This document shows, piece after piece, positions 1-64,000 of a DNA stretch of 64,000 nucleotides. A program made the translations under genes and the position numbers. The stretch spans positions 1 through 64,000 of the forward strand of contig CAJXSN010000009.1 in the NCBI GenBank assembly GCA_913060895.1. Reading direction: 5' to 3'. How positions within the stretch are numbered: position 1 is the stretch's first letter; each line of letters begins with the position of its first letter. This DNA comes from an uncultured Sphingomonadaceae bacterium (GTDB taxonomy: Bacteria; Pseudomonadota; Alphaproteobacteria; Sphingomonadales; Sphingomonadaceae). The notes under the pieces are model-generated. The model saw nothing but the letters and a program-made list of their open reading frames with translations. It was not told the origin of the DNA and did not search any database.

Positions 1-34
1 GTCTCGTGGGCTCGGAGATGTGTATAAGAGACAG
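1..34 (+). other. Illumina Nextera transposase adapter (artefact)
   Basis: These 34 bases match the Nextera read-2 transposase adapter as I know it. They end with the 19-bp Tn5 mosaic end AGATGTGTATAAGAGACAG at 16-34. This is library sequence left on the contig end, not genome, so genuine sequence starts at 35. Confidence 0.97.
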
Positions 35-42
35 GATTTTGA

Positions 43-948
43 GTGATTGATACCATCAAATCCCTCGGCCGACCGCCTTTCGCCAACTATGATCTAGTAG
101 TATATTTTGGCGGTGGGCTTTTTGCGCTGCCATTTTTATATAGATACTTTATCCATCCACTTGGTATTCCGATGCCAAGTTTCCTGCTTGATGCTGCGCC
201 TCAGGTCACTCTCGAAATTGTTCGGGCGTTAGCAATTTTGATGGCGGTGTATGTTCTCGGCCATCTGATAGCTTATCTTGCTAGCCAACTAATCGAGAAA
301 GCCGTCGATCGGTTTCTCGGTAAAATGAGCACTGCCATTATTATCTCAATGAAAAGCAGCAGGGCTGAACGGGATGAAGAGCTCCGGAAGATGTTCTTCG
401 CTCGTGCCAAAAGGATAAAGAAAGAAAATGCCGTCTTCCCATCATTTGTGCGCGCGGCTTTTCACCTCCCATGCGCTTTCCATTATGCAATAGTCTACTG
501 GGCGGGATTGTTCGGATATTTGGATACTCGAATTCCACCGAAGGCGTTCGAATTAGTAAAATCAAAATATGAGAAATTTGTCGTTCCGGATGATACAATT
601 CGAACTGACACCAAATGGTACAAGTCGTTAGAATACTACGTTATAAATAACGTGCCCGATGCCGTCCCTCGAATGTACAATTACCTAGTTATGGCTGGGT
701 TGTTCCGCAGCCTGAGCTTTATATTTCTTACCTCTTCATGGTTCGTACTGATATATATTCTTGTGTATCAGAAATGGGGAACTTGGCCGCTTGGTTTAAC
801 CGAGCGCGGAACGGGTGAAGGAGCAGGGTTGTTCGAATGGTTGTCGTTAACTTCACTTTCGGTTTTTTCCCTCGTTTCGTATCTTAAGTTTCAACGGCGC
901 TACACCGAAGAAGCCATAATGGCATTGGCCTTTTACGAAGCCCAATAA
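43..948 (+). CDS. Membrane protein of unknown function
   Basis: A 301-residue protein that I do not recognise. Hydrophobic stretches suggest four membrane segments at about residues 17-37, 57-82, 218-242 and 265-281, with a charged, Lys/Arg-rich soluble region of some 130 residues between the two pairs. The frame opens with GTG directly after an in-frame TGA at 40-42, only eight bases beyond the adapter. The ribosome binding site is therefore lost and the start is uncertain; it may be coupled to an upstream gene ending in that TGA. The gene is clearly richer in A+T than the housekeeping genes downstream, which suggests accessory or transferred DNA. The body has no motif pointing to an enzyme family. 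Confidence 0.7.
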   Translation: MIDTIKSLGRPPFANYDLVVYFGGGLFALPFLYRYFIHPLGIPMPSFLLDAAPQVTLEIVRALAILMAVYVLGHLIAYLASQLIEKAVDRFLGKMSTAIIISMKSSRAERDEELRKMFFARAKRIKKENAVFPSFVRAAFHLPCAFHYAIVYWAGLFGYLDTRIPPKAFELVKSKYEKFVVPDDTIRTDTKWYKSLEYYVINNVPDAVPRMYNYLVMAGLFRSLSFIFLTSSWFVLIYILVYQKWGTWPLGLTERGTGEGAGLFEWLSLTSLSVFSLVSYLKFQRRYTEEAIMALAFYEAQ

Positions 949-1134
949 AACGAATTGTCGCGCTCTCGCTATACTCATGATCTCCATCGCCCCCTCGGAG
1001 CAGCATAGCTGTCCACTCGCCGCTCCGGCACTTCCTGCCAAGTGACGTTCACCGCCCATATGGTCGGGAAGAACCACAACGTACCGCTCAGCCCACCCCA
1101 CTGCGACTAGCGAGCAAGCTCGCAAGTCTCGCTG

Positions 1135-1223
1135 CCCCTCCCGCGGGCGGGAGGGGGGAAGAGGGGCGCTTTGTCGATGGTTTGCGTGTTCCCCTACCGC
1201 TTGCGGGAGGGGTTAGGGGTGGG
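1135..1223 (+). repeat. GC-rich palindromic repeats, left pair
   Basis: Two copies of a dispersed palindromic repeat lie between the membrane-protein gene and the DUF559 gene. Copy 1 at 1135-1156 is a hairpin with arms CCCCTCCCGC and GGGCGGGAGGGG. Copy 2 at 1191-1223 contains CCGCTTGCGGGAGGGG followed by TTAGGGGTGGG. The stretch before copy 1 (1090-1134) resembles 1288-1340, so the repeat unit may be longer than the hairpin. No gene is visible in 949-1351 apart from these repeats. Confidence 0.8.
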
Positions 1224-1351
1224 CCTTGGCTTGGTGTAGGTTTTTTTGCGGGTGCGGCGATGCTTGTTGCGTTGCGCTTGCGCCCACCCTGCTGCGACCA
1301 GGCGGCTTGGCCGCTAAGTCTCGCCTCCTTCCTGCACGCGGGAGGAATTTA

Positions 1352-1705
1352 CTAGCCTCTTAGCTCTGTGACCTTCTCGCGGATGGACACGGCAACGCCT
1401 TCCGCATTTTGCAACACGTCTGCATTGGTGAAGTGGAGGACGGTGTAGCCATTGTCTTGAAGCGCCGCGTCCCGCGCCATGTCCCGCTGCGGTGCGATGT
1501 CGTGGCTGTGGCCGTCCAGCTCGATCACCAGTTTCAGCTCTCGGCACAGGAAATCGGCGAACCATGGGCCGACCGGCATCTGGCGGCTGAATTTCACGCC
1601 TAGGGCAGAGCGGGCGAGATACGGCCAGAGGGCGCGTTCTGCCGGGGTTGCTTGATTGCGGAGTTCTTTGGCACGTTTGGTGTTGCGCTCTTTCCAGTTG
1701 GGCAT
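1352..1705 (-). CDS. DUF559 domain protein (Vsr-like endonuclease fold)
   Basis: A 117-residue protein of the DUF559 family, small proteins with the fold of very-short-patch-repair endonucleases. The typical opening is present (NATPAERALW-like, here QATPAERALWPYL at residues 19-31). It is followed by FADFLC at 49-54 and the putative nuclease core IELDGHSHD at 61-69, whose acidic residues would bind metal. C-terminal strands with VLHFTNADV complete the usual 110-130 residue length, so it appears intact. No partner gene lies beside it; it is flanked on both sides by GC-rich palindromic repeats in facing orientation. Family members are often found alone near repeats, and their DNA target is not established. 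A role in repair or element mobility is inference. Confidence 0.85.
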   Translation of the reverse strand: MPNWKERNTKRAKELRNQATPAERALWPYLARSALGVKFSRQMPVGPWFADFLCRELKLVIELDGHSHDIAPQRDMARDAALQDNGYTVLHFTNADVLQNAEGVAVSIREKVTELRG

Positions 1706-1717
1706 CTGTTGGTTTTG

Positions 1718-1862
1718 CCCACCCCCGGCCCCTCCCGCAAGCGGGAGGGGAGAAGTAGGGGGCTTTGGATTCCGGCGTTCGCGTGTGGGAGGGGCGAAGT
1801 TGCAGCGTTCCCTAGCGCCTGAGCACGTCTCCCGCCCGCTTGCGGGAGGGGTTAGGGGTGGG
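1718..1862 (+). repeat. GC-rich palindromic repeats, right pair
   Basis: Two more copies of the repeat follow the DUF559 gene. Copy 3 at 1718-1750 (CCCCTCCCGCAAGCGGGAGG core) is inverted relative to copy 2. Copy 4 at 1831-1862 (CCGCTTGCGGGAGGGG then TTAGGGGTGGG) matches copy 2 almost exactly. I see no gene in 1706-2023. Confidence 0.8.
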
Positions 1863-2023
1863 TTCTTTACCGCTGGCGTTGATGGGTCACGGTAGAGACG
1901 GGCGCGCCAAGATTAGATGAGTTCTTTATTTGGACCCTGCGGGCGGGGCGCATCCGCGCCCCTTGCTGCCTCGCATAAGCTCGGGCGGGCGGTCGCCATT
2001 GCGGCGCTGCGCGCCGGATCTCT

Positions 2024-2551
2024 CTAACACCAGTTGCGCTGGTACCCTTCCCATTCGTGGGCGAGTCCTTCTTCCACTAGTGTGTTGCCTACCCTGCGGC
2101 CATTGACGCGCACTTCGCGTAAGGCGCGGTCATAGACGTCGGTGTCTCGGTCCCCGGTTTTGTGCACGGTGACTGCGCCGGAATTGAGCAGGGTGGTGAG
2201 CCGCACTGTGGCGCGCTGGCCTAGGCGGCGCTCGGCTTCGCAGCCCGGATTGCCGATCTCGGGTGTATTGAAATCGGCCATTCGGATTTTGATGCCGTTC
2301 GCCCAGATCGTGTCACCGTCCACTACGCAGGTGATGCGCTGACCATCACCGCAGCGCGCGAAGCTGCCCGTGATGCGTGTTCCGGGGGCGGCGCCTTCCA
2401 CAAACGTTGCTGCCGAACCGCTCCGCCCGCCGCCATCCCAGAAGAATACGGCGCTGAATGCACCGAGAAATACGGCGACGACGATCAGAATGAAGCCAAT
2501 GGGCGAGCGTTGCTGCTGCAGCGGACGCCGGAAAGGAACTATTCGTGTCAT
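2024..2551 (-). CDS. Membrane-anchored thermonuclease-like protein
   Basis: A 175-residue protein with one N-terminal membrane segment (about residues 18-38) followed by a staphylococcal-nuclease-type domain. Family signatures are CVVDGDTIW at 75-83, IRMADFNTPEIG at 89-100 and a C-terminal stretch NTLVEEGLAHEW. In thermonucleases the Asp of VDGDT and the Asp and Glu of the D-x-PE region bind calcium and catalyse cleavage of nucleic acid; here D93 and E98 fill the last positions. The orientation implies a periplasmic domain. Many alphaproteobacteria carry such short SNase-like proteins with no known role. It is transcribed alone, divergent from the next gene. Confidence 0.85.
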   Translation of the reverse strand: MTRIVPFRRPLQQQRSPIGFILIVVAVFLGAFSAVFFWDGGGRSGSAATFVEGAAPGTRITGSFARCGDGQRITCVVDGDTIWANGIKIRMADFNTPEIGNPGCEAERRLGQRATVRLTTLLNSGAVTVHKTGDRDTDVYDRALREVRVNGRRVGNTLVEEGLAHEWEGYQRNWC

Positions 2552-2759
2552 TGCCCCTCGTTAGGGCGCGGGCTCCTACCTGCCGGTTAAAGATCCTCTA
2601 TTTGCAACCCGCCATAAGCCGTGTCGGGGGGTCCCGCTCGCGGCGAAGAGCGCCAAGACATTGTGGGGGCTTATCAAAAGCTAACGGAACAAGATGCTGG
2701 GCCAACCGCTCTATTGTTCAGCCGGACGTTTTTGCCGGTGCAATAACTGGGGAAAATCT

Positions 2760-3332
2760 ATGGCCGAAATACCGGTAGAGAAAAAATCGTCGGGCATGGC
2801 CTGGCTTTGGTGGCTGTTGCTGCTGGCTGGCGTCGCAGCGCTGCTGTGGGCGATATTCGACAATGACGACGATACGCCCGATGTTCTGGATGACGATGCC
2901 GAGACCGAAATGGTCGCACCGGATGTCGACGGCATGGCCGCCGATCTCGAAACAAACGGGGCAATCGATGATGCACAGGCCGGCACCATCGTAACGCTGG
3001 CCGCACTCGGCACACTGGGCGACAAGATCGGCCAGACCGTCAATCTGGATGAAGTTGCTGTCAATCGCGTGATCGGGGACATGAGCTTTACTGTTGGCGA
3101 AGGCGCCAATGAAACGCTGATCCGGTTCGACGAAGTGCAGACCCCCGATACTGCGAAGGAAGGCCTGATCGACGTAAATCCGGGCTCCACAGTATCGCTA
3201 GCAGGCAGGGTCGAAAGCCTTGATGTGTCGGATCTGCCGCAGACAGTGCAGGATGATCTGAAGGGTGGCAACGATGCCTATATCTTCGCCGAGCGCGTCA
3301 ACGTAAAAAATGGAGGAGTAAACCCGCGATGA
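2760..3332 (+). CDS. Single-pass membrane protein of unknown function
   Basis: A 190-residue protein starting at the ATG at 2760, preceded by a purine-rich GGGGAAAA at a sensible distance; an upstream in-frame ATG at 2694 has no good ribosome binding site. A Trp/Leu-rich membrane segment at about residues 13-33 is followed by a strongly acidic linker (NDDDDTPDVLDDDAE) and a domain of about 140 residues with no motif I can name. It overlaps the PRC-barrel gene by four bases (ATGA), so the two are probably translated together and may work together at the membrane. This function is inferred from context only. Confidence 0.75.
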   Translation: MAEIPVEKKSSGMAWLWWLLLLAGVAALLWAIFDNDDDTPDVLDDDAETEMVAPDVDGMAADLETNGAIDDAQAGTIVTLAALGTLGDKIGQTVNLDEVAVNRVIGDMSFTVGEGANETLIRFDEVQTPDTAKEGLIDVNPGSTVSLAGRVESLDVSDLPQTVQDDLKGGNDAYIFAERVNVKNGGVNPR

Positions 3333-3619
3333 AAAATGATGACAGGTTTGAAAAACTCGATTCCCTTTCCGACTGGCAATTGGTCAACGAGGAACAGGAT
3401 ATTCGAGGTTACCCCGTACGTTCGCTGACTGGCGACGAGTATGGCAAAATCGCGGATATGCTGGTCGACAAGGATAACGAGCACGTTCTTGCCGTACGGA
3501 TGGAAGATGGGCGTCTGGTCGGGGTGGAACACCTCGATATTCAAGACGAACACGTAATCTACCGTGATGCCAGTGCGGCATCAACGGTTGATTACCGCAA
3601 GGTCCGCCGTCGCAGCTGA
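3329..3619 (+). CDS. PRC-barrel domain protein
   Basis: A 96-residue protein made almost wholly of a PRC-barrel domain, about residues 22-80. The match rests on the pattern GYPVRSLTGDEYGKIADMLVD followed by a two-strand repeat ending in VGVEHLDI. PRC barrels occur in the photosynthetic reaction centre H subunit, in RimM and in many small stress proteins, where they act as adaptor domains. Its ATG overlaps the TGA of the membrane protein upstream, indicating a two-gene operon. A hairpin terminator follows 37 bases after the stop. Confidence 0.85.
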   Translation: MKNDDRFEKLDSLSDWQLVNEEQDIRGYPVRSLTGDEYGKIADMLVDKDNEHVLAVRMEDGRLVGVEHLDIQDEHVIYRDASAASTVDYRKVRRRS

Positions 3620-3655
3620 CCGGGTCTGTCCATAACGGACGGCCAGATATTTGTT

Positions 3656-3690
3656 AGGGAGCGTGCCGGAAGGTGCGCTCCCTTTCGTTT
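3656..3690 (+). terminator. Rho-independent terminator
   Basis: Perfect 8-bp stem AGGGAGCG / CGCTCCCT (3656-3663 with 3676-3683) and a 12-base loop, followed by TTCGTTT. It ends the membrane protein/PRC-barrel operon. Confidence 0.75.
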
Positions 3691-3871
3691 GTGCGATATC
3701 GCTGTCCTGCACGCGGCAAATTCACATCATCCTTTCCGGGGAATCTCTATCCGCTTCGCCCGCCAGCATTACGGCAAGGAGCAGCCACAGGTGCAGCGCG
3801 CTCGATATGCCGCCCGGCGACGCTTGCACTATCAGCTTGGGTCAAATCTGGGTGAGGGCAAGAGCGTCCGC

Positions 3872-4540
3872 TCAGGACCCCGCAGTTTCGAAGCCCCACG
3901 GCGCAGGCGGTGCAGCAACTTCGTGGGTCAGGTCGAATTCTACGCGGAACAGCCGGTCCTTTGGCGCACCGCTCTCCACGGTTCGGCGCAATTGATAGGT
4001 GAACTGCGCGTCCGCCGCGTCCACCGGTTCGACACTGACGGTCCAGACATTGGTGACAGATGCATCAAGCCCCTCGGCGCGGAACATCGCGATGCTTTCG
4101 GCATCGACGGGGAAGGTCTGTACATCTGCGGCGCCCACCTCTGCCGTGTCGCCCCCGTACATGGTCACGGCATCGCGCTCGCCGTCTTCGTGCCGGTGGT
4201 CATGCTTGAGGCGCAAGCCGCCATCTGTGCGGGTGAAGATCCAGGTGCGGCTGCGATCCCACTCCGCGTCCGACTGGCGAATGTGAAAGGGAACCGAAAT
4301 CTGTGTGTCGGAGCATTCGCGCACATGCATCACCATCTCGGCCCCCGCCATATCGGCATCGGCGGCGTCATCGCTTACCAGCCGCCCTTCATACGCCTTG
4401 CCGCAATGGGTGGTCAGCGCTGCAAAGAATGCGTCCTGCGCAGAGGCGGCGCTTTCCTCAACCTCGGGCGCGTTGTGCTGGCAGGCAGCGAGCGATATTG
4501 CAGCGGGGAGGGCGATCATGGGGATGCGGGACAATGGCAT
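3872..4540 (-). CDS. Putative lipoprotein of unknown function
   Basis: A 222-residue secreted protein. The N-terminus is a lipoprotein signal with lipobox LAAC, making Cys20 the likely acylated residue. The mature part is acidic at first (APEVEESAASAQDAFFAAL) and then predicted mostly beta-stranded, with no catalytic motif that I recognise. Proteins of this kind occur as conserved hypotheticals in Sphingomonadales. It is monocistronic, divergent from argB with about 115 bases between the starts. Confidence 0.75.
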   Translation of the reverse strand: MPLSRIPMIALPAAISLAACQHNAPEVEESAASAQDAFFAALTTHCGKAYEGRLVSDDAADADMAGAEMVMHVRECSDTQISVPFHIRQSDAEWDRSRTWIFTRTDGGLRLKHDHRHEDGERDAVTMYGGDTAEVGAADVQTFPVDAESIAMFRAEGLDASVTNVWTVSVEPVDAADAQFTYQLRRTVESGAPKDRLFRVEFDLTHEVAAPPAPWGFETAGS

Positions 4541-4656
4541 GCTCCAGCTTGTGGCAAAAACCGCGTATCACCGCAAACCCGGCGCGGCTTTCCTATACCC
4601 GTTCCATCCGCTAGGCGCTTGCCAACCAAAATAGACGGGCGCAGGAGCGCGTAACA

Positions 4657-5571
4657 ATGCCGAATTCGACCGCAGACCGCGACACGCTGGCCAAGACTCA
4701 GGTCCTGATCGAGGCGCTGCCCTATTTCCAGCGCTATGCCGGGCGCACTTTTGTAGTAAAATACGGCGGACACGCGATGGGCGATGCCAAGGCGGCGCGC
4801 GAATTTGCCGAAGACATCGTTCTGTTGAAGGCTGTCGGCATCAACCCGGTGGTGGTTCATGGCGGCGGCCCGCAAATCGGCGATATGCTGAAGCGGCTGG
4901 GGGTAGAGAGCACCTTTGTAGATGGCTTGCGCGTGACGGATCAGGCGACGGCTGAAATTGCGGAAATGGTTTTATCGGGCGCGATCAATAAACAGTTGGT
5001 TGGCTGGATTGCTTCTGCCGGCGGCAAAGCTATGGGCGTATCGGGCAAGGATGGCGGACTGGTTACCGCGACCAAACTGGAGCGCACGACGCGTGATCCG
5101 GGTAGCCAGATCGAACAGGTGATCGATCTGGGTTTCGTGGGGGAACCGACCCATGTCGATACTACCATCCTGCAAACCGCCAGTGCGGCAGGTATGATAC
5201 CGGTGGTTGCGCCGATCGGCCGGGGTGAGGACGGACAGACATACAATATCAATGCCGATACGATGGCGGGCGCGATTGCCTCTGCTCTGGGAGCGGCGCG
5301 GCTGCTGCTGCTGACCGACGTGCCGGGCGTTCTGGACAATGATGGCAAGCTGCTGACCGATCTTCGGCCCGCCGATATCGCTACGCTACGCGAAAACGGA
5401 ACAATTTCTGGCGGAATGATTCCCAAGCTGGAAACCTGCACCGCGGCGGTAGAGGCGGGATGCGAAGCGGCAGTTGTTCTTGATGGACGGGTGCCCCATG
5501 CGATGCTGCTGGAATTCTTTACGTCACGCGGGGCCGGTACGCTCATCAGCGCCGAAGCTGCATCAGGTTAA
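4657..5571 (+). CDS. argB: Acetylglutamate kinase
   Basis: ArgB phosphorylates N-acetyl-L-glutamate with ATP, the second step of arginine synthesis through acetylated intermediates, in the cytoplasm. The 304-residue length fits. The amino-acid kinase signatures are VVKYGGHAM at residues 33-41 (Lys35 in the ATP phosphate region), VVHGGGPQI at 66-74 and [13 protein letters not shown] near 190-202. A GGMIPKLE segment near 250 matches the C-terminal nucleotide site. The N-terminal segment before KYGG is long, as in arginine-inhibited hexameric forms, though inhibition cannot be read from sequence. AGGAG lies before the ATG. YggT and folD follow on the same strand. Confidence 0.97.
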
Positions 5572-5642
5572 GCCCTTGCTTTCGCGTTCAGGCGTATTAG
5601 TTTGATCATACACCTCTCAAAGACCTGCCCGAAAGGCACATA

Positions 5643-5942
5643 ATGTCGAACCTGCTTTTTACCCTGATCCAGATTGTCGACCTGCTTACATCGGTCCTGA
5701 TCACCCTGATCATTGTGCAATTCGTGATCGGATTGCTGTTTGCATTCAATGTGATCAATCAGTCGAACGAGTTCATGGCCAGCGTCTATCGCTCCATCAA
5801 TGCCCTGCTCGAACCGGTGCTGGCGCCGATCCGGCGGGTTATTCCCAGTGCAGGCACGATCGATTTCTCGCCCTTGGTGCTGATCATCATCCTGCAAATC
5901 TTCACCATCATCCTCACCAGCGTTGCGCGGTCCGTTGTATGA
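5643..5942 (+). CDS. YggT family membrane protein
   Basis: A 99-residue integral membrane protein of the YggT family. Two hydrophobic helices (about residues 8-38 and 75-97) flank the typical middle [30 protein letters not shown]. Family members are linked to cell division, chloroplast thylakoid organisation (CCB3) and osmotic tolerance, but no biochemical role is settled. Its TGA overlaps the folD ATG by four bases, so folD translation is probably coupled to it. Confidence 0.92.
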
Positions 5943-6832
5943 CGGCCACGATTATCGACGGCAAAGCCTTCGCGGCGAATCTACGAGAGCGGATCGGCGC
6001 AATGGCCGCTGACTTCGAGCGGCAGGCGGGCCGCAAGGCGGGCCTCGCTGTTGTGCTGGTAGGCGACGATGCGGCCAGTCAGGTCTATGTCCGCTCTAAG
6101 GGCAAGGCGACGCTGGCCGCCAATATGGAAAGCTTCACTCACCTGTTGCCCGGCGACACTACGCAGGACGATTTGCTGGCAATGGTCGACACCTTGAATG
6201 CCAATCCGAAAGTGGATGGCATTCTGGTGCAGCTGCCTTTGCCCGCACATCTGGATGAGCAGGCTGTGGTGGACCGGATCCTGCCAAGCAAGGATGTCGA
6301 CGGATTGACTCCGGTTAGCACAGGCCAGTTGGCGTTGGGCCTGCCGGGTCTCGTTCCGTGCACGCCGCTGGGCAGTCTGATGCTGCTGAAGGATCAATTG
6401 GGCGACCTGTCCGGCATGGATGCCGTGGTAATCGGCCGCTCCATTCTGGTGGGCAAGCCTATGGCGCAATTGCTGCTGGATGCGAATGCCACAGTTACGA
6501 TTGCGCACAGCCGAACAAAGAACCTGCCCGAAGTGGTTTCGCGGGCCGACATAGTCGTTGCCGCGGTGGGTAGGCCTGAAATGGTAAAGGCCGAATGGCT
6601 GAAAGACGGCGCAACCGTGATTGATGTCGGGATCAACCGCCTTGCGCCGGAAGGCGGTGCCGAGAAGGGCCGTCTGGTCGGCGATGTCGACTTTGCAGGG
6701 GCGAGTGAACGGGCAGGGGCCATTACGCCAGTGCCGGGCGGCGTTGGGCCGATGACCATTGCTGTGCTGCTGCGCAATACGTTGGTTGCGGCCCATCGCA
6801 ATGCCGGGTTGTCCCCGCCTGAAAGTTTATAG
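5939..6832 (+). CDS. folD: Bifunctional methylenetetrahydrofolate dehydrogenase/cyclohydrolase
   Basis: FolD interconverts 5,10-methylene-, methenyl- and 10-formyl-tetrahydrofolate with NADP, supplying one-carbon units for purines and initiator tRNA. The 297-residue length is normal. The N-terminal catalytic domain contains YVRSKGK (residues 50-56, with the conserved Tyr and Lys) and [11 protein letters not shown]. The Rossmann domain contains [12 protein letters not shown], and the C-terminus has [12 protein letters not shown]. It begins inside the YggT stop codon and is followed eight bases later by a lipoprotein gene on the same strand, so argB, YggT, folD and the lipoprotein may form one transcription unit. 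Confidence 0.97.
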
Positions 6833-6840
6833 GAAAGCGC

Positions 6841-7644
6841 ATGATGCATTTACGGCAGACGGCAATCATCGTCGCACTGGCCCTTGCTGTCGGTGCATGT
6901 GCCAGCTCGCGCGGTCCGTCTCGCGCCGTGCTCAAACAGATTGACCAGTATCTCGAGAATGCGCCCGGCAAAGCGCAGCCTAGCAAGATTGTTGCGACAG
7001 AAGCTTCGTTCGAGCAAATGGCGGTTCGTGAAGGGCAATGGTCCGCATTCAGAGAATTTTCCTCGCCGGATGCAATTATCCATCTGCCTTCCGGACCAAC
7101 GGACGCCGCAGCATGGCTTTCGGGACGGCGCGATCCCGCAGAGACAATTCGCTGGAACGTACGCGGCGTGTGGATCAGCTGCGATGCGCGTCTGGCGATC
7201 AGCCGCGGTCGACTGGAAGAGGCTGACGGCAAGGTCGGCACCTTCGTTACGGTCTGGCGGCTGCAGGAAAGTGGCGACTATCGCTGGATTTACAGCACCA
7301 GCGCGCCCGATAATCCCCAGCCGGAACCGTTGCCGGAAGACACTCGGACCGGGGATGTCATCGTGGTCGAGGGACTGGATAGGGTGCAGGGCCGCGTAGC
7401 CGATTGCGCGCGGGCAGGCACTGCTGCGCCTCCTGCGCCGGAGCTTGCTACATTGGCAGGGGCTGTGTCCGGGGCAGGAGCGGTTTCCGGCCAGGCCGCG
7501 TCTCCCGATGGCACACTGCGGTGGCGATGGGTCCACAGGGCCGATGATACGCGCCGCGTGGTTGCAAGTTACCTGGCAGATGGGCAATGGCGCATGGCAA
7601 TTGATCAGCCGATTCCCGGCCGGATCACGCCGTCATCCGATTAA
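6841..7644 (+). CDS. Putative lipoprotein, unknown function
   Basis: A 267-residue protein with a lipoprotein signal (ALAVGAC, acylated Cys near residue 20). The centre (roughly residues 55-160) has an arrangement of helix and strands reminiscent of SnoaL/NTF2-like folds (FEQMAVREGQWSAFREFSSPDA, then FVTVWRLQESGDYRWIY), which bind small ligands; no catalytic set is evident. The C-terminal third is Ala/Pro-rich and then resumes with RWRWVHRADDTRRVV. It lies eight bases after folD and 18 before marC. Function is unknown. Confidence 0.75.
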   Translation: MMHLRQTAIIVALALAVGACASSRGPSRAVLKQIDQYLENAPGKAQPSKIVATEASFEQMAVREGQWSAFREFSSPDAIIHLPSGPTDAAAWLSGRRDPAETIRWNVRGVWISCDARLAISRGRLEEADGKVGTFVTVWRLQESGDYRWIYSTSAPDNPQPEPLPEDTRTGDVIVVEGLDRVQGRVADCARAGTAAPPAPELATLAGAVSGAGAVSGQAASPDGTLRWRWVHRADDTRRVVASYLADGQWRMAIDQPIPGRITPSSD

Positions 7645-7662
7645 GGCCTTCGACGTAAACTT

Positions 7663-8289
7663 ATGCTCGAACTCTTCATCTCTGCTTTCGTCACTCTATT
7701 CGTTGTGATCGATCCGCCGGGCTGCGCACCGATTTATGCCGGTCTGACCAAAGCGGCGCTGCCTGCGCAGGCGCGCAGTATGGCAATGCGCGCTTGTGCC
7801 ATCGCAGCGGTCATCCTCGTCGGCTTTGCCTTGTTCGGAGAGCAATTGCTGGCTGCATTGCATATCGAGCTCGACAGCTTCCGGATTGCCGGGGGCTTCA
7901 TGCTGTTCTGGATTGCCTTCGAAATGGTGTTCGAGAAACGCACCGAACGGCGTGAGCAGCGTGCCGACAAGGTGCGCGCAACCACGCCAGAAGTAGAAGA
8001 CGTTTCCGTATTCCCGATGGCCATGCCAATGCTGGCTGGGCCCGGAGCGATTGCAGCCATCATGTTGCTGACCAACGAGGCCCAGGGCACCGAACAGACG
8101 CTGGCTGTTTTGGGCGCGTTGGCATCCGTGCTGCTGCTGACCATGCTTGCGCTGATGGCAGCAGGCCCATTGATGCGAGTGTTCGGCGACAAGGTAGAAG
8201 CAGTGATCACGCGGCTGCTCGGCGTTCTTCTGGCGGCACTTGCAGCGCAATATGTGATCGATGGTCTGCGCGGCAGCTTCATGGCCTGA
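7663..8289 (+). CDS. MarC family membrane protein
   Basis: A 208-residue integral membrane protein of the MarC/UPF0056 family. It has about six hydrophobic segments and the family's opening (FVTLFVVIDPPGCAPIYAGLT) plus PMAMPMLAGPGAIAAIMLL in the middle. The family was once tied to multiple antibiotic resistance, but that link was withdrawn; an amino-acid exporter role (NAAT-type) has been proposed for some members. The DPPG sequence replaces the more common DPxGN. It ends 18 bases before the convergent Lon-domain gene. Confidence 0.9.
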   Translation: MLELFISAFVTLFVVIDPPGCAPIYAGLTKAALPAQARSMAMRACAIAAVILVGFALFGEQLLAALHIELDSFRIAGGFMLFWIAFEMVFEKRTERREQRADKVRATTPEVEDVSVFPMAMPMLAGPGAIAAIMLLTNEAQGTEQTLAVLGALASVLLLTMLALMAAGPLMRVFGDKVEAVITRLLGVLLAALAAQYVIDGLRGSFMA

Positions 8290-8307
8290 CGCGCAGAGGT
8301 GCGGTTC

Positions 8308-8913
8308 TTATTGAAGCGTAACCTTGTCGTCTTCCCCGTCGGTTCGGCCAAAGAAATACATAAGCTGGATCAGCAGCTCGCACCGCGCAGCAAGGTCCGG
8401 AGCTTCGAGCAAAGCCTGCTTTGATGCGGGGTCAAATGGAGCGATCTGGGATACGCCGTTGATTAGCGACTGGTCGTCCAGTCGCTCTACGTTGCCCCAG
8501 TCCACGCTATAGCCTTGTGCATCTGCAAACCGGCGTGCTTCTCGCTCAAAACCGGCGCGTTCTACACTCGCGAGCACTTCGTCGCCATCATCGGCAATAG
8601 GTTCGGCTTCGACTTGGCGGAACGCTGTATCAACCTGCCTTTCTTCGATGAGACGGAACCGCGTCTCGCCGGTCAAAATCAGGTTGTAACGTCCGTCTTC
8701 CATTGCCTCGATCTGCTCGATTTTCCCGATGCAGCCGACATTGTAGAGCGGCGATCCCTCGACCGGTTGCTTCGGCTGGATCATCCCGATCCGCCGGTCA
8801 CGCACCAGCGAATCACCGATCAGCGCACGGTATCGCGGCTCAAAGATATGCAATGGCAGTTGCAGCCCAGGAAACAGAACGGCACCGGGCAGGGGGAATA
8901 TCGAAAGACGCAT
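8308..8913 (-). CDS. LON peptidase substrate-binding domain protein
   Basis: A 201-residue protein corresponding to the N-terminal (LAN) domain of Lon protease without ATPase or protease parts. The family pattern is clear: IFPLPGAVLFPGLQLPLHIFEPRYRAL at the start, then VGCIGKIEQIEAMEDGRYNLILTGETRFRL. Stand-alone domains are common in alphaproteobacteria next to a thioredoxin gene, as here, where it starts 14 bases after the thioredoxin-TPR gene. It may bind unfolded proteins or PUA-like ligands; function is unproven. Confidence 0.92.
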   Translation of the reverse strand: MRLSIFPLPGAVLFPGLQLPLHIFEPRYRALIGDSLVRDRRIGMIQPKQPVEGSPLYNVGCIGKIEQIEAMEDGRYNLILTGETRFRLIEERQVDTAFRQVEAEPIADDGDEVLASVERAGFEREARRFADAQGYSVDWGNVERLDDQSLINGVSQIAPFDPASKQALLEAPDLAARCELLIQLMYFFGRTDGEDDKVTLQ

Positions 8914-8927
8914 GGGGGTGCTGTGCC

Positions 8928-9848
8928 TTACCCGAACAAGATTTTGGACAGGCGACGGCGCGTGGCGACCACCCAGTCATCTTCCAACCCGATGGCCTCG
9001 AAGATTTGCAGCAGCTTCGTACGCGCCGCGCCCTCGTTCCATTCGCGGTCGTTTTCGATCATCGCCAGCAGTGTATCGGCAGCCGTATCGCGATCGCCGG
9101 CAGCATAGGCGGCCTCGGCAAACGCGAATTGGGCATCCATGTCGGCGGGTCGCTCGACGGCGGCAGCACGCAGGGCAGCGAGTTCGCCCTCGTCCACCTG
9201 CGTACCGGCCAGTTCGAGCGCGCTATTTGCCTGCTGGACCAGAGGGTCGGCGGCGAGTTCGGGGTTCAGAGCCTCCAAATGTGCGCGAGCGGCATCAGTC
9301 TGACCGCCAGCCACCAGAGAGCGGATCAGGCCGGCATGGGCAGCAGCGTTATCAGGCGCCATCTCGACGACCTGAGAAAATACGCCAGCAGCACGTTCCG
9401 CATCCCCGTCCGCCAGCACCTGCTCGGCCATAGTCAGGAACTGGTCCAGGTCGGGTTTGGGCGCTTCCCCCTGCGTACCCGTTTCGCCAATCGGGATTTG
9501 CGAGAGAATCTGGTCCAGTGCTTCTTTCAACTGGCTCTCGGTGCGTGCAGGCGTCAGGTCGGCAACCGGCTGGCCTTGAAACATGGCATAGACAGTAGGG
9601 ATCGACTTGATCTGGAACTGGCCGGCAATAAACTGGTCTTCATCCACATTGATCTTTTCAAGGATCACACCCTTATCGGCATATTCGGCGGCGATCTTCT
9701 CCAGCGTCGGGGTCAGCGCTTTGCATGGGCCGCACCATTCGGCCCAGAAATCGACGATTACCAGTTTCGTCATGGACGGCTCGACGACCTGTGTCCGGAA
9801 GCGGTCGACCGCCTTCTGTTCGTCGAGATTAAGACCGGTGCTTGCCAA
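8928..9848 (-). CDS. Thioredoxin-TPR co-chaperone (YbbN/CnoX-like)
   Basis: A 306-residue protein with an N-terminal thioredoxin domain (about residues 10-120, redox motif WCGPC at 38-42) and a C-terminal domain of helical TPR-like repeats to about residue 290. The architecture matches YbbN/CnoX. The E. coli member has SxxC rather than CxxC and hands substrates to DnaK and GroEL; here both cysteines are present, so a reducing role is possible. It is the first gene of a two-gene unit with the Lon-domain protein, which fits protein quality control. Confidence 0.92.
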   Translation of the reverse strand: MASTGLNLDEQKAVDRFRTQVVEPSMTKLVIVDFWAEWCGPCKALTPTLEKIAAEYADKGVILEKINVDEDQFIAGQFQIKSIPTVYAMFQGQPVADLTPARTESQLKEALDQILSQIPIGETGTQGEAPKPDLDQFLTMAEQVLADGDAERAAGVFSQVVEMAPDNAAAHAGLIRSLVAGGQTDAARAHLEALNPELAADPLVQQANSALELAGTQVDEGELAALRAAAVERPADMDAQFAFAEAAYAAGDRDTAADTLLAMIENDREWNEGAARTKLLQIFEAIGLEDDWVVATRRRLSKILFG

Positions 9849-10095
9849 TGTATCGTCCCCTGATGGTGTTTACTGCGTCGCGGAACCGCGAAGTCTCTGG
9901 TTCGCTGACCTATGTGGCGCATTTTGTTTCGATGTGAAGGGGCGTGCTCGACTTTGGCGGGCGCGGGCCTGCCATTGGTCAGCAGAACTACAGGGCAGGC
10001 GCATTTAGGACTTGCCGCTATACACCGCCCCTGCTAACCGCGCGCTTCCCCACCGATACGGACCTGAAGGAACGGCATTGGTGAGCGTCTAGTGA

Positions 10096-10170
10096 GCGGG
10101 CGTAGCTCAGGGGTAGAGCACAACCTTGCCAAGGTTGGGGTCGGGCGTTCGAATCGCCTCGCCCGCTCCA
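10096..10170 (+). tRNA. tRNA-Gly (GCC)
   Basis: A complete 75-base tRNA including encoded CCA. The acceptor stem GCGGGCG pairs with CGCCCGC, and the D-stem is GCUC/GAGC. The anticodon stem CAACC/GGUUG has loop UUGCCAA (anticodon GCC), and the T-loop is UUCGAAU. The gene from the anticodon loop onward is duplicated at 31380-31430, marking it as an integration site; the copy here remains whole. Confidence 0.97.
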
Positions 10171-10176
10171 TTTTTC
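10126..10176 (+). repeat. Left attachment site of the island (attL)
   Basis: 51 bases from TTGCCAAGG to CCATTTTTC, identical to 31380-31430. It covers the tRNA-Gly anticodon loop to the CCA end plus six bases, typical of tyrosine integrases that use a tRNA 3' end as core. The distance between copies gives an element of 21,254 bp. Confidence 0.93.
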
Positions 10177-10221
10177 TTTCGAAAATTGAACCGCTTAAGC
10201 GGATCGCAAGTTGGCGGATCC

Positions 10222-10267
10222 TGCTTCCCCGGTCTGTCGGTTACTCCGGGGAAGCACGGGGGAAGCA
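10222..10267 (+). promoter_or_regulatory. Candidate integrase arm-type sites, left end
   Basis: TGCTTCCCC (10222-10230), CCGGGGAAGCA (10246-10256) and GGGGGAAGCA (10258-10267) lie 46 bases inside the left island end. The same trio in the same order and orientation occurs at the right end (31201-31248). Shared end-proximal repeats are what P4-like integrases use as arm sites. Apart from this, I see nothing in 10177-10558. Confidence 0.55.
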
Positions 10268-10558
10268 CAATTCGGAGTTTCGTGGCGCACTCTGGCGTTT
10301 GCATTGCGGCATTCTGAACCACCCGATTCCAAGGTGCAAGGGTTGGCTTGGCGTATGCCCAGCTTGGAGTGCGGTCGGTGAAAGTATCCAATCTAATTGC
10401 CCACTTCGCTTGTCATTTGAAGCGGCGGAATTGGGGCCGGTGCACGAACCCGCTTCGCGGGAGGGGTGCTGGCGGCGCGGGTGACGCCAGAGCAAGAAGG
10501 TAGCGAGTAGATCGAACAAGGCCGACCATTCCGGCTCCTTCAACCGAGGAGTCGAGAG

Positions 10559-11467
10559 ATGAACGATCTTGTACCTGTTTCGCCCATCAGCCCGCTGCGC
10601 CAGCGGCTGATCGAGGATATGACCATGCGCCGGTTCAGCCCGGAGACGCAGCGCAACTATCTGCGCGATGTCGGGCGGTTCGCGACCTGGCTGGGGCGCT
10701 CGCCCCACACCGCGACCTCCGAGGATATCCGCCGCTTCCAGCTCGAACAGCAGGAAGCCGGCGTTCCGGCGCCGACCATGAACAGCATTGTCGCGGCGCT
10801 GCGGTTCTTCTTCACCCACACCCTCGACCGGCCCGGGCTTGCCCGCAAGCTGGTCCGCACCGCTCATGCTCGCAAGATCCCGGTTGTGCTGACCCAGCCC
10901 GAGGTGAAGCGGCTCCTCGACGCCACGACCTGCCTCAAGCACCAGGCCGCGCTGTCGGTGGCCTACGGTGCGGGGCTGCGGGTCGGCGAGGTCTCGGCGC
11001 TCAAGGTGCGCGATATCGACAGCAAGCGCATGCTGCTCAGGATCGAACGCGGCAAGGGTGGACGCTATCGCAACGCCATGCTGCCCGAAGGTCTGCTTGT
11101 GCTGCTGCGGGAGTGGTGGCGCGCGGGGCGGCAACAGGGTGTGCTTCATGCCGATGGCTGGCTCTTCCCAGGTCAGAACGCGACGGTGCCGATCAGCACC
11201 CGCCAGCTCTACCGGGTCGTCGTTCAAGCGGCAGAGGCAGCCGATATCGCCAAGCGGGTCGGACCGCACACCCTACGGCACAGTTTTGCGACGCATCTGC
11301 TCGAGGACGGCGTCGATATCCGCGTTATCCAGGCACTGCTCGGCCATGCCAAGCTCAACACCACGGCCTTCTACACCAAGGTGGCAACGAAGACGATGCG
11401 GGCAGTTGTCAGCCCGCTCGACCGACTGGCCTTGGCGGCACCGGATAACGAGGTGCCGAGCGGCTGA
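10559..11467 (+). CDS. Tyrosine recombinase of an IS91-type element
   Basis: A 302-residue site-specific recombinase. The N-terminal SAM-like core-binding domain (about residues 10-100) is followed by the catalytic domain with Arg141 (GAGLRVGEV), His237-x-x-Arg240 (HTLRHSF), His263 (LLGHAKL) and nucleophile Tyr272. All catalytic residues are present. It ends six bases before an IS91-type HUH transposase, an arrangement known in many proteobacterial IS91 elements. It differs from the island integrase at 29832, which has a P4-type N-terminus. Its exact job in IS91 movement is not established. Confidence 0.9.
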   Translation: MNDLVPVSPISPLRQRLIEDMTMRRFSPETQRNYLRDVGRFATWLGRSPHTATSEDIRRFQLEQQEAGVPAPTMNSIVAALRFFFTHTLDRPGLARKLVRTAHARKIPVVLTQPEVKRLLDATTCLKHQAALSVAYGAGLRVGEVSALKVRDIDSKRMLLRIERGKGGRYRNAMLPEGLLVLLREWWRAGRQQGVLHADGWLFPGQNATVPISTRQLYRVVVQAAEAADIAKRVGPHTLRHSFATHLLEDGVDIRVIQALLGHAKLNTTAFYTKVATKTMRAVVSPLDRLALAAPDNEVPSG

Positions 11468-11473
11468 GAGCCG

Positions 11474-12667
11474 GTGCGCACCTCGCTCGAGGTTGCCGAC
11501 GTCTTCCGTGCTGCCGGACCTGCTTATCGGGCCGCCCATGCCGGGCACCTGAGCCTGCATCAGCTCAAGGTCATGTCGGCGATCGAGCACTGTCGCACCG
11601 CCGCGCTGGGCGGGCACGTCGAGGCCTGCACCGACTGCGGCCATTGGCGGATCGCCTACAACTCCTGCCGCAACCGCCACTGCCCCAAGTGCCAGGGCGC
11701 CGCCGCGCGGACCTGGCTCGCCGCGCGCGAGGCCGACCTGCTGCCGGTCGGCTATTTCCACCTCGTGTTCACGCTGCCCGCCGAGATCGCCGCCATCGCG
11801 TTCCACAACAAGGCTCTGCTCTACGACCTGCTGTTCAAGACCGCCTCGCAGACCATGCTGACCATCGCTGCCGATCCCAAGCATCTGGGTGCGCGCATCG
11901 GCATCACCGCCGTGCTCCACACCTGGGGCTCGGCCATGACCCATCATCCGCACATCCACATGATCGTGCCGGGCGGCGGTATCGCGCTGGACGGGGACCG
12001 ATGGATATCGTCCCGCCCGGCCTTCCTCCTGCCGGTGCGCGTGCTGGGTGCACTCTTCCGCCGTCTGTTCCTGACCCGGCTGCTGGCGCTTCACGATGCC
12101 GGCAAGCTCGCCTTCTTCGGTAAGCTGGCGGAGTTGGCCGACCGCCGTGCGTTGCTGCGCCATCTGTCACCGGTGAGGAAGAAGCGCTGGGTGGTATATG
12201 CCAAGCCGCCGTTCGCCGGGCCCGAGGCCGTGCTCGCCTATCTCTCGCGCTACACCCACCGGGTCGCGATCTCGAACAGTCGGCTCATCTCCTTCGACGA
12301 GGATGGCGTAACGTTCCGCTACAAGGATTATCGTCGCTCTGCCCCAGACCGGCAGCAGATCATGACGCTCGGCGCCGACGAGTTCATCCGCCGCTTCCTG
12401 CTGCACTGCCTGCCTCGTGGCTTCCACCGCATCCGCCACTATGGCCTCCTCGCCGGAAGCACTCGCAAGGCCCGTCTCGAACGCGCCCGCCAGCTGCTCG
12501 CGGTCGCACCGCCTGCCGTCGATGAGGCGCCCGTCGAACCGCCCGATCCCCACCCGCCATGCCCTTGCTGCGGCGGGCACATGGTCATCATCGAGACCTT
12601 CCAGCGCTGCCATCCGCCACGCGGTCCGCCGAGCGCAGCCGCTCCATCCGGGCAACCTGCGCCGTGA
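11474..12667 (+). CDS. IS91 family transposase
   Basis: A 397-residue rolling-circle (HUH, Y-transposase) enzyme. The N-terminal zinc region has Cys52, Cys55, Cys65, Cys70 and Cys73 (CTDCGH, CRNRHCPKC). The metal-binding HUH motif is HHPHIHMI at residues 157-164, followed by the Y2_Tnp core with YLSRYTHRVAISNSRL and KDYR. A C-terminal CPCCGG repeats the zinc-ribbon theme. It starts with GTG six bases after the recombinase. The protein seems full length, but the element's ends (oriIS/terIS) could not be located by eye. It lies on the edge of the cobalamin genes, and IS91-type transposition can carry flanking DNA. Confidence 0.93.
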   Translation: MRTSLEVADVFRAAGPAYRAAHAGHLSLHQLKVMSAIEHCRTAALGGHVEACTDCGHWRIAYNSCRNRHCPKCQGAAARTWLAAREADLLPVGYFHLVFTLPAEIAAIAFHNKALLYDLLFKTASQTMLTIAADPKHLGARIGITAVLHTWGSAMTHHPHIHMIVPGGGIALDGDRWISSRPAFLLPVRVLGALFRRLFLTRLLALHDAGKLAFFGKLAELADRRALLRHLSPVRKKRWVVYAKPPFAGPEAVLAYLSRYTHRVAISNSRLISFDEDGVTFRYKDYRRSAPDRQQIMTLGADEFIRRFLLHCLPRGFHRIRHYGLLAGSTRKARLERARQLLAVAPPAVDEAPVEPPDPHPPCPCCGGHMVIIETFQRCHPPRGPPSAAAPSGQPAP

Positions 12668-13079
12668 CCCGGCTCGGCATGACACTGTTCCACCCCGCCG
12701 CAGCCACGCTTCCGGCGGCGATGACGTCCGCATATTACCCGCCCAAAAGCAGTAGTCGCATCACCAAAATCGGACGAACCGGCGTCCTACGGCTGCTTTG
12801 TCATCGCAAAATCGGACCGGCTGCTATCGGACCCTTCCGCTTATCGGCACCGTCAGCAGCCGTCGGGATCAGCGCAAAGTCGAAATCCCCATAGCGCACC
12901 GCGTGCGGCCCGCGGGTTCGGGCACCGTCGACTTTCCGACGCCTCGCGGCGTCCGAAACTCTAAACGAAAGCGGAAAGTCTCATATTTGAGGTTGCAAGG
13001 CCAAAGCGGACATTTCGTTGTGGAGATGTCAGCTTGGCATGCATGCGATTTAATCAGTCCAGCTATCCCATAAGCACAA
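12668..13079. other. Non-coding tail of the IS91 region
   Basis: I find no gene here. The stretch includes a GC-rich palindrome around 12940-12955 (GACGCCTCGCGGCGTC) and presumably the right end of the IS91 element, which cannot be fixed without a reference copy. Confidence 0.4.
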
Positions 13080-13577
13080 TCAAGCCGCATCTTGCTTTCG
13101 CCAGCCATCGATCATTCGATTTTTCTTCAGCAAATCGGCGACCCAGTGCGCAGAATACGTTGGAACGGTCACCCGTCGCCCTGTCGTAAAGGTCAGCGTC
13201 CCTGACGTTTTCAAGCGGCCATCCTTCGTCCAGCGTAGACGTTCTTGGTTGGAAATCTCCAGCGCCATGCAGATCTCTTTCGGTGTCAGCGCACGAGTGG
13301 CGATTGCGTCGAGAATGTCAGCGCTTTCTTCCAGATGCCTTGCGATGCCGTCCTTGCCCTCAGCATTGTCGGAGGAAATCATTATAGTGTTCTCGCCCCA
13401 ACGGACACGCTCTTGCCGGCTCAGATGCTTTCGTAGCGCTGAGCGTGCCTCTTTCCGGCGCAACCTGAGACTCGGAATACGCGCCAGCAACGCCTCCAAA
13501 TCTAACGTGGCGGTATGATTGCGCTCACACCAGACGATAGCCGAAAGAAGCCTTTCGCGGCTCATGAGATGCTTCAT
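13080..13577 (-). CDS. Hypothetical protein
   Basis: A 165-residue protein. I start it at 13577 (protein MKHLMSRERL) because GGGGGACT precedes that ATG; an in-frame ATG at 13673 would add 32 residues and run into the next gene's region. It is basic and helical, with RIPSLRLRRKEARSALRKHLSRQERVRW in the first half. A possible winged-helix-like part follows (TPKEICMALEISNQERLRWTKDGRLKTSGTL), suggesting DNA binding. I do not recognise the family. It is divergent from the DUF1289-cobU pair. Confidence 0.6.
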   Translation of the reverse strand: MKHLMSRERLLSAIVWCERNHTATLDLEALLARIPSLRLRRKEARSALRKHLSRQERVRWGENTIMISSDNAEGKDGIARHLEESADILDAIATRALTPKEICMALEISNQERLRWTKDGRLKTSGTLTFTTGRRVTVPTYSAHWVADLLKKNRMIDGWRKQDAA

Positions 13578-13643
13578 CGTCCAGTCCCCCAAGACCTGCG
13601 CGTTCCTTTGCCAGCTAGGCCAACCATGGTTAGAACCGGCCTC

Positions 13644-13835
13644 ATGCCAACTATTAGCCCTGATGGCACGCAATCGCCGTGCCGGAGTATTTGTAAGCTG
13701 TCGGCAGATGATGAGGTCTGCATGGGCTGTGGCCGGACGCTGGATGAGATCGCGCGTTGGTCCGGTATGGCGTGCGACGAGAAACGTTCCGTAAACCGGG
13801 CGGCAGCGCGGCGACTAGACGAGGGCTTCACCTGA
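13644..13835 (+). CDS. DUF1289 protein
   Basis: A 63-residue cysteine-containing protein of the DUF1289 family: SPCRSICKLSADDEVCMGCGRTLDEIARW, with four cysteines in a C-x3-C...C-x2-C pattern that could bind metal or an Fe-S cluster. An upstream in-frame ATG at 13626 is also possible. Its TGA overlaps the cobU ATG, so the two are translationally coupled. DUF1289 proteins are small and of unknown function; the coupling suggests a link with cobalamin assembly here, but that is inference. Confidence 0.8.
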   Translation: MPTISPDGTQSPCRSICKLSADDEVCMGCGRTLDEIARWSGMACDEKRSVNRAAARRLDEGFT

Positions 13836-14341
13836 TGGCTTCCGTTCACCTCGTCCTCGGGGGCGCTCGTTCGGGCAAAAGCCGGCACGCTCTTGCGGCA
13901 GGCAGTCGATTGCAGGGACCGCACATATTCATCGCCACCGCTCAGGCTTATGATTCCGAAATGACAGAGCGAATTCAAAAGCATCGCGAAGAGCGTGACG
14001 AGCATTGGCGGACGGTCGAGTCACCAATCGAACTTGCGCATACGATCGCTTCGCTAAATGAGGGAACGATACTTATCGACTGCTGCACTTTGTGGCTGTC
14101 GAACGTGATGCTAGCGGAGCGGGACATCTCCAGCGAAACCGCTGCTCTGATCGACAGCATCACATGCGCAACAGCGGATATCGTGCTTGTCAGTAACGAG
14201 GTCGGGTCGGGGATCGTCCCCGAGACAAAGCTCGGCCGAGACTTCCGCGATGAGCAGGGAAGACTGAACCAGCGGCTCGCCGAAATCGCCGACACGGTCG
14301 AGCTTGTGGTCGCCGGGATACCGTTGCGGCTCAAGGGTTGA
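13835..14341 (+). CDS. cobU: Adenosylcobinamide kinase / adenosylcobinamide-phosphate guanylyltransferase
   Basis: CobU (CobP) phosphorylates adenosylcobinamide and then transfers GMP to give adenosylcobinamide-GDP, the activated corrinoid for nucleotide-loop assembly. The 168-residue length is normal. The P-loop GGARSGKS is at residues 9-16. The family sequences IFIATAQAYDSEM, the HREER region, CCTLWLSN and SNEVGSGIVP all match. It starts inside the stop codon of DUF1289. Its 3' end overlaps the convergent decarboxylase gene by 11 bases. Confidence 0.95.
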   Translation: MASVHLVLGGARSGKSRHALAAGSRLQGPHIFIATAQAYDSEMTERIQKHREERDEHWRTVESPIELAHTIASLNEGTILIDCCTLWLSNVMLAERDISSETAALIDSITCATADIVLVSNEVGSGIVPETKLGRDFRDEQGRLNQRLAEIADTVELVVAGIPLRLKG

Positions 14342-15332
14342 GGGCTTCCGCAAGTCGATCAAACTGCGCAGTATCGGCCGGAAGCCCTATGCGCAGGTGA
14401 TGATCGTCCCCCGCAAATCGCCGAACGGCGATGCCATGGCGGGCCAGCTTTCGCCATAGAGCAGGTGCATCGGATGCCTGGACGAACCGGAAAAGATCGG
14501 TTCCGCCGCGATCATTCAGGCCCGCCGACGCGATCAATGTCCGCAGCTCGTGCATCCGCAGCGCCAAATGTTTGCGGGTTGCCGCCTGCCATTCAACATT
14601 TGCATAGGCTGATTTGCCGATAGCCAAGGCCGGTCCGGAAACATCCCAGCCGCCGAGCCTTTCCCCAATTTCGCGCAGAACATCGGGTGGAGCTAGCACC
14701 GCACCCAGCCGGAGCCCTGCCAGGCCGTAGAATTTGCCGAAGGATCGCAGCACCATCAGCGCCCGCCTCCCGGCAAACGGAGCGACGCTTTTCGATGGAT
14801 CGAGATCGGCATAGGCCTCGTCCACGATCAGCCAGCCGCCGCGCTTCGCGAGTCGGGCCCGCGCGTGTTCGATCCGCTCGACAGGCCAGCAATGCCCATC
14901 GGGATTATTGGGATTCACGAGCACCACGACATCGGCCTTTTCGACCAGCTCCAGCGGATCCAGCCTTTTTACGACGCTTGCGCCGTCAGATCGCCAGCTT
15001 TGCGCGTGATCGGCATAGCTTGGAGCGCGAACCGCCACCGTTTTCGCCCGCAGGATCGACGGCAGTTGGCGGATGGCGACCTCGGTTCCCGCAACCGCGC
15101 GGCAGTAGGCAGGATCGCATCCGAACGCACCAGCCATGGCGCTCTCGCAGCTCGCGCGGGCTATCTCGCCCGGCAGCCGTGTCCATGCATCGGTCGGCAT
15201 CTGGGGCAACGGATAGGCAGCCGGATTGATACCGGTGGACAGGTCGATCCATGGCAGGGGCGCATCGGGAAATGCCCGCGCCATCGCATCGATCCGCCCA
15301 CCATGGCCGGAAACGAGATCGGGATCGCTCAT
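14331..15332 (-). CDS. cobC: Threonine-phosphate decarboxylase (P. denitrificans CobC type)
   Basis: A 333-residue PLP enzyme of the class I/II aminotransferase fold. It makes (R)-1-amino-2-propanol phosphate, the linker between corrin ring and nucleotide loop. Visible motifs are STGINP at 32-37, NPNNPDG at 140-146, DEAYAD at 171-176 and SFGKFYGLAGLRLG with PLP-lysine Lys200. The ATG at 15332 overlaps the cobD TGA, so this is the last gene of the riboswitch operon. The symbol follows Pseudomonas denitrificans usage; the Salmonella name for this activity is CobD. Confidence 0.93.
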   Translation of the reverse strand: MSDPDLVSGHGGRIDAMARAFPDAPLPWIDLSTGINPAAYPLPQMPTDAWTRLPGEIARASCESAMAGAFGCDPAYCRAVAGTEVAIRQLPSILRAKTVAVRAPSYADHAQSWRSDGASVVKRLDPLELVEKADVVVLVNPNNPDGHCWPVERIEHARARLAKRGGWLIVDEAYADLDPSKSVAPFAGRRALMVLRSFGKFYGLAGLRLGAVLAPPDVLREIGERLGGWDVSGPALAIGKSAYANVEWQAATRKHLALRMHELRTLIASAGLNDRGGTDLFRFVQASDAPALWRKLARHGIAVRRFAGDDHHLRIGLPADTAQFDRLAEALNP

Positions 15333-16273
15333 AGCAAGTGAGCCCATCCAAGCGCAGCTAAAAGCAGAGCGGCGGCAACGACGACCCGCTGATAAAGAGC
15401 CAGCGCACGGCGAATATCGGCCGCGTCCGGGTCGCCTGCTTCGGCGTTGAGCCATGGCTCTTCGCTCGTCGCCGCGCCATAGGCTCGTGGGCCAGAAAGC
15501 CTGATGCCAAGGGCCCCTGCCATCGCCGACTCCGGCCATCCTGCATTGGGAGAACGGTGCTTGCGGGCGTCGCGAGACATCACCTTTATGGCCCGACCCG
15601 AACCAGCACAGAATGTGAATAGGGTCCCCGTCAAACGTGCGGGGATAAGGTTGGCGAGGTCATCCAGCCTGGCGGCGACCTTGCCAAAAGCTTCATATCG
15701 CGCATTGCGATGGCCGATCATCGAATCGAGCGTGTTGATCGCCTTGTAGGCAAACAGGCCCGGCAATCCCAAAAGCGCCCCCCAGAACAAGGGCGCGGTG
15801 ACGCCATCGGAGGTGTTCTCTGCAAGGCTCTCGATAGCAGCTCGAGCGATGGCGGCCTCGTCAAGCTCAGCAGTCTCGCGACCAACGATGCGGCTGAGCG
15901 TGCACCGTGCCGCATCGATCCCCGCGCCCTCGAAGGCGCTGGCCACGTCCGCGACGTGATCGTGCAGCGAACGTGCGGCAATCAGGCTGGAGGCAAGAAG
16001 AGCCATCAGCACGAAACCTACCCACCCATCAGCCAGGACCAGCTGGATCGCCAGTCCAAGCAGGGCTGCAAGCGCCACCAGAAACAGTATTACGAGACCG
16101 CCCATCGCGACCCGCGCGGACCTGCTCCATGCTTCTCGATTGCCCAGACACTCCGCCCGCTCGACCAGCCAGCCGAACCAGCGCACCGGATGCCCGATCC
16201 GTCTGTCCAGCGCGTCCGGCCAGCCGAGCAGGGCTTCTACCGCCAGCCCTGCGAGCATGATCCAAGCGGCCAT
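15329..16273 (-). CDS. cobD: Adenosylcobinamide-phosphate synthase (CbiB/CobD)
   Basis: A 314-residue integral membrane enzyme that joins adenosylcobyric acid to aminopropanol (phosphate). It has several hydrophobic helices and the CbiB signatures HPVRWFGWLVERAE, AIESLAENTSDGVTAPLFW, GLPGLFAYKAINTLDSMIGHRN and DDLANLIPARLTG. The start at 16273 is chosen because its ATG overlaps the cobQ stop; upstream in-frame codons lie within cobQ. Together with the decarboxylase downstream it supplies and attaches the linker. Confidence 0.95.
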   Translation of the reverse strand: MAAWIMLAGLAVEALLGWPDALDRRIGHPVRWFGWLVERAECLGNREAWSRSARVAMGGLVILFLVALAALLGLAIQLVLADGWVGFVLMALLASSLIAARSLHDHVADVASAFEGAGIDAARCTLSRIVGRETAELDEAAIARAAIESLAENTSDGVTAPLFWGALLGLPGLFAYKAINTLDSMIGHRNARYEAFGKVAARLDDLANLIPARLTGTLFTFCAGSGRAIKVMSRDARKHRSPNAGWPESAMAGALGIRLSGPRAYGAATSEEPWLNAEAGDPDAADIRRALALYQRVVVAAALLLAALGWAHLL

Positions 16274-17733
16274 CACCGCGCCAGCGCCAACAGAGCATCC
16301 ACGTCGAGGGCCGCCCCAAGCCCGTCGGCAAGCTCGTCCAGCGCACTTTCGACACTGTCTTCGTAGTCGAGCGTGCTGCTCCGACCGCTGCACAATCGCT
16401 CGAGCCAGCGAGAACGAAACGCATCGCTCGCGAACACGCCGTGGAGATAAGTGCCGATCAGGCGGCCACCTCCCGCGATCGCGCCATCGCAGCTGCCATC
16501 CTCGAGCTCGCAGAATGGTCTACTCAGCGCAGGGCCAAGCGAACGACCGGTGTGGATCTCGTATCCTGTCACGTGGTCGCCATGGGCGATCGTGGTTCCG
16601 CTCATGGGGCGAACCACTTTCTCGAGGGTCATCATCGTCGTCATATCGAATAGGCCAAGACCGTCCGCCGATCCTGCCAATCCATCTGCCGCGTCGGCGT
16701 CTTCGATCCGCTTGCCCAGCATCTGAAACCCGCCGCACAAGCCGACAATGTGCGCTCCCGTGCGCCAGGCGGCGACGATGTCATGGTGCCACCCTTGGTT
16801 CCGCAGCATCGCGAGGTCGGCCAAGGTAGACTTGGTGCCCGCGAGAATAATCGCATCCGCCTCTCGCGGAATTGGCTGGCCGGGGGGAATGAAACGGACT
16901 TCCACATCCGGCTCGGCGCGCAGCGGATCGAGATCGTCGAAGTTGCTGATCCGCGACAGCATCGGCACGGCAATAAGAATGGCACCGCTTTTCAGTCTGG
17001 CTTGGTGCAGCACGACAGCGTCTTCTGCGGGCAGCCGCGCGGCACATTGCAGCCATGGCACGATGCCGAAGCAGCGCCAGCCGCTACGGTCTTCGATGAA
17101 GCGCACGCCATCTGTAAAAAGGGTCTGATCACCCCGAAAGCGATTGATGACGAAGCCTGCGATCATCTCGGCATCATCTGCCTCGATGACGGTTCGGGTG
17201 CCCACAAGCGATGCGATGACCCCGCCACGATCGATATCGCCGACCAGCACTACGGGAACGTCGGCAGCGCGCGCGAAGCCCATATTGGCGATGTCGCCCT
17301 TGCGCAGGTTCACCTCGGCCGGGCTCCCCGCGCCCTCGATTATGACGAGGTCGTGCGCCGATTTCAGGCGGTCGAATGCCTCGATCACCGAGGGAAGCAG
17401 GCTTCCCCGATTGGCCATATAGGCCGCCGCTTCCTCGCTGCGCAGGGCTTTCCCATTAAGCACGACTTGCGCACGCCGATCGCCTTCAGGCTTGAGGAGC
17501 ACGGGATTCATATCAGTCGATGGATCGAGGCCTGCTGCTCTTGCCTGCAAGGCCTGCGCCCGACCGATCTCGCCGCCACCGGGGCAGGCTGCGGCATTGT
17601 TCGACATATTCTGCGGCTTGAACGGAGCGACCCCGATCCCCCGGCGCGCTGCGATCCGGCATAGCCCGGCAACCAGCAGCGACTTGCCGACATCCGATCC
17701 GGTGCCCTGAAGCATGATCGCGCGCCCGGTCAT
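16273..17733 (-). CDS. cobQ: Adenosylcobyric acid synthase (glutamine-hydrolysing)
   Basis: CobQ amidates four side chains of adenosylcobyrinic acid a,c-diamide using glutamine and ATP. It has 486 residues. The N-terminal dethiobiotin-synthetase-like ATPase has LQGTGSDVGKS (residues 8-18) and NPVLLKPEGD. The C-terminal class I amidotransferase domain has GLCGGFQMLG with the nucleophile Cys near residue 333, and a His in LIGTYLHGVF. No cobA/I/G/J-type ring gene or cobB is in the window, so its substrate would have to come from genes elsewhere or from imported intermediates. It is seven bases after btuD in the operon. Confidence 0.97.
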   Translation of the reverse strand: MTGRAIMLQGTGSDVGKSLLVAGLCRIAARRGIGVAPFKPQNMSNNAAACPGGGEIGRAQALQARAAGLDPSTDMNPVLLKPEGDRRAQVVLNGKALRSEEAAAYMANRGSLLPSVIEAFDRLKSAHDLVIIEGAGSPAEVNLRKGDIANMGFARAADVPVVLVGDIDRGGVIASLVGTRTVIEADDAEMIAGFVINRFRGDQTLFTDGVRFIEDRSGWRCFGIVPWLQCAARLPAEDAVVLHQARLKSGAILIAVPMLSRISNFDDLDPLRAEPDVEVRFIPPGQPIPREADAIILAGTKSTLADLAMLRNQGWHHDIVAAWRTGAHIVGLCGGFQMLGKRIEDADAADGLAGSADGLGLFDMTTMMTLEKVVRPMSGTTIAHGDHVTGYEIHTGRSLGPALSRPFCELEDGSCDGAIAGGGRLIGTYLHGVFASDAFRSRWLERLCSGRSSTLDYEDSVESALDELADGLGAALDVDALLALAR

Positions 17734-17739
17734 GCTACG

Positions 17740-18513
17740 TTATGCAGGGCCGGAGATTTCGAGCCGGGTATGCGCGCCGTCGCTCAGAACCTGAGCGTCG
17801 ATGCCAAAGACATCGCGCAATCGTGTGGCTGTGAAGGTCTCCTGCGGCGTGCCGTTTGCGACAATTCGGCCTTCGTGCATCCAGAGAACCTTGGAGGCGT
17901 AGCGCAGCGCGAGGTCGAGATCATGAATGACCGTCAGGACACTGCGTCCAGCGCGCGTCATGTCGGCGAACAGCTGCATGGTCTGATGCTGGTAGCGCGG
18001 ATCGAGTGCGGCGACGGGTTCGTCCGCCACAACCAGTGGAGTTTCCGCTGCAAGCGCCCGGGCCAAATGCACGCGCGACAATTCGCCGCCCGAGAGCGTG
18101 TCCGCAGCGCGTTCCTCGAAGCCGTCCAACTGGCATACTCGGATCGCGCGCTCCACCGCCTCGCTGTCTTCCTGCGACAAGCGACCAAGGGCAGCGCCAT
18201 ATGCGAACCGCCCGAGCGAAACGACATCGCGAACCGGCTGAGGCCAAACGAGCGGACGCGCTTGCGGCAGATACGCAACGCGGCGAGCGCGCGCTACCGG
18301 CGAAAGCATTTCCACCGCCGTTCCATTGATCGAAGAGCGTCCCGCGTCCTTTTCCAACAGGCCTAGCGCAAGACGCAGGAGGGTCGTTTTGCCCGACCCG
18401 TTTGGCCCTATGAGCGCGGTCAGCTCGCCCGCGCCGAGAGCAAACGCGGCGTCGGCGATCAGAACCCTGCCGTCGACCGAATAGCCGAGGCCTTCTGCCT
18501 CCAGCAGCGTCAT
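17740..18513 (-). CDS. btuD: Vitamin B12 ABC transporter ATP-binding protein
   Basis: A 257-residue ABC ATPase of the FecE/BtuD group. Walker A is GPNGSGKTT at 36-44, the signature is LSGGELSRVHLARAL near 140, and Walker B is VVADEPVAALDP with the switch His in VIHDLDLA. The start at 18513 is set by a four-base overlap with btuC; the longer frame runs into btuC. With BtuC and BtuF it would import corrinoids across the inner membrane. Confidence 0.93.
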   Translation of the reverse strand: MTLLEAEGLGYSVDGRVLIADAAFALGAGELTALIGPNGSGKTTLLRLALGLLEKDAGRSSINGTAVEMLSPVARARRVAYLPQARPLVWPQPVRDVVSLGRFAYGAALGRLSQEDSEAVERAIRVCQLDGFEERAADTLSGGELSRVHLARALAAETPLVVADEPVAALDPRYQHQTMQLFADMTRAGRSVLTVIHDLDLALRYASKVLWMHEGRIVANGTPQETFTATRLRDVFGIDAQVLSDGAHTRLEISGPA

Positions 18514-19487
18514 GCCAGCCTCCTGCGCGCGGCGATCCATATGAATACTGGGGCGCCCAGCAATGAGGCGACGACGCCGAGCTTCAGCTCGCTATCGGTC
18601 GGCAGCACGCGCACGCCGATATCGGCGAACACGAGGATCAGCCCGCCGAGCAGGGCGGAGGGCACCAGTAGCCGCGCGGGATCGTAGCGAAGGAAGGGCC
18701 GCACAAGATGCGGTGCGACGATTCCGACGAAGCCGATTGCTCCGGCCAGCGCGACTGCGGCGCCCGTTGCCAGCCCCGCGCCGACAATCACCGCCAGCCG
18801 TTGCCGCTGGAGATCCAGCCCCATTCCTTCGGCCGCCTCGTCGCCAAGGGCAAGCGCGGATAGGCCGCGACGGGAGGCCAGCAGAATCGCGACCCCGATC
18901 GCCATGAATGGCAGAGCAAATAGCAGGTCGTCGAAGCTGCGATTGTCCACCGTCCCCAACATCCAGTTGACCATGTCCGCGAGGCTGAAGGGGTTGGGAG
19001 CAAGGTTCATCAGCAAGGCCATGATTGCCGCCGAGAAACTCGAAAGACCGACGCCGATCAGAATTAACGTAACGACGGAACGCGTGCGGATGGCGGCGAG
19101 CGCCACCAGTAGCGTAGCGATCAGCGCGCCAGCTACTGCCGCCAGCGGCAGCACCAGCGGGCCTGCGGTTGCCAGACCGAAATAAAGCACGAAGGTCGCG
19201 AATAGTGCGGCGGTGGCCGACACGCCGAGGATACCCGGCTCGGCCAACGGATTTCGCAAGAGGCCCTGCAAGGCCGCGCCGCTCATGCCCAGCGCCGCTC
19301 CAACGAAACCTGCGGCGAGGGCGCGCGGCAGGCGGATTTGCCAGACGACCAGTTGATCGCCCTGGCTCGACTGGAATGCGAGAGCGCCCAGCACCCGGTC
19401 AAGCGGCAAGGGCACCGATCCCAATGCGACCGAGAGGACCAGTGCGCCCACAAGGCTTGCCAGCAATATCGCCACTACCCGGTTCAT
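18510..19487 (-). CDS. btuC: Vitamin B12 ABC transporter permease
   Basis: A 325-residue FecCD-family permease with about nine or ten membrane helices. Typical sequences are RLPRALAAGFVGAALGMSGAALQGLLRNPLAEPGILGVS and GAIGFVGIVAPHLVRPFLRYDPARLLVPSALLG. The start at 19487 overlaps the btuF stop by four bases. Specificity for cobalamin rather than iron chelates is inferred from the operon and the riboswitch upstream. Confidence 0.93.
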   Translation of the reverse strand: MNRVVAILLASLVGALVLSVALGSVPLPLDRVLGALAFQSSQGDQLVVWQIRLPRALAAGFVGAALGMSGAALQGLLRNPLAEPGILGVSATAALFATFVLYFGLATAGPLVLPLAAVAGALIATLLVALAAIRTRSVVTLILIGVGLSSFSAAIMALLMNLAPNPFSLADMVNWMLGTVDNRSFDDLLFALPFMAIGVAILLASRRGLSALALGDEAAEGMGLDLQRQRLAVIVGAGLATGAAVALAGAIGFVGIVAPHLVRPFLRYDPARLLVPSALLGGLILVFADIGVRVLPTDSELKLGVVASLLGAPVFIWIAARRRLA

Positions 19488-20311
19488 TGCGCGCCTTCCT
19501 TCCCTTCTGCGAGCGCCTCTACCGCATCGATCAGGAACCAGCCCCCGCATGAGGTCCAGGCCCCTTCCAGCGGCACGACTGGCAATTCGCGCAATTGTGC
19601 CCGCGCCACCGGATGACGCGCCGCGCTCCAGTTATCGACGTGGTTGGTCTTGCTTTCGAAAAAGGCTGCCGCGATCACGTCGGGCCGGTCATAGGCGAGC
19701 CGTTCCAGTGGCAGTGGGTTCCAACCCGGTCGATTCTGAAAATTTCGCAGGCCCGCCGCGACAAACAGTTCATGCACCAGAGTGCCTTCGCCCGCGGTTA
19801 CGCCTGCCGGGGTCATGTAAAGAACTTCGCGTTGAGGACCGGACCTCTCTGCAAGTGCCTTCAATCGCCGATCCATATCGGCAACGAGCTTTTCGGCCTC
19901 ATCCGGTTTGCCAAGTTCGGTGCCCACCCGCAGCACCTCATCCCGCACTTCGGCAATCGATTGGGGGAAGCCGATCTGCACGACCGGGACTCCCGGCTCC
20001 TTCATGAAATCGGCGATATCGTGCCCGCCACCGTAAGTTCGCACCACCAGATCGGGTTGCAGTGCCAGCACATCTGCCGTGCGCGGACGGACCGTGGGGA
20101 TCCCTTCGGCCGCCGCCCGCATGTAGGAAAAGCGTTTTCCCGCATCGGGCGACAGCGCAAGGATATCCTCGCGGTCCGCGAACTTCAGGACATACTGGTC
20201 GGCGCAGTAGTCGAGGCTGACGATGCGTCGCGGCGCGTCCGCTCCCCGCTCCGCCACCTGCGCACAGGCCGAGAGGAGGCACGCCAGCGCCGCGAGGGTC
20301 GTCCGAACCAT
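19484..20311 (-). CDS. btuF: Corrinoid-binding lipoprotein (BtuF-like)
   Basis: A 275-residue substrate-binding protein of the helical-backbone (FecB/BtuF) class. The signal ends in a lipobox LLSAC (Cys16), so it is probably tethered to the inner membrane rather than free in the periplasm. RRIVSLDYCADQYVLKF opens the N-terminal lobe, and the C-terminal lobe includes GLRNFQNRPGWNPLPLERL and GGWFLIDAVEAL. It lies three bases after btuB. Corrinoid as the ligand is inferred from the neighbours. Confidence 0.9.
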   Translation of the reverse strand: MVRTTLAALACLLSACAQVAERGADAPRRIVSLDYCADQYVLKFADREDILALSPDAGKRFSYMRAAAEGIPTVRPRTADVLALQPDLVVRTYGGGHDIADFMKEPGVPVVQIGFPQSIAEVRDEVLRVGTELGKPDEAEKLVADMDRRLKALAERSGPQREVLYMTPAGVTAGEGTLVHELFVAAGLRNFQNRPGWNPLPLERLAYDRPDVIAAAFFESKTNHVDNWSAARHPVARAQLRELPVVPLEGAWTSCGGWFLIDAVEALAEGKEGAQ

Positions 20312-20314
20312 CGA

Positions 20315-22243
20315 TTACATCCGGTAGCGCACGCCGCCGAACACCGCACGACCAGGTTGGCCGTAGCGGAAGATCGTTTCATACTGCTCGTCGAACAGGT
20401 TCTCGATCCGACCGAAAATTTCGATCTGCTCGGTAATGCCAAAGCTCGCCCGAATATCGGTCACCACATAGCCATCGAGGCGGGTGGTGTTGGTGGCATT
20501 GTCGAAGCTGTCGCCCGCCACGAACACGGTGGCACCGATGCCGATGCCGTTCTCCATGCGGTAGTCCGCGACCAGACTGATCGTATCCTCCGCACGTCGT
20601 GGCAGGCGATTGCCGTTCACATCGTTTCGGGCGTCGATGGTGGTGTAGTTAAGCGCGACGTCGAAGCCATCGGTCGGACGCAGCGCCAGACCGAATTCCC
20701 AGCCATCGGCACTTGCGAGTGCGATATTGTCGTATGTGCCGAACGGGCGTGGATTGGCCGGATCCTGACACGCCGGGATCGGATTGCCGGTGCAGCCGAC
20801 AAACGCGATCAGATTAGTCGCGTCGCGTTCGAAATAAGTGACGCCTACCTCGGCCCGTCCACCGAGGAAATTGTGCGTTATACCGACGTCCCAGTTTTCC
20901 GATTCCTCGGGCTCGAGATCGGTATTTCCGAAGTCGCTGAACAATTGGAACAGCGCAGGCGCTTTGAAACCTTCGCCATAACTGCCGCGCAGCACGGTAT
21001 CGCCGCCGTTGGGCGAATAGGCACCGCTGGCAGCGAAGGTTGTATTATCACCGTAGGTTTCGTGATCGTCGTAGCGAACGCCACCAGTCAGCGAGAGCCC
21101 GTCCAACGGCGTCAAATTGAGCTGGCCGTAGACCGAGTTGATCCACACATCATCGCCAATCGCGGGCGCACCGAAACTCGAGCTGAGATACTCCGATTCC
21201 TCGCGCTCTGCGCCGAAAACGAGCTCGGCTATGTCGGCTGCGTCGAATACGCCCTGATATTCGTAGCGAAGGTTCTCACCGAAAGCGTCGAAGGTTTCGG
21301 AGTTGGTATCGAAGCTGAAATTCCGTCGGTCGATCCTGGTGTATGCAATCCCCAGCCGGTTGCGGAAACGTCCATCCAGGAAGTTGGCATTGATCCCACC
21401 ATAGCCGACCAAATCGTCGCGGTAGGAAACCTCGTTGGTATCGCCCAAGCCCGTCGCCGTGAAGCCATCGATTTCGGTCTCGCTGTCGGCATAGAAACCG
21501 CGCAGATCGATCGAGAAATTCTCGCCCAGCGCGATATCAAACTTGGCGTTTGCGCCAAGGCTTTCGAACCCGTCCGGCTCGGTTCCACCGCGCGCCTCGC
21601 TGAATGCGGAGATGCCATCAGTGCGATAGTAATTGCCGCCAACACTCACCCCGACAGGGCCGAACTTGCCAGAAACGTTGCCGACGAGTTCCGCAGTGTC
21701 GCGCTCACCATATTCGGCACGCGCGAACACGCCGAGGTCCTCGGTCGGCTCGCGGGTAATCAGGTTCACCACTCCGCCGATCGCTTGGCTGCCGTAGAGC
21801 ACGCTTTGCGACCCACGCACCACTTCGACCCGCGCGATGTTGCCGGTGAGGGCAGGGCCGAAGTTGAAGCCGCCACCGGTCGAGGACGGGTCGTTGAGCT
21901 TTACCCCGTCGATCAGGACGACGGTCTGGTCGCTTTCTGCGCCGCGGATTGAAACGCTCGTGCTGGTGCCGATCCCGCCATTGCGGTTGAATGTAACGCC
22001 GGGAACCGTGCGCAGAATATCGAGAACCTCGCTCGGCTGACGGTTCACGATCTCCTCTTCCTCGATCACGGTGACCGATTCACCGACCTGGCTGATCGCA
22101 CGTTCGGTGCGGTTGGCAGTGACAACGATCGTTTGGGAGTTCACTTCCTCGTCTTCGGGAAGATCGACCGACTGAGCGAACGCGCCGGTCGAACACAGAG
22201 CCACGGCCGATGCCGCGACGGACACATAGAATGCGGTTTTCAT
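20315..22243 (-). CDS. btuB: TonB-dependent cobalamin receptor
   Basis: A 642-residue outer-membrane receptor. The signal peptide ends near ALCSTGAFA, and a TonB box-like SQTIVVTA follows. The plug domain (about residues 50-155) has RTVPGVTFNRNGG and VSIRGAESDQTVVLIDGVKLNDPSS, the latter close to E. coli BtuB. A 22-strand-type barrel follows. I start it at 22243 (MKTAFYVS); upstream codons lie in the riboswitch leader. The chain ends in Tyr-Arg-Met rather than the usual terminal aromatic. It is the first gene of an operon running btuB-btuF-btuC-btuD-cobQ-cobD-cobC, under a cobalamin riboswitch, so it should be repressed when B12 is plentiful. Confidence 0.95.
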   Translation of the reverse strand: MKTAFYVSVAASAVALCSTGAFAQSVDLPEDEEVNSQTIVVTANRTERAISQVGESVTVIEEEEIVNRQPSEVLDILRTVPGVTFNRNGGIGTSTSVSIRGAESDQTVVLIDGVKLNDPSSTGGGFNFGPALTGNIARVEVVRGSQSVLYGSQAIGGVVNLITREPTEDLGVFARAEYGERDTAELVGNVSGKFGPVGVSVGGNYYRTDGISAFSEARGGTEPDGFESLGANAKFDIALGENFSIDLRGFYADSETEIDGFTATGLGDTNEVSYRDDLVGYGGINANFLDGRFRNRLGIAYTRIDRRNFSFDTNSETFDAFGENLRYEYQGVFDAADIAELVFGAEREESEYLSSSFGAPAIGDDVWINSVYGQLNLTPLDGLSLTGGVRYDDHETYGDNTTFAASGAYSPNGGDTVLRGSYGEGFKAPALFQLFSDFGNTDLEPEESENWDVGITHNFLGGRAEVGVTYFERDATNLIAFVGCTGNPIPACQDPANPRPFGTYDNIALASADGWEFGLALRPTDGFDVALNYTTIDARNDVNGNRLPRRAEDTISLVADYRMENGIGIGATVFVAGDSFDNATNTTRLDGYVVTDIRASFGITEQIEIFGRIENLFDEQYETIFRYGQPGRAVFGGVRYRM

Positions 22244-22419
22244 TGAAATATCCAAAGCCAGCCCACGCGGAGGCTCCGGTGCCCGCATGGTAAACTCGAC
22301 AGATGGCCCGCCGCCGCTCGAAATGAGCCGCGACACCGGAAACCGGCCTGGCTGTCGTTACTTCGGAAAAAGAATTTTCCTGTCCCACTGGGCTGGACCC
22401 GGCCCCGGACGAACGACGC

Positions 22420-22600
22420 GACGGCAGGTCTCCTGGCTTGCCGATCAACGTCTTCGAACCGTCTTCCCGGCGCCACCCACTGCAGGGCTTAGCCAGTGAC
22501 ATGCTGGTTCGGGACTCCTGGCTCACAGTTGCGGGCACAGCGCCGGTATCTCACCGGCTTCCCTCTTAGCTCCAGGCGATTTATCACCTGCAGCACCGTC
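22420..22600 (-). ncRNA. Cobalamin riboswitch
   Basis: On the minus strand the leader carries the B12 box AGCCAGGAGACCTGCC (22423-22438). Upstream lie GAGGGAAGCCGGTG, ATACCGGCGCTGTGCCCGCA and TGTCACTGG, in the usual order. GACGG at 22596-22600 can pair with CCGTC at 22420-22424 to close P1. The btuB ATG is 177 bases downstream; a hairpin with GTCCAGCCC lies in between, but the expression platform (terminator or ribosome-site masking) is not clear. Confidence 0.95.
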
Positions 22601-22647
22601 TGATCGCGCCAATGCGCGGCATAAACGCCGCTGTCAATCCTTGCAGA

Positions 22648-23253
22648 CTAGAAGTCGATCCCCTGCTGGGCACGAATGCCAGCGCGATAGGCATGCTTGG
22701 TCTCGGTCATCTCGGTGACGGTGTCGGCATAGTCGATCAATTCGGGCTTCGCATCGCGCCCGGTCAATATCACTCGCGTATCGCCCCGGCGTTCAAGGGC
22801 ATCGATGACGGCTTGGGGCGTGAGGTAGTCGTAGCGCAGCGCAATAATGATCTCGTCGAGCACAACCAGCGCGTAGTCACCATTCGCAATCAGTTCGCCC
22901 GCCTTTGCGAGCGCCTTCTCGGCAGCCTCGATATCGCGATCCTTGTCCTGTGTATCCCAAGTGAAACCATCGCCCATAACGTGCCAGTCAACCAAATCCG
23001 GGAAGCGCGCGAAAAACTGCTTTTCGCCCGTCTTCCATTTCCCTTTGATGAACTGCACTACGGCGACCTTCTGGCCCCACCCAAGCGCACGAGCGATGAC
23101 GCCGAAGGCAGAGCTCGACTTGCCCTTGCCGTCGCCGGTGTGGACCAGCACCAGGCCGCGCTCCGGATCTTTTAGCTCGCGCCGCCGCTTGGACTGGGCA
23201 ACCTGCAGTTCCTTCATCCTCGCTGCATGCGTTTCTCTGTCGGTATCGCTCAT
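22648..23253 (-). CDS. cobO: Corrinoid adenosyltransferase (CobO/BtuR type)
   Basis: A 201-residue enzyme that transfers adenosyl from ATP to cob(I)alamin or cobinamide-type corrinoids. The P-loop VHTGDGKGKSSSA is at 37-49, and AVVQFIKGKWKTGE, VVLDEIIIALRY and LTGRDAKPELIDYADTVTEM are CobA/CobO hallmarks. It is the last gene of a four-gene unit (cobT-cobS-phosphatase-cobO); its ATG overlaps the phosphatase stop. It ends 48 bases before the riboswitch, so read-through into the btuB leader is possible. Confidence 0.96.
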   Translation of the reverse strand: MSDTDRETHAARMKELQVAQSKRRRELKDPERGLVLVHTGDGKGKSSSAFGVIARALGWGQKVAVVQFIKGKWKTGEKQFFARFPDLVDWHVMGDGFTWDTQDKDRDIEAAEKALAKAGELIANGDYALVVLDEIIIALRYDYLTPQAVIDALERRGDTRVILTGRDAKPELIDYADTVTEMTETKHAYRAGIRAQQGIDF

Positions 23254-23783
23254 AGTGCCTCTTTCGGTTCGACGGTCAGGAACTGGCCGAAGCCAAGTTG
23301 GATTTCAAACGGGTTTGCACGGCCCAGAACAGCGCTGGCACATCGAACGACGCCGAGATGCGTGACGGCGAGGATATCGGCATCGCAACTCGCCGCATCG
23401 CGTAGATAGGCCCGCACCCGCTCGGTCATCTGCGCCACATTCTCACCGCCATGTGGTCGCGCCCCTTCGACATCTTCTGCCCACGCATCGATTTCACCAC
23501 GCGGAATGGCGTCCCAAGCCTGCATTTCCCAGTTCCCGAAATCGATCTCCATCAGTCTCGGGTCGGCGTGGATGGGAAGGTCGAAATGCGCGGACAGCTG
23601 CTCAGCCAGCGCATTGCATCGGGTCAGCGGACTGCTGTCGATCCGTGCGAAGCGGTCGGGCAATGCGGTCACGAGTGAGCGGAGGCTTCCCTCGCCAAGG
23701 GCTCGAGCGGGAACATCCGACCGGCCGTAGCATATTCCCGCAGCGATCTCGGGCTGGCCGTGGCGCAGCAGGATCAGAGCCAT
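23250..23783 (-). CDS. Alpha-ribazole phosphatase-like histidine phosphatase
   Basis: A 177-residue member of the histidine phosphatase superfamily with LLRHGQPE at residues 5-12 (phosphohistidine His8) and SPLTRCNALAEQL. It also has LMEIDFGNWEMQAWD, the E-x-x-F-G-x-W-E pattern typical of CobC-type alpha-ribazole phosphatases, and LAVTHLGVVR with the second His. It would remove phosphate from adenosylcobalamin 5'-phosphate or alpha-ribazole phosphate at the last step. The start at 23783 overlaps cobS by ten bases. The symbol is left blank because cobC is used above for the decarboxylase. Confidence 0.88.
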   Translation of the reverse strand: MALILLRHGQPEIAAGICYGRSDVPARALGEGSLRSLVTALPDRFARIDSSPLTRCNALAEQLSAHFDLPIHADPRLMEIDFGNWEMQAWDAIPRGEIDAWAEDVEGARPHGGENVAQMTERVRAYLRDAASCDADILAVTHLGVVRCASAVLGRANPFEIQLGFGQFLTVEPKEAL

Positions 23784-24526
23784 GCGATCAAGCCTAGGTA
23801 GAAGCCGACTTCGCTGATCTGCTGCACAGCGCCAAGGCAATCGCCCGTATAGCCACCCAGCTTGCGCTCGAAGACCAGCCGCGTCAAACCATGGCCGACA
23901 CACAGACTAACCAGGCCGCACAGCACGGCGCTGGGCCCAAGAACGGTCGCGCCGATTGCGACCGCGGCAATCCCGGTGAGTGTCGCCAGCACCAGCGGAG
24001 CTGCTCCGATCCCCTTGGCAACCGGTTTCGCGATCCCGTCGGCGCGTGCATAGCGACTGGTCGCAATCACGATCACTGCCGACAGGCGCGAGGCTCCGTG
24101 CGCCACGGGCAGAGCGGCAAGGGCGAGCATGAAGGGCAATTGGGATAGCGCAGCGATTTTGAGCAGCAGGATGAGGAACAGCGCCGCCGCTCCGAACGTT
24201 CCGAGCCGGCTGTCGCGCATGATCTCCATCATCCGCTCGGCTGTCGGCGCGCCAAGCCCATCGAACAGGTCGGCCAGCCCATCTTCATGGAAGGCTCCTG
24301 TCGCCAGCAGCGTGGCTGCGGTCCCGAAGATTGCAGCGACGAAAGCGCCGCCGATTGTCCAGCCAAGTGCGAAGCCAGCCGCTCCGATGGCGCCGATTGC
24401 AAGTCCGACAAGCGGATAAAAGCCGGGTGCGGCCTCGAAATCGCGCTCGTCCAGCTTGGCTGTGGGCAATGGAATCCGCGTGAGAAACACCCACGCGGCA
24501 AGCAATGCGAAGAAGGGGCGTTTCAT
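23774..24526 (-). CDS. cobS: Adenosylcobinamide-GDP ribazoletransferase
   Basis: A 250-residue integral membrane enzyme that joins adenosylcobinamide-GDP to alpha-ribazole (phosphate), forming the nucleotide loop. Signatures are VFLTRIPLP near residue 13, FYPLVGLAIG, HEDGLADLFDGLGA (the acidic metal-binding motif) and RMMEIMRDSRLGTFGAAAL, with several hydrophobic helices around them. The start at 24526 overlaps the cobT stop by four bases. Confidence 0.95.
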   Translation of the reverse strand: MKRPFFALLAAWVFLTRIPLPTAKLDERDFEAAPGFYPLVGLAIGAIGAAGFALGWTIGGAFVAAIFGTAATLLATGAFHEDGLADLFDGLGAPTAERMMEIMRDSRLGTFGAAALFLILLLKIAALSQLPFMLALAALPVAHGASRLSAVIVIATSRYARADGIAKPVAKGIGAAPLVLATLTGIAAVAIGATVLGPSAVLCGLVSLCVGHGLTRLVFERKLGGYTGDCLGAVQQISEVGFYLGLIAWL

Positions 24527-25521
24527 GAAGCCGGAGTAGCGCCGGAAACCCCGGCTTGCGAAAAACTCGCCATTCCGAACAGCGATAGCGCAGCGCGGAT
24601 CATCGGCACGGCAAGCAATGCACCGGTGCCCTCGCCCAATCGCATGTCCAGATCGAACAAGGGCTCGGCTTCCAACCAATCGAGCAACGCCCGATGTCCG
24701 TGCTCGGCCGAGCGATGCGCGTAGACGAAAGCCTTTTCGCAGTCCGGCTCGATCGCCCTTGCAAGCGCGGCGGCAGCGGTGGCGATAAACCCGTCGACGA
24801 CCACCAGCTTGTCCGATGTCCCGGCACCGATCATCGCGCCCGCCATGGTGCCGATCTCGAAACCGCCGACCTCGGCGAGCGCCTCGATTGGCGCGAGCTC
24901 TCCGGTGCGCGCCGCCGCGCGTTCGAGTATCTCTCTCTTATTGGAGAGACCGGTATCGTCGAGACCCGTGCCGCGTCCGACCAACTCGGCGACCGAAATG
25001 AAACTCAGCTTGTGCGCCAGCAGGGCCGCTGCGGAAGTGTTGGCAATACCCATCTCGCCAAAACAAACTATCTTGCTCCCGATGCCGCTCGCAAAATGTC
25101 GTCCTTGCGTGATTGCCTTGCTCGCCACCTCTGGACTCATCGCAGGCCCCGTAGAGCTGTCGGACGTGCTTCGTCCGAGTGCCATGTCGATCAGTCCATC
25201 ACGTTGCGCTGGCAAATGCATGATCCCACAATCGACGACAGTGACCGGTATGCCGAACTGCGCTGCGATGGCATTCGCCGCAGCCCCGCCTGCAAGAAAG
25301 TTGGCAACCATTTGGCCTGTAACTTCCTGCGGGAATGCCGAAACACCCTGTGCCGCGATGCCATGATCGGCAGCAAAGATGGTCAGCGATGCCGAGGCAT
25401 TCTCGGGATTAATGTCGCCTATGATCGCCGCAGACTGAACGGCGAGGCTTTCAAGCCGCCCCATTGATCCGGTTGGCTTAGTCTTATCGTCAATCAGACG
25501 CTGAAGGTCGGCTCGGGTCAT
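24523..25521 (-). CDS. cobT: Nicotinate-nucleotide-dimethylbenzimidazole phosphoribosyltransferase
   Basis: CobT makes alpha-ribazole phosphate from nicotinate mononucleotide and a lower-ligand base. It has 332 residues from the chosen ATG at 25521 (protein MTRADLQRLI); ATGs further upstream (25575, 25647) cannot be excluded, as no site has a strong Shine-Dalgarno. Family motifs are KPTGSMGRLE, FAADHGIAAQGVSAFPQEVT, CFGEMGIANTSAAAL, GFIATAAAALA and the C-terminal RLGEGTGALLA with the catalytic Glu. It heads the cobT-cobS-phosphatase-cobO unit. I see no riboswitch in front of it. No bluB is in the window, so the base must come from elsewhere. Confidence 0.95.
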   Translation of the reverse strand: MTRADLQRLIDDKTKPTGSMGRLESLAVQSAAIIGDINPENASASLTIFAADHGIAAQGVSAFPQEVTGQMVANFLAGGAAANAIAAQFGIPVTVVDCGIMHLPAQRDGLIDMALGRSTSDSSTGPAMSPEVASKAITQGRHFASGIGSKIVCFGEMGIANTSAAALLAHKLSFISVAELVGRGTGLDDTGLSNKREILERAAARTGELAPIEALAEVGGFEIGTMAGAMIGAGTSDKLVVVDGFIATAAAALARAIEPDCEKAFVYAHRSAEHGHRALLDWLEAEPLFDLDMRLGEGTGALLAVPMIRAALSLFGMASFSQAGVSGATPAS

Positions 25522-25740
25522 ATTCTGCGCGTCTAGCGAATGCAGAATGACTTTGGAACGGCGTGAACTGGGCATACGCACCGAGCGCTTAACGATCATC
25601 CAATGGCGGGGGCAGGGCCATCCTACGAGCGCCAAGCTTCTCGCCATTGTGACGTGCCGAGCGAACCGCAGCTTTCAAGTCGAGACGCCTACGATGTGAA
25701 TGACTGAATTGGGGCGCGAAGCGGACATTGCTCCTGTGCA

Positions 25741-25905
25741 CTAGAAGCGCCGCGAAAGTTCCACGACCACGCTGGCTGCCAATGCATCTTCGGCTTTCTC
25801 GCGTCGCTCCCGAACCGTCGATACCAGCTGACGCTTCGAGTGGCTTGGCATCTTGACGATTGCAGCGAGCACGATGGCTTTCATGAGATCGTGATGCATG
25901 GTCAT
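25741..25905 (-). CDS. Small protein coupled to the AlpA-like gene
   Basis: A 54-residue frame whose ATG (25905) overlaps the TGA of the AlpA-like gene in the sequence CAATGACC and which ends in TAG at 25741-25743. The protein starts MTMHHDLMKAIVLAA, is basic in the middle (HSKRQLVSTVRERREKAED) and predicted all-helical. The four-base overlap and sensible composition argue that it is real. I do not recognise the family; a role with the regulator in excision control is a guess. Confidence 0.5.
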   Translation of the reverse strand: MTMHHDLMKAIVLAAIVKMPSHSKRQLVSTVRERREKAEDALAASVVVELSRRF

Positions 25906-26159
25906 TGCACAGCTTCTGCAGTCGGCTCATCTGAATTCTTCCGCCGTCTCTCAACCAGCGATCGGAGACTGGCAGTCAGCACCAGCGTCGAACTGCCCAG
26001 CTTGATGATCTCGATCTCACGTTTACCGATGAGCACATAGAGCGTGCTGCGCCCGATCCCGAGATAGCGGCAGGCCTCGGGGACACGCATCACGATCGGT
26101 TCTATTGTCTGGCGCTGTCGTTGCTCGCGAAGATGCTCTGTCGTGCCTGCGGATGGCAT
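25902..26159 (-). CDS. AlpA-like / excisionase-type helix-turn-helix protein
   Basis: An 85-residue protein with a MerR-like DNA-binding helix-turn-helix of the AlpA/Xis type: VPEACRYLGIGRSTLYVLIGKREIEIIKLGSSTLV at about residues 26-60. I start it at 26159 because AAAGGA lies nine bases before that ATG; an in-frame ATG at 26177 is also open. AlpA-like proteins activate integrase genes or act as excisionases in P4-type islands, so it probably belongs to the mobility functions here although it lies 5.0 kb from the integrase start. An inverted repeat overlaps its ribosome binding site. Confidence 0.85.
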   Translation of the reverse strand: MPSAGTTEHLREQRQRQTIEPIVMRVPEACRYLGIGRSTLYVLIGKREIEIIKLGSSTLVLTASLRSLVERRRKNSDEPTAEAVQ

Positions 26160-26162
26160 GCC

Positions 26163-26202
26163 GGTCGGTCCTTTCATTCATTTGGGTGATGACGGACCGA
26201 CC
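26163..26202 (-). promoter_or_regulatory. Inverted repeat over the AlpA-like gene's ribosome binding site
   Basis: Perfect 9-bp arms GGTCGGTCC (26163-26171) and GGACCGACC (26194-26202) separated by 22 bases. Read on the minus strand, the arm nearest the gene contains the AAAGGA ribosome site, so the RNA hairpin could hide it. Alternatively the arms could be a protein operator. Confidence 0.55.
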
Positions 26203-26927
26203 TGGGGGATCATGGAGGGGAGCAGACCGGCCCGCCATCGACACCGAGTATCGCTCGATCATGGGTTGCCACGCCACATGACGTTTCTACGCTGGGGCCG
26301 CCTTTGATGCGCTGCCGTCCAAGGACATGATCAATGAAAATCCTATCGCATGCGCCGATATCTGTTTGGACGGACATGGGTACGCATGCTGACGCATATC
26401 AGGCTCGAAAGACATCTGAGTACGCAATGCGCCGTCGCTGACTGAGTTGAAAACACACGTCTTTGTTAGGAGAGCGCCGGTCGGCTTACTTAAGTGCCGT
26501 CGCATATTGCTCAGCAAAACCAACCACCTGCACCCCGACCGACGGCGGTGCTTTTATCTCGCCCTAGATTCTTCCTTTCAAATCAGACGCTTGCGGACAA
26601 ATACCCCGAGCTTCTCACGCCTGCAAGCGGATTGCATCGCGACTGCATCCGGCGCGGCCAGCGACCTGCAGTGATAGCGGTGCGAGTGTGCCTCTGATCT
26701 GCAACCAAACCGCAAATTTTCTGCAGCGGCAGTACCTAAGAGCGTCGCCAAATGATCCCACGCCATGGCAGCAAAACAACGCGATCATCGCACACCAACG
26801 GCCAGATATTCGGATTGCGAGCGCACACGGGATGCTCGACGATTGGTTGCAGCCACGATCGTGGGCGGCTTTAGGGGCAATAGTCTTGACGCTTTAATGT
26901 CGTGGATGGGGCGGTCAGCGGACTATG
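26203..26927. other. Long intergenic stretch without a supported gene
   Basis: About 725 bases with only short, poorly biased frames on either strand. I see no RNA gene, repeat or recognisable protein remnant. Confidence 0.5.
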
Positions 26928-27185
26928 CTAATCGGGCGTTGCTTGCACCCATATGCGGGGAACCTGATACTTTGCGGCCCACTGTTTTGCAGCGTCGAGC
27001 GCCGACTCTAAGCTCAGATCGCTCTTCGGCAGCGAGGCGTAAAACACACCCTCACCTGACGCTTTGAAGCCGTAGCCGCTGCCGAAAAATCGATCATCAT
27101 CGCTAGCTTCGACGACAAGCCACGCATCCTCGTCAGCCATTTCCGGCATTTGCTCGCCGGGCTTCAGGTAGATGTATTCGACCAT
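26928..27185 (-). CDS. Small acidic hypothetical protein
   Basis: An 85-residue acidic protein (MVEYIYLKPGEQMPEMADED at the start) with a compact, well-biased reading frame and a GAGGAT ribosome site at a fair distance before the ATG. I see no signal peptide, membrane helix or family motif. SALDAAKQWAAKYQVPRIWVQ near the end looks like a helix-strand pair. It is island cargo of unknown role, 117 bases after the nitronate monooxygenase gene in transcription order. Confidence 0.65.
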   Translation of the reverse strand: MVEYIYLKPGEQMPEMADEDAWLVVEASDDDRFFGSGYGFKASGEGVFYASLPKSDLSLESALDAAKQWAAKYQVPRIWVQATPD

Positions 27186-27302
27186 CGAAAAGCTATCCTC
27201 ACGTTTACATAGATAACCGTGATGTCGTCGCTAGAGCAAAGGCTGCTCTTGGCAATGTCCCCGCTCGGCCATGCCGGCAAGAATGGGGTGGATAGCCGTC
27301 CA

Positions 27303-28361
27303 TCAGGCCAGACTGGTTTGGAGTTCTTTTCGTAGTATCTGAACCAGTTGTGCGGCCGGCATTTCGCGGATTAGCGGTGCGCCCTGGCCGGCCCATTGTG
27401 CACCAAAGCCGTCGTCGCCCTTCGCCCTAGCTCTTGTGTGAAGGATTTTCCCGGCATCATAGGCAATCGGATAATCAGGCGGCAGCCGTCCACCAAGCTG
27501 ATCTGACAGCGCCGTGAAGCGGTTCGCAAGCGCACGCGCTGGGCGGCCGGAGATGAGTGACGTCAGCGTCGTGTGATACGCGCCCGGACCTCTCAGGGCC
27601 GTGCGGTAACCTTCGTCTGCTGCGGACTCCGGGCACGCTATGAATGCCGTGCCGAGTTGCGCCGCGACTGCACCGAGATTGAGCGCAGCAGCGATGCCGG
27701 CGCCATCCATTATCCCTCCGGCAGCGATGATTGGAAGTCCTGTTTCCCGGACTAGTAACCGGGTGAGCACAAAGGTTCCAAGTGCATCGTCGGGCGAGGT
27801 CGGATCGAATATTCCGCGATGGCCGCCAGCTTCGATGCCTTGCGCGACGATCGCGTCGATGCCTGCCGCTTTTATCGCCCGTGCCTCCTCAAGGCTGGTG
27901 GCGGTTGCCATCAAAAAGACACCACGTGCGTGCAGTGCCGAAATGGCATCAGCCGAGGGCAAGCCGAAGTGGAAGCTGACGACGGGCGGCGCCACTTCCA
28001 ACAGCATCGCCAGCATGTCAGGATCGTCGGCGAAGCTCTTGTAGATCGTGCGCAGCGTCGTCGGTGGTTTGGCGTCGAACTCGGCAAACACCGGCGCAAG
28101 CGATGCGAGCCACGCCGCCTCGCGACCGGGATCCGCCTTGGCCCTGCAGTGGACAAACAGGTTTACATTGAAGGCCCGGGCCGTGTGGCTGCGTAGCTCC
28201 TGAATCATCGCCCGTGCACCGGCCGCATCAGTCGCGCCCACTCCAATTGATCCAAGTCCTCCTGCTTCGGAAACTGAAGCTGCTAACAAGGGCGTCGAGA
28301 TGCCTGCCATCGGTGCCTGGATCAAAGGCACCGTGAGTTGAAACTGATCGATAAAGGACAT
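27303..28361 (-). CDS. Nitronate monooxygenase family protein
   Basis: A 352-residue FMN-dependent TIM-barrel protein of the nitronate monooxygenase (2-nitropropane dioxygenase) family. Characteristic parts are VPLIQAPMAGISTPLLAASVSEAGGLGSIG at the start, GIDAIVAQGIEAGGHRG with the catalytic-region His, and PIIAAGGIMDGAGIAAALNLGA for the phosphate site. Such enzymes oxidise propionate 3-nitronate and related nitronates, detoxifying plant or microbial nitro compounds; the substrate here is unknown. It is a single cargo gene in the island. Confidence 0.9.
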   Translation of the reverse strand: MSFIDQFQLTVPLIQAPMAGISTPLLAASVSEAGGLGSIGVGATDAAGARAMIQELRSHTARAFNVNLFVHCRAKADPGREAAWLASLAPVFAEFDAKPPTTLRTIYKSFADDPDMLAMLLEVAPPVVSFHFGLPSADAISALHARGVFLMATATSLEEARAIKAAGIDAIVAQGIEAGGHRGIFDPTSPDDALGTFVLTRLLVRETGLPIIAAGGIMDGAGIAAALNLGAVAAQLGTAFIACPESAADEGYRTALRGPGAYHTTLTSLISGRPARALANRFTALSDQLGGRLPPDYPIAYDAGKILHTRARAKGDDGFGAQWAGQGAPLIREMPAAQLVQILRKELQTSLA

Positions 28362-28504
28362 AGGCGCTCAGCATCCAAAGTTAAACCATCACCCGGTTAT
28401 GCACCCATCAGGACCTCATGTGAACGGCGGTAAATGGGTCGCAAACCGACAGGCTGCTTTCGGCTTAGAAAAGGCGAAAGCGGAGACAACAAGTCCTCGC
28501 TCGA

Positions 28505-29446
28505 TCACCGAATCTGGTCAGGCTTGGCCTTCGCTTCGGCCTTTAGCTTCGAGATGCGTTCCGAGCACACTTCGTGCACGACGCGGCCAAGCTCTTCAAC
28601 CTGCGCGCCGAGCCATTCAAGCTCTTCCTTGGTGACGCGATAGTGCTTCGAATAGCGCGCTTTGACATAGGCGTCCTTGAGCTTTTCGAACCGGGTGCGA
28701 TCGCGCTTGGTTTCGCGGGGCCAGACATAGGTGAGACGCGGGTCGATCCGCTCGGCCTGCGTGCGCAAAAAGGCCAAGTTGTGATTATGCGGCGTATAAA
28801 AAGTGCAGACCAGAAGCACGCAGTGGTAAAGTCGCTCTGCTGTCTGGTGCATCAAGAATGCCGCGAGTTTGAGGTCTCCGTCTCGTACTGCGTAACCAGC
28901 ATTGCGCTTAAATCCCATCGCTGTCGGCAGCCACTCGTCAAAATACTCCTGCGCCATGGCGAGCGCCTGCACCGGTGTCTTGGGCTTAGGCGTATGAAGC
29001 TCAGTCTCATCGAACTGGTAAAGCGCAACACCGTCCTCCTTCACGTCCATGAAGAAATACCGCCCGTGGGCGAGCCCGTCGTTCACCTCCTGCAGGGTAT
29101 GGACGATGAAGTTGACTGGAGTCTTGAGCGTACCGGTAACGCCATATTCGCGCATCAACCGGTCATCTAGCTTCGCCCAGTATTTGACTCTGTCGGTGAG
29201 CCGCTTGTCGTTGACGATGATCAGCAGATCGAAGTCGGAGCGGTAGCCCTTCGCGGTGTGGGGCTCATCGACCCACGTGCCGCGCGCATAGCTACCGTAA
29301 AGGATCACCTTGAGGATGCGCCCCGCCTTCTTCCACTCATGCTTGGCGAGGGCAAAGGCGTCATCAAACTCCTCGAAGATAAGCTGCACCACGCGCTCAA
29401 GTTCGCGCTGCTTTTGCGGGGGCAAATGATCAAGGTCGGTCTTCAT
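28505..29446 (-). CDS. Fused nucleotidyltransferase (MNT) and HEPN protein
   Basis: A 313-residue protein joining two domains. The N-terminal half is a minimal nucleotidyltransferase with GSYARGTW at 51-58 and the metal-binding pair SDFDLLI at 70-76. The C-terminal half (about residues 175-300) is a HEPN helical domain with LMHQTAERLYHCVLL and RYSKHY. In MntA/HepT toxin-antitoxin pairs these domains are separate proteins: HEPN is an RNase toxin and MNT the antitoxin that AMPylates it. Here both lie on one chain. The canonical HEPN R-x4-6-H is not clear (RYSKH has only three residues between), so RNase activity is doubtful. Confidence 0.85.
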   Translation of the reverse strand: MKTDLDHLPPQKQRELERVVQLIFEEFDDAFALAKHEWKKAGRILKVILYGSYARGTWVDEPHTAKGYRSDFDLLIIVNDKRLTDRVKYWAKLDDRLMREYGVTGTLKTPVNFIVHTLQEVNDGLAHGRYFFMDVKEDGVALYQFDETELHTPKPKTPVQALAMAQEYFDEWLPTAMGFKRNAGYAVRDGDLKLAAFLMHQTAERLYHCVLLVCTFYTPHNHNLAFLRTQAERIDPRLTYVWPRETKRDRTRFEKLKDAYVKARYSKHYRVTKEELEWLGAQVEELGRVVHEVCSERISKLKAEAKAKPDQIR

Positions 29447-29561
29447 CGTCTAATCTCTAGCAAGCAGCCGCGAAGCTTGCACCTGCCGAGTGCACAGGCG
29501 CGCGGCGACGGCGCACCCCAAAGCGCTAAGGAGCCGCGCGCTGATATGCTGCGCGTTAGCA

Positions 29562-29580
29562 ACAATCCGACAAGGATTGT
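29562..29580 (+). repeat. Inverted repeat near the iterons
   Basis: ACAATCC-GACAA-GGATTGT: 7-bp arms with a 5-base loop, flanked by direct copies of CGTTAGC (29554-29560 and 29581-29587). Such elements are often operators in replication or mobility regions; no target is shown. Confidence 0.45.
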
Positions 29581-29640
29581 CGTTAGCATAGTTAAGAGGC
29601 GCTGGAGCCCAGCATTTCTGCGGGTTTGAGGCCTGTTTTG

Positions 29641-29702
29641 GTTCCTAATAGTCCGAGCTGTGAGTTCCTGATAGTCCGTGTCCCCCGGTTCCTGATAGTC
29701 CG
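29641..29702 (+). repeat. Three 15-bp iterons
   Basis: GTTCCTGATAGTCCG occurs at 29664-29678 and 29688-29702, and with one change (GTTCCTAATAGTCCG) at 29641-29655. Starts are 23 and 24 bases apart, about two helical turns, as in Rep-binding iterons of plasmid origins. A perfect DnaA box follows 17 bases later. No rep gene is seen nearby. Confidence 0.75.
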
Positions 29703-29718
29703 AACAGACCACAGGCTT

Positions 29719-29727
29719 ATCCACAAG
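29719..29727 (+). promoter_or_regulatory. DnaA box
   Basis: A perfect consensus TTATCCACA next to three iterons. Together they resemble a plasmid oriV. No other function is visible in 29447-29831. Confidence 0.6.
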
Positions 29728-29831
29728 GCCCATCCCCATTTCTGGAGACAGGCCTTGATTTGGAGCGGCGACAAGCACGAGCTACCGCAGTCTCTCAATC
29801 TGGCTTCAGGGCAGACCTAGACAAGTAGGCA

Positions 29832-31124
29832 TCATGCCACAGCACGCAACGCTGCCAGTGTGCGCGCTTGCTTGATCTCCCGCACGCTCCGCAACTCGCC
29901 ACCGTCCAATAGTCGAGCAATCTCTCCCGCCACTTGATCCGCCGCGATGACGAGCGCGGTATCCAGGTGCACATAGCGCTGGGTTACGCCGCGCGGGGCA
30001 TGACCGAGCAGGCCCGAGATGGTCAGTTCACTGAATCCTTGTGCCGCTGCCATGCTTGCAAAGCTGTGGCGCAGGGTGTGCGGTGTCACGCTGTCCAGAC
30101 CCGCGCGCGCGCAGACCCGGCCCAGCACCCGAACGACGCCTATGAAATGCCCATCGCCCCAATCCGCCGGGAAGATGAAGGGCGAATGGCTGGACAATGC
30201 CTGAGCCTCCAGCACATGCATTGCTGAGTCTCCCGCCACGCGGATTTGCGGACCGGACTTTGTATCCGGAAAACGGACGAGATTGTCGTCGGGCTGTACC
30301 CATTCCTTGCGCATTGCCAGCACTTCCATGCGGCGAAAACCGGTGAGAAGCATGACGCGGATTGCAGCAAGGCCGGTCGGGTGCTCGCCCTCGCTTTCCA
30401 TCTGCGTCATCACCTTGCCAAGGTGACGGATTTCGCCAGCGCTCAGATATCGCTTCGCCTTCTGCGAGGCCATGATGCGCACGCCTTTTGCCGGACTAGC
30501 CTCAATAATGCCGAGGCGGCGGGCGTGATTGAGTAAAGCGCGAAGCGTGCTGATGGCGCGGGCAGCAACGCCTGCGCCGCCAGCCGTTTGCCCACCTCGG
30601 GATCTGCGCCTCGCTTGGGCAGTCCGACCAGCCGCAATATCACCTTGCAAGCGTTCAATATCTGCCAATTTCAATTGGCTGACCACGCGATTGCCTATCA
30701 GCGGCTTAATGTGGAGTTCAATGCGGCTTCGATCACCTGCGATTGATGACGCTTTAATAGGGCGGCGGTTGCGTCCGATCAGCCGACCGGCTTCGGCCTC
30801 GGCAAGATACCAATCGCAAACTGCTGCGATTGTCAGCCCCGTGCGGACCGAGTGTCGTTCGGCAGACGGGTCGGCCCCGTCGATCACGGCGGCGAGTTTC
30901 TTTTGGGCGAGGTTGCGGGCTTGCTCGACAGTCAGGACTCCATATTGGCCTATGACGCAGCGACGGGTCCTCGCCTCTTGGTTCCGATACTGGATGATAA
31001 AGGTTTTGGTGCCGCTTGGTTTTGCGCGAACGCCAAAACCGCGCAGTTCGTTGTCCCAAAGGAAGGCGTCACGCTCTGGGTTGGATTTAAGCGCCTCGAC
31101 GGTGCGTTTAGTTAATCTGGTCAT
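29832..31124 (-). CDS. P4-type tyrosine integrase of the island
   Basis: A 430-residue phage P4-like integrase. The N-terminal DUF4102 arm-binding domain (about residues 1-95: RGFGVRAKPSGTKTFIIQYRN) is followed by a SAM-like core-binding domain and the catalytic domain. Catalytic residues lie in LLTGFRRMEVLAM (Arg), HTLRHSFAS (His, Arg), GHAPRGVTQRYVHLD (His, Tyr). All are intact, so it should be active. It starts 255 bases from the 51-bp right repeat. This placement and the tRNA target are typical for enzymes that integrate genomic islands at tRNA 3' ends. It is the most likely agent of insertion into tRNA-Gly. Confidence 0.95.
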   Translation of the reverse strand: MTRLTKRTVEALKSNPERDAFLWDNELRGFGVRAKPSGTKTFIIQYRNQEARTRRCVIGQYGVLTVEQARNLAQKKLAAVIDGADPSAERHSVRTGLTIAAVCDWYLAEAEAGRLIGRNRRPIKASSIAGDRSRIELHIKPLIGNRVVSQLKLADIERLQGDIAAGRTAQARRRSRGGQTAGGAGVAARAISTLRALLNHARRLGIIEASPAKGVRIMASQKAKRYLSAGEIRHLGKVMTQMESEGEHPTGLAAIRVMLLTGFRRMEVLAMRKEWVQPDDNLVRFPDTKSGPQIRVAGDSAMHVLEAQALSSHSPFIFPADWGDGHFIGVVRVLGRVCARAGLDSVTPHTLRHSFASMAAAQGFSELTISGLLGHAPRGVTQRYVHLDTALVIAADQVAGEIARLLDGGELRSVREIKQARTLAALRAVA

Positions 31125-31200
31125 GCGATTTGTCCGTGATTTGAGTTGTCATTCCTTTCGAAGTTGCTCCTGCGCTCCGGTGGCCCACGCGCTTGATATT

Positions 31201-31248
31201 TGCTTCCCCACGCAGGTGCAGCATGACCGGGGAAGCAGGGGGGAAGCA
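31201..31248 (+). promoter_or_regulatory. Candidate integrase arm-type sites, right end
   Basis: TGCTTCCCC (31201-31209), CCGGGGAAGCA (31227-31237) and GGGGGAAGCA (31239-31248) repeat the left-end trio (10222-10267) in the same order and orientation, between the integrase gene and the right attachment site. Confidence 0.55.
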
Positions 31249-31379
31249 GTAGGAGGGAAACCACCGGAAATCGCAGCGTACCAATGGCGACTCGGTGTGA
31301 TAAACAAGCAATTGATGTTGCGTGGAATATAGTAGATTTTACTGAAAACGGAGACGATAGCGAAAATACCAATTGGCAG

Positions 31380-31430
31380 TTGCCAAGGTTGGGGTCGGGC
31401 GTTCGAATCGCCTCGCCCGCTCCATTTTTC
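31380..31430 (+). repeat. Right attachment site (attR), tRNA-Gly 3' fragment
   Basis: 51 bases identical to 10126-10176. It contains the tRNA-Gly sequence from the anticodon loop to CCA but no 5' half, so it cannot make a tRNA. It marks the right boundary of the island. Confidence 0.93.
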
Positions 31431-31556
31431 ATTTCATACGAGAACACTTCCCCTTTCAGGGGCCTAGCCTGTCGGTCATCGGCAAGTTTCGGCTGTTCGT
31501 CGCCTGTTGTCCAGAAACGGGTTGCAACTACAGCAATCGACGTTAATGGGCGTGTT

Positions 31557-33758
31557 ATGTTGTATCATGATAACCGCTCGCCCCTTCGTATTGGATGCTC
31601 TTTAATCGCTTGCGCCGTCGCACTCGCGCCCGCCACAGCTCTGGCACAGAATGCGCCTGCCGCTGATCAGGAGGCAGAAGATGATCTGCACAATCGGGGG
31701 ATTGGACCCGATGGCGAGATTATCGTCACTGTACCTGGTCTTAAACAGCTGGATGTCCTCTCCGGAACATCGGTTGTCGAGGGCCGGGAACTGCAGCGTG
31801 AGATGGACGGTCAGATAGGCGAAATTCTTGCCAAACAGCCGGGCGTCTCAGCCACCAGCTTCTCTCCCGGTGCCTCTCGCCCGATTCTGCGCGGGTTCGG
31901 TGGGGAACGGGTGCGCGTTCTGGTCGACGGGATCGGTGTAACGGACGTGTCCAATACATCTGCCGATCACGCCGTTTCCATCAGCCCGCTGACGGCGGAG
32001 CGAATTGAGATCCTGCGCGGCCCTGCTGCGCTGCTCTATGGCAGCCAGGCAATTGGCGGCGCAGTCAATGTCATCGACAAGCGGATCCCCACACGCCGCG
32101 TCAACGAACCCTTGCATTTCGACCTTCTGACCGAAGTAGATAGCGCCCGTGATCTGCGGTCGGGCGCGGCATCGGTTGATGTTCCGCTGGGCCCCAATGC
32201 GGTATTCCACGCCGACGGGTCCTATCGCCATACCAACGATCTGGAAGTTGCCGACTTTACCGCCTCTCCGCTGCTGCGGGCCGATCTGCTTGCCGATGCG
32301 GCAGAGGAAGCAGAAGAAGGAGAGTTCGAAGAAGCTGAAGAACTGCGTGAGGCAGCCGAACAGCGCGGTGTTCTGCTTAACAGTGCAACAGAGACATGGT
32401 CGGTCAATGCAGGTGCAACCCTGTTTGCGGGTGACAGCAATTTCGGCCTGGCATTCGGTTACTACGACACGCGCTACGGTGTGCCCGGCCGTCCCGGCAC
32501 TGGCCACCATCATGGCGAAGAAGAGGAAGAGCACGAGGGCGAAGAGCACGAAGAACATGATGGTGAGGAGCATGAGGGAGAGGCAGAGCTCGTCTCCATT
32601 GATCTTGAGCAATTCCGCGCCGATTTGCGCGGCGACGTCGCGCTGGGTGATGGTTTCTTCGAAACGCTGCGTACGCGTGTCGGATACAGCAATTATGAAC
32701 ATATCGAATTCGAGGGTGATGAAGTTGGCACGAAATTCAATGTCGAAGGCATAGAAGCCCGTGCCGAGCTGGTGCAGAAGGATGCTGGCGGCTTGAGAGG
32801 CTCTTTCGGGTTCCAATATACATTCCGCGATTTCGAAGCGGTCGGAGCAGAAGCTTTCGTCGCACCGAACCGGACAGAGCAAATTGCCGTCTTTGCATTG
32901 CAGGAACTCGATCTCGGGAAATTCCAGCTCGAAGGAGCGGGACGGTACGAGAGCGTGTCAACCAAATCGTCACCACTGAATGTGGAACGTGATTTTGACC
33001 TTTTCTCCGGTGCGGCGTCACTCGTATTCGAACCGGTCGAAGATGGGATGCGCTTCGGCATCACCGGATCCCGGTCGGAGCGCGCTCCGGGTGCGGAGGA
33101 ATTGTTTGCCGGCGGACCGCATATCGCCACGCAGCAGTTCGAAATCGGAGACATCAACCTGCAAACCGAATCCGCGTGGGGGATCGAAGGTTTCGTTCGC
33201 GGAAAGGTCGGTCCGGCCACGGTTGGTTTTTCGATCTACAAAAACTGGTTTGATAACTTCATCTATCTTCAGGATACGGGGCTGGAAGAAGATGATCTGC
33301 CTGTATTCCAGTTTTTGCAGAGCGATGCGGACTATTTCGGTATTGAAGGCGAAGTCCAGTTCCCGCTGATTTCGAGCGATAGCTATTCACTGACAGCTGA
33401 CCTCCGAGCCAGTTACATTGAAGCGGAGTTGAACGACGGAACCAACATTCCCCGTATCCCTCCGCTTAGCCTGCTGGGTGCATTGGAAAGCGAATTCGGT
33501 ATATTCGACACTCGCTTCGAAGTGCAGTATTTCGGTGAGCAGACTGACATCGCGCCATTCGAAACGCCAACCGACGATTTCACGCTGGTCAACGCTTCGG
33601 TCGGGTTCAACCCGTTTGCCGGTAATGGTTCGATCCGCCTGGTGGGGGAGGTCGAGAATATCTTCGACGTCGATGGCCGACGTCACGCCAGCTTCACGAA
33701 GGATTTCGTCCCGCTCGCCGGACGCAATTTCAAGCTGACGGCCAGTCTGAGCTTCTGA
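31557..33758 (+). CDS. TonB-dependent receptor, probable zinc type (ZnuD-like)
   Basis: A 733-residue outer-membrane receptor starting at the ATG at 31557, followed by a signal peptide (LIACAVALAPATALAQ). The frame stays open upstream through the attachment site, but that part is not protein-like. The plug has KQPGVSATSFSPGASRPILRGFGGERVRVLVDG; the barrel ends in SLSF. At about residues 317-345 a loop is packed with His and Glu (GHHHGEEEEEHEGEEHEEH...), resembling metal-binding loops of ZnuD-type zinc receptors. A second acidic loop (EEAEEGEFEEAEELREAAEQ) precedes it. Zinc as substrate is inferred. The gene begins just 126 bases outside the island. Confidence 0.88.
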   Translation: MLYHDNRSPLRIGCSLIACAVALAPATALAQNAPAADQEAEDDLHNRGIGPDGEIIVTVPGLKQLDVLSGTSVVEGRELQREMDGQIGEILAKQPGVSATSFSPGASRPILRGFGGERVRVLVDGIGVTDVSNTSADHAVSISPLTAERIEILRGPAALLYGSQAIGGAVNVIDKRIPTRRVNEPLHFDLLTEVDSARDLRSGAASVDVPLGPNAVFHADGSYRHTNDLEVADFTASPLLRADLLADAAEEAEEGEFEEAEELREAAEQRGVLLNSATETWSVNAGATLFAGDSNFGLAFGYYDTRYGVPGRPGTGHHHGEEEEEHEGEEHEEHDGEEHEGEAELVSIDLEQFRADLRGDVALGDGFFETLRTRVGYSNYEHIEFEGDEVGTKFNVEGIEARAELVQKDAGGLRGSFGFQYTFRDFEAVGAEAFVAPNRTEQIAVFALQELDLGKFQLEGAGRYESVSTKSSPLNVERDFDLFSGAASLVFEPVEDGMRFGITGSRSERAPGAEELFAGGPHIATQQFEIGDINLQTESAWGIEGFVRGKVGPATVGFSIYKNWFDNFIYLQDTGLEEDDLPVFQFLQSDADYFGIEGEVQFPLISSDSYSLTADLRASYIEAELNDGTNIPRIPPLSLLGALESEFGIFDTRFEVQYFGEQTDIAPFETPTDDFTLVNASVGFNPFAGNGSIRLVGEVENIFDVDGRRHASFTKDFVPLAGRNFKLTASLSF

Positions 33759-33769
33759 TTGTGCAGGTA

Positions 33770-33803
33770 TGGGCGAGCTTCGCATGCGAGGCTCGCCCAA
33801 AAC
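33770..33803. terminator. Terminator hairpin between convergent genes
   Basis: 9-bp stem TGGGCGAGC / GCTCGCCCA (33770-33778 with 33791-33799) with a 12-base loop, followed by AAAACC. It could serve both the receptor gene and the convergent DoxX gene. Confidence 0.65.
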
Positions 33804-33815
33804 CATCGCTGTGGA

Positions 33816-34175
33816 TCAGCGCGTCGTTTCAGCCTGTGCGTAAACCATCAGCAACCCGCCAGCGATGGCGAGGTTCTTGGTGGCCAGACCCAGCTGTTGC
33901 GCATCCGCCAGATTATTATGGAAAAACACTATCGTTAGGAGTGTGAACACGGTCATTACCGGAGCGATGATCCGCGGCCATAAACCAAATGCAAGCGCCA
34001 ACCCGCCAAATATCTCGAGTAACGCCGTTGGTAGAGCCAGAAAGGCCGGCAAGACACTGGAGCCCACGATATACTCCTGAATATCACCAAGCCTGAGGAG
34101 CTTACTGACACCAGCAAGAACGAAGAGGGCGGCCAGCATGACGCGCCCTGCAATAACGGCGATCTTCACCCTCAT
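33816..34175 (-). CDS. DoxX family membrane protein
   Basis: A 119-residue DoxX-family protein with four hydrophobic helices. The family opening is AGRVMLAALFVLAGVSKL, followed by LPTALLEIFGGLALAFGLWPR and a final helix NLAIAGGLLMVYAQ. Members are small quinone-related or redox membrane proteins of mostly unknown role. It starts 17 bases after the reductase gene upstream, probably in one operon. Confidence 0.88.
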   Translation of the reverse strand: MRVKIAVIAGRVMLAALFVLAGVSKLLRLGDIQEYIVGSSVLPAFLALPTALLEIFGGLALAFGLWPRIIAPVMTVFTLLTIVFFHNNLADAQQLGLATKNLAIAGGLLMVYAQAETTR

Positions 34176-34192
34176 CGGATTGTCTCCTGCGT

Positions 34193-35377
34193 TCAGCCTT
34201 CGAGCGCGAATGTAATTTCAGCCCGTTTTTCCAGACGCTTGACCAAATCTTCGCCGAGGAACGAACCGGGAGTGCCGATGCCGCCATCCGCCTTGCTATC
34301 CAGTAAAGCCATTCCGGTTTCACCTAGCATCCGGCTGGTGGAGCCGTAGCCCGGATCGTAGCGGCCTTTCACGCCGTATTTGATGGTTTCACCATCTGCC
34401 ATGATACCAGTGAACAATATGTCGTAATGGCCGTTTTCCCGCTCTTCCGGTGTGGGGCCTTCGCCGGGCTTGGGCGGTTTGGCGCCAAAGGGGTTTTTCA
34501 GCACTTCAGCTGCGGCATTAGCAGCTTTTTCGCCAATCTCGCCTGCGCTGGTAAGCATCATTTCGTCATATTTGAAATCTTCGCCGTAAGGATGCCCGCG
34601 CAGGAAATTGGTCCGGTGTACATTCTTTGTGTTGATAGTCGCCATGATAAACGGTGCGGCCCATTTTCCCGCATCCTTGTCATATTCCGGAATAAGTCCT
34701 GCGGGCTGGCTAGGTCCTTCAAATCCCGGCGTCAGGCCGAAAGGGCTTTGCAGAATCGGGATCAGGCTGGGCTTCTTCGCCACAGCTTTCATCGTAGCAG
34801 TCAGACTGGCAGCGGTTCCACCGGAAAACGTGCCTTGCATGGCGCGAACGCGGCCTTTGACCCTGGGTGCAGGCTTGCCGAACTTCGTTTTGGCTTCCTG
34901 TTGCAGCATCAACACGCCGAGATCGAATGGAATGGAATCAAACCCGCTGGAGAAACAGATGCGTGCGCCGCTGGCCTTGGCGGCTTCATGATGCTTGTCG
35001 ATCTGCTCGCGCATCCAGCCTGGTTCGCCGCACAAATCGGCATAGTCGGTGCCGGTTGCAACGCAGGCATCGACCAGTGCATCACCGTATAACTGGTACG
35101 GGCCGACGGTAGTCAGCACAACTTTGGTGCGCTCGCACATGGCTACCAGAGTGGCGGTGTCGTCCGCATCTGCAACGACTAGCGGAGTGCTGGCAGGCGC
35201 TCCGATTTCGTCGCGCACGGCCTCCATCTTGTCCATGCTACGGCCCGCCATCGCCCATCTGGGCGCGCCGGATTTGTCACCGTATTCGCGCACGAAATGC
35301 TCTACCACTAAACGCCCGGTATAGCCGGTTGCACCGTAGATGATGATGTCAAACTCGGGCTTGCTTTTGTCGGTCAT
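34193..35377 (-). CDS. Saccharopine dehydrogenase-like / trans-acting enoyl reductase family protein
   Basis: A 394-residue NAD(P)-binding protein of the saccharopine-reductase-like family, which includes mycobacterial trans-acting enoyl reductases. The Rossmann motif is IIYGATGYTGRLV near residues 12-24. FCLG-type family stretches include RTKVVLTTVGPYQLYGDALVDAC, GTDYADLCGEPGWM and CFSSGFDSIPFDLGV. The start at 35377 is preceded by AAAGGAGAG at good spacing. Lipid-related redox chemistry is plausible, as a thioesterase gene lies just upstream. Confidence 0.85.
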   Translation of the reverse strand: MTDKSKPEFDIIIYGATGYTGRLVVEHFVREYGDKSGAPRWAMAGRSMDKMEAVRDEIGAPASTPLVVADADDTATLVAMCERTKVVLTTVGPYQLYGDALVDACVATGTDYADLCGEPGWMREQIDKHHEAAKASGARICFSSGFDSIPFDLGVLMLQQEAKTKFGKPAPRVKGRVRAMQGTFSGGTAASLTATMKAVAKKPSLIPILQSPFGLTPGFEGPSQPAGLIPEYDKDAGKWAAPFIMATINTKNVHRTNFLRGHPYGEDFKYDEMMLTSAGEIGEKAANAAAEVLKNPFGAKPPKPGEGPTPEERENGHYDILFTGIMADGETIKYGVKGRYDPGYGSTSRMLGETGMALLDSKADGGIGTPGSFLGEDLVKRLEKRAEITFALEG

Positions 35378-35446
35378 TGAACTCTCCTTTGCGCAAGCTT
35401 TTGCTGCGCATGGCACTGAGAGTCAAAGACGTTAGGGCATGGGGAG

Positions 35447-36232
35447 TTAGATTGCGGATGGAGGAATGCGTGGTAAAACACCGGTTTGGCTGGATATGGC
35501 CAGCAAGGTGCCGTCCTGCGCAAAGTGGCGCGCACCGCCCGAGGCGGTCCCGCGCTCGAATGCCGCCAGCTCGGTTACCGAAAGGATCCATCCGGCAGGG
35601 GCAGGTTTGAAAAACCGCAAGGTGGCGTCCAGACTGGAGCCGGTGCGGGTTCTGGGATGCGCGCCAAGGAAGAAATCGGACAGCACGGCCAGCCAGCCGG
35701 CGTCATTGACAAAGCCTGCGACCGAGCGAGTCCAAACGGCCTCAATACCCCGATCATCGTCTTCAAGCGCCGGTCGCCGTTCGATCTGACCAATCAGATT
35801 GTCTTCCCGCCCGTTGGCGTCGAAAAGTTTGGGCTCCAGAGCACCGGGTAGGGGCACATCGGGCATTACGGCAAAAGTCTGCGGCTCCGACGGCTCACGA
35901 CCGCCGAGGGCTGCGGACACTCTCTGGACCAACCGTCCGTTCGAGTGAATGTCTGCCTGCCACTGCCCGATGGAGCGGCCCCCACCATATTGTTCGCATG
36001 AGATTACCAACTCCTCGGCGTGGTGTGTGGGGGCGAGGAACTGGATGGTCGACCATAGCAGGCTCTGCCCGCTGGCCAGTTCCAGAGCGTCGATCGCTGC
36101 GGCCAATGCTATGCCGCCCATAACATGGGGGGCACCCTCCGGACCGACCGTGGCAGGCATGGTCACGGGCAGAACAAACTCGCCTTCCCGTGTTCCGGGA
36201 ACTACGCGCCAGAAAGGTGTCTTGGCTAGCAT
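35447..36232 (-). CDS. Acyl-CoA thioesterase family protein (TesB-like double hotdog)
   Basis: A 261-residue protein whose two halves look like tandem hotdog domains. The N-terminal half has GPEGAPHVMGGIALAAAIDALE and the second half a TesB-like WILSVTELAAFERGTASGGARHFAQDGTLLAISSQTGVL. These proteins hydrolyse acyl-CoA esters; substrate length cannot be read. It starts seven bases after dcd and precedes the reductase gene by 69 bases. Confidence 0.82.
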   Translation of the reverse strand: MLAKTPFWRVVPGTREGEFVLPVTMPATVGPEGAPHVMGGIALAAAIDALELASGQSLLWSTIQFLAPTHHAEELVISCEQYGGGRSIGQWQADIHSNGRLVQRVSAALGGREPSEPQTFAVMPDVPLPGALEPKLFDANGREDNLIGQIERRPALEDDDRGIEAVWTRSVAGFVNDAGWLAVLSDFFLGAHPRTRTGSSLDATLRFFKPAPAGWILSVTELAAFERGTASGGARHFAQDGTLLAISSQTGVLPRIPPSAI

Positions 36233-36239
36233 ACGTTCT

Positions 36240-36794
36240 TCAGAGCCGAGGCAGCGTCACGCCGCGCTGTCCCATATATTTGCCCGCACGGTCGGCATAG
36301 GTGACCTCGGGACGTTCATTGCCCTTCAGAAACAGGAACTGGCAGGCGCCTTCATTGGCGTAAATCTTGGCAGGCAACGGAGTGGTGTTGGAAAATTCCA
36401 GCGTCACATGCCCTTCCCAGCCCGGCTCCAGCGGGGTGACATTCACGATGATCCCGCACCGGGCATAGGTGCTCTTGCCCAGACAAATGACCAGCACATC
36501 TTCCGGTATGCGGAAATATTCCACTGTACGGGCCAGTGCGAAAGAATTGGGCGGAATGATGCAGACATCCGTTTCACGGTCGACCAGCGAATTGCTGTCG
36601 AAATTCTTCGGGTCCACGACTGCGCTGTCGACATTGGTGAAAATCTTGAACTCGGGCGCAACCCGCGCATCATAGCCGTAGCTGGACAGGCCATAGGAAA
36701 TGCAGCCGTCACGGCGCTGTGCTTCCTCGAAAGGTTCGATCATCCCGTGCTTGCGTGCGGCACTGCGGATCCATTTGTCTGAAAGAATCGCCAT
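36240..36794 (-). CDS. dcd: dCTP deaminase
   Basis: A 184-residue trimeric enzyme converting dCTP to dUTP for thymidylate synthesis. Signatures are [22 protein letters not shown] near 111-121 and [36 protein letters not shown]. The latter contains the catalytic Glu in HVTLEFSN. The length is normal. It is the first gene of the dcd-thioesterase-reductase-DoxX group. Confidence 0.96.
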
Positions 36795-36869
36795 GCTGCG
36801 ACTTTGCGCGATTGCTTGAGGTGCGGCAAGCGGTGCCCGGCAGTTATACCGGAGCTGGTTCGTGCACCA

Positions 36870-37406
36870 TCAGAAAGGCTTGGCACCCAGCGACGGATTA
36901 AGCGTACCGATATAGTTCAGCCATTTTTTGGGCCGACGCAGCATATTCTGCGGGTAGCTGACTTTCAGCCCGGCAATCTTCGCTATTTCCCCCACGAAAT
37001 GGATACAGTTGCGCTTGTCCAGATCATAATATTTGCCCGGAGCATTGCGCCAACGGCTGACCAAACTTTTCATCTCAGAATACTCGGCATCGCTCAGCGT
37101 GACGGAGAAATGCCGGTTGGTCTTGCCAATATATTTGCGCTCTTCGACCAGAATGTCGTGCTCGACCGGGCCGGTCAGGATAGCCGGAGTGGTCCGCTTG
37201 GCCGTGAAACCGAAATTTTCGTCCACCGTCTCGCCACTGTCCAGAGTGCCTTCGAGCACCACGAATGTGTGCGGATACCGCCCGAAAAACACCGATCCGT
37301 TAAAGGAATGGAAGTGCATTTTTACTTCGGCATAGGCGGCGTTCGACCATGCGAGGGCGAACAATGCGAGCAGCAGTTTTGCGTAACGGGTCATGCGCGG
37401 CGTCAT
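36870..37406 (-). CDS. Secreted protein with a possible NlpC-like Cys motif
   Basis: A 178-residue protein with a cleavable signal (LLLALFALAWSNAAYA). The mature part includes GRYPHTFVVLEGTL and DLDKRNCIHFVGEIAKIAG. A conserved His followed much later by N-C-x-H/x-F is the arrangement seen in permuted papain-like (NlpC/P60-related) proteins, with His in PHTFV and Cys in RNCIHF as candidate catalytic residues. That assignment is tentative. An alternative ATG at 37394 would remove four residues. Confidence 0.65.
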   Translation of the reverse strand: MTPRMTRYAKLLLALFALAWSNAAYAEVKMHFHSFNGSVFFGRYPHTFVVLEGTLDSGETVDENFGFTAKRTTPAILTGPVEHDILVEERKYIGKTNRHFSVTLSDAEYSEMKSLVSRWRNAPGKYYDLDKRNCIHFVGEIAKIAGLKVSYPQNMLRRPKKWLNYIGTLNPSLGAKPF

Positions 37407-37458
37407 AACCCGTTAGCGTCTGAAGCTGAACTGAATTTCATGCGCGCAGCTCCTGCTC

Positions 37459-40400
37459 TCAGCCATTCAGCAGGCTGGCATTGCCGCCCGCTGCGGTGGT
37501 GTCGATGGTGACCACCCGTTCGTTGGCGAAGCGGGCGACATAATGCGGCCCGCCTGCCTTGGGCCCCGTTCCAGACAATCCTTCGCCGCCGAAAGGCTGG
37601 CTTTCCACCACCGCACCGATCTGGTTGCGATTGACATAAAAATTGCCGACCTGCGCTCGGCTTTCCACGAAGCGGGCAATGCTTTCGATGCGGCTGTGCA
37701 GACCCAGCGTCAGACCGAAACCGGTGGCATTGATATCATCCACCACCTTGCCCAGTTCTCCGCCGGCAAAACGTACCACATGCAGAACCGGACCGAAGTT
37801 TTCACGCTTGAGGTCAAGAATTGAACCCATTTCGATAATCGCCGGAGCAACGAAGCATCCACACGACGCGCTGCGCGGTAATTTGCGGCGCCATACTGTG
37901 CGGCCCGCTTTCTTGCGGCGGGCGACGTGGCGTTCGAGGGCTGCCTTGGCATCGGGGTCGATGACGGGGCCGACATCGGTTGCCAGATCGGCAGGGTCGC
38001 CGATCTGCAGCGCTTCGAATGCACCGCGAATCATATGCAGCATCTCGTCATAGACGTCGTCCTGAATATACAGGACGCGCAGGGCGCTGCAGCGTTGGCC
38101 GGCGCTTTGGAAGGCGCTGGCGACAACATCACGCGTAACTTGTTCGGGCAGCGCGCTGCTGTCGACAATCATTGCATTCTGCCCTCCGGTTTCGGCAATG
38201 AATGTTGCGATTGGCCCCTCACGTGCGGCCAGAGAGCGGTTGATGGCTTGCGCGGTTACTGTCGAGCCTGTGAAGGCCACACCGGCAATGCGCGGATCGG
38301 ATGTTATCATCTGGCCGACGTCGCCTGCACCGGGCAGCAATTGGAACACTTCTTCCGGTATGCCCGCCTCATGGCATAGCTTGGTTGCCAGCGCGGCAAC
38401 TAGCGGGGTTTGTTCGGCTGGTTTGGCGATGACGGTATTGCCTGCTGCCAATGCGGCGGCGGCCGGGCCAATGAAAATGGCCAGCGGGAAATTCCACGGA
38501 CTGATCGTTGCGAACACGCCGCGGCCGGCCATGGTCATCCGGTTTTCTTCGCCGGTAGGGCCAGGCAGGGCAAGAGGGTGGCTGAACATCCGCCGTGCTT
38601 CGCCTGCGTAGTAGCGCAGAAAGTCGACCGCCTCGCGCAGTTCCAGCACTGCATCGAGCAGTGTCTTGCCCGCTTCGCGGCGGCACAGGCTGAGGAGTTC
38701 GTCGCTGTGCGTTTCGAATGCATCGGCCGCGGCTTCCAGCAGCAATGCGCGGCGTTCTCCGCCCAATGCATTCCAGCCAGGCTGGACCAGCAGAGCGCGG
38801 TCGATGGCGGCACGCACTTCGTCCGGGGTGGCATCGCGCCGGTGGCCGACTTCGTGATCGAGATCCTGCGGCGCATTTATCGGCGCGGTTTCGCCTTCTT
38901 CGGGTAGGGGGAAAGTTGGCCCCGCGTCCCAGTGCTGGTCTGCGATGGCGTCCAGCCGCTGCATCAGCGGTTCCTGCACGAGTGGATCGCTCAGATCGAT
39001 GCCTGCGCTGTTTAGCCGGTTCGGGAAGATATCGGCCGGCAAACGGATCGTAGGGTTCCGCTTGGGCTCCATTGCGGCAAGCTCTGCCACCGGGTCGCCT
39101 GCTAGTTCGATTGCAGGAATTTCTGCGTCGGCCATCCGGTTGACGAAGCTGCTGTTGGCTCCGTTTTCCAGCAGGCGTCGCACCAGATAGGCCAGCAAAT
39201 CCTTGTGACTGCCAACGGGCGCGTAAATCCGTACTGGCGTAGGGTTGTTGCCCTCCATCTTGGCAAGCGCTGAATACAGTTCCTCGCCCATGCCGTGCAG
39301 ACGCTGAAATTCAAATTGGCTTTGGTTCGCCGCTGCCAGGGTCTTGATCGCCGCGATCGTATAGGCGTTATGCGTGGCAAAAGCTGGGTAGATCGACTCA
39401 CCGCCATCCAGCAGGATTTTCGCGCAAGCTAGGTAGGAGACATCGGTAGCGGTCTTGCGGGTAAAGACCGGAAAATCATCATAGCCGCCGGCCTGGCTCA
39501 GCTTGATCTCAGTGTCCCAATAGGCGCCCTTGACCAGCCGGACCATAAGCCGCCGGTCATATCGCCGGGCCAGACGGACCACCCAGTCGCACAAGGGCGC
39601 ACCGCGCTTCTGATAAGCTTGCACGGCCAGACCGAAGCCTTCCCATTGCCCACCACCTTCAACATCGTCATCCAGCTGGAACAGGCTGTCGTCGCTTACC
39701 AGCTCTTCTATAATATCGAGCGAGAGTTCCAGCCGTTCGGCTTCCTCTGCATCGATGGTGAAATGGATGTTCGCGGTGCGCGCCTTTTCGGCAAGTTCGC
39801 GCAGCATCGGGACGAGCTCGGCCTTGGCCTGCTTGGCATGGAGAAAATCATATTTGGGATGGAGAGCCGACAACTTGACCGAGATACCCGGACTGCGAGC
39901 AACGCCTGCACCGCTTTCGCGCGCCAGCCGTTCGATCGCGCGCTCATAGGCATCGCGGTAGCGGGCCGCATGGGGGTAGGTCATGGCCGCTTCGCCAAGC
40001 ATATCGAAACTGTGCGACAGGCCCTTCGCGCGTTCCGGCTTCGCCCGGTCCAGTGCCTCGTCGATGGTGCGGCCAAAAACGAATTGTCCGCCCATGATCT
40101 TCATGGCTTGAAGAGTGGCTTTGCGGATCACCGGCTCGCCCACCCGGCCGATAGTGCGGCGCAGTTTCGCGCCCATGCCTCTCTGCGTTTCGACCGGCTT
40201 TTCCAGCACTTCACCGGTCAGCATCAGGGAGAATGTTGCGGCATTGACAAAGGTAGAGCTGCTTTCGCCCAGATGCTCCGCCCAGTCGATATCGCCCAGT
40301 TTGTCACGGATAAGAGCATCGGCAGTGTCGTGATCGGGCACACGCAGCAGCGCCTCGGCCAGACACATCAGTGCGATGCCTTCTTCTGTATCCAGCCCGA

Positions 40401-40608
40401 ACTGGTGCAGAAATGCGTCCAGTCCGCTGGCCTTGCGTGCACGGGCATCTTCGACCAACTTTTCCGCAACAGCGCTGGCATCACCATGTTGCTGGCTGAT
40501 GGCCCGCGATTGCGCGATGCGTTCGAGGGTGCATGCCTCCTCTTCCATGCGATAGGCGGCGCGCAGTTTGGTGCGGTCGAGCGAGGCTTTGCGAGTGGTC
40601 ATATTCAT
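37459..40608 (-). CDS. putA: Bifunctional proline dehydrogenase / glutamate semialdehyde dehydrogenase
   Basis: A 1049-residue PutA that oxidises proline to glutamate at the inner face of the membrane, passing electrons to quinone through FAD and then to NAD. An N-terminal helical arm leads to the FAD proline dehydrogenase barrel (about residues 190-480, with VKGAYWDTEIKLSQ and the RLHGMGEELY region). The aldehyde dehydrogenase domain (about 560-1030) has ISPWNFPLAIFIG, GFTGSTVTAQAI and the active-site Cys in SAGQRCSALRV. There is no N-terminal ribbon-helix-helix, so this form cannot be the trifunctional repressor. A second ATG lies two codons in. Confidence 0.96.
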   Translation of the reverse strand: MNMTTRKASLDRTKLRAAYRMEEEACTLERIAQSRAISQQHGDASAVAEKLVEDARARKASGLDAFLHQFGLDTEEGIALMCLAEALLRVPDHDTADALIRDKLGDIDWAEHLGESSSTFVNAATFSLMLTGEVLEKPVETQRGMGAKLRRTIGRVGEPVIRKATLQAMKIMGGQFVFGRTIDEALDRAKPERAKGLSHSFDMLGEAAMTYPHAARYRDAYERAIERLARESGAGVARSPGISVKLSALHPKYDFLHAKQAKAELVPMLRELAEKARTANIHFTIDAEEAERLELSLDIIEELVSDDSLFQLDDDVEGGGQWEGFGLAVQAYQKRGAPLCDWVVRLARRYDRRLMVRLVKGAYWDTEIKLSQAGGYDDFPVFTRKTATDVSYLACAKILLDGGESIYPAFATHNAYTIAAIKTLAAANQSQFEFQRLHGMGEELYSALAKMEGNNPTPVRIYAPVGSHKDLLAYLVRRLLENGANSSFVNRMADAEIPAIELAGDPVAELAAMEPKRNPTIRLPADIFPNRLNSAGIDLSDPLVQEPLMQRLDAIADQHWDAGPTFPLPEEGETAPINAPQDLDHEVGHRRDATPDEVRAAIDRALLVQPGWNALGGERRALLLEAAADAFETHSDELLSLCRREAGKTLLDAVLELREAVDFLRYYAGEARRMFSHPLALPGPTGEENRMTMAGRGVFATISPWNFPLAIFIGPAAAALAAGNTVIAKPAEQTPLVAALATKLCHEAGIPEEVFQLLPGAGDVGQMITSDPRIAGVAFTGSTVTAQAINRSLAAREGPIATFIAETGGQNAMIVDSSALPEQVTRDVVASAFQSAGQRCSALRVLYIQDDVYDEMLHMIRGAFEALQIGDPADLATDVGPVIDPDAKAALERHVARRKKAGRTVWRRKLPRSASCGCFVAPAIIEMGSILDLKRENFGPVLHVVRFAGGELGKVVDDINATGFGLTLGLHSRIESIARFVESRAQVGNFYVNRNQIGAVVESQPFGGEGLSGTGPKAGGPHYVARFANERVVTIDTTAAGGNASLLNG

Positions 40609-40825
40609 AGATTCCGCCGTTGGACCTCAACGCCTCCGTTATCAAGCATAGTGGACACAGCCGGACCCTCAAGCCACGTCCGGCTCCGTTACATAAGGAG
40701 AGGATACCGGATACGAACAAGCTGATGTATCGCGAGCTTTCTTTCGGGCCTGACCAACCGGTATAGAATGCAAACAGTGATCCAAAGTCTCTACCATGAA
40801 GATGGACGATACGGCCTGGCGCTGC

Positions 40826-41593
40826 CTAGATCTCAAGCGCGGCGGCAGTGACGGGACCGACCCAGCCGTCGACCGCCAATCCGCGCGTCCGCTGGAAAGC
40901 GCGCACTGCTGCCGCAGTGCGAGGGCCGAAAACACCATCGATGCTGACACCTAACCGTTCCTGCAAGCGGCGAACTGCCGTACCGCGGCTTCCTTCTCGC
41001 AAAAAGCTTTGGCCGGAACGGAGGCGCCACGCGGAAGCCAGCCGATCATCATAGCGATGCTTGCGGAAAGCAGGACCGTTGTACCCGAGCGCAAACCGCG
41101 CCCAGTCATGATTGCGCAAGTGACGGTCCAGTTTTTGAGATTTGAGAAACGCCACGAACGCGGCGAGGTGCCGGTCCTCACCTTCGATCATCGCCGCTAC
41201 GAACGTTTCGACATCGGTAAAACCGCAAGCAACGAAATTATCGCTCATAATCTGGAATGCACCCCAACTGGCAGAACACAGGGCAGCTTCGCGGTCCAAA
41301 GCTGCGGCGCGCTCCAGTCGCAGATATTGCGCGCTACCACGGCCATATCCGCCCCAGCGGCTATGGCTGATGTCGGGGGCGGTATGATCGAACCGACCGT
41401 CTGTCAGCCGGTGGAAATAATGTCGTTCGAACAGGATACGCGGCCGATTGGCACTATCGAAACCGCCTTTGCTTTCGATCTCGATAACGGCGTGGATCGC
41501 TGCTTCGTCGCAGCCCAAAATACGGGCGGCCTTAATGATGGCACCGGGGGACATGGGGGTTGCCGGGCCGGTGAAGGGGGAATGCGATGGCAT
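40826..41593 (-). CDS. N-acetylmuramidase with C-terminal peptidoglycan-binding domain
   Basis: A 255-residue lysozyme-like protein. The N-terminal DUF3380-type muramidase domain (about residues 15-185) has AVIEIESKGGFD (probable catalytic Glu), PRILFERHYFHRLT, ASWGAFQIMSDNF and FALGYNGPAFRKHRYDDRLASAW. A PG_binding_1 repeat follows (about 195-253: REGSRGTAVRRLQERLGVSIDGVFGPRTAAAVRAFQ). GGAG precedes the ATG. There is no signal peptide, so export would need a holin or another route. Similar proteins are phage endolysins, but no other phage gene is near. Confidence 0.9.
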   Translation of the reverse strand: MPSHSPFTGPATPMSPGAIIKAARILGCDEAAIHAVIEIESKGGFDSANRPRILFERHYFHRLTDGRFDHTAPDISHSRWGGYGRGSAQYLRLERAAALDREAALCSASWGAFQIMSDNFVACGFTDVETFVAAMIEGEDRHLAAFVAFLKSQKLDRHLRNHDWARFALGYNGPAFRKHRYDDRLASAWRLRSGQSFLREGSRGTAVRRLQERLGVSIDGVFGPRTAAAVRAFQRTRGLAVDGWVGPVTAAALEI

Positions 41594-41749
41594 CGAAATG
41601 CTCCGTATGCTGGATGGCTGCTTCGTTCAGAAAAGCAGGCGAATCCAACACACCGGACCCGCTTCAGGGTCTGACAGGCCCCCGCCGTGTAGGAAAATGG
41701 TTTGGCGTTGGGTTTTGTTAATTCTCTGGCCGTGCCTATAGCTGCGTGC

Positions 41750-44700
41750 ATGAGTTCAGGCGCAGGTAAATCGGGTGGAGCATGGCGGTTCGCGATTGAT
41801 CGCGGAGGTACGTTTACCGATGTTGTAGCGACGACGCCCGATGGCATAATGGTCACTGACAAGCTGCTGTCCGAAGATACCGCCCGCTACAGCGATGCCG
41901 CAAGCGAGGCAGTGCGCCGAATGATGCATGAGTATGGAGACGGGCCGGTCGCGGAGCTCAGGATCGGCACGACGGTGGCTACCAATGCGCTGCTGGAGCG
42001 GAAGGGCGAACGAACGGCGCTGGCGATCACGCGCGGTTTTGCCGATGCGCTACGGATCGGCACACAGGCGCGGCCTGAAATTTTTGCGCGTCACATCGTT
42101 TTGCCCGAACAATTGCCGGAAAGGGTGATCGAGATTGCCGAGCGTGTGGCGGCGGATGGCGAAGTGTTGCATCCGTTGGACGAGGCGGCGGTACGGGCCG
42201 ATCTGCTGGCGCTGCGCGAAGACGGGTTCGACGCGCTGGCCATCGTGCTGATGCATGGCTGGACGCATACGGATCATGAGACCCGGCTGGCGCAAATCGC
42301 CCTTGAGGCAGGCTTTGTACAGGTTAGCGCCAGTCATGAAGTGTCGCCGCTGATCAAGCTGATCCCGCGCGGAGATACGACTGTGGTGGACGCCTATCTG
42401 TCGCCCGTGCTGCGCCGCTATGTCGACGGACTACGGGCAAACTTGCCGGATCACGGCTCGCTCGCTTTCATGCAATCGAATGGCGGGCTGGCCGATGCCG
42501 GTTCGTTTCGTGGAAAGGATGCGATCCTGTCAGGTCCGGCAGGCGGTGTGGTGGGCATGGTCGCAGCGTGCGAGCCACTGGGCCACAGCCGCCTGATCGG
42601 TTTCGATATGGGCGGGACCAGCACCGATGTGTGCCACTACGCCGGCGCATACGAGCTGACAGGTGAGGATACGGTCGCGGGCGTTCGGGTCGCCGCACCT
42701 GCAATGCAAATCAACACCGTGGCGGCAGGCGGCGGCTCTGTTTGCGGGTTCGACGGATCGCGTTTCCGGGTCGGGCCGGAAAGCGCGGGCGCCGATCCCG
42801 GACCGGCCTGCTATGGCAAGGGCGGCCCGCTGACCGTTACCGACTGCAATCTGTATCTGGGCCGGGTCGACCCGGCATTTTTCCCGCAGGTGTTTGGCGC
42901 GGACGGAGCGCAGCCGCTGGATATAGCCGCAGCACGGGCGCGGCTGGAAGAGGTTGCGGTAACTCTGCCCGATCCGTTGCCATTAGGGGAAATTGCAGAG
43001 GGGTTCCTCTCCATCGCAATCGACTCGATGGCCGCAGCGATCCGCAAGATAAGTGTTGCGCGTGGACGCGATGTCACCCGTTATGCGCTATGCTGCTTTG
43101 GCGGGGCAGGAGGCCAGCATGCGGCACGGATTGCCGATGAGTTGGGGATAGAAACGGTGCTTGTCCCGCCGCTGGCCAGTGTGCTTTCGGCCTATGGTAT
43201 CGGGCTCGCGCCGGTGAAGGCAATCCGCGAGCGGAGTCTGGTGCGGCCGTTGACCGATGGATTCTCAGATGATCTGGTGGAATTGCAGAAGCTCGCTGCT
43301 GCCGATCTGCGCGCCCAAGGCATTCCCGGCGATGCGATCAACCTCAGACCACAGGCTCGGCTGCGCTTCGATGGCAGCGACAGCACCTTGCCGGTTTCCT
43401 GCACCGACCTGGACGCGATGGACGCCGCCTTCCGCATCGAGCATCGCCAGCGCTTCGGATACAGCGAGGATACCGCCCCGATTATTGTCGAGGCCTTGAG
43501 CGTAGAGGCAACCGGGCATCTCGGCGGGTTGGGCGCTATGGCTCCGCAGGCGGCACGGACAGGCGGCGTGGCGAGTGGGTCATGGCCGACCATTGAGCGC
43601 GCCGATTTGTCGCCCGGGCAGACGGTTGCCGGCCCTGCTCTGATTGTGGATCCCGGCTCCACAACAGTCGTGGAGGAAGGCTGGCAGGTGCAGCTAACCG
43701 GCGATGCGACACTGGAACTTAGCCGCCATGCGCCGCGTGCCACTCGGAGGGCCGAAGGGACGGATGTCGATCCCGTGCGGCTGGAAATTTTCAACAATTT
43801 GTTCATGGCAGTTGCGGAGGAAATGGGCGTCGTCCTTCGATCCACGGCGACATCTGTGAATATCAAGGAACGGCTCGATTTTTCCTGCGCGCTGTTCGAT
43901 GCAGGCGGTGCACTGATTGCCAATGCGCCCCATATTCCGGTGCATCTGGGCAGCATGGCAGACTCGATCCGGCGCGTATTGGAAACGCGCGGGACGCAGG
44001 ATGACGGTAACCCGTCCGATGGACGCGGCATCCGGCGCGGCGATGCCTATGTCCTGAACGATCCCTATCGTGGTGGAACTCATCTACCCGATATCACGGT
44101 GATCGTACCGGTGTTTTACTCCGCCGATTCCGATGCACCCGACGCTTTTGTCGCGGCGCGCGGCCACCATGCCGATATCGGCGGCATTGCGCCCGGCTCC
44201 ATGCCGCCCGGCAGCAAGACCATTGCCGAAGAAGGCGTGCTGATCGACAATTTGCTGATGGCTGACGAGGGGCGGTTTTGTGAAGACGCCGTTCGGGCTG
44301 CCTTGGCGAACAGCGAATGGCCCGCGCGCCAGCCGGATCGGAACCTGTCCGACCTGCGCGCACAGCTGGCGGCCTGCACCCGCGGTGCAGAATTGCTCGG
44401 CGGGATTGCCGCGGAACACGGGAGGGACGTACTGGCGGCTTATATGCGTCATGTCCTCGCCAACGCAGAGGAAGCGGTGCGGAGACTGATCGGCGGTCTG
44501 ACAAATGGCGCCTTCACCTATCCGATGGACAATGGCGCGCAGGTTAGCGTGGCTGTGCGTATCGACCAGACCAGCAGTACTGCCGTGTTCGATTTTACCG
44601 GCACCAGCGCGCAGACGGCGGATAACTTCAACGCCCCGCGTTCCATCACGCGGGCGGCAGCACTATATGTCCTCCGCACCCTGATCGACGATCCTATTCC

Positions 44701-45334
44701 GATGAACGACGGGTGCCTGCGCCCGGTAGAGCTTGTCATTCCGGCAGGTTCCATGCTTGATCCGCAGCCCGGTGCGGCTGTGGTTGCAGGCAATGTGGAA
44801 ACCAGCCAGGTGATAACCGATGCTCTGTTCGCTGCGACCGGCCGTCTGGCGCCAAGCCAAGGCACGATGAACAATTTCACCTTCGGCAACGAGCGATACC
44901 AATATTACGAAACCATCGCAGGTGGTTCGGGCGCAGGGCCGGACCATGACGGGACAAGCGCGGTGCAGACGCACATGACCAACAGCCGCCTGACCGACCC
45001 GGAAATTCTGGAAACCCGTTTTCCCGTCCGGCTGGACCGCTTCGCTATACGGAGCGGATCGGGCGGAGCAGGAGTGCACACCGGCGGAGACGGTGTAGAG
45101 CGCGAAGTGACTTTCCTCGAGCCGATGCGCGCCTATATGCTGGCCAATCGCCGCGCCATTGCGCCCAGCGGTCTGGCGGGAGGAGAGCCTGCTGCATCCG
45201 GGAAGAACTGGGCCGAGCGGGCTGACGGAACAATCGAACACATCGGCGCGACCGGCGCAGTGGAGATGCTGGCCGGAGACCGGTTCGTAATACGCACACC
45301 GGGCGGCGGCGGATTTGGAAAAAAGACGCCATGA
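41750..45334 (+). CDS. 5-oxoprolinase / hydantoinase fusion (HyuA-HyuB)
   Basis: A 1194-residue protein that would hydrolyse 5-oxoproline (or a hydantoin) to the open amino acid with ATP. The N-terminal HyuA half (to about residue 670) has [14 protein letters not shown] at the start and the ATPase-like [16 protein letters not shown]. The C-terminal HyuB half follows (from about 680: [38 protein letters not shown], ending in [10 protein letters not shown]). The fusion and length match eukaryote-like OPLAH-type enzymes found in proteobacteria. I start it at 41750 (MSSGAGKSG); a farther upstream ATG adds 16 residues. Gene context gives no further substrate clue. Confidence 0.9.
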
Positions 45335-45364
45335 GTTACTGGCCTTTGCTGGGAATAGCGTTGG

Positions 45365-46105
45365 TTGTCCGATCAGACATTCACATTCGCAAATCTGGAA
45401 GCCGAGCTTGCCTATGCGCAGCGCCCGGCATCACGTGGCTTCGAGCGACCTTACGGCTGGGGCTGGCTGCTTGCGCTGCACCATGAGGCCGCGCAGCACG
45501 GCGAGCCTTGGGCGGAACGCATGGAGTCGCTGGCCCGCCATTTCGCTGTGCTGCTGCGCGAATATCTCGGCATCCTCACTTATCCAATCACAGTTGGCAC
45601 CCATTACAACACCGGCTTCGCTCTGGTGCTGGCCCGTGAATGGGCACAGGACCGCGATGTACGACTGGTGGCAGAGATCGATAGCTGGAGCGAGCGCGCC
45701 TTTGCCGAGCGAACCGACTATCAGGGTTGGGAGCCAGGCGGGGACGAGTTTCTCTCTCCCGCATTGATTGCAGCGCTTTTGATGAGCCAGGTGATGGAGG
45801 GGCCGCGCTTTGCCGCATGGTTCGACGCATTCCTTCCCCCCGACAGCATGGCGAGGATATTCACGCCAGCGACCGTGTCCGACCGGAGCGATGGCAAAGT
45901 GGCCCATCTCGACGGCCTCAATCTAAGCCGTGCGTGGTGCCTGAAAGAGATCGCTTCAGCTTTGGCCCCGCATCACCGGGAGGCAGAATTGCTGGCAGTT
46001 GCAGAGCGTCATCTATCCGCAGCATTGGCCCATGTCGCAGACGATTATATGGGCGAGCACTGGCTTGCTTCCTTCGCTCTGCTCGCGCTGCGAGAACGGC
46101 CGTAG
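45365..46105 (+). CDS. DUF2891 protein, N-terminally shortened
   Basis: A 246-residue protein of the DUF2891 family: GFERPYGWGWLLALHHEA, TYPITVGTHYNTGFAL, SFDW-less body with GWEPGGDEFLSPALIAALLMSQV, and GLNLSRAWCLKEIASAL. As far as I know, intact members have some 80-100 more residues before the FERPYGW motif, including a histidine-rich HPIFYGSFDWHSCVHG-like segment that is absent here. The frame begins with TTG at 45365, 30 bases after the oxoprolinase stop, with no ribosome site. It is probably a remnant after a deletion, or badly impaired. Confidence 0.7.
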   Translation: MSDQTFTFANLEAELAYAQRPASRGFERPYGWGWLLALHHEAAQHGEPWAERMESLARHFAVLLREYLGILTYPITVGTHYNTGFALVLAREWAQDRDVRLVAEIDSWSERAFAERTDYQGWEPGGDEFLSPALIAALLMSQVMEGPRFAAWFDAFLPPDSMARIFTPATVSDRSDGKVAHLDGLNLSRAWCLKEIASALAPHHREAELLAVAERHLSAALAHVADDYMGEHWLASFALLALRERP

Positions 46106-46257
46106 GGATCGTAGAAAAGATATTCAGCACGCGGTGTGCCGTAAGGACGCTATCGGTTCTCTAATGCTTCGATCCTCAGCCAGAAAGTCTGGCTTACCAT
46201 CGTGATTGCCGATCTTTTTACAGGCGACAGTCCGCCGGCGGCGGGCAAAAGATGTAG

Positions 46258-47286
46258 CTAGTCCTGCCGCTCCAGCAACTGAGAGCTGGTGTTGATCTCC
46301 GTGATGCCGCGCTTGCCATTCGCATCACGGCCCAGCTGCACCAGAACATCGATCACACTGGCAGCATAGGAAATCGTATCGCTGCGGCTGAGGCCGATGC
46401 CGGTTTGCATGACCATAAGCGACAATTGCTCCAGGGCGCCGCGCAGTGAGTTGGCGTGAATGGTGGAAAAGCTGCCCGGATGGCCAGTGTTAATGGCGCG
46501 CAGAAACGATACACTTTCCGCTCCGCGCAATTCGCCCAAGACGATGCGGTCGGGTCGCAGGCGCAAAGCAGCCTGTAGCAGTTCATTGGCCGTAACTTTC
46601 GCTTCGCCCAGTTCACCTTTCACCGCGACAAGCCCTACGCCGTTGTCGCCGGGTAAGCGCAGTTCCGGAGTATCTTCCACAAGCACAACACGCTGATCGG
46701 CCGGGATTTCGCCGAGCATGGCGTTTAGGAAAGTGGTTTTGCCCGTGCTGGTCCCGCCTGAAATCAGAATGGTACGGCGCTGGCGAATGGCTTCGCGCAG
46801 AAAGGCAATCGGCTCTGCCTGTGGATCGGGCATTGCGCCCGCTACCGGAGGCTTTAGCGGGCCATGATCGTAGGCGTCCAAGGGCAGATCCAGCCTGCGG
46901 TGGCGGCGGATAGCCATGACCCAGTGCTGGCGGCTGGCAGGCGGCCCGCAAAACTGGATCCGCGCGCCATCGGGCAGGGTAGCGCCCAGCAGAGGGTGCT
47001 CGCGATTGATGCCTTGATGGCTGACCCGGGCGACCTGTTCGGCCAGGCGCTGGACCAGAGTATCGGTGATATCGGGTGTGGCAATCCGCTGCATCCCGGG
47101 GCTTGCCGCATCCTCGATCCACACCTCGCCCGGCCGATTGACCAAAATTTCAGTGACGGTGTCGCGCTCCAGCCATTCGCGCAATGGCGCCAGATACGCA
47201 TCGAGATAGACGCTGCGCGCTTGCCCCAAACCAGGCATATCCTGCCCCGGCGTATCCTGCGGTATCGGATGGATTTCTGCAGTCAC
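46258..47286 (-). CDS. virB11: Type IV secretion ATPase VirB11
   Basis: A 342-residue hexameric traffic ATPase. Walker A GGTSTGKTTF lies near residues 176-185. The Asp-box VLVEDTPELRL, the Walker B region RPDRIVLGELRGAESVSFLRAINTGHPGS and the His-box FSTIHANS are all present. I start it at the GTG at 47286, preceded by GAGAGGACAG and 13 bases after the virB10 stop; the longer frame lies in virB10. It is the last gene of the cluster. Confidence 0.95.
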   Translation of the reverse strand: MTAEIHPIPQDTPGQDMPGLGQARSVYLDAYLAPLREWLERDTVTEILVNRPGEVWIEDAASPGMQRIATPDITDTLVQRLAEQVARVSHQGINREHPLLGATLPDGARIQFCGPPASRQHWVMAIRRHRRLDLPLDAYDHGPLKPPVAGAMPDPQAEPIAFLREAIRQRRTILISGGTSTGKTTFLNAMLGEIPADQRVVLVEDTPELRLPGDNGVGLVAVKGELGEAKVTANELLQAALRLRPDRIVLGELRGAESVSFLRAINTGHPGSFSTIHANSLRGALEQLSLMVMQTGIGLSRSDTISYAASVIDVLVQLGRDANGKRGITEINTSSQLLERQD

Positions 47287-47299
47287 CGGCTCTGTCCTC

Positions 47300-48442
47300 T
47301 CAGCGGTCGTTGGCAACGCCGGAGAAATCAAGATCGCGGGCAGTAAAGACGCGGATGGGTTCGCCTTGCCGCACACGGATGGTGGGGCCGATCTGGCTGT
47401 CCTGTTGCGCGGCGATACCGGCGGCGCTCTGGCCGGCCCCGCCGATCACTACAGAGGCTCCACCCGACCCCACAGCCGATAGACCACCGATGACCGAGAG
47501 CAGCATGGCAGAACCGAACCGCTTGAAGAATTTGGAGTTCACCTCACCCGGCAAGCCGGTGGTCCCGTCGAAGCCGATGGCGGGCGAGGAGATGTTGACC
47601 GAGGCCCCGTCGGGTCGGATGAGGCGCGTCCATACCACGTAGGCACGCTTCTGTCCGCCCTGAACGCCGGACTGGTATTGCCCGATTAGGCGACTGGAGC
47701 GCGGTACGAGAATGTTCTTGCCATCGAAGCTGCGCACATCCTGACTGACTACGGCGCGCACGAAGCCCGGCACATCGGTATCGATTGCCGTTTCCAGCAC
47801 TGCGGGTATCAGCGTACCTTGCGTCACAGTGGTGGCCGGATTGGTCATCGCGATCGCTTGTGCAGGCCCTCCGCCTACGCCGCCGATGCGGCTGGCAAAA
47901 TCGGACGCTGAACTGGTGACACCACCCGCCGATCCGTCGGCAGCAGCATCTGCCATTGCCGCGACTGGGCCGCCTGCTACAGCGCGGCCTGTGCTGGCGT
48001 CGAAAACCATTGTCGGGCTGGCATACGGATTGGCCTGCGGGGTTGGTACAACAGAACCGCGTGGCATATTCGACAAGATGGGCTGAGGCGCAGGGTCTGC
48101 GCGGGGCACTCCGCCGACCGGCTGGGCCGGGGCGACCACGGCGCTCCGCACAGGCTGCGTCGCGATTGCAGCTGGCGCAGCCGCCTGTTCCGTTCCGACG
48201 CTGGCGGGTGGTTCCATGCGCGCACTGTTCATGCTCCATAATGTAACCGCGCCCAGAGCGGCGACGATGGCGATGCCCGCGACCATGCCCACTATGTCGG
48301 AACGGCCCTGTTTGCGGGCGACGGCGGGAAAGGAATTGCGGCTGGCCAGATCGATGACCTCGGCGCTCTCCGTTTCGCGAGGGTCGGCATTTTCCGTATG
48401 GTCGGAGCCGCTCGGCGGAGGCATTTTAGAAGCAAGGCGCAT
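47300..48442 (-). CDS. virB10: Type IV secretion protein VirB10
   Basis: A 380-residue TrbI/VirB10 protein spanning the envelope. A short cytoplasmic N-terminus is followed by a membrane helix (about residues 50-71: IVGMVAGIAIVAALGAVTLW) and a Pro/Ala-rich periplasmic stretch. The conserved C-terminal domain (about 200-375) has LIPAVLETAIDTDVPGFVRAVVSQDVRSFDGKNILVPRSSRLIGQY and a second helix region near SAMLLSVIGGL for the outer-membrane pore. It begins 12 bases after the virB9 stop. Confidence 0.95.
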   Translation of the reverse strand: MRLASKMPPPSGSDHTENADPRETESAEVIDLASRNSFPAVARKQGRSDIVGMVAGIAIVAALGAVTLWSMNSARMEPPASVGTEQAAAPAAIATQPVRSAVVAPAQPVGGVPRADPAPQPILSNMPRGSVVPTPQANPYASPTMVFDASTGRAVAGGPVAAMADAAADGSAGGVTSSASDFASRIGGVGGGPAQAIAMTNPATTVTQGTLIPAVLETAIDTDVPGFVRAVVSQDVRSFDGKNILVPRSSRLIGQYQSGVQGGQKRAYVVWTRLIRPDGASVNISSPAIGFDGTTGLPGEVNSKFFKRFGSAMLLSVIGGLSAVGSGGASVVIGGAGQSAAGIAAQQDSQIGPTIRVRQGEPIRVFTARDLDFSGVANDR

Positions 48443-48454
48443 GATCGGTCCTGT

Positions 48455-49258
48455 CTATCGGGCGTTGGCTGCATTGGGGGTTAAGGCTGCTTGGTCTGGC
48501 GAAGAGCGTTCAGGCCCGCGATTGAACAATTTTGCGGTTTCGTCTCCAGAGCGGAAAATAAACGCAGCCGGGACGCCGTCGACCACGATCGTATTGCCCC
48601 GAACGGTAAAATTCACCGGGCCTTCCGTACCTTCATAATCTTCGACCAGAATGGCTGGCACTTTCGCGCCTGCAGGCCATTTCAGGAAGGTGGCTTCTCC
48701 GTCATCATACGTTTCGGATGGCAGCAGGGCGGTGTCGCCCGTGCCGGTCCAGGCATAATTTAAAATCGCGGGATCGACGACTGCATAGGGATCGCTGGCT
48801 GCTGCCACTTCCACAGCGTTTGGGCCACCGGCGATCAGAGGCAGTTCTTCTTCCTCTTGCTCGGGTTCGTCGGGATAAGTGAAAGCGAGCAGGTAGAGCG
48901 GTTCTGCCTTGGGGCTCGCGACCAGATCGAAAAGGTAGGTATGGCGATCGGTTACCACGGTCATATTGGTCCGCGCCGTGGGGCTGAGTGGTTTGACGAA
49001 CAGCAGGTTTGCCCGCTTGTTCGGTGTGACCTGCCATGCATTGGCATCACCGATGGCGACATTCTCGATCCGCTCGTCTTCCCCGAAACGGATGGTTGCC
49101 TGCACTTTCACACGGCCTTCCAGCCGCACGACTTTCATGGGATCGTACAGCCGCTCTGCAAGACGCGTATCCTGCGCATACACGCGTGTGGCCAAGGTCG
49201 GAACGAAAGCTGCCGCTACGAAAAAGGCGAGCGCGGCAGTGTGGCAGGCGCGAGTCAT
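48455..49258 (-). CDS. virB9: Type IV secretion protein VirB9
   Basis: A 267-residue VirB9/TrbG/CagX protein with signal peptide (cut near TRVYAQ). The N-terminal domain has YDPMKVVRLEGRVKVQATIRFGEDERI, and LLFVKPLSPTARTNMTVVTDRHTYLFDL matches the family. The C-terminal beta domain (TFLKWPAGAKVPAILVEDYEGTEGPVNF to FIFRSGDETAKLFN) normally pairs with the lipoprotein VirB7. No VirB7 gene is present. It overlaps the virB6 stop by four bases, which leaves no room for virB7 or virB8. Confidence 0.93.
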   Translation of the reverse strand: MTRACHTAALAFFVAAAFVPTLATRVYAQDTRLAERLYDPMKVVRLEGRVKVQATIRFGEDERIENVAIGDANAWQVTPNKRANLLFVKPLSPTARTNMTVVTDRHTYLFDLVASPKAEPLYLLAFTYPDEPEQEEEELPLIAGGPNAVEVAAASDPYAVVDPAILNYAWTGTGDTALLPSETYDDGEATFLKWPAGAKVPAILVEDYEGTEGPVNFTVRGNTIVVDGVPAAFIFRSGDETAKLFNRGPERSSPDQAALTPNAANAR

Positions 49259-50484
49259 TTCAGTTTCTCCGTATTGCGGGGCGGTGCAGGTTTGAAGCGG
49301 GTCCCCAGCCCCACGGTGCGCCCGGCACTTCCGCTAAGTGGCTTTACCTGACCTTCGCCTGAAGTGGTGGAAAGCACGTTGGTGACGCGGGTTGTCTGTG
49401 ATCCCCCGCCCGTGTCGTTGGCCGGAATAGCTGGTGCGCGGCTTGCCGCAGTGCCAACGCCGGCGGCAATGGCTGTGCGCTGCGCGGCGACACTTTGCGG
49501 TGCAGTGGATGCAGCCTGTGTCTCTCGCGTCTGAGCACTTGCGTGTTGCGGCTGGGCCGAGGCTGCGGCAGATGCCATGCTGGTACCGCGCTCCTGCCTG
49601 TCCGGCACGAGCCCGAAGACCTGCCAGCCCGATACCATTGTTCCTGCCACCTTCAGAACCATAATCATCAATGCGATATGGACTGCGCCAATCATGAAAA
49701 ACGCCATCGCAGACCGGGCCTCGATCTCGCCGGGTATCGCTGTTAGTGCATTGAGGATGGGTACGGACAGCTCCAGCATCACGCTCCCCGCCAGCACGGC
49801 AAAGATCGGGGTCAGGGCCAGCATGACCACCCCTTTCAACCATCCGGTGAACATTCCGCGAGTGCCATTGAACAGCGCCAGGACTACAAATATCGGGCCC
49901 AACGCAACCAGCACCGCCAGTGCAATCCGCGCTGTCACCAGCACGCCCACCGTGCCGAGCATAAACAGCATTGCTCCCAGCCACAGCATCCCTTCCGGCG
50001 AAAAAGCCGAGACATTTTCACTGTCGCCCGACGCCTCCTCGATAGCAGCGAACACAACATCGACCTTGGTGGCGAAGGTTGCCGTCGCGCTACCGCTATC
50101 GCCGGTCAGCAGGCCAGCCAGCCAGTCGGGCGCACCAATGGCGAGGTTCCAGACCACCGCCTGATAGGCAACCCAGCTGGTCGCAAAGGTAAGCACCAGT
50201 CCCAGCGTTAGCATGCGCGGGGTAAGGGAGCGCACGCCAAGGCTTGAGCGTCCGGTAAGCAGATTGATTGCGAAGAACGCAATATATAGCGTCAGCAGAA
50301 TGGTCAGCGCAGTGACGAGCGCGCCGCCCGAAGCGAAAAGCCGCCCGAATGCGTCGCCAGTTGTTTCTGCCGCTACGCAGTCGACCGCTCGCAAGGCGGA
50401 TGCCACGCCGCCCGCAGCATCGCTGACGGCGTATTGGCATTCCGCCGGAGTTGGCGTGCCAGTCGAGGGGACGGGAGCGGTCAC
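49255..50484 (-). CDS. virB6: Type IV secretion protein VirB6
   Basis: A 409-residue TrbL/VirB6 polytopic protein with at least five hydrophobic segments between about residues 50 and 295 (AAVTILLTLYIAFFAINLL-like first segment, then LGLVLTFATSWVAY, MLFMLGTVGVLVTARIALAVLVALGPIFVVLALF). The last 100 residues are hydrophilic, Gln/Ala/Thr-rich and low in complexity. It overlaps virB4 by four bases at its start and virB9 at its end. Confidence 0.9.
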   Translation of the reverse strand: MTAPVPSTGTPTPAECQYAVSDAAGGVASALRAVDCVAAETTGDAFGRLFASGGALVTALTILLTLYIAFFAINLLTGRSSLGVRSLTPRMLTLGLVLTFATSWVAYQAVVWNLAIGAPDWLAGLLTGDSGSATATFATKVDVVFAAIEEASGDSENVSAFSPEGMLWLGAMLFMLGTVGVLVTARIALAVLVALGPIFVVLALFNGTRGMFTGWLKGVVMLALTPIFAVLAGSVMLELSVPILNALTAIPGEIEARSAMAFFMIGAVHIALMIMVLKVAGTMVSGWQVFGLVPDRQERGTSMASAAASAQPQHASAQTRETQAASTAPQSVAAQRTAIAAGVGTAASRAPAIPANDTGGGSQTTRVTNVLSTTSGEGQVKPLSGSAGRTVGLGTRFKPAPPRNTEKLK

Positions 50485-52907
50485 TGAGCCGCCTGATCGT
50501 AAGCTGCGGCACTATCGGCTTCGTCTGTGCCGTTCGCAGGCCACTCATGCCCTGTCAGTTCGGGATACCAGCCTGCCGGATCATCTCCCATCGCACTGCG
50601 TAAATGATCGAGACGGCGCACACTGCTTTCGCGGCCGGAAAGGACGGTCAGAACCTCGGGCGCGTTTGAAAGATCGAGCCTGACGACTACGCTGGCATCG
50701 GGCTGGCGGACCAGAAAGCACCGGCTGTGTGCTGGCAGAGTGCGGATCAGTGCCAACTCGTGCAACGTCAGGCCGAAACCGTCGCAGTAATCCTCGGGCC
50801 GGGCACGGCTGTTGGGCATGAACACCATCGTCGCTGTCTGCTCGACCAGCGCTGTGGAAATCCGGCTATCCAAGGCATCACGCGCGCTTTGGGTTGCGAA
50901 TCCAAGCAGGGCGTTGCGTTTCCGCAGAGTCTTCAGCCAGTCGCGGATGCGTGCGGCGAATACCTCGTCATCCAGCGCCTTCCATCCTTCGTCGATCAGG
51001 ATCATGGTTGGATCCCCGTCCAGCCGCTCTTCGATCCGGTGAAACAGATACATCATTGTCGGCGTACGCAGCTTGGGGTTTTCCAACAGCGCGGTCATGT
51101 CGAAGCCGAGCGTCTTGTTATTCAGATCGAGCTTGTCGACGGCATTGTCGAATAGCCAGTTATACTCGCCGCCTTCTATCCAAGCGCTCAGCCGGTCGGC
51201 CAGATCGCCTGGCTCGGGGCGCCGGGTGCCCGACAGCAATTCACGAAAATTCTTGAGCCGCCGCAATGTTGCATCGTTTTCGTACGCTGCATCTACTGCC
51301 TGAGCGATGGTTTGCAATTCTTCCGGGCCTTCTGCCGCGAGAAGTACGCCCAGCCATTCGCGCAGAAAAGCGCGGTTGGTCGGATTGTCAGGCAACGCCA
51401 GTGGGTTGAAGCCGGTCGGTTCGCCGGAACTGATCCGGTCATAACGTCCGCCAATCCCGCGCACGAACAGCTCCGCGCCGCGGTCCTTGTCGAACAGGAT
51501 GGTACGCGGTTTGAATTTCTGCGCTTGGGCGGCAAGAAAGTTCATCACCACGGTCTTGCCCGACCCGCTTGGCCCGATAACAGAAAAATTACCCAGATCG
51601 CCGTGATGGAAATTGAAGAAGAAAGGTGTCGCACTGGTGGTTTCCAGCAGAGTAACCGCATCACCCCAGTGATTGCCGCTTGCCTGCCCCAGCGCAAAGC
51701 CATGCAGACTGCCAAAGCTCGCCATGTTGGCAGAGGAAATCATCGCCCGGCGCACGATATATTGTTCGTTGCCTGGGAACTGCGCCCAGAATGCAGGCTC
51801 CAGATTGACATCTTCGCGGACCACGATGGCGCCGGTATCCGCCAAAGCCGCAGCGCAGGCGGCACTGGCATCGTCCAGACGGGGAAGGGTGCTCTCGCGC
51901 ACCAGAACGGACAGATGATGGTCGCCAAAGCCGACTGCGCCATTACCCAAAGCATCGCGCGCGGACAGCATATCGCCGCGCTCGGCCTGTGCTTCCTCGT
52001 CCGCACTCCGCAAGCGGCGCAGGGCCAGATCCATCCGCTCGCGCGCAGTGGTCCGTTCGGTGGGCGCATAGCTGTCGGTGACGATCATCTCGTAGGGCAG
52101 GCGGAGCAACCCGTCGATCAGGCCGGGGCTGGTCGCGTCGGGATAATCTTTCAGGCTGAGAATGGCAGAAAAATCCGGCTCTCCGGACCCGCGCTGTTCC
52201 ATCGCATCGAGGCCGAAACTAGCCCGCCGGTAGGGCAGCATATGACCGATATCGGTGTCTTCCGACGGCCTGCGCACCGGCCGCATCTCGCCATTATAGA
52301 GGGCCGAGAGCAGTTCCAGAACCTCGTTATTGGTCTTGCCGCCGGGACCGGTATAATCGCCCAGCAGACTGGCTCCGTAAGATTGCAACGATGCCACCAG
52401 CCCGGTGGCCGCCGCCTTCAGCGAGCGTAGGTCTTTCGGGTCGGCTTCGACGTCGCTCTGCCCCTTTCGCCGCCACATTTTAGACAGTTTTTCGGCGAAA
52501 CCGGCTTTGCCGCGCGCGGGGCGCCGGATGAGAGTCACGAATTGATCGTTGATAAAAAGAGAGCCAGAGCCCAGCCGCTCTTTCCATCGCGTATCGATAT
52601 GGCGGCTGAGCGGATCATGGAACTGTGCGTCCAGATCCACTTCTACCCGGCGGCGGATTACATGGTGGACCATTACGAAACGCGAATCGAGGGTGGAACG
52701 CAGCATGACTTCGCGTGTCGCCGCGTGAGCGTTCAATGCGTCCGTATCTTCTGTTTCGAACAGCAGCCCGGGAACCTGAATTGCCATCATCAGCGAGCCG
52801 TCGCGTAGCAGCATGGTGTGCTCGTCTACCAGTCGGGCATAGGGCAACCGGTTGCCTGCGCGGGCTTCCTTGTCGCTCCAGGCGGCGGCTCCGATCCATT
52901 TGCTCAT
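50481..52907 (-). CDS. virB4: Type IV secretion ATPase VirB4
   Basis: An 808-residue VirB4/CagE ATPase that powers pilus or complex assembly. The N-terminal CagE_TrbE domain includes MAIQVPGLLFETEDTDALNAH. The ATPase domain has Walker A VIGPSGSGKTVVMNF near residues 443-452 and Walker B PTMILIDEGWKALDD near 632-642. The ends GFATQSARDALDSR and PNSRARPEDY are typical. It follows virB3 by 36 bases and overlaps virB6 by four; the usual virB5 slot between them is empty. Confidence 0.96.
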   Translation of the reverse strand: MSKWIGAAAWSDKEARAGNRLPYARLVDEHTMLLRDGSLMMAIQVPGLLFETEDTDALNAHAATREVMLRSTLDSRFVMVHHVIRRRVEVDLDAQFHDPLSRHIDTRWKERLGSGSLFINDQFVTLIRRPARGKAGFAEKLSKMWRRKGQSDVEADPKDLRSLKAAATGLVASLQSYGASLLGDYTGPGGKTNNEVLELLSALYNGEMRPVRRPSEDTDIGHMLPYRRASFGLDAMEQRGSGEPDFSAILSLKDYPDATSPGLIDGLLRLPYEMIVTDSYAPTERTTARERMDLALRRLRSADEEAQAERGDMLSARDALGNGAVGFGDHHLSVLVRESTLPRLDDASAACAAALADTGAIVVREDVNLEPAFWAQFPGNEQYIVRRAMISSANMASFGSLHGFALGQASGNHWGDAVTLLETTSATPFFFNFHHGDLGNFSVIGPSGSGKTVVMNFLAAQAQKFKPRTILFDKDRGAELFVRGIGGRYDRISSGEPTGFNPLALPDNPTNRAFLREWLGVLLAAEGPEELQTIAQAVDAAYENDATLRRLKNFRELLSGTRRPEPGDLADRLSAWIEGGEYNWLFDNAVDKLDLNNKTLGFDMTALLENPKLRTPTMMYLFHRIEERLDGDPTMILIDEGWKALDDEVFAARIRDWLKTLRKRNALLGFATQSARDALDSRISTALVEQTATMVFMPNSRARPEDYCDGFGLTLHELALIRTLPAHSRCFLVRQPDASVVVRLDLSNAPEVLTVLSGRESSVRRLDHLRSAMGDDPAGWYPELTGHEWPANGTDEADSAAAYDQAAQ

Positions 52908-52943
52908 TACGTTTTCGACACTCCGATGGTGCGCTATTGCGTA

Positions 52944-53228
52944 TCAGGCGGCGTAGCTGTTGCAGCCCCAGCGTTTAAAATTCTTCACTCGCGGGCACTT
53001 ACTGACTTTCGTGATCCACAGATCGAACACGCGCGGCTCACGCAGACAGGCGAAATAGCCGATGCCATGCATGATGGCTGCGGCAGGCAGGGCCAGCCAA
53101 CTGCCGGTAATCAAAAACACTTCGGTCGTGACCGCAGCGTTAATGATAAAATAATTGTAGGTCACGCCGGCAAACATCTGGGGGCGGGTTAGGGCGCGGT
53201 GCACCGGGTGGCGGATCAACTGGTCCAT
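52944..53228 (-). CDS. virB3: Type IV secretion protein VirB3
   Basis: A 94-residue inner-membrane protein of the VirB3 family: HPVHRALTRPQMFAGVTYNYFIINAAVTTEVFLITGSW then a second hydrophobic segment around residues 48-62, and a basic C-terminal tail. Order and spacing (six bases after virB2, before virB4) support the call. Confidence 0.9.
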   Translation of the reverse strand: MDQLIRHPVHRALTRPQMFAGVTYNYFIINAAVTTEVFLITGSWLALPAAAIMHGIGYFACLREPRVFDLWITKVSKCPRVKNFKRWGCNSYAA

Positions 53229-53234
53229 AAACTA

Positions 53235-53549
53235 TCAGCCCGATACGCCCTGTATCCCTGCGACAATCGATGCCGCACCGAACAGGATGAAGGTGCCGAT
53301 GATGACTGTTGCGCCAAACCGCCAGTTGAGCCGCCCAGTCAGCATCATGAACCCGACAGCCGCCACAGCCATCACGGCTACGGCGGTAGCGACATTGCCC
53401 AGCAATGTGCCCTGAAGCCAAGTCAGGGCATCGACAATTGGGCCCGAACCTGCCGGGTCGGCTCCCTGTACCTGCGCCATCGCGGCTGAAGGTAAAGCGA
53501 GCGCAGCGGTTCCAATAGCCTGAAAAGTCATGCGGGAAAGAGAACGCAT
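53235..53549 (-). CDS. virB2: Type IV secretion pilin VirB2
   Basis: A 104-residue TrbC/VirB2-type pilin with a signal sequence (IGTAALALPSAAMAQ) and two hydrophobic helices (about residues 42-65 and 75-98) connected by a short basic loop GRLNWRFG. It lies three bases after the transglycosylase gene. Confidence 0.9.
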   Translation of the reverse strand: MRSLSRMTFQAIGTAALALPSAAMAQVQGADPAGSGPIVDALTWLQGTLLGNVATAVAVMAVAAVGFMMLTGRLNWRFGATVIIGTFILFGAASIVAGIQGVSG

Positions 53550-53552
53550 ATT

Positions 53553-54176
53553 CTAGTTGTCCTGTCTGGAATGGTTGGAAAGGCGGCCCATGATGGCAGC
53601 CACATAATGCTGTGTTTCCCGGATACGCGGCACGCCGCCTGCGCGGATTACCCGGCCAGGCCCGGCATTATACGCTGCCAGCGCCCTCTCTATGTCTCCG
53701 TCGAACCGGTCTAGCTGTTCACGCAGATAACGTGCGCCGCCTTCCAGATTCTGGAACGGATCGCGCGGGTCCACACCCAAATCGCGCGCTGTGCCGGGCA
53801 TAAGCTGGGCCAGACCCTGCGCACCTACCGGCGATATGGCCGCCGCCCGCCAGCGGCTTTCCTGCCAGACCAGTGCTTCGATCAGACTGGGACTCAGGTC
53901 AAACCGCTGCGACAGCTCGGCCACTTTCACAGCGTAGATTTCCGGCACCATCAGTGCGTGAAGGCTTTGGTCCGATGTAGCATGAGAAGGAATTCCGATT
54001 CCGGTTTCATCATCCGGGGCCGCCAGCAGAGTTACGGATGGCGTGGCGAGAGGAACGCCGCCAGCAACCCAGCGCGCGCCATCTTCACCAATCTCTATTA
54101 CGTCTGCACTAGCTGGTGCAGCAAAAGAAAGCAGCACGGCCATCATGGCGGCGCGCTTCCCCATCGGTAGAATCAT
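53553..54176 (-). CDS. Lytic transglycosylase (VirB1-like)
   Basis: A 207-residue secreted transglycosylase that would open peptidoglycan for the secretion apparatus. The signal peptide is AVLLSFAAPASA. The SLT domain has LIEALVWQESRWRAAAISPVGAQGLAQLMPGTA (catalytic Glu in WQESRW), FQNLEGGARYLREQLDRFDGDIERALAAYNAGPGRV. The start at 54176 has a GGAGGG ribosome site. It is the first gene of the vir cluster. Confidence 0.92.
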   Translation of the reverse strand: MILPMGKRAAMMAVLLSFAAPASADVIEIGEDGARWVAGGVPLATPSVTLLAAPDDETGIGIPSHATSDQSLHALMVPEIYAVKVAELSQRFDLSPSLIEALVWQESRWRAAAISPVGAQGLAQLMPGTARDLGVDPRDPFQNLEGGARYLREQLDRFDGDIERALAAYNAGPGRVIRAGGVPRIRETQHYVAAIMGRLSNHSRQDN

Positions 54177-54368
54177 TTGGCCCTCCGTCCCCACCCCCAT
54201 CGCCACCTTAGATGACAAGAAAGTGACAAAGCAGGCCTTCCAACCGAGATTGCGGTCAGAGGCTGGAGGTGTAGATATCTACTCGCACACCGCAGTCAGG
54301 CTAGCAACCATTTGATTAGCAAGCCGCAAGTTGCCGTGCAGGACGCCCGGCAAACAACTGGCGGGCAT

Positions 54369-54686
54369 TTATCGCCGTGATGCGAATGTCTGTGTGCGCA
54401 ATTCGCCGCGATTCAGCTGGCGTAGACCTTGCCGCGCAAGATCCGCTGGATAGACCCAGCGTCCGTCCTTCGTTTCAAGCGTGTAATCGACCTTCATCTG
54501 GCGAACGGTTTCGAACAAGGCGCGCGCCTTGTCATCGCGGCCGTTCCGGGCGTGAGTGAAGGCGCGATTGATTAAAATGGCGGGGTCGGCTTCGTGTGCC
54601 TGCTTGCTAGCCACAGGGACGTCGGTCGCAACCGGCCCTATTGTGCTCGTGGCGGCAAGCGAAAGCGCGAACAGGGAAGCTATCAT
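54369..54686 (-). CDS. Small secreted TPR-like protein
   Basis: A 105-residue protein with signal peptide (LFALSLAATSTIGPVA). A helical segment resembles a single tetratricopeptide unit (PAILINRAFTHARNGRDDKARALFETVRQMKV), followed by YTLETKDGRWVYPADLARQGLRQL. GAGAGGA precedes the ATG at 54686. It is divergent from the lipoprotein-receptor pair and shares their Pho-box-like upstream region, so it may be co-regulated. Function is unknown. Confidence 0.7.
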   Translation of the reverse strand: MIASLFALSLAATSTIGPVATDVPVASKQAHEADPAILINRAFTHARNGRDDKARALFETVRQMKVDYTLETKDGRWVYPADLARQGLRQLNRGELRTQTFASRR

Positions 54687-54747
54687 AGACAATTCCTCTC
54701 TACCTGAAGCTACACTGGCACCATTGTAACATCCTCGCAATAAAAAC

Positions 54748-54823
54748 GTAACAAATGCTTCACAAATCAATTTCGGTCTATCGTCACAAAACCGAAACGC
54801 TTGGACAAAAACCGTCACAAAAG
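54748..54823. promoter_or_regulatory. Pho-box-like direct repeats between divergent genes
   Basis: Two pairs of similar 9-mers with 11-bp period: GTAACAAAT (54748) with TTCACAAAT (54759), and GGACAAAAA (54803) with GTCACAAAA (54814). Another GTCACAAAA occurs at 54783. PhoB binds paired 11-bp repeats with a TGTCA-like core, so phosphate control is plausible; the match is by eye and imperfect. Confidence 0.45.
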
Positions 54824-54894
54824 GCCCCTAGACGGCGATTCGCGATAACGGTTTCGCACATCGTCTAATTTCGGATATCGAGGGGTTTATCCAC

Positions 54895-56484
54895 GTGAAC
54901 ACGTCCATGAAAATACTTGCAATTTCCTGCAGTACACTGGCTCTTGCGGGTTGCGGCGGCGACGAAATCGTTTCGCCCGGCACCGGCGGTAACGTGACCA
55001 TCAACAACCCTGCGCCGGCTCCATCGCCAACACCAACTCCGCCGCCGACCGCCGGAACGGTGACCCCGGCAGCGGGATGCCCGACAATATCCGATCCCCA
55101 GGGGTTGGTCGACAGCGGCACAATTACCGGCCCGACCGGTGAGTACCGTGTTTGCACCCTGCCCAGCCAGTTCACTGCTTCGAGCACATTGCGCCAGATC
55201 GACGGCCTGCTTTACCGGATAGACGGCCAGGTGGATGTCGGCGCTGACGGCGGACCTACGCCCGATGCATCCGATGGTGCGAGCGACACCGATGTAACCC
55301 TGACGATCCAGCCCGGAGTGATAATCTACGCTTCCGGCTCCAGCTATCTCAATGTAAACCGTGGCAATCAAATCAGCGCCGTAGGCACGGCCAGCAGCCC
55401 GATCATTTTTACCAGCCAGGACAATGTGCTGGGCCTCAACGATGCCAATTCGAGCGGCCAGTGGGGCGGTGTCATCCTGAATGGCCGCGCCCCCGTTACC
55501 GATTGTGAAGCTTCCGGTGCCACGCCCGGTACGATCAATTGCGAGCGCCTTGTCGAGGGGGCAACCACGCCTCCGCGCTATGGCGGCGCGACAGCGGACG
55601 ATAGTTCGGGCCGGATGAGCTACGTCCAGATCCGATATTCCGGCTTTATCCTGTCTAACGGTGATGAGCTGCAGTCCCTGACCACCGGCGGTGTCGGCAG
55701 CGGCACAGTTTTTGATCACATCATGAGCTACAACAGTTCGGATGACGGGGTCGAATTCTTTGGCGGCAATGTTAATGTAAATCGTCTCGTCGTGGTGGGT
55801 GCGGAAGACGATTCGATCGACACTGACACCGGTGTGCAGGCGAACCTTTTCGAAGTGATCGCTGTGCAGCGCTCAGGGGCGGGCGACACCATTCTGGAAG
55901 GCGATTCGAACAACTCGGTATCTGACGATACACCCCGCCAGCAGACCAACATCGTCAACGCCACGTTCCTCGCCAATGGCGTTGAGCAGGATCAGGTCCT
56001 GCGCCTTCGAGGAGAGGCTGATTTCAGCATCGCAAACACGGTTATCGTCGACCAGACCGGCAACACGCCCTGCATTCGCATCGACTTGCCCGGCACGCTT
56101 GGCGCTGCCGGAACGCAAGCGGACGAAAATGGACCGCCGACCTTCGATTCTGTCGTGATGGACTGCGCAACAGATTTCCGTGATGGCAGCGACGGCGTGA
56201 CCGCAGCGCAGGCTCAGTCGGCATTCGATGCCGGCTCCAACACCGATGCCGGTTTCATCAATACTCTCATGACGCTCGGCGGCGCGCCGTTCATTAACGG
56301 CACAAATGAAAGCGGCGTTGCGGCGTTTGATCCTACCGCCCTTTCGACCTTCTTCGCCACGCGCAGCTATATCGGTGCGGTGTCGGATCAGGCATCCAAC
56401 TGGGCCGAAGGCTGGACCTGTAATTCGGCAACCATCACGCTGGGTTCCGCCAACAGTGGTGCGTGCGAAAGCCTGCCAATCTGA
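54895..56484 (+). CDS. Secreted lipoprotein with a likely beta-helix body
   Basis: A 529-residue lipoprotein with lipobox LALAGC (Cys near 19) and a Pro/Thr-rich linker (PAPAPSPTPTPPPTAGTV). The long body has repeated beta-rich motifs such as GTASSPIIFTSQDN, GQWGGVILNGRAPVTDC and DHIMSYNSSDDGVEFFGGNVNVNRLVVVG. Those strings, with recurring Asp-Gly turns, resemble parallel beta-helix surface proteins. Start is GTG at 54895 with GAGGGG upstream, or ATG at 54907. It is followed after 102 bases by a TonB-dependent receptor and probably serves as its partner. The ligand is unknown. Confidence 0.75.
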   Translation: MNTSMKILAISCSTLALAGCGGDEIVSPGTGGNVTINNPAPAPSPTPTPPPTAGTVTPAAGCPTISDPQGLVDSGTITGPTGEYRVCTLPSQFTASSTLRQIDGLLYRIDGQVDVGADGGPTPDASDGASDTDVTLTIQPGVIIYASGSSYLNVNRGNQISAVGTASSPIIFTSQDNVLGLNDANSSGQWGGVILNGRAPVTDCEASGATPGTINCERLVEGATTPPRYGGATADDSSGRMSYVQIRYSGFILSNGDELQSLTTGGVGSGTVFDHIMSYNSSDDGVEFFGGNVNVNRLVVVGAEDDSIDTDTGVQANLFEVIAVQRSGAGDTILEGDSNNSVSDDTPRQQTNIVNATFLANGVEQDQVLRLRGEADFSIANTVIVDQTGNTPCIRIDLPGTLGAAGTQADENGPPTFDSVVMDCATDFRDGSDGVTAAQAQSAFDAGSNTDAGFINTLMTLGGAPFINGTNESGVAAFDPTALSTFFATRSYIGAVSDQASNWAEGWTCNSATITLGSANSGACESLPI

Positions 56485-56586
56485 ACTGGCCGAGGCCTGG
56501 GTGGCTGCGTGGTGATTGTGCCCGCCGCCGCCCGGACCTGCTTTTTCTCAGATTAGTGTCCGACGGCGATAAGGGATTTTCTCACC

Positions 56587-59268
56587 ATGAAGACTGCCAA
56601 GCATATGGCAAATGGTCGGCGAGCAGCGGCTGCGCTCTTGCTGTCCACTGCTCTGGCCATGCCCATAGCGGCGCACGCACAAAACGCGGCTGCAGAGCCG
56701 GACCCGGCAACCAATGCGCGCACTGAAGCAGAGGCTGAAGAACCGGATGTGTCGATCCCGGGCGGCGGTGTTATTGTGGTAACCGGGCGGCGCGGCCCGC
56801 GCGATGTTTCGCGCAGCTCCAGCCAGGTGGTTTCAGTCTTGTCAGCCGAAGATATCGCGCGGACCGGCGAGGGCGACATTGCAGGCGCGCTGAGCCGTGT
56901 CACCGGTTTGTCGGACAATGGTGATGGCAAGGTGTTCGTGCGCGGTCTGGGTGATCGTTATTCGCTCGCCCTGCTCAATGGGCTGCCGCTGCCATCTCCC
57001 CAGCCGCTCAGCCGCGTTGTCCCGCTGGATATCTTTCCCACCAACATCATTGCCTCCAGCTTGGTACAGAAAACGTATTCTGCCAACTTCCCTGGAGAGT
57101 TCGGTGGGGGCGTCATCAATCTCACGACGCGGGCTATTCCCGAAGAAACGTTCGTGAAGATCAGCGCCGGTACCAGCATGGACAGTGTCACTACGTTCTC
57201 CCCCAGCGTTCAGCATTACGGTTCGGATTTCGACTGGTTCGGCTTTGACGATGGCCGACGGGATACGCCCGCTGCGCTGGTCGATTTCATTGCCGGGGAC
57301 CAGCAATTATCCGACCTCAGCGCAGCAGAGCAGCAGGTGATCTCAAAAGACCTGATTTCACCCAATCTGATCGTTCTGCAAAGTGTGAAAGCCCGGCCCA
57401 ATTTCTCTGGCGGGATTTCGGCGGGGACCAGTGTTTTCCTCGGCGGCGACACAGAACTCGGTATAATCGCGACGGCCAATCTCAGCAATTCGTTGCGTAC
57501 ACGGCAAGTGACATCGCAGACCCCGGCAAGCCTCGATCTGGATCTGCGTACTGACTTCAACGATTTTATCACCAACAACCGGGTGTTGTTCAACGGCCTT
57601 CTCGGTTTCGGGCTAGAAACAGGGGAACACAAGTTTCGCCTCACAAATGTGTTCATCCGCGATTCCCTGAAGCAATCTGTGTTGGCTACCGGCGAAGATC
57701 TGGAAAATGGCGACAGCGAAGTGCAGCAGCGCACTGGCTGGTTTGAACGCCAACTGATCGACAGCCAGTTCGTCGGAGAGATGGAATTCGGTCAGCTCGA
57801 CGTGGATGTCCGCGCCGGCTATGCACAAACCGACCGCGAAGCGCCGTATGAATATGCTTTCGAATATGTCCGAACGAACAATGCGAACGATCCGTTCGGC
57901 GAACAATTCGTCAATCCACTGAACCGCATTCGTGGCGATCTGGCCAGCGTTGCGTTTTCCGACCTTACAGAAAAGCTGTATTACGGCGGGATCGACGTGA
58001 CCTATCCAGTGGTCGATGCGCTCCGGTTGACCTTTGGTTATGCCTATACCGACACGGATCGGCGCAGCAGCCGGCGGGAGTTTATTTTCGACTCCGATTC
58101 AAGTTTTCCTACCGGTGTCGGCCTGCTGCGGCCCGATTTGTTGTTGGGCGATGCGATTATCGAAGCTTTCGATGTCCGCCTGTTCGAGACCACCCAGACG
58201 TTCCCGGTTTTTCAGGCCGACCTGGAAATCAATGCGGGATACGGCAAAGCCATCGTGACTCCGCTCGACGGACTGACGATTGATTTTGGCGTGCGTTACG
58301 AGGATGCGATCCAGACGGTTTCGCCGGTGCAAGTTTTTGCCAATCAGGCAAATCTGGATGCTGTGACAAACATCGCGAATGATTATTTTTTGCCCGCCGG
58401 CACGATTACTTATGAATTCGACAATGGCCTTCAGGTGCGCGCAAGCGCGTCGAAAACGATTGCCCGTCCGCAATTCCGAGAGCTGATATTCCAGCCTTTC
58501 ACCGATCCTGAATCGAACCGGCAATTCGTTGGTAACCCTGCCTTGCAGGACAGCACACTGATCAATGCAGAAGCCCGGGCGGAATATTATTTCGGTTCCG
58601 GCAGCCGCGCCTCGCTCGCAGGCTTTTACAAAGACATCACGAACCCGATCGAGCCGTTCTCCAGCTTCACCGACAACAGCCAGATCACGCAGTTCGCCAA
58701 TGCTCCTTCAGCCACGCTCTGGGGGGTGGAACTGGAAACCCAGTGGAACAAGGATCTGTATGATCTGGGCGGTTGGTTCGACACCAAGCAGTTGGTCGTG
58801 ATTGCCAATTACACTTACACCCAGTCCAAATTAAAAGTAGATCCGGACGACACGACCCAAACCTTCACACCCGGTGTGGGCGGAGTTCCCCGTCCGGCTG
58901 CAGGATTTTTCGTAGATGGCAATCCGTTGACCGGGCAGTCCGATCATCTGGTCAATTTCCAGTTCGGGATCGAAGACACCGACAAGCTGCAGCAGCTGAC
59001 CCTGCTGCTGTCCTATGCTAATGAACGGGTGACCAGCCGCGGATCGGGCGGCTTGCCGGATATCGTGGAAGATCCGGGTCTGACTATCGATCTGGTCGGC
59101 CGCAGCGAGGTCGACCTTTTCGGCCAGCCAGTCGAGTTCAGCATTGAGGCCCGCAATCTGACCGGGCGCGACAATTTCGAATTTCAATCCGATGGTACCA
59201 ATCGGATCGAAATCAATTCGTATCAGGTCGGCCGAACCTTTGCTCTGGGCGTCTCGGCCGAATTTTAA
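56587..59268 (+). CDS. TonB-dependent receptor
   Basis: An 893-residue outer-membrane receptor. Signal peptide ends near PIAAHAQ. A TonB-box-like GGGVIVVTGRRG precedes the plug (SSSQVVSVLSAEDIARTGEGDIAGALSRVTGLSDNGDGKVFVRGLGDRYSLALLNGLPLPSPQP). That plug form with GLGDRYS and NFPGEFGGGVINLTTR is typical of a large Sphingomonadales/Caulobacter subgroup. The barrel ends in LGVSAEF, with a terminal aromatic. It lies downstream of the lipoprotein gene, and Pho-box-like repeats lie before the pair. Substrate unknown; phosphate-containing organics are one idea. Confidence 0.92.
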   Translation: MKTAKHMANGRRAAAALLLSTALAMPIAAHAQNAAAEPDPATNARTEAEAEEPDVSIPGGGVIVVTGRRGPRDVSRSSSQVVSVLSAEDIARTGEGDIAGALSRVTGLSDNGDGKVFVRGLGDRYSLALLNGLPLPSPQPLSRVVPLDIFPTNIIASSLVQKTYSANFPGEFGGGVINLTTRAIPEETFVKISAGTSMDSVTTFSPSVQHYGSDFDWFGFDDGRRDTPAALVDFIAGDQQLSDLSAAEQQVISKDLISPNLIVLQSVKARPNFSGGISAGTSVFLGGDTELGIIATANLSNSLRTRQVTSQTPASLDLDLRTDFNDFITNNRVLFNGLLGFGLETGEHKFRLTNVFIRDSLKQSVLATGEDLENGDSEVQQRTGWFERQLIDSQFVGEMEFGQLDVDVRAGYAQTDREAPYEYAFEYVRTNNANDPFGEQFVNPLNRIRGDLASVAFSDLTEKLYYGGIDVTYPVVDALRLTFGYAYTDTDRRSSRREFIFDSDSSFPTGVGLLRPDLLLGDAIIEAFDVRLFETTQTFPVFQADLEINAGYGKAIVTPLDGLTIDFGVRYEDAIQTVSPVQVFANQANLDAVTNIANDYFLPAGTITYEFDNGLQVRASASKTIARPQFRELIFQPFTDPESNRQFVGNPALQDSTLINAEARAEYYFGSGSRASLAGFYKDITNPIEPFSSFTDNSQITQFANAPSATLWGVELETQWNKDLYDLGGWFDTKQLVVIANYTYTQSKLKVDPDDTTQTFTPGVGGVPRPAAGFFVDGNPLTGQSDHLVNFQFGIEDTDKLQQLTLLLSYANERVTSRGSGGLPDIVEDPGLTIDLVGRSEVDLFGQPVEFSIEARNLTGRDNFEFQSDGTNRIEINSYQVGRTFALGVSAEF

Positions 59269-59317
59269 AGGGTGTCCCCGCTAGATAGCCGATATTGGCC
59301 GGAAACAGACCGCGCGC

Positions 59318-59806
59318 GTGAACGAGATGTGGCAGGCTGATATTACTTACTTCAAGATCATCAGATGGCGATGGGTGTATCTGTTTGCGGTGCTCGATGA
59401 TTACTCGCGCTACGTCATCAGCTAGGAATCGCAGACGGGCAAAGCTCAACCTCAGGTCCACGATGCGGGCCGAAGATGTCACCGACACGCTGGATATGGC
59501 CTGCCAGCTTCAGGTTGCGATCAGGCCCGTGCCCATCACAAGTCCCGGCTGCCGCCGAATAGCGTTTCGAGCTGCGTCGCCGACAAGCTAGCCGATTACA
59601 TCAAGGCGAATGCCATAACCCATACTCGAGCGGAGCTTTTCCAGGCGTAAATCCAAGGCAGGATGATCTCGAGCAGCAGATCGAAGTGTTCGTTAAACAT
59701 TATTACCACGAGAGCCTGAAAAATTTGACGCTTGCCGATGCCTAATTCGGCAAGGCCGCAGGCATCATCAAACAACGCGTAAGGACCAAACGTAAGCCCA
59801 TCGACA
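59318..59806 (+). pseudogene. Decayed IS3-type transposase (rve/DDE) remnant
   Basis: Reading from 59318 gives NEMWQADITYFK and VYLFAVLDDYSRYVIS, the first two Asp regions of an IS3-type integrase core, then a TAG at 59423. Further similarity continues in broken frames: LADYIKANAITHTRA near 59590, then IEVFVKHYYHESLKNLTLADA with stops near 59645 and 59742. It fills the 565-bp gap after the receptor gene. No terminal repeats were found. Confidence 0.8.
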
Positions 59807-59833
59807 TCGGCACAATCTTTTATAGCGACCAGA

Positions 59834-60445
59834 CTATTCTAATTGGATTGTTGCACGAAGATGCGCAAGGCTTGCCAGGGTATCGACATCGTCCAGCTTG
59901 CTGTCAGCAGGCGGCAAAAGGCGTTCGGTAGCCTCCTCCCACCCGATCGAAGCCGCTCCATGGTCCCCCGATAGCGTTCCGAGCCGCTCAAAGCAGCGCG
60001 GTGGAAAGGCGGCCGGTGCGCCCGGCTTGCCGTCGGGATAGCTGGTAAAGGTTATTGCATCCGTGGCGCGCAGCTCGCGCAAATGGCGTGCCGAAATAAG
60101 AGGCATATCGGCCAACGCTATGACTAACCGCGAGCTGCCGGATACAGCCTTGGCTGCGGCGGCGATGGAAGTCCCCATACCATCGGCGGCGTTCGTGTTT
60201 GTGACTATCTCCCAAGCAGTGAGGCCATCCACGAAGCAAGGCGCAGTTGGCCCTACGACAATCATCTGCCGTGTAAAGCCAGCCTGCTCTGCGCTGCGTA
60301 TAACCCAATCGCCGAGCGGCCTCCCTTTCAGTTCGGCATCCAACTTGCTGCCGCCGAACCGGCTGCTTTGCCCAGATGCGAGGATAGCAATCGCAGTATT
60401 GCGGCAAGGTTGGCCTTGTTCAGCGATGAGGCACGAGCTGTTCAT
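59834..60445 (-). CDS. MobA-like nucleotidyltransferase (molybdenum cofactor cytidylyltransferase type)
   Basis: A 203-residue nucleotidyltransferase with AIAILASGQSSRFGGSKLDAELKGRPLGDWVI near the start (the usual LAGGxSxRMG loop here with ASGQSSRFG). It also has VIALADMPLISARHLREL for metal binding and FTSYPDGKPGAPAAFPPRCFERLGTLSGDHGA. This pattern is that of MocA-type enzymes, which make molybdopterin cytosine dinucleotide for xanthine-dehydrogenase-family enzymes. It starts inside the end of the XdhC gene, consistent with supplying cofactor to the hydroxylase upstream. Confidence 0.88.
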   Translation of the reverse strand: MNSSCLIAEQGQPCRNTAIAILASGQSSRFGGSKLDAELKGRPLGDWVIRSAEQAGFTRQMIVVGPTAPCFVDGLTAWEIVTNTNAADGMGTSIAAAAKAVSGSSRLVIALADMPLISARHLRELRATDAITFTSYPDGKPGAPAAFPPRCFERLGTLSGDHGAASIGWEEATERLLPPADSKLDDVDTLASLAHLRATIQLE

Positions 60446-61262
60446 ACTGGCCGGCCACTTCGCTAAGGATGGACAGCGCGAGCGTGACCGGTGTCCGGCA
60501 AGCCGGGACACTGCCAATAGGCCCGCGAATGCGCGCTAACTGTTCCTCCGGTATCCCGTCAGAGATCAACTGTAATATTCTTGCATTACGGGCAGTTTCG
60601 CCACCTTGCGCTCCGATATAAAATGCATCGCTCCGGACGGCCCGAGCGAGAATATCACGTTCGCGCTCATGGTCATGAAAAAGCAGCACTACCGCGGTCC
60701 ATGTATCGAGTGCAGCTAAGCCGGACATTGCTGGGTCGCTATCGAAAGATACCTGTGCTGCCTTCGCAAGCTGTTCAATTACCGCCAGTTCCGGACCTTC
60801 GCCGAAGGCTGCAATTTTTAGAGCTGGAATATAATGCCGCTTGGTCAGGTCGTCATTCGCAGGAATTATTAGCGAAGCCGCTTGGCGTTTTTTGAGGCGC
60901 GCCACAGCATTGCGGCACGCCTCTCGATCAGGCGCAGGATCAACCAGAATGTTAAGTCCACCCCCACAAGGCAGACGAAAGTCGATCACCGGCGAGCCAC
61001 TGCCATATCGCTTTATGACCGCTACATTCGCTGTTCGCGCGTCGCTAACCAGCTGCCGCTCAAGGCAACCATCAGCGAGACTTCCGGTCACGGAGCCGTC
61101 GGGATGGATCGCTAGCTGCGCACCCACGCGGCGGGAGAAACTACCTTCGATTCTGATAATCGTGCACAGAGCAACTCCCGACTTACACGCAGCCGCCAAC
61201 GCAGCATGATCGGCATCGATGCAACCAGGCACTGCTGTCAGGGCAGCAGGATCGTTAATCAA
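60420..61262 (-). CDS. XdhC family cofactor-insertion chaperone
   Basis: A 280-residue XdhC/PaoD-type protein that protects and inserts the molybdenum cofactor. The N-terminal domain has ALCTIIRIEGSFSRRVGAQLAIHPDGSVTGSLADGCLERQL; the C-terminal Rossmann domain includes DAFYIGAQGGETARNARIL and RIRGPIGSVPACRTPVTLALSILSEV. It overlaps the end of the molybdopterin-subunit gene by eight bases. Confidence 0.93.
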   Translation of the reverse strand: MINDPAALTAVPGCIDADHAALAAACKSGVALCTIIRIEGSFSRRVGAQLAIHPDGSVTGSLADGCLERQLVSDARTANVAVIKRYGSGSPVIDFRLPCGGGLNILVDPAPDREACRNAVARLKKRQAASLIIPANDDLTKRHYIPALKIAAFGEGPELAVIEQLAKAAQVSFDSDPAMSGLAALDTWTAVVLLFHDHERERDILARAVRSDAFYIGAQGGETARNARILQLISDGIPEEQLARIRGPIGSVPACRTPVTLALSILSEVAGQYEQLVPHR

Positions 61263-63450
61263 CTGGCATCGCCGCTAGTACTTTGTCCGGAGTCATGGGG
61301 AATACATAAAGCCGCGCACCGCACGCATTGTAGATTGCATTCGCAATCGCACCCGCGCCGCCGCACATGCCCAGCTCGCCAATACCCTTTGCTTGGATAG
61401 GGCTGGCGACCGCATCGCGTTCCTCAACCAACAGAACATCGAGATCGGGCACATCGCGATTAACCGGAACGTGGTATTCTGCAAGGTCCGGATTAACCAG
61501 ATGGCCGTCCGTCGGATCGAACATCAAGCTTTCCGTTAGAGCGCTACCAATGCACCAGACCATACCACCAAGGCATTGGGAGCGCGCCGTTTTTGCATTG
61601 AGTACACGCCCGAAGCCGAACGCACCGGTCATTCGCCGCACACGCGTTTCGCCGGTCCAGCGATTAACGGCGACTTCTGCGAAGAACGCTCCGAAGCCCG
61701 ATGCAGTGTAATCCTCGGCAATATCTCCCGGCTCGAAATGGCCTTCTTTGGTAAAGTTCTCTCCATTCGCAATATCAGCGAGAATAACAGAGCCGTCATC
61801 CCACGATACCAAGCCATCCTTGAAGGTCAAAGCATCGACCGGTTGACCAATCTTTTGCGCGATTTCTTCGCGCAAGGCCTCGCACGCTACGAACACTGCG
61901 GATCCCGCCGAAGCCGCACCCCAGCTGCCACCGGAACCCGGTCCCCGCGGGAAGCGTGTGTCACCCAACTCTGTCAGCACATCCGACTGCGACAATCCCA
62001 GCATTTCACCTGCAATCTGGCCAAGAATGGTATAAGTGCCGGTACCAATATCGGTCATGTCAGTTTCGACTTTGGCCGTGCCATCGTCGTGCAAGGTCAC
62101 TCGGGCCTTTGCTTCTCCGACATTATGGACACGAGCTGCACTAGCCATGCCTGTGCCAATCCACCATTCCCCTTCCCGTCTCTGGCGAGGCGTACGATCG
62201 GACCCGTCCCAGCCAAATGCTTCGGCGCCGCGCTGGAGGCATTCGGCCAGTTTGTGCGAGCCAAAAGGCTTGCCGGTAGCTGGATGCTTGGTTGGGATGT
62301 TATCCAGCCGCAATTGAACAGGATCAATGCCTGCCTTTTCAGCTAGCTCACCCATAGCGGCTTCCAATACGGGCATGCCGACCGCCTCACCTGGAGCGCG
62401 GACCGATCCTGCCGTCATACGATGAATACGCGCGGTCTCGCTTTGCAGCAGCCGGTTCTTACCTGCATACAGGAAGTGGCTCGATTGGAGTACAGGTTCG
62501 GCGAAATCTTCTTCGGGAAGGTTGGAAACCAGAGCTTCGTGTCCAAAAGCAGTGAGCTTGCCATGATGGTCGACCGCTAGCCGCAGCCGCTGGCTTGTCT
62601 CAGAGCGCCGCATGACGTTCTGGAACACCTGCTGGCGGCTCATTACAACTCGAACAGGGCGGCCAAGCTGCATGGTCGCAACCGACGCTGCGACGATGTC
62701 CTGACTAACACCAAGTTTCGAGCCAAATCCGCCACCGACATAACGCGCCACCAGCCTGACCTTGCTTTCGTCCAGCTTCATCGCATCGGCAAGCTCGCTG
62801 ATATTGTAGTTGAGCATTTGCAGCGATGCATGAACTGTCAGGGTATCGCCATCCCATTGGGCAATAGCAGCGTGTGGCTCCATCGCAGCACTGGCATGGC
62901 TTTCGGTCGTGAATTTGAGATCGACTGAATGCTCTGCGTCGGACATGGCCTTACCAAGATCGCCTTGCCTGGTCGGGTCATCATCGGGTTCCGGAGTGCA
63001 AGCGGCAGGATCAAATATCGCATCTTCGCTGTTGAACTCTATCTCCAGATGCTTTGCTGCATCGCGCGCCTGTTCGAATGTCTCCGCTACAACCAGCGCG
63101 ATAGGTTGGCCCCAATAATCGACCTTGCACAAACCTGTATGGGGTGCTTCGCCCGCAGTGCCCTGAATCGCGCGTGGGGTCATGCGCTTATCGTTCAAAA
63201 CCGCTACGACACCCGGCATGCCGGTAACAGAAGAATCATCGATCGAAGTGACTTCACCTTTCGCGAAAGGTGCTGTTACCAGCACACCCTCGAGGCAACC
63301 TTCTATATCATACTCAGAAGCATAGGTCGCCGTGCCGGTTACTTTCAGCAGCCCGTCAGGGCGGGATAGAGGCTTGCCGATAATGCCCTGCGTAGTTCGA
63401 TCGAGCACGTTGCGCGTGTCGGGTTCATCTTGAATCAGATGGGCGCTCAT
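61255..63450 (-). CDS. Aldehyde oxidoreductase molybdopterin-binding subunit (PaoC-like)
   Basis: A 731-residue large subunit of the xanthine oxidase family. Motifs include KPLSRPDGLLKVTGTATYASEY at the start, AAMEPHAAIAQWDGDTLTVHASLQM, YVGGGFGSKLG, VRAPGEAVGMPVLEAAMGELA and a C-terminal KGIGELGMCGGAGAIANAIYNA with the catalytic Glu. The length and sequences match PaoC of three-subunit PaoABC aldehyde oxidases. The ATG at 63450 overlaps the FAD-subunit stop. The protein is probably periplasmic only if a Tat signal is on the Fe-S subunit, which is outside the window. Confidence 0.93.
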   Translation of the reverse strand: MSAHLIQDEPDTRNVLDRTTQGIIGKPLSRPDGLLKVTGTATYASEYDIEGCLEGVLVTAPFAKGEVTSIDDSSVTGMPGVVAVLNDKRMTPRAIQGTAGEAPHTGLCKVDYWGQPIALVVAETFEQARDAAKHLEIEFNSEDAIFDPAACTPEPDDDPTRQGDLGKAMSDAEHSVDLKFTTESHASAAMEPHAAIAQWDGDTLTVHASLQMLNYNISELADAMKLDESKVRLVARYVGGGFGSKLGVSQDIVAASVATMQLGRPVRVVMSRQQVFQNVMRRSETSQRLRLAVDHHGKLTAFGHEALVSNLPEEDFAEPVLQSSHFLYAGKNRLLQSETARIHRMTAGSVRAPGEAVGMPVLEAAMGELAEKAGIDPVQLRLDNIPTKHPATGKPFGSHKLAECLQRGAEAFGWDGSDRTPRQRREGEWWIGTGMASAARVHNVGEAKARVTLHDDGTAKVETDMTDIGTGTYTILGQIAGEMLGLSQSDVLTELGDTRFPRGPGSGGSWGAASAGSAVFVACEALREEIAQKIGQPVDALTFKDGLVSWDDGSVILADIANGENFTKEGHFEPGDIAEDYTASGFGAFFAEVAVNRWTGETRVRRMTGAFGFGRVLNAKTARSQCLGGMVWCIGSALTESLMFDPTDGHLVNPDLAEYHVPVNRDVPDLDVLLVEERDAVASPIQAKGIGELGMCGGAGAIANAIYNACGARLYVFPMTPDKVLAAMPVD

Positions 63451-64000
63451 GCCTCTACTCCTGTCGCTTCGCACAGCGTCGCAGCAAGCGTTCGCCGGGC
63501 AAGCGGTATTTTGAAATCGTTTGCGCCGAAACCGCGAGCATCTTCCAGCAACAGATCCGCCGCCTTATCGAACAATGCAAGCGATGGCTTTTCGCCAATC
63601 AGCATTTCGCCTACGCGATGATCATACCACGGCTTATGTGCGAGTGCGCCAAAGGCCAGATCGGCGCGGGTGAACCTGCCATCGGCCATAGCTATAACTG
63701 CGGCGACTGAGCATAATGCAAATGCATAGGACGACCGCTCGCGAACCTTGCGGTAAGCCTGCGTGCCGCCAACAGGAGCCGGCAAGGTAACACCGGTAAT
63801 AATGTCTCCGGCATCTAGATTATTATCTATATGCGGCGTTTCGCCCGGCAACCTGTGAAACTCTCGTAGCGGCATGGTGCGCGCTGCGCCGTCATTGCCG
63901 CTAATCTCGATCTGCGCATCCAGCGCATAGAGCGCTACCGCCATATCGCCGGGATACGTGGCGATACACTGGTTGCTTGTGCCAAGCACCCCGTGCAGCT
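63447..64000 (-). CDS. FAD-binding subunit of the aldehyde oxidoreductase (PaoB-like), partial
   Basis: The last 184 residues of an FAD-binding molybdopterin dehydrogenase subunit; the gene runs off the right edge of the window. Visible parts are the TSNQCIATYPGDMAVALYALDAQIEI strand region and VRERSSYAFALCSVAAVIAM, both typical of the CO-dehydrogenase-flavoprotein fold and its C-terminal domain. The reading frame is open to base 64000, so the start lies beyond. Confidence 0.92.
   Translation of the reverse strand, partial: LHGVLGTSNQCIATYPGDMAVALYALDAQIEISGNDGAARTMPLREFHRLPGETPHIDNNLDAGDIITGVTLPAPVGGTQAYRKVRERSSYAFALCSVAAVIAMADGRFTRADLAFGALAHKPWYDHRVGEMLIGEKPSLALFDKAADLLLEDARGFGANDFKIPLARRTLAATLCEATGVEA

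What the first reader, a model, noticed from the sequence alone, without database searches (positions are those of the whole stretch)
13644..25521. Salvage-only cobalamin set: no corrin-ring genes
The cargo has uptake (BtuB/F/C/D), CobO, CobQ and all nucleotide-loop steps but none of the ring-building genes, cobB or bluB. Presence of cobQ suggests that intermediates as early as cobyrinic acid a,c-diamide could be used, beyond usual cobinamide salvage. The island may let a B12 consumer remodel foreign corrinoids.
Basis: partly seen in the sequence, partly recalled or inferred. Interest (0 to 1): 0.7.

Follow-up and report, generated by a model that had tools for sequence, protein, structure and literature searches.

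The report
Mobile vitamin B12 salvage gene cassette
A bacterium that appears unable to build vitamin B12 carries, on an integrated DNA island, a compact set of genes for importing and finishing half-made B12, and near-identical copies of that set have moved recently between other bacterial genera.

Summary
Window 13083-25647 is a tight cobalamin-salvage cluster: btuBFCD, cobO, cobQ, cbiB, Thr-P decarboxylase, cobU, cobS, cobT, ribazole phosphatase and a cobalamin riboswitch. The 99.99%-complete host genome has no CbiC, no CobB-type hit, no BluB above cut-off, and three tetrapyrrole methylases read as two SUMT and one RsmI. No ring cluster was found elsewhere. Salvage without ring genes is ordinary here: 59 of 298 family genomes have CobQ without CbiC, and a published ring-less Sphingomonas keeps cobQ. 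cobQ is under purifying selection (dN/dS 0.10-0.24 in 9 of 10 listed pairs), so it is probably used; its substrate is inferred. Remodelling of complete foreign cobamides is not supported: no CbiZ, no CbiR-type hit above cut-off. Beyond the finding: the cluster lies on a 21.3-kb tRNA-Gly island absent in 2 of 2 held congeners. It is also a discrete 12.8-kb unit with the same ends in six other genomes, 99.88% identical between two genera. Its one unknown gene (13083-13577) has homologues beside cobalamin riboswitches and B12-independent isozymes in three of nine plasmid regions read, so it is a candidate B12-linked DNA-binding regulator.

The parts
10126..10176 (+). attL, 51-bp direct repeat that starts in the 3' part of tRNA-Gly(gcc) 10096-10170
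31380..31430 (+). attR, second copy of the 51-bp repeat (21,254 bp apart)
29832..31124 (-). tyrosine integrase of the island (Arm-DNA-bind_3 + Phage_integrase)
13083..13577 (-). 165-aa conserved protein without a Pfam family (hyp13080), divergent from DUF1289-cobU; candidate B12-linked DNA-binding regulator
13644..13835 (+). DUF1289 small protein, overlaps cobU start (likely start by reading)
13835..14341 (+). cobU/cobP adenosylcobinamide kinase/guanylyltransferase
14331..15332 (-). L-threonine-O-3-phosphate decarboxylase (CobD of Salmonella, CobC of Pseudomonas)
15329..16273 (-). cbiB adenosylcobinamide-phosphate synthase
16273..17733 (-). cobQ cobyric acid synthase, full length, no stops
17740..18513 (-). 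btuD-like ABC ATPase
   Evidence: below model cut-offs, name by context
18510..19487 (-). btuC-like permease
   Evidence: best model BtuC, below its cut-off
19484..20311 (-). btuF-like periplasmic binding protein
   Evidence: weak, name by context
20315..22336 (-). btuB-type TonB-dependent receptor directly below the riboswitch
   Evidence: best model B12 receptor, below its cut-off
22406..22615 (-). cobalamin riboswitch (117.8 bits)
   Evidence: between cobO and btuB also in the 8 other loci of this gene order scanned
22648..23253 (-). cobO/btuR corrinoid adenosyltransferase
23250..23783 (-). alpha-ribazole phosphatase
   Evidence: TIGR03162, 153.7 bits against cut-off 162.9
23774..24526 (-). 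cobS/cobV cobalamin synthase
24523..25647 (-). cobT/cobU DMB phosphoribosyltransferase (likely start 25521)
13083..25729 (.). the window's copy of the ~12.8-kb mobile unit; cobT-side end conserved near 25717, other end lost or diverged below about 13184

Best explanation
The cluster is a late-pathway corrinoid salvage system. BtuB-F-C-D import corrinoids when B12 is low, under a cobalamin riboswitch that precedes btuB. CobO adenosylates them. CobU, CobS, CobT and the ribazole phosphatase build the nucleotide loop on cobinamide using imported lower ligand, since no BluB was found. CbiB with the Thr-P decarboxylase, and CobQ before them, extend the range of usable precursors to cobyric acid and to under-amidated forms such as cobyrinic acid a,c-diamide. 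It serves a host that has B12-binding enzymes and no detected ring pathway, and it arrived on a 21.3-kb integrase island in tRNA-Gly. Shown: gene content, host absences as listed, island anatomy, no island at the site in two congeners, selection on cobQ, recent spread of sister copies. Inferred: substrates of CobQ in vivo, use of imported lower ligand, riboswitch action, import specificity.
For: Gene families; riboswitch, between cobO and btuB in 8 of 8 other loci of this gene order scanned; ring genes not found; B12-binding proteins present (the 926-aa one, which I take as MetH from a recalled motif, is 75-87% identical in 8 other genomes); att repeats, integrase and empty sites. cobQ dN/dS 0.10-0.24 in 9 of 10 pairs listed and 0.34 in the tenth (G148-G282, about two changes in all), no stops in 9 of 9 loci, while cobT gives 0.10-0.57 in the same pairs where defined; cobQ is a single full-length match in 75 of 77 loci of 72 genomes; 53 of 56 CobT genomes without CbiC also have CobQ.
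Against: No L-threonine kinase of the GHMP kind found, so the CbiB branch may lack its own aminopropanol-P supply. The uptake genes are below their model cut-offs. No substrate was tested. MetE and NrdJ were not searched in the host, so strict dependence is not shown. CobQ is split in G036 and G007, in G036 where most of the cluster is missing. CbiC absence is a proxy: G156 lacks CbiC but has CobN and CobB-type genes.
Confidence: 0.8

Rival explanations
1. CobQ (with CbiB and the decarboxylase) is a hitch-hiking remnant of a former full pathway and does no work; only cobinamide salvage is functional.
For: Partial pathways in the process of loss are proposed by Shelton et al. (passages of PMC6461909). 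No GHMP-type L-threonine kinase was found in the host. CobQ is split in 2 of 77 loci.
Against: cobQ dN/dS 0.10-0.24 in 9 of 10 listed pairs, no stops in 9 of 9 loci; single full-length match in 75 of 77 loci; 53 of 56 CobT genomes without CbiC keep CobQ; carried full length through recent transfers.
Confidence: 0.15
2. The cluster is a cobamide remodelling system that strips foreign lower ligands and rebuilds cobalamin.
For: The rebuilding enzymes are present; CobS-based remodelling is reported for V. cholerae (passages of PMC7733943).
Against: CbiZ 0 hits in the host; CbiR superfamily only one partial hit, 24.7 bits against 31.1; no BluB above cut-off to supply the ligand.
Confidence: 0.12
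3. CobQ acts as a repair amidase that restores b, d, e or g side-chain amides on hydrolysed corrinoids scavenged from the environment, rather than acting on cobyrinic acid a,c-diamide.
For: CobQ is kept and constrained where no ring pathway was found to supply its classical substrate. Sequential release of partly amidated intermediates by CobQ/CbiP is recalled, from no call.
Against: Nothing here distinguishes it from the a,c-diamide reading; the one literature search for it returned 0 papers.
Confidence: 0.3

Closest known systems
Cobinamide salvagers as defined by Shelton et al. (PMC6461909; passages seen)
   Same: Nucleotide-loop genes present, ring genes absent, cobamide-dependent enzymes present; 15% of the genomes in that study.
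   Different: Here the set also holds cobQ, cbiB and the decarboxylase, lies in one compact cluster and is on a mobile island.
Sphingomonas haloaromaticamans, a ring-less B12 auxotroph (PMC6970198; passages and section 16 seen)
   Same: A sphingomonad that lacks the ring genes yet keeps the lower pathway including cobQ, and grows on supplied B12.
   Different: It also keeps cobB, cobNST, cobW and bluB; the window's host has no CobB-type hit and no BluB above cut-off (CobN, CobW and the chelatase CobS/CobT were not searched).
tRNA-targeted integrative islands with P4-type integrases (recalled as a class)
   Same: tRNA 3' part duplicated, integrase next to one end, empty site in relatives.
   Different: Cargo is a vitamin salvage cluster that is itself a separate 12.8-kb unit found in other contexts.
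Passenger-gene cassettes moved by enzymes in trans (mobile insertion cassettes; recalled, from no call)
   Same: Fixed ends, cargo, no recognised transposase inside.
   Different: No significant terminal inverted repeats and no mobilising enzyme identified.

Membership tests
Cobinamide salvager (Shelton et al.) | nucleotide-loop assembly genes | tested here: met
Cobinamide salvager (Shelton et al.) | all or most ring-synthesis genes absent from the genome | tested here: met
   CobG, CobK and CobN models were not searched one by one
Cobinamide salvager (Shelton et al.) | cobamide-dependent enzyme present | tested here: met
   two B12-binding proteins; MetH by a recalled motif and similarity, methylmalonyl-CoA mutase guessed from length only
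Cobinamide salvager (Shelton et al.) | grows on cobinamide | not testable with these tools
   -
Cobamide remodeller | CbiZ amidohydrolase | tested here: not met
Cobamide remodeller | CbiR phosphodiesterase | tested here: not met
   one partial hit below cut-off for the whole superfamily; no CbiR-specific model was run
Cobamide remodeller | CobS with remodelling activity | not testable with these tools
   CobS present; activity unknown
tRNA-targeted integrative island | direct repeat of tRNA 3' part at both ends | tested here: met
tRNA-targeted integrative island | integrase gene beside one end | tested here: met
tRNA-targeted integrative island | uninterrupted site in close relatives | tested here: met
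   2 of 2 other held genomes of the genus; tRNA and receptor gene about 0.35 kb (G130) and 1.7 kb (G054) apart, no match to the island
DDE-type transposon (for the 12.8-kb unit) | terminal inverted repeats | tested here: inconclusive
   243 of 1000 shuffles score as high
DDE-type transposon (for the 12.8-kb unit) | target-site duplication | tested here: not met
   longest word shared by the two end regions is 3-5 bases and not abutting the ends in 6 of 6 units
DDE-type transposon (for the 12.8-kb unit) | own transposase | tested here: not met
   the fourteen shared genes cover 95% of the G248 unit and none matched a recombinase family

The most novel reading that the evidence does not exclude
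The salvage cluster is a new kind of non-autonomous, site-choosing mobile cassette: a 12.8-kb unit with fixed ends, inserted next to a symmetric GnCnG target motif by a recombinase acting in trans. It carries its own B12-linked regulator, hyp13080, founder of an uncharacterised DNA-binding family that elsewhere sits with cobalamin riboswitches and B12-independent isozymes and may choose between B12-dependent and B12-independent metabolism.
Probability: 0.3. Interest if true: 0.7.

Novelty: new variant of a known kind. Interest (0 to 1): 0.5.

Why it matters
In this family 291 of 298 genomes match a B12-binding domain but only 13 have the ring marker CbiC. Most are therefore predicted to live on others' corrinoids, and a cassette that moves between genera could turn a pure consumer into a salvager in one step. 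The constraint on cobQ in hosts without a ring marker suggests that under-amidated corrinoids are a real nutrient, which is testable with pure compounds. The hyp13080 family offers a protein candidate for B12-linked control beside the riboswitches.

Tried and rejected
Relic cobQ: rejected as the main reading by dN/dS and full length. Terminal inverted repeats at the unit ends: not better than shuffles. REP-like palindrome at the ends: of eight words counted in the fetched loci, six were near the median of composition-matched words; two (11 against 3, and 2 against 0) were above it but below the largest. Carriers of the same unit ends: no plasmid match and no exact match of one end in viral contigs. 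CobQ relatives occur on 185 plasmid records, none above 80% identity, some in sphingomonads; 7.7 kb of the cluster finds no plasmid place covering 80%. Fold of hyp13080: pLDDT 75.9 from a two-sequence alignment, no match with E <= 0.001 in PDB or viral models. The first metH comparison picked wrong frames in several genomes and was redone; there the G209 locus gave no metH match and was dropped. The G020 stretch was not annotated further. Literature: searches; no title or abstract start listed there describes a mobile salvage cassette or a protein family like hyp13080, but the library holds open-licence papers only.

In one search the queries for cbiB, cobS, cobT, ribPase, btuC, btuD and the decarboxylase began upstream of their likely starts, which can inflate their dN/dS (the cbiB stops lie in that stretch); cobQ is not affected.
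Full report
What is there. Between 13083 and 25647 the window holds a compact cluster. On the minus strand run cobT, cobS, ribazole phosphatase, cobO, a cobalamin riboswitch, btuB, btuF, btuC, btuD, cobQ, cbiB and the Thr-P decarboxylase; on the plus strand DUF1289 and cobU. Many neighbours overlap by a few bases once likely starts are used, so the genes are probably translated together. The five uptake and phosphatase genes are named from best match and context, below model cut-offs.

The absences. The host assembly (G000, 2.73 Mb, 38 contigs, 99.99% complete) has three tetrapyrrole-methylase proteins, which I read as two SUMT and one RsmI, no CbiC, a single CobQ and no CobB-type hit, and no BluB above cut-off. 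It has two B12-binding proteins. The only GHMP kinase hit reads as IspE, so a PduX/BluE-type threonine kinase was not found. CbiZ gives no hit and the CbiR superfamily one partial hit below cut-off.

How ordinary is it. Across 298 genomes drawn from the family, 13 have CbiC. The same 13 have 7-9 tetrapyrrole-methylase matches and the other 285 at most 5, read by eye. CobQ over cut-off occurs in 72, CobT in 68, a B12-binding match in 291. So 59 genomes have CobQ without CbiC, 53 of 56 CobT genomes without CbiC have CobQ, and 216 genomes with a B12-binding match have none of CbiC, CobT and CobQ. The 53 include G036 and G007, whose CobQ is split; one of the three exceptions, G262, has only a partial CobT. 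CbiC absence is a proxy: G156 lacks CbiC but carries CobN, CobW, a CobB-type gene and a nitroreductase between them. Three other genomes without CbiC (G006, G257, G029) hold CobO next to CobB, with CobQ 6-9 kb away, so the family shows a graded series of partial pathways. A published Sphingomonas haloaromaticamans shows the same kind of state with B12 growth tests (PMC6970198, section 16 and passages).

Is cobQ used. In nine loci of the window's gene order cobQ has no internal stop, and pairwise dN/dS is 0.10-0.24 in nine of the ten pairs listed; the tenth, G148-G282, gives 0.34 on about two changes. The pairs are not independent. cobQ is a single full-length match in 75 of 77 loci. Constraint of that order in genomes with no ring marker argues for a function. 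Which compound it acts on is inferred: cobyrinic acid a,c-diamide or hydrolysed corrinoids are both open.

The island. A 51-bp repeat that begins in the tRNA-Gly 3' part lies at 10126 and 31380, with an integrase beside the right copy. In both other held genomes of the genus the thioredoxin-like gene, the tRNA and the TonB receptor follow one another with no match to the island; tRNA and receptor are about 0.35 kb apart in G130 and 1.7 kb in G054. Both genomes lack CobQ, CobT and CbiC while having B12-binding matches.

The 12.8-kb unit. Six other genomes from five genera (G148, G282, G248, G209, G128, G026) carry the same fourteen genes in the same order. Pairwise alignments of these six start and stop at the same places, within about ten bases, 12.8 kb apart; beyond the ends I saw no adjoining match over 400 bp, and among these six one separate transposase-sized match of 750 bp. 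G148 and G282 are 99.88% identical over 12,799 bp although their metH genes differ at dS 0.76; G128 and G026 are 98.8% identical with metH dS 0.84. This is recent transfer between genera. The window's copy is 78-81% identical to the six, not a recent exchange with those sampled, and has lost or changed its hyp13080-side end. The twelve flanks share G at -9 (11 of 12), C at -7 (11 of 12) and G at -5 (10 of 12), significant after correction for 120 tests, though the test was made after seeing the pattern. There is no target-site duplication. The fourteen genes cover 95% of the G248 unit and no recombinase was recognised among them; G148 has two tandem integrases just outside one end, and the G248 unit lies near a tRNA-Ser and an integrase. 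The same core gene order, without a DUF1289 or hyp13080 match except in the G148 record itself, occurs at lower identity in Qipengyuania, Hyphomonas, Parvularcula and gammaproteobacterial MAGs: 7 of the 80 loci, the G148 record included.

The unknown gene. hyp13080 (165 aa) has no Pfam family (the longer frame, a homologue), weak PHROG similarity to excisionase and repressor proteins and no fold match. Plasmid homologues number 114 records, 6 with at least 80% coverage. I chose ten regions to read; one (Komagataeibacter saccharivorans) was cut by the record end and is not counted. Of the other nine, the three kinds with the highest scores sit in B12 surroundings: Novosphingobium P6W between two cobalamin riboswitches, with a MetE-core/MesX pair and a TonB/ABC uptake set; Komagataeibacter nataicola directly below a cobalamin riboswitch; Azospirillum just above a riboswitch and nrdAB, with metE and prpC/acnD near. 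The six Hyphomicrobiales homologues show no such neighbours and no cobalamin riboswitch, although one of them (Rhizobium lentis) covers 85% of the query. So the link holds for one part of the family only. In the window the gene is divergent from DUF1289-cobU with 66 bp between likely starts. A B12-linked regulator is the best guess, untested.

Verdict. The salvage set itself is ordinary for this family; its mobility as a defined unit and the hyp13080 association are the parts worth following.

Noticed in passing
L044 4486-17284, L046/L047 12531-25329, L048/L049 12212-25012, L050/L051 11738-24538, L052/L053 10809-23569, L054/L055 10872-23623 (joined coordinates): Discrete 12.8-kb salvage unit with the same ends, no adjoining match in the flanks, no recombinase recognised inside and a symmetric GnCnG motif outside both ends.
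   Followed up: partly
window 13083-13577; L237, L238, L240: Uncharacterised protein family beside cobalamin riboswitches and B12-independent isozymes in 3 of 9 plasmid regions read; candidate B12-linked regulator.
   Followed up: partly
units of G248, G209, G128, G026: btuF alone (G248 v G209: dS 0.35 against at most 0.09 for the rest) or btuF and btuB together (G248 v G128: 0.72 and 0.94 against at most 0.15) are diverged inside near-identical units, which looks like allele exchange of binding protein and receptor.
   Followed up: no
window 10559-12667: IS91-family transposase with a tyrosine recombinase beside the cluster; a relative (84% and 77%) also lies about 3 kb from the G148 unit.
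   Followed up: no
window 13004-13014 and 25719-25729: The only two copies of an 11-base word in the window flank the unit as a direct repeat; may be chance.
   Followed up: no
window 28505-29446: Nucleotidyltransferase-HEPN protein on the island, of a kind seen in defence or toxin-antitoxin systems (the comparison is recalled).
   Followed up: no
L220 2583-5260, L221 8215-10934, L223 1041-3022: CobO next to CobB in genomes without CbiC (G006, G257, G029), with CobQ 6-9 kb away on the same contig: salvagers that could start one step earlier.
   Followed up: partly
L111 and L050 (G209); L059, L063, L071 (G245): Genomes with two or three separate cobQ-bearing clusters; G245 also has CbiC.
   Followed up: no
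window 31284-33758: TonB-dependent receptor with a His/Glu-rich stretch directly right of attR; a 65-67% relative stands at the empty site in both congeners.
   Followed up: no
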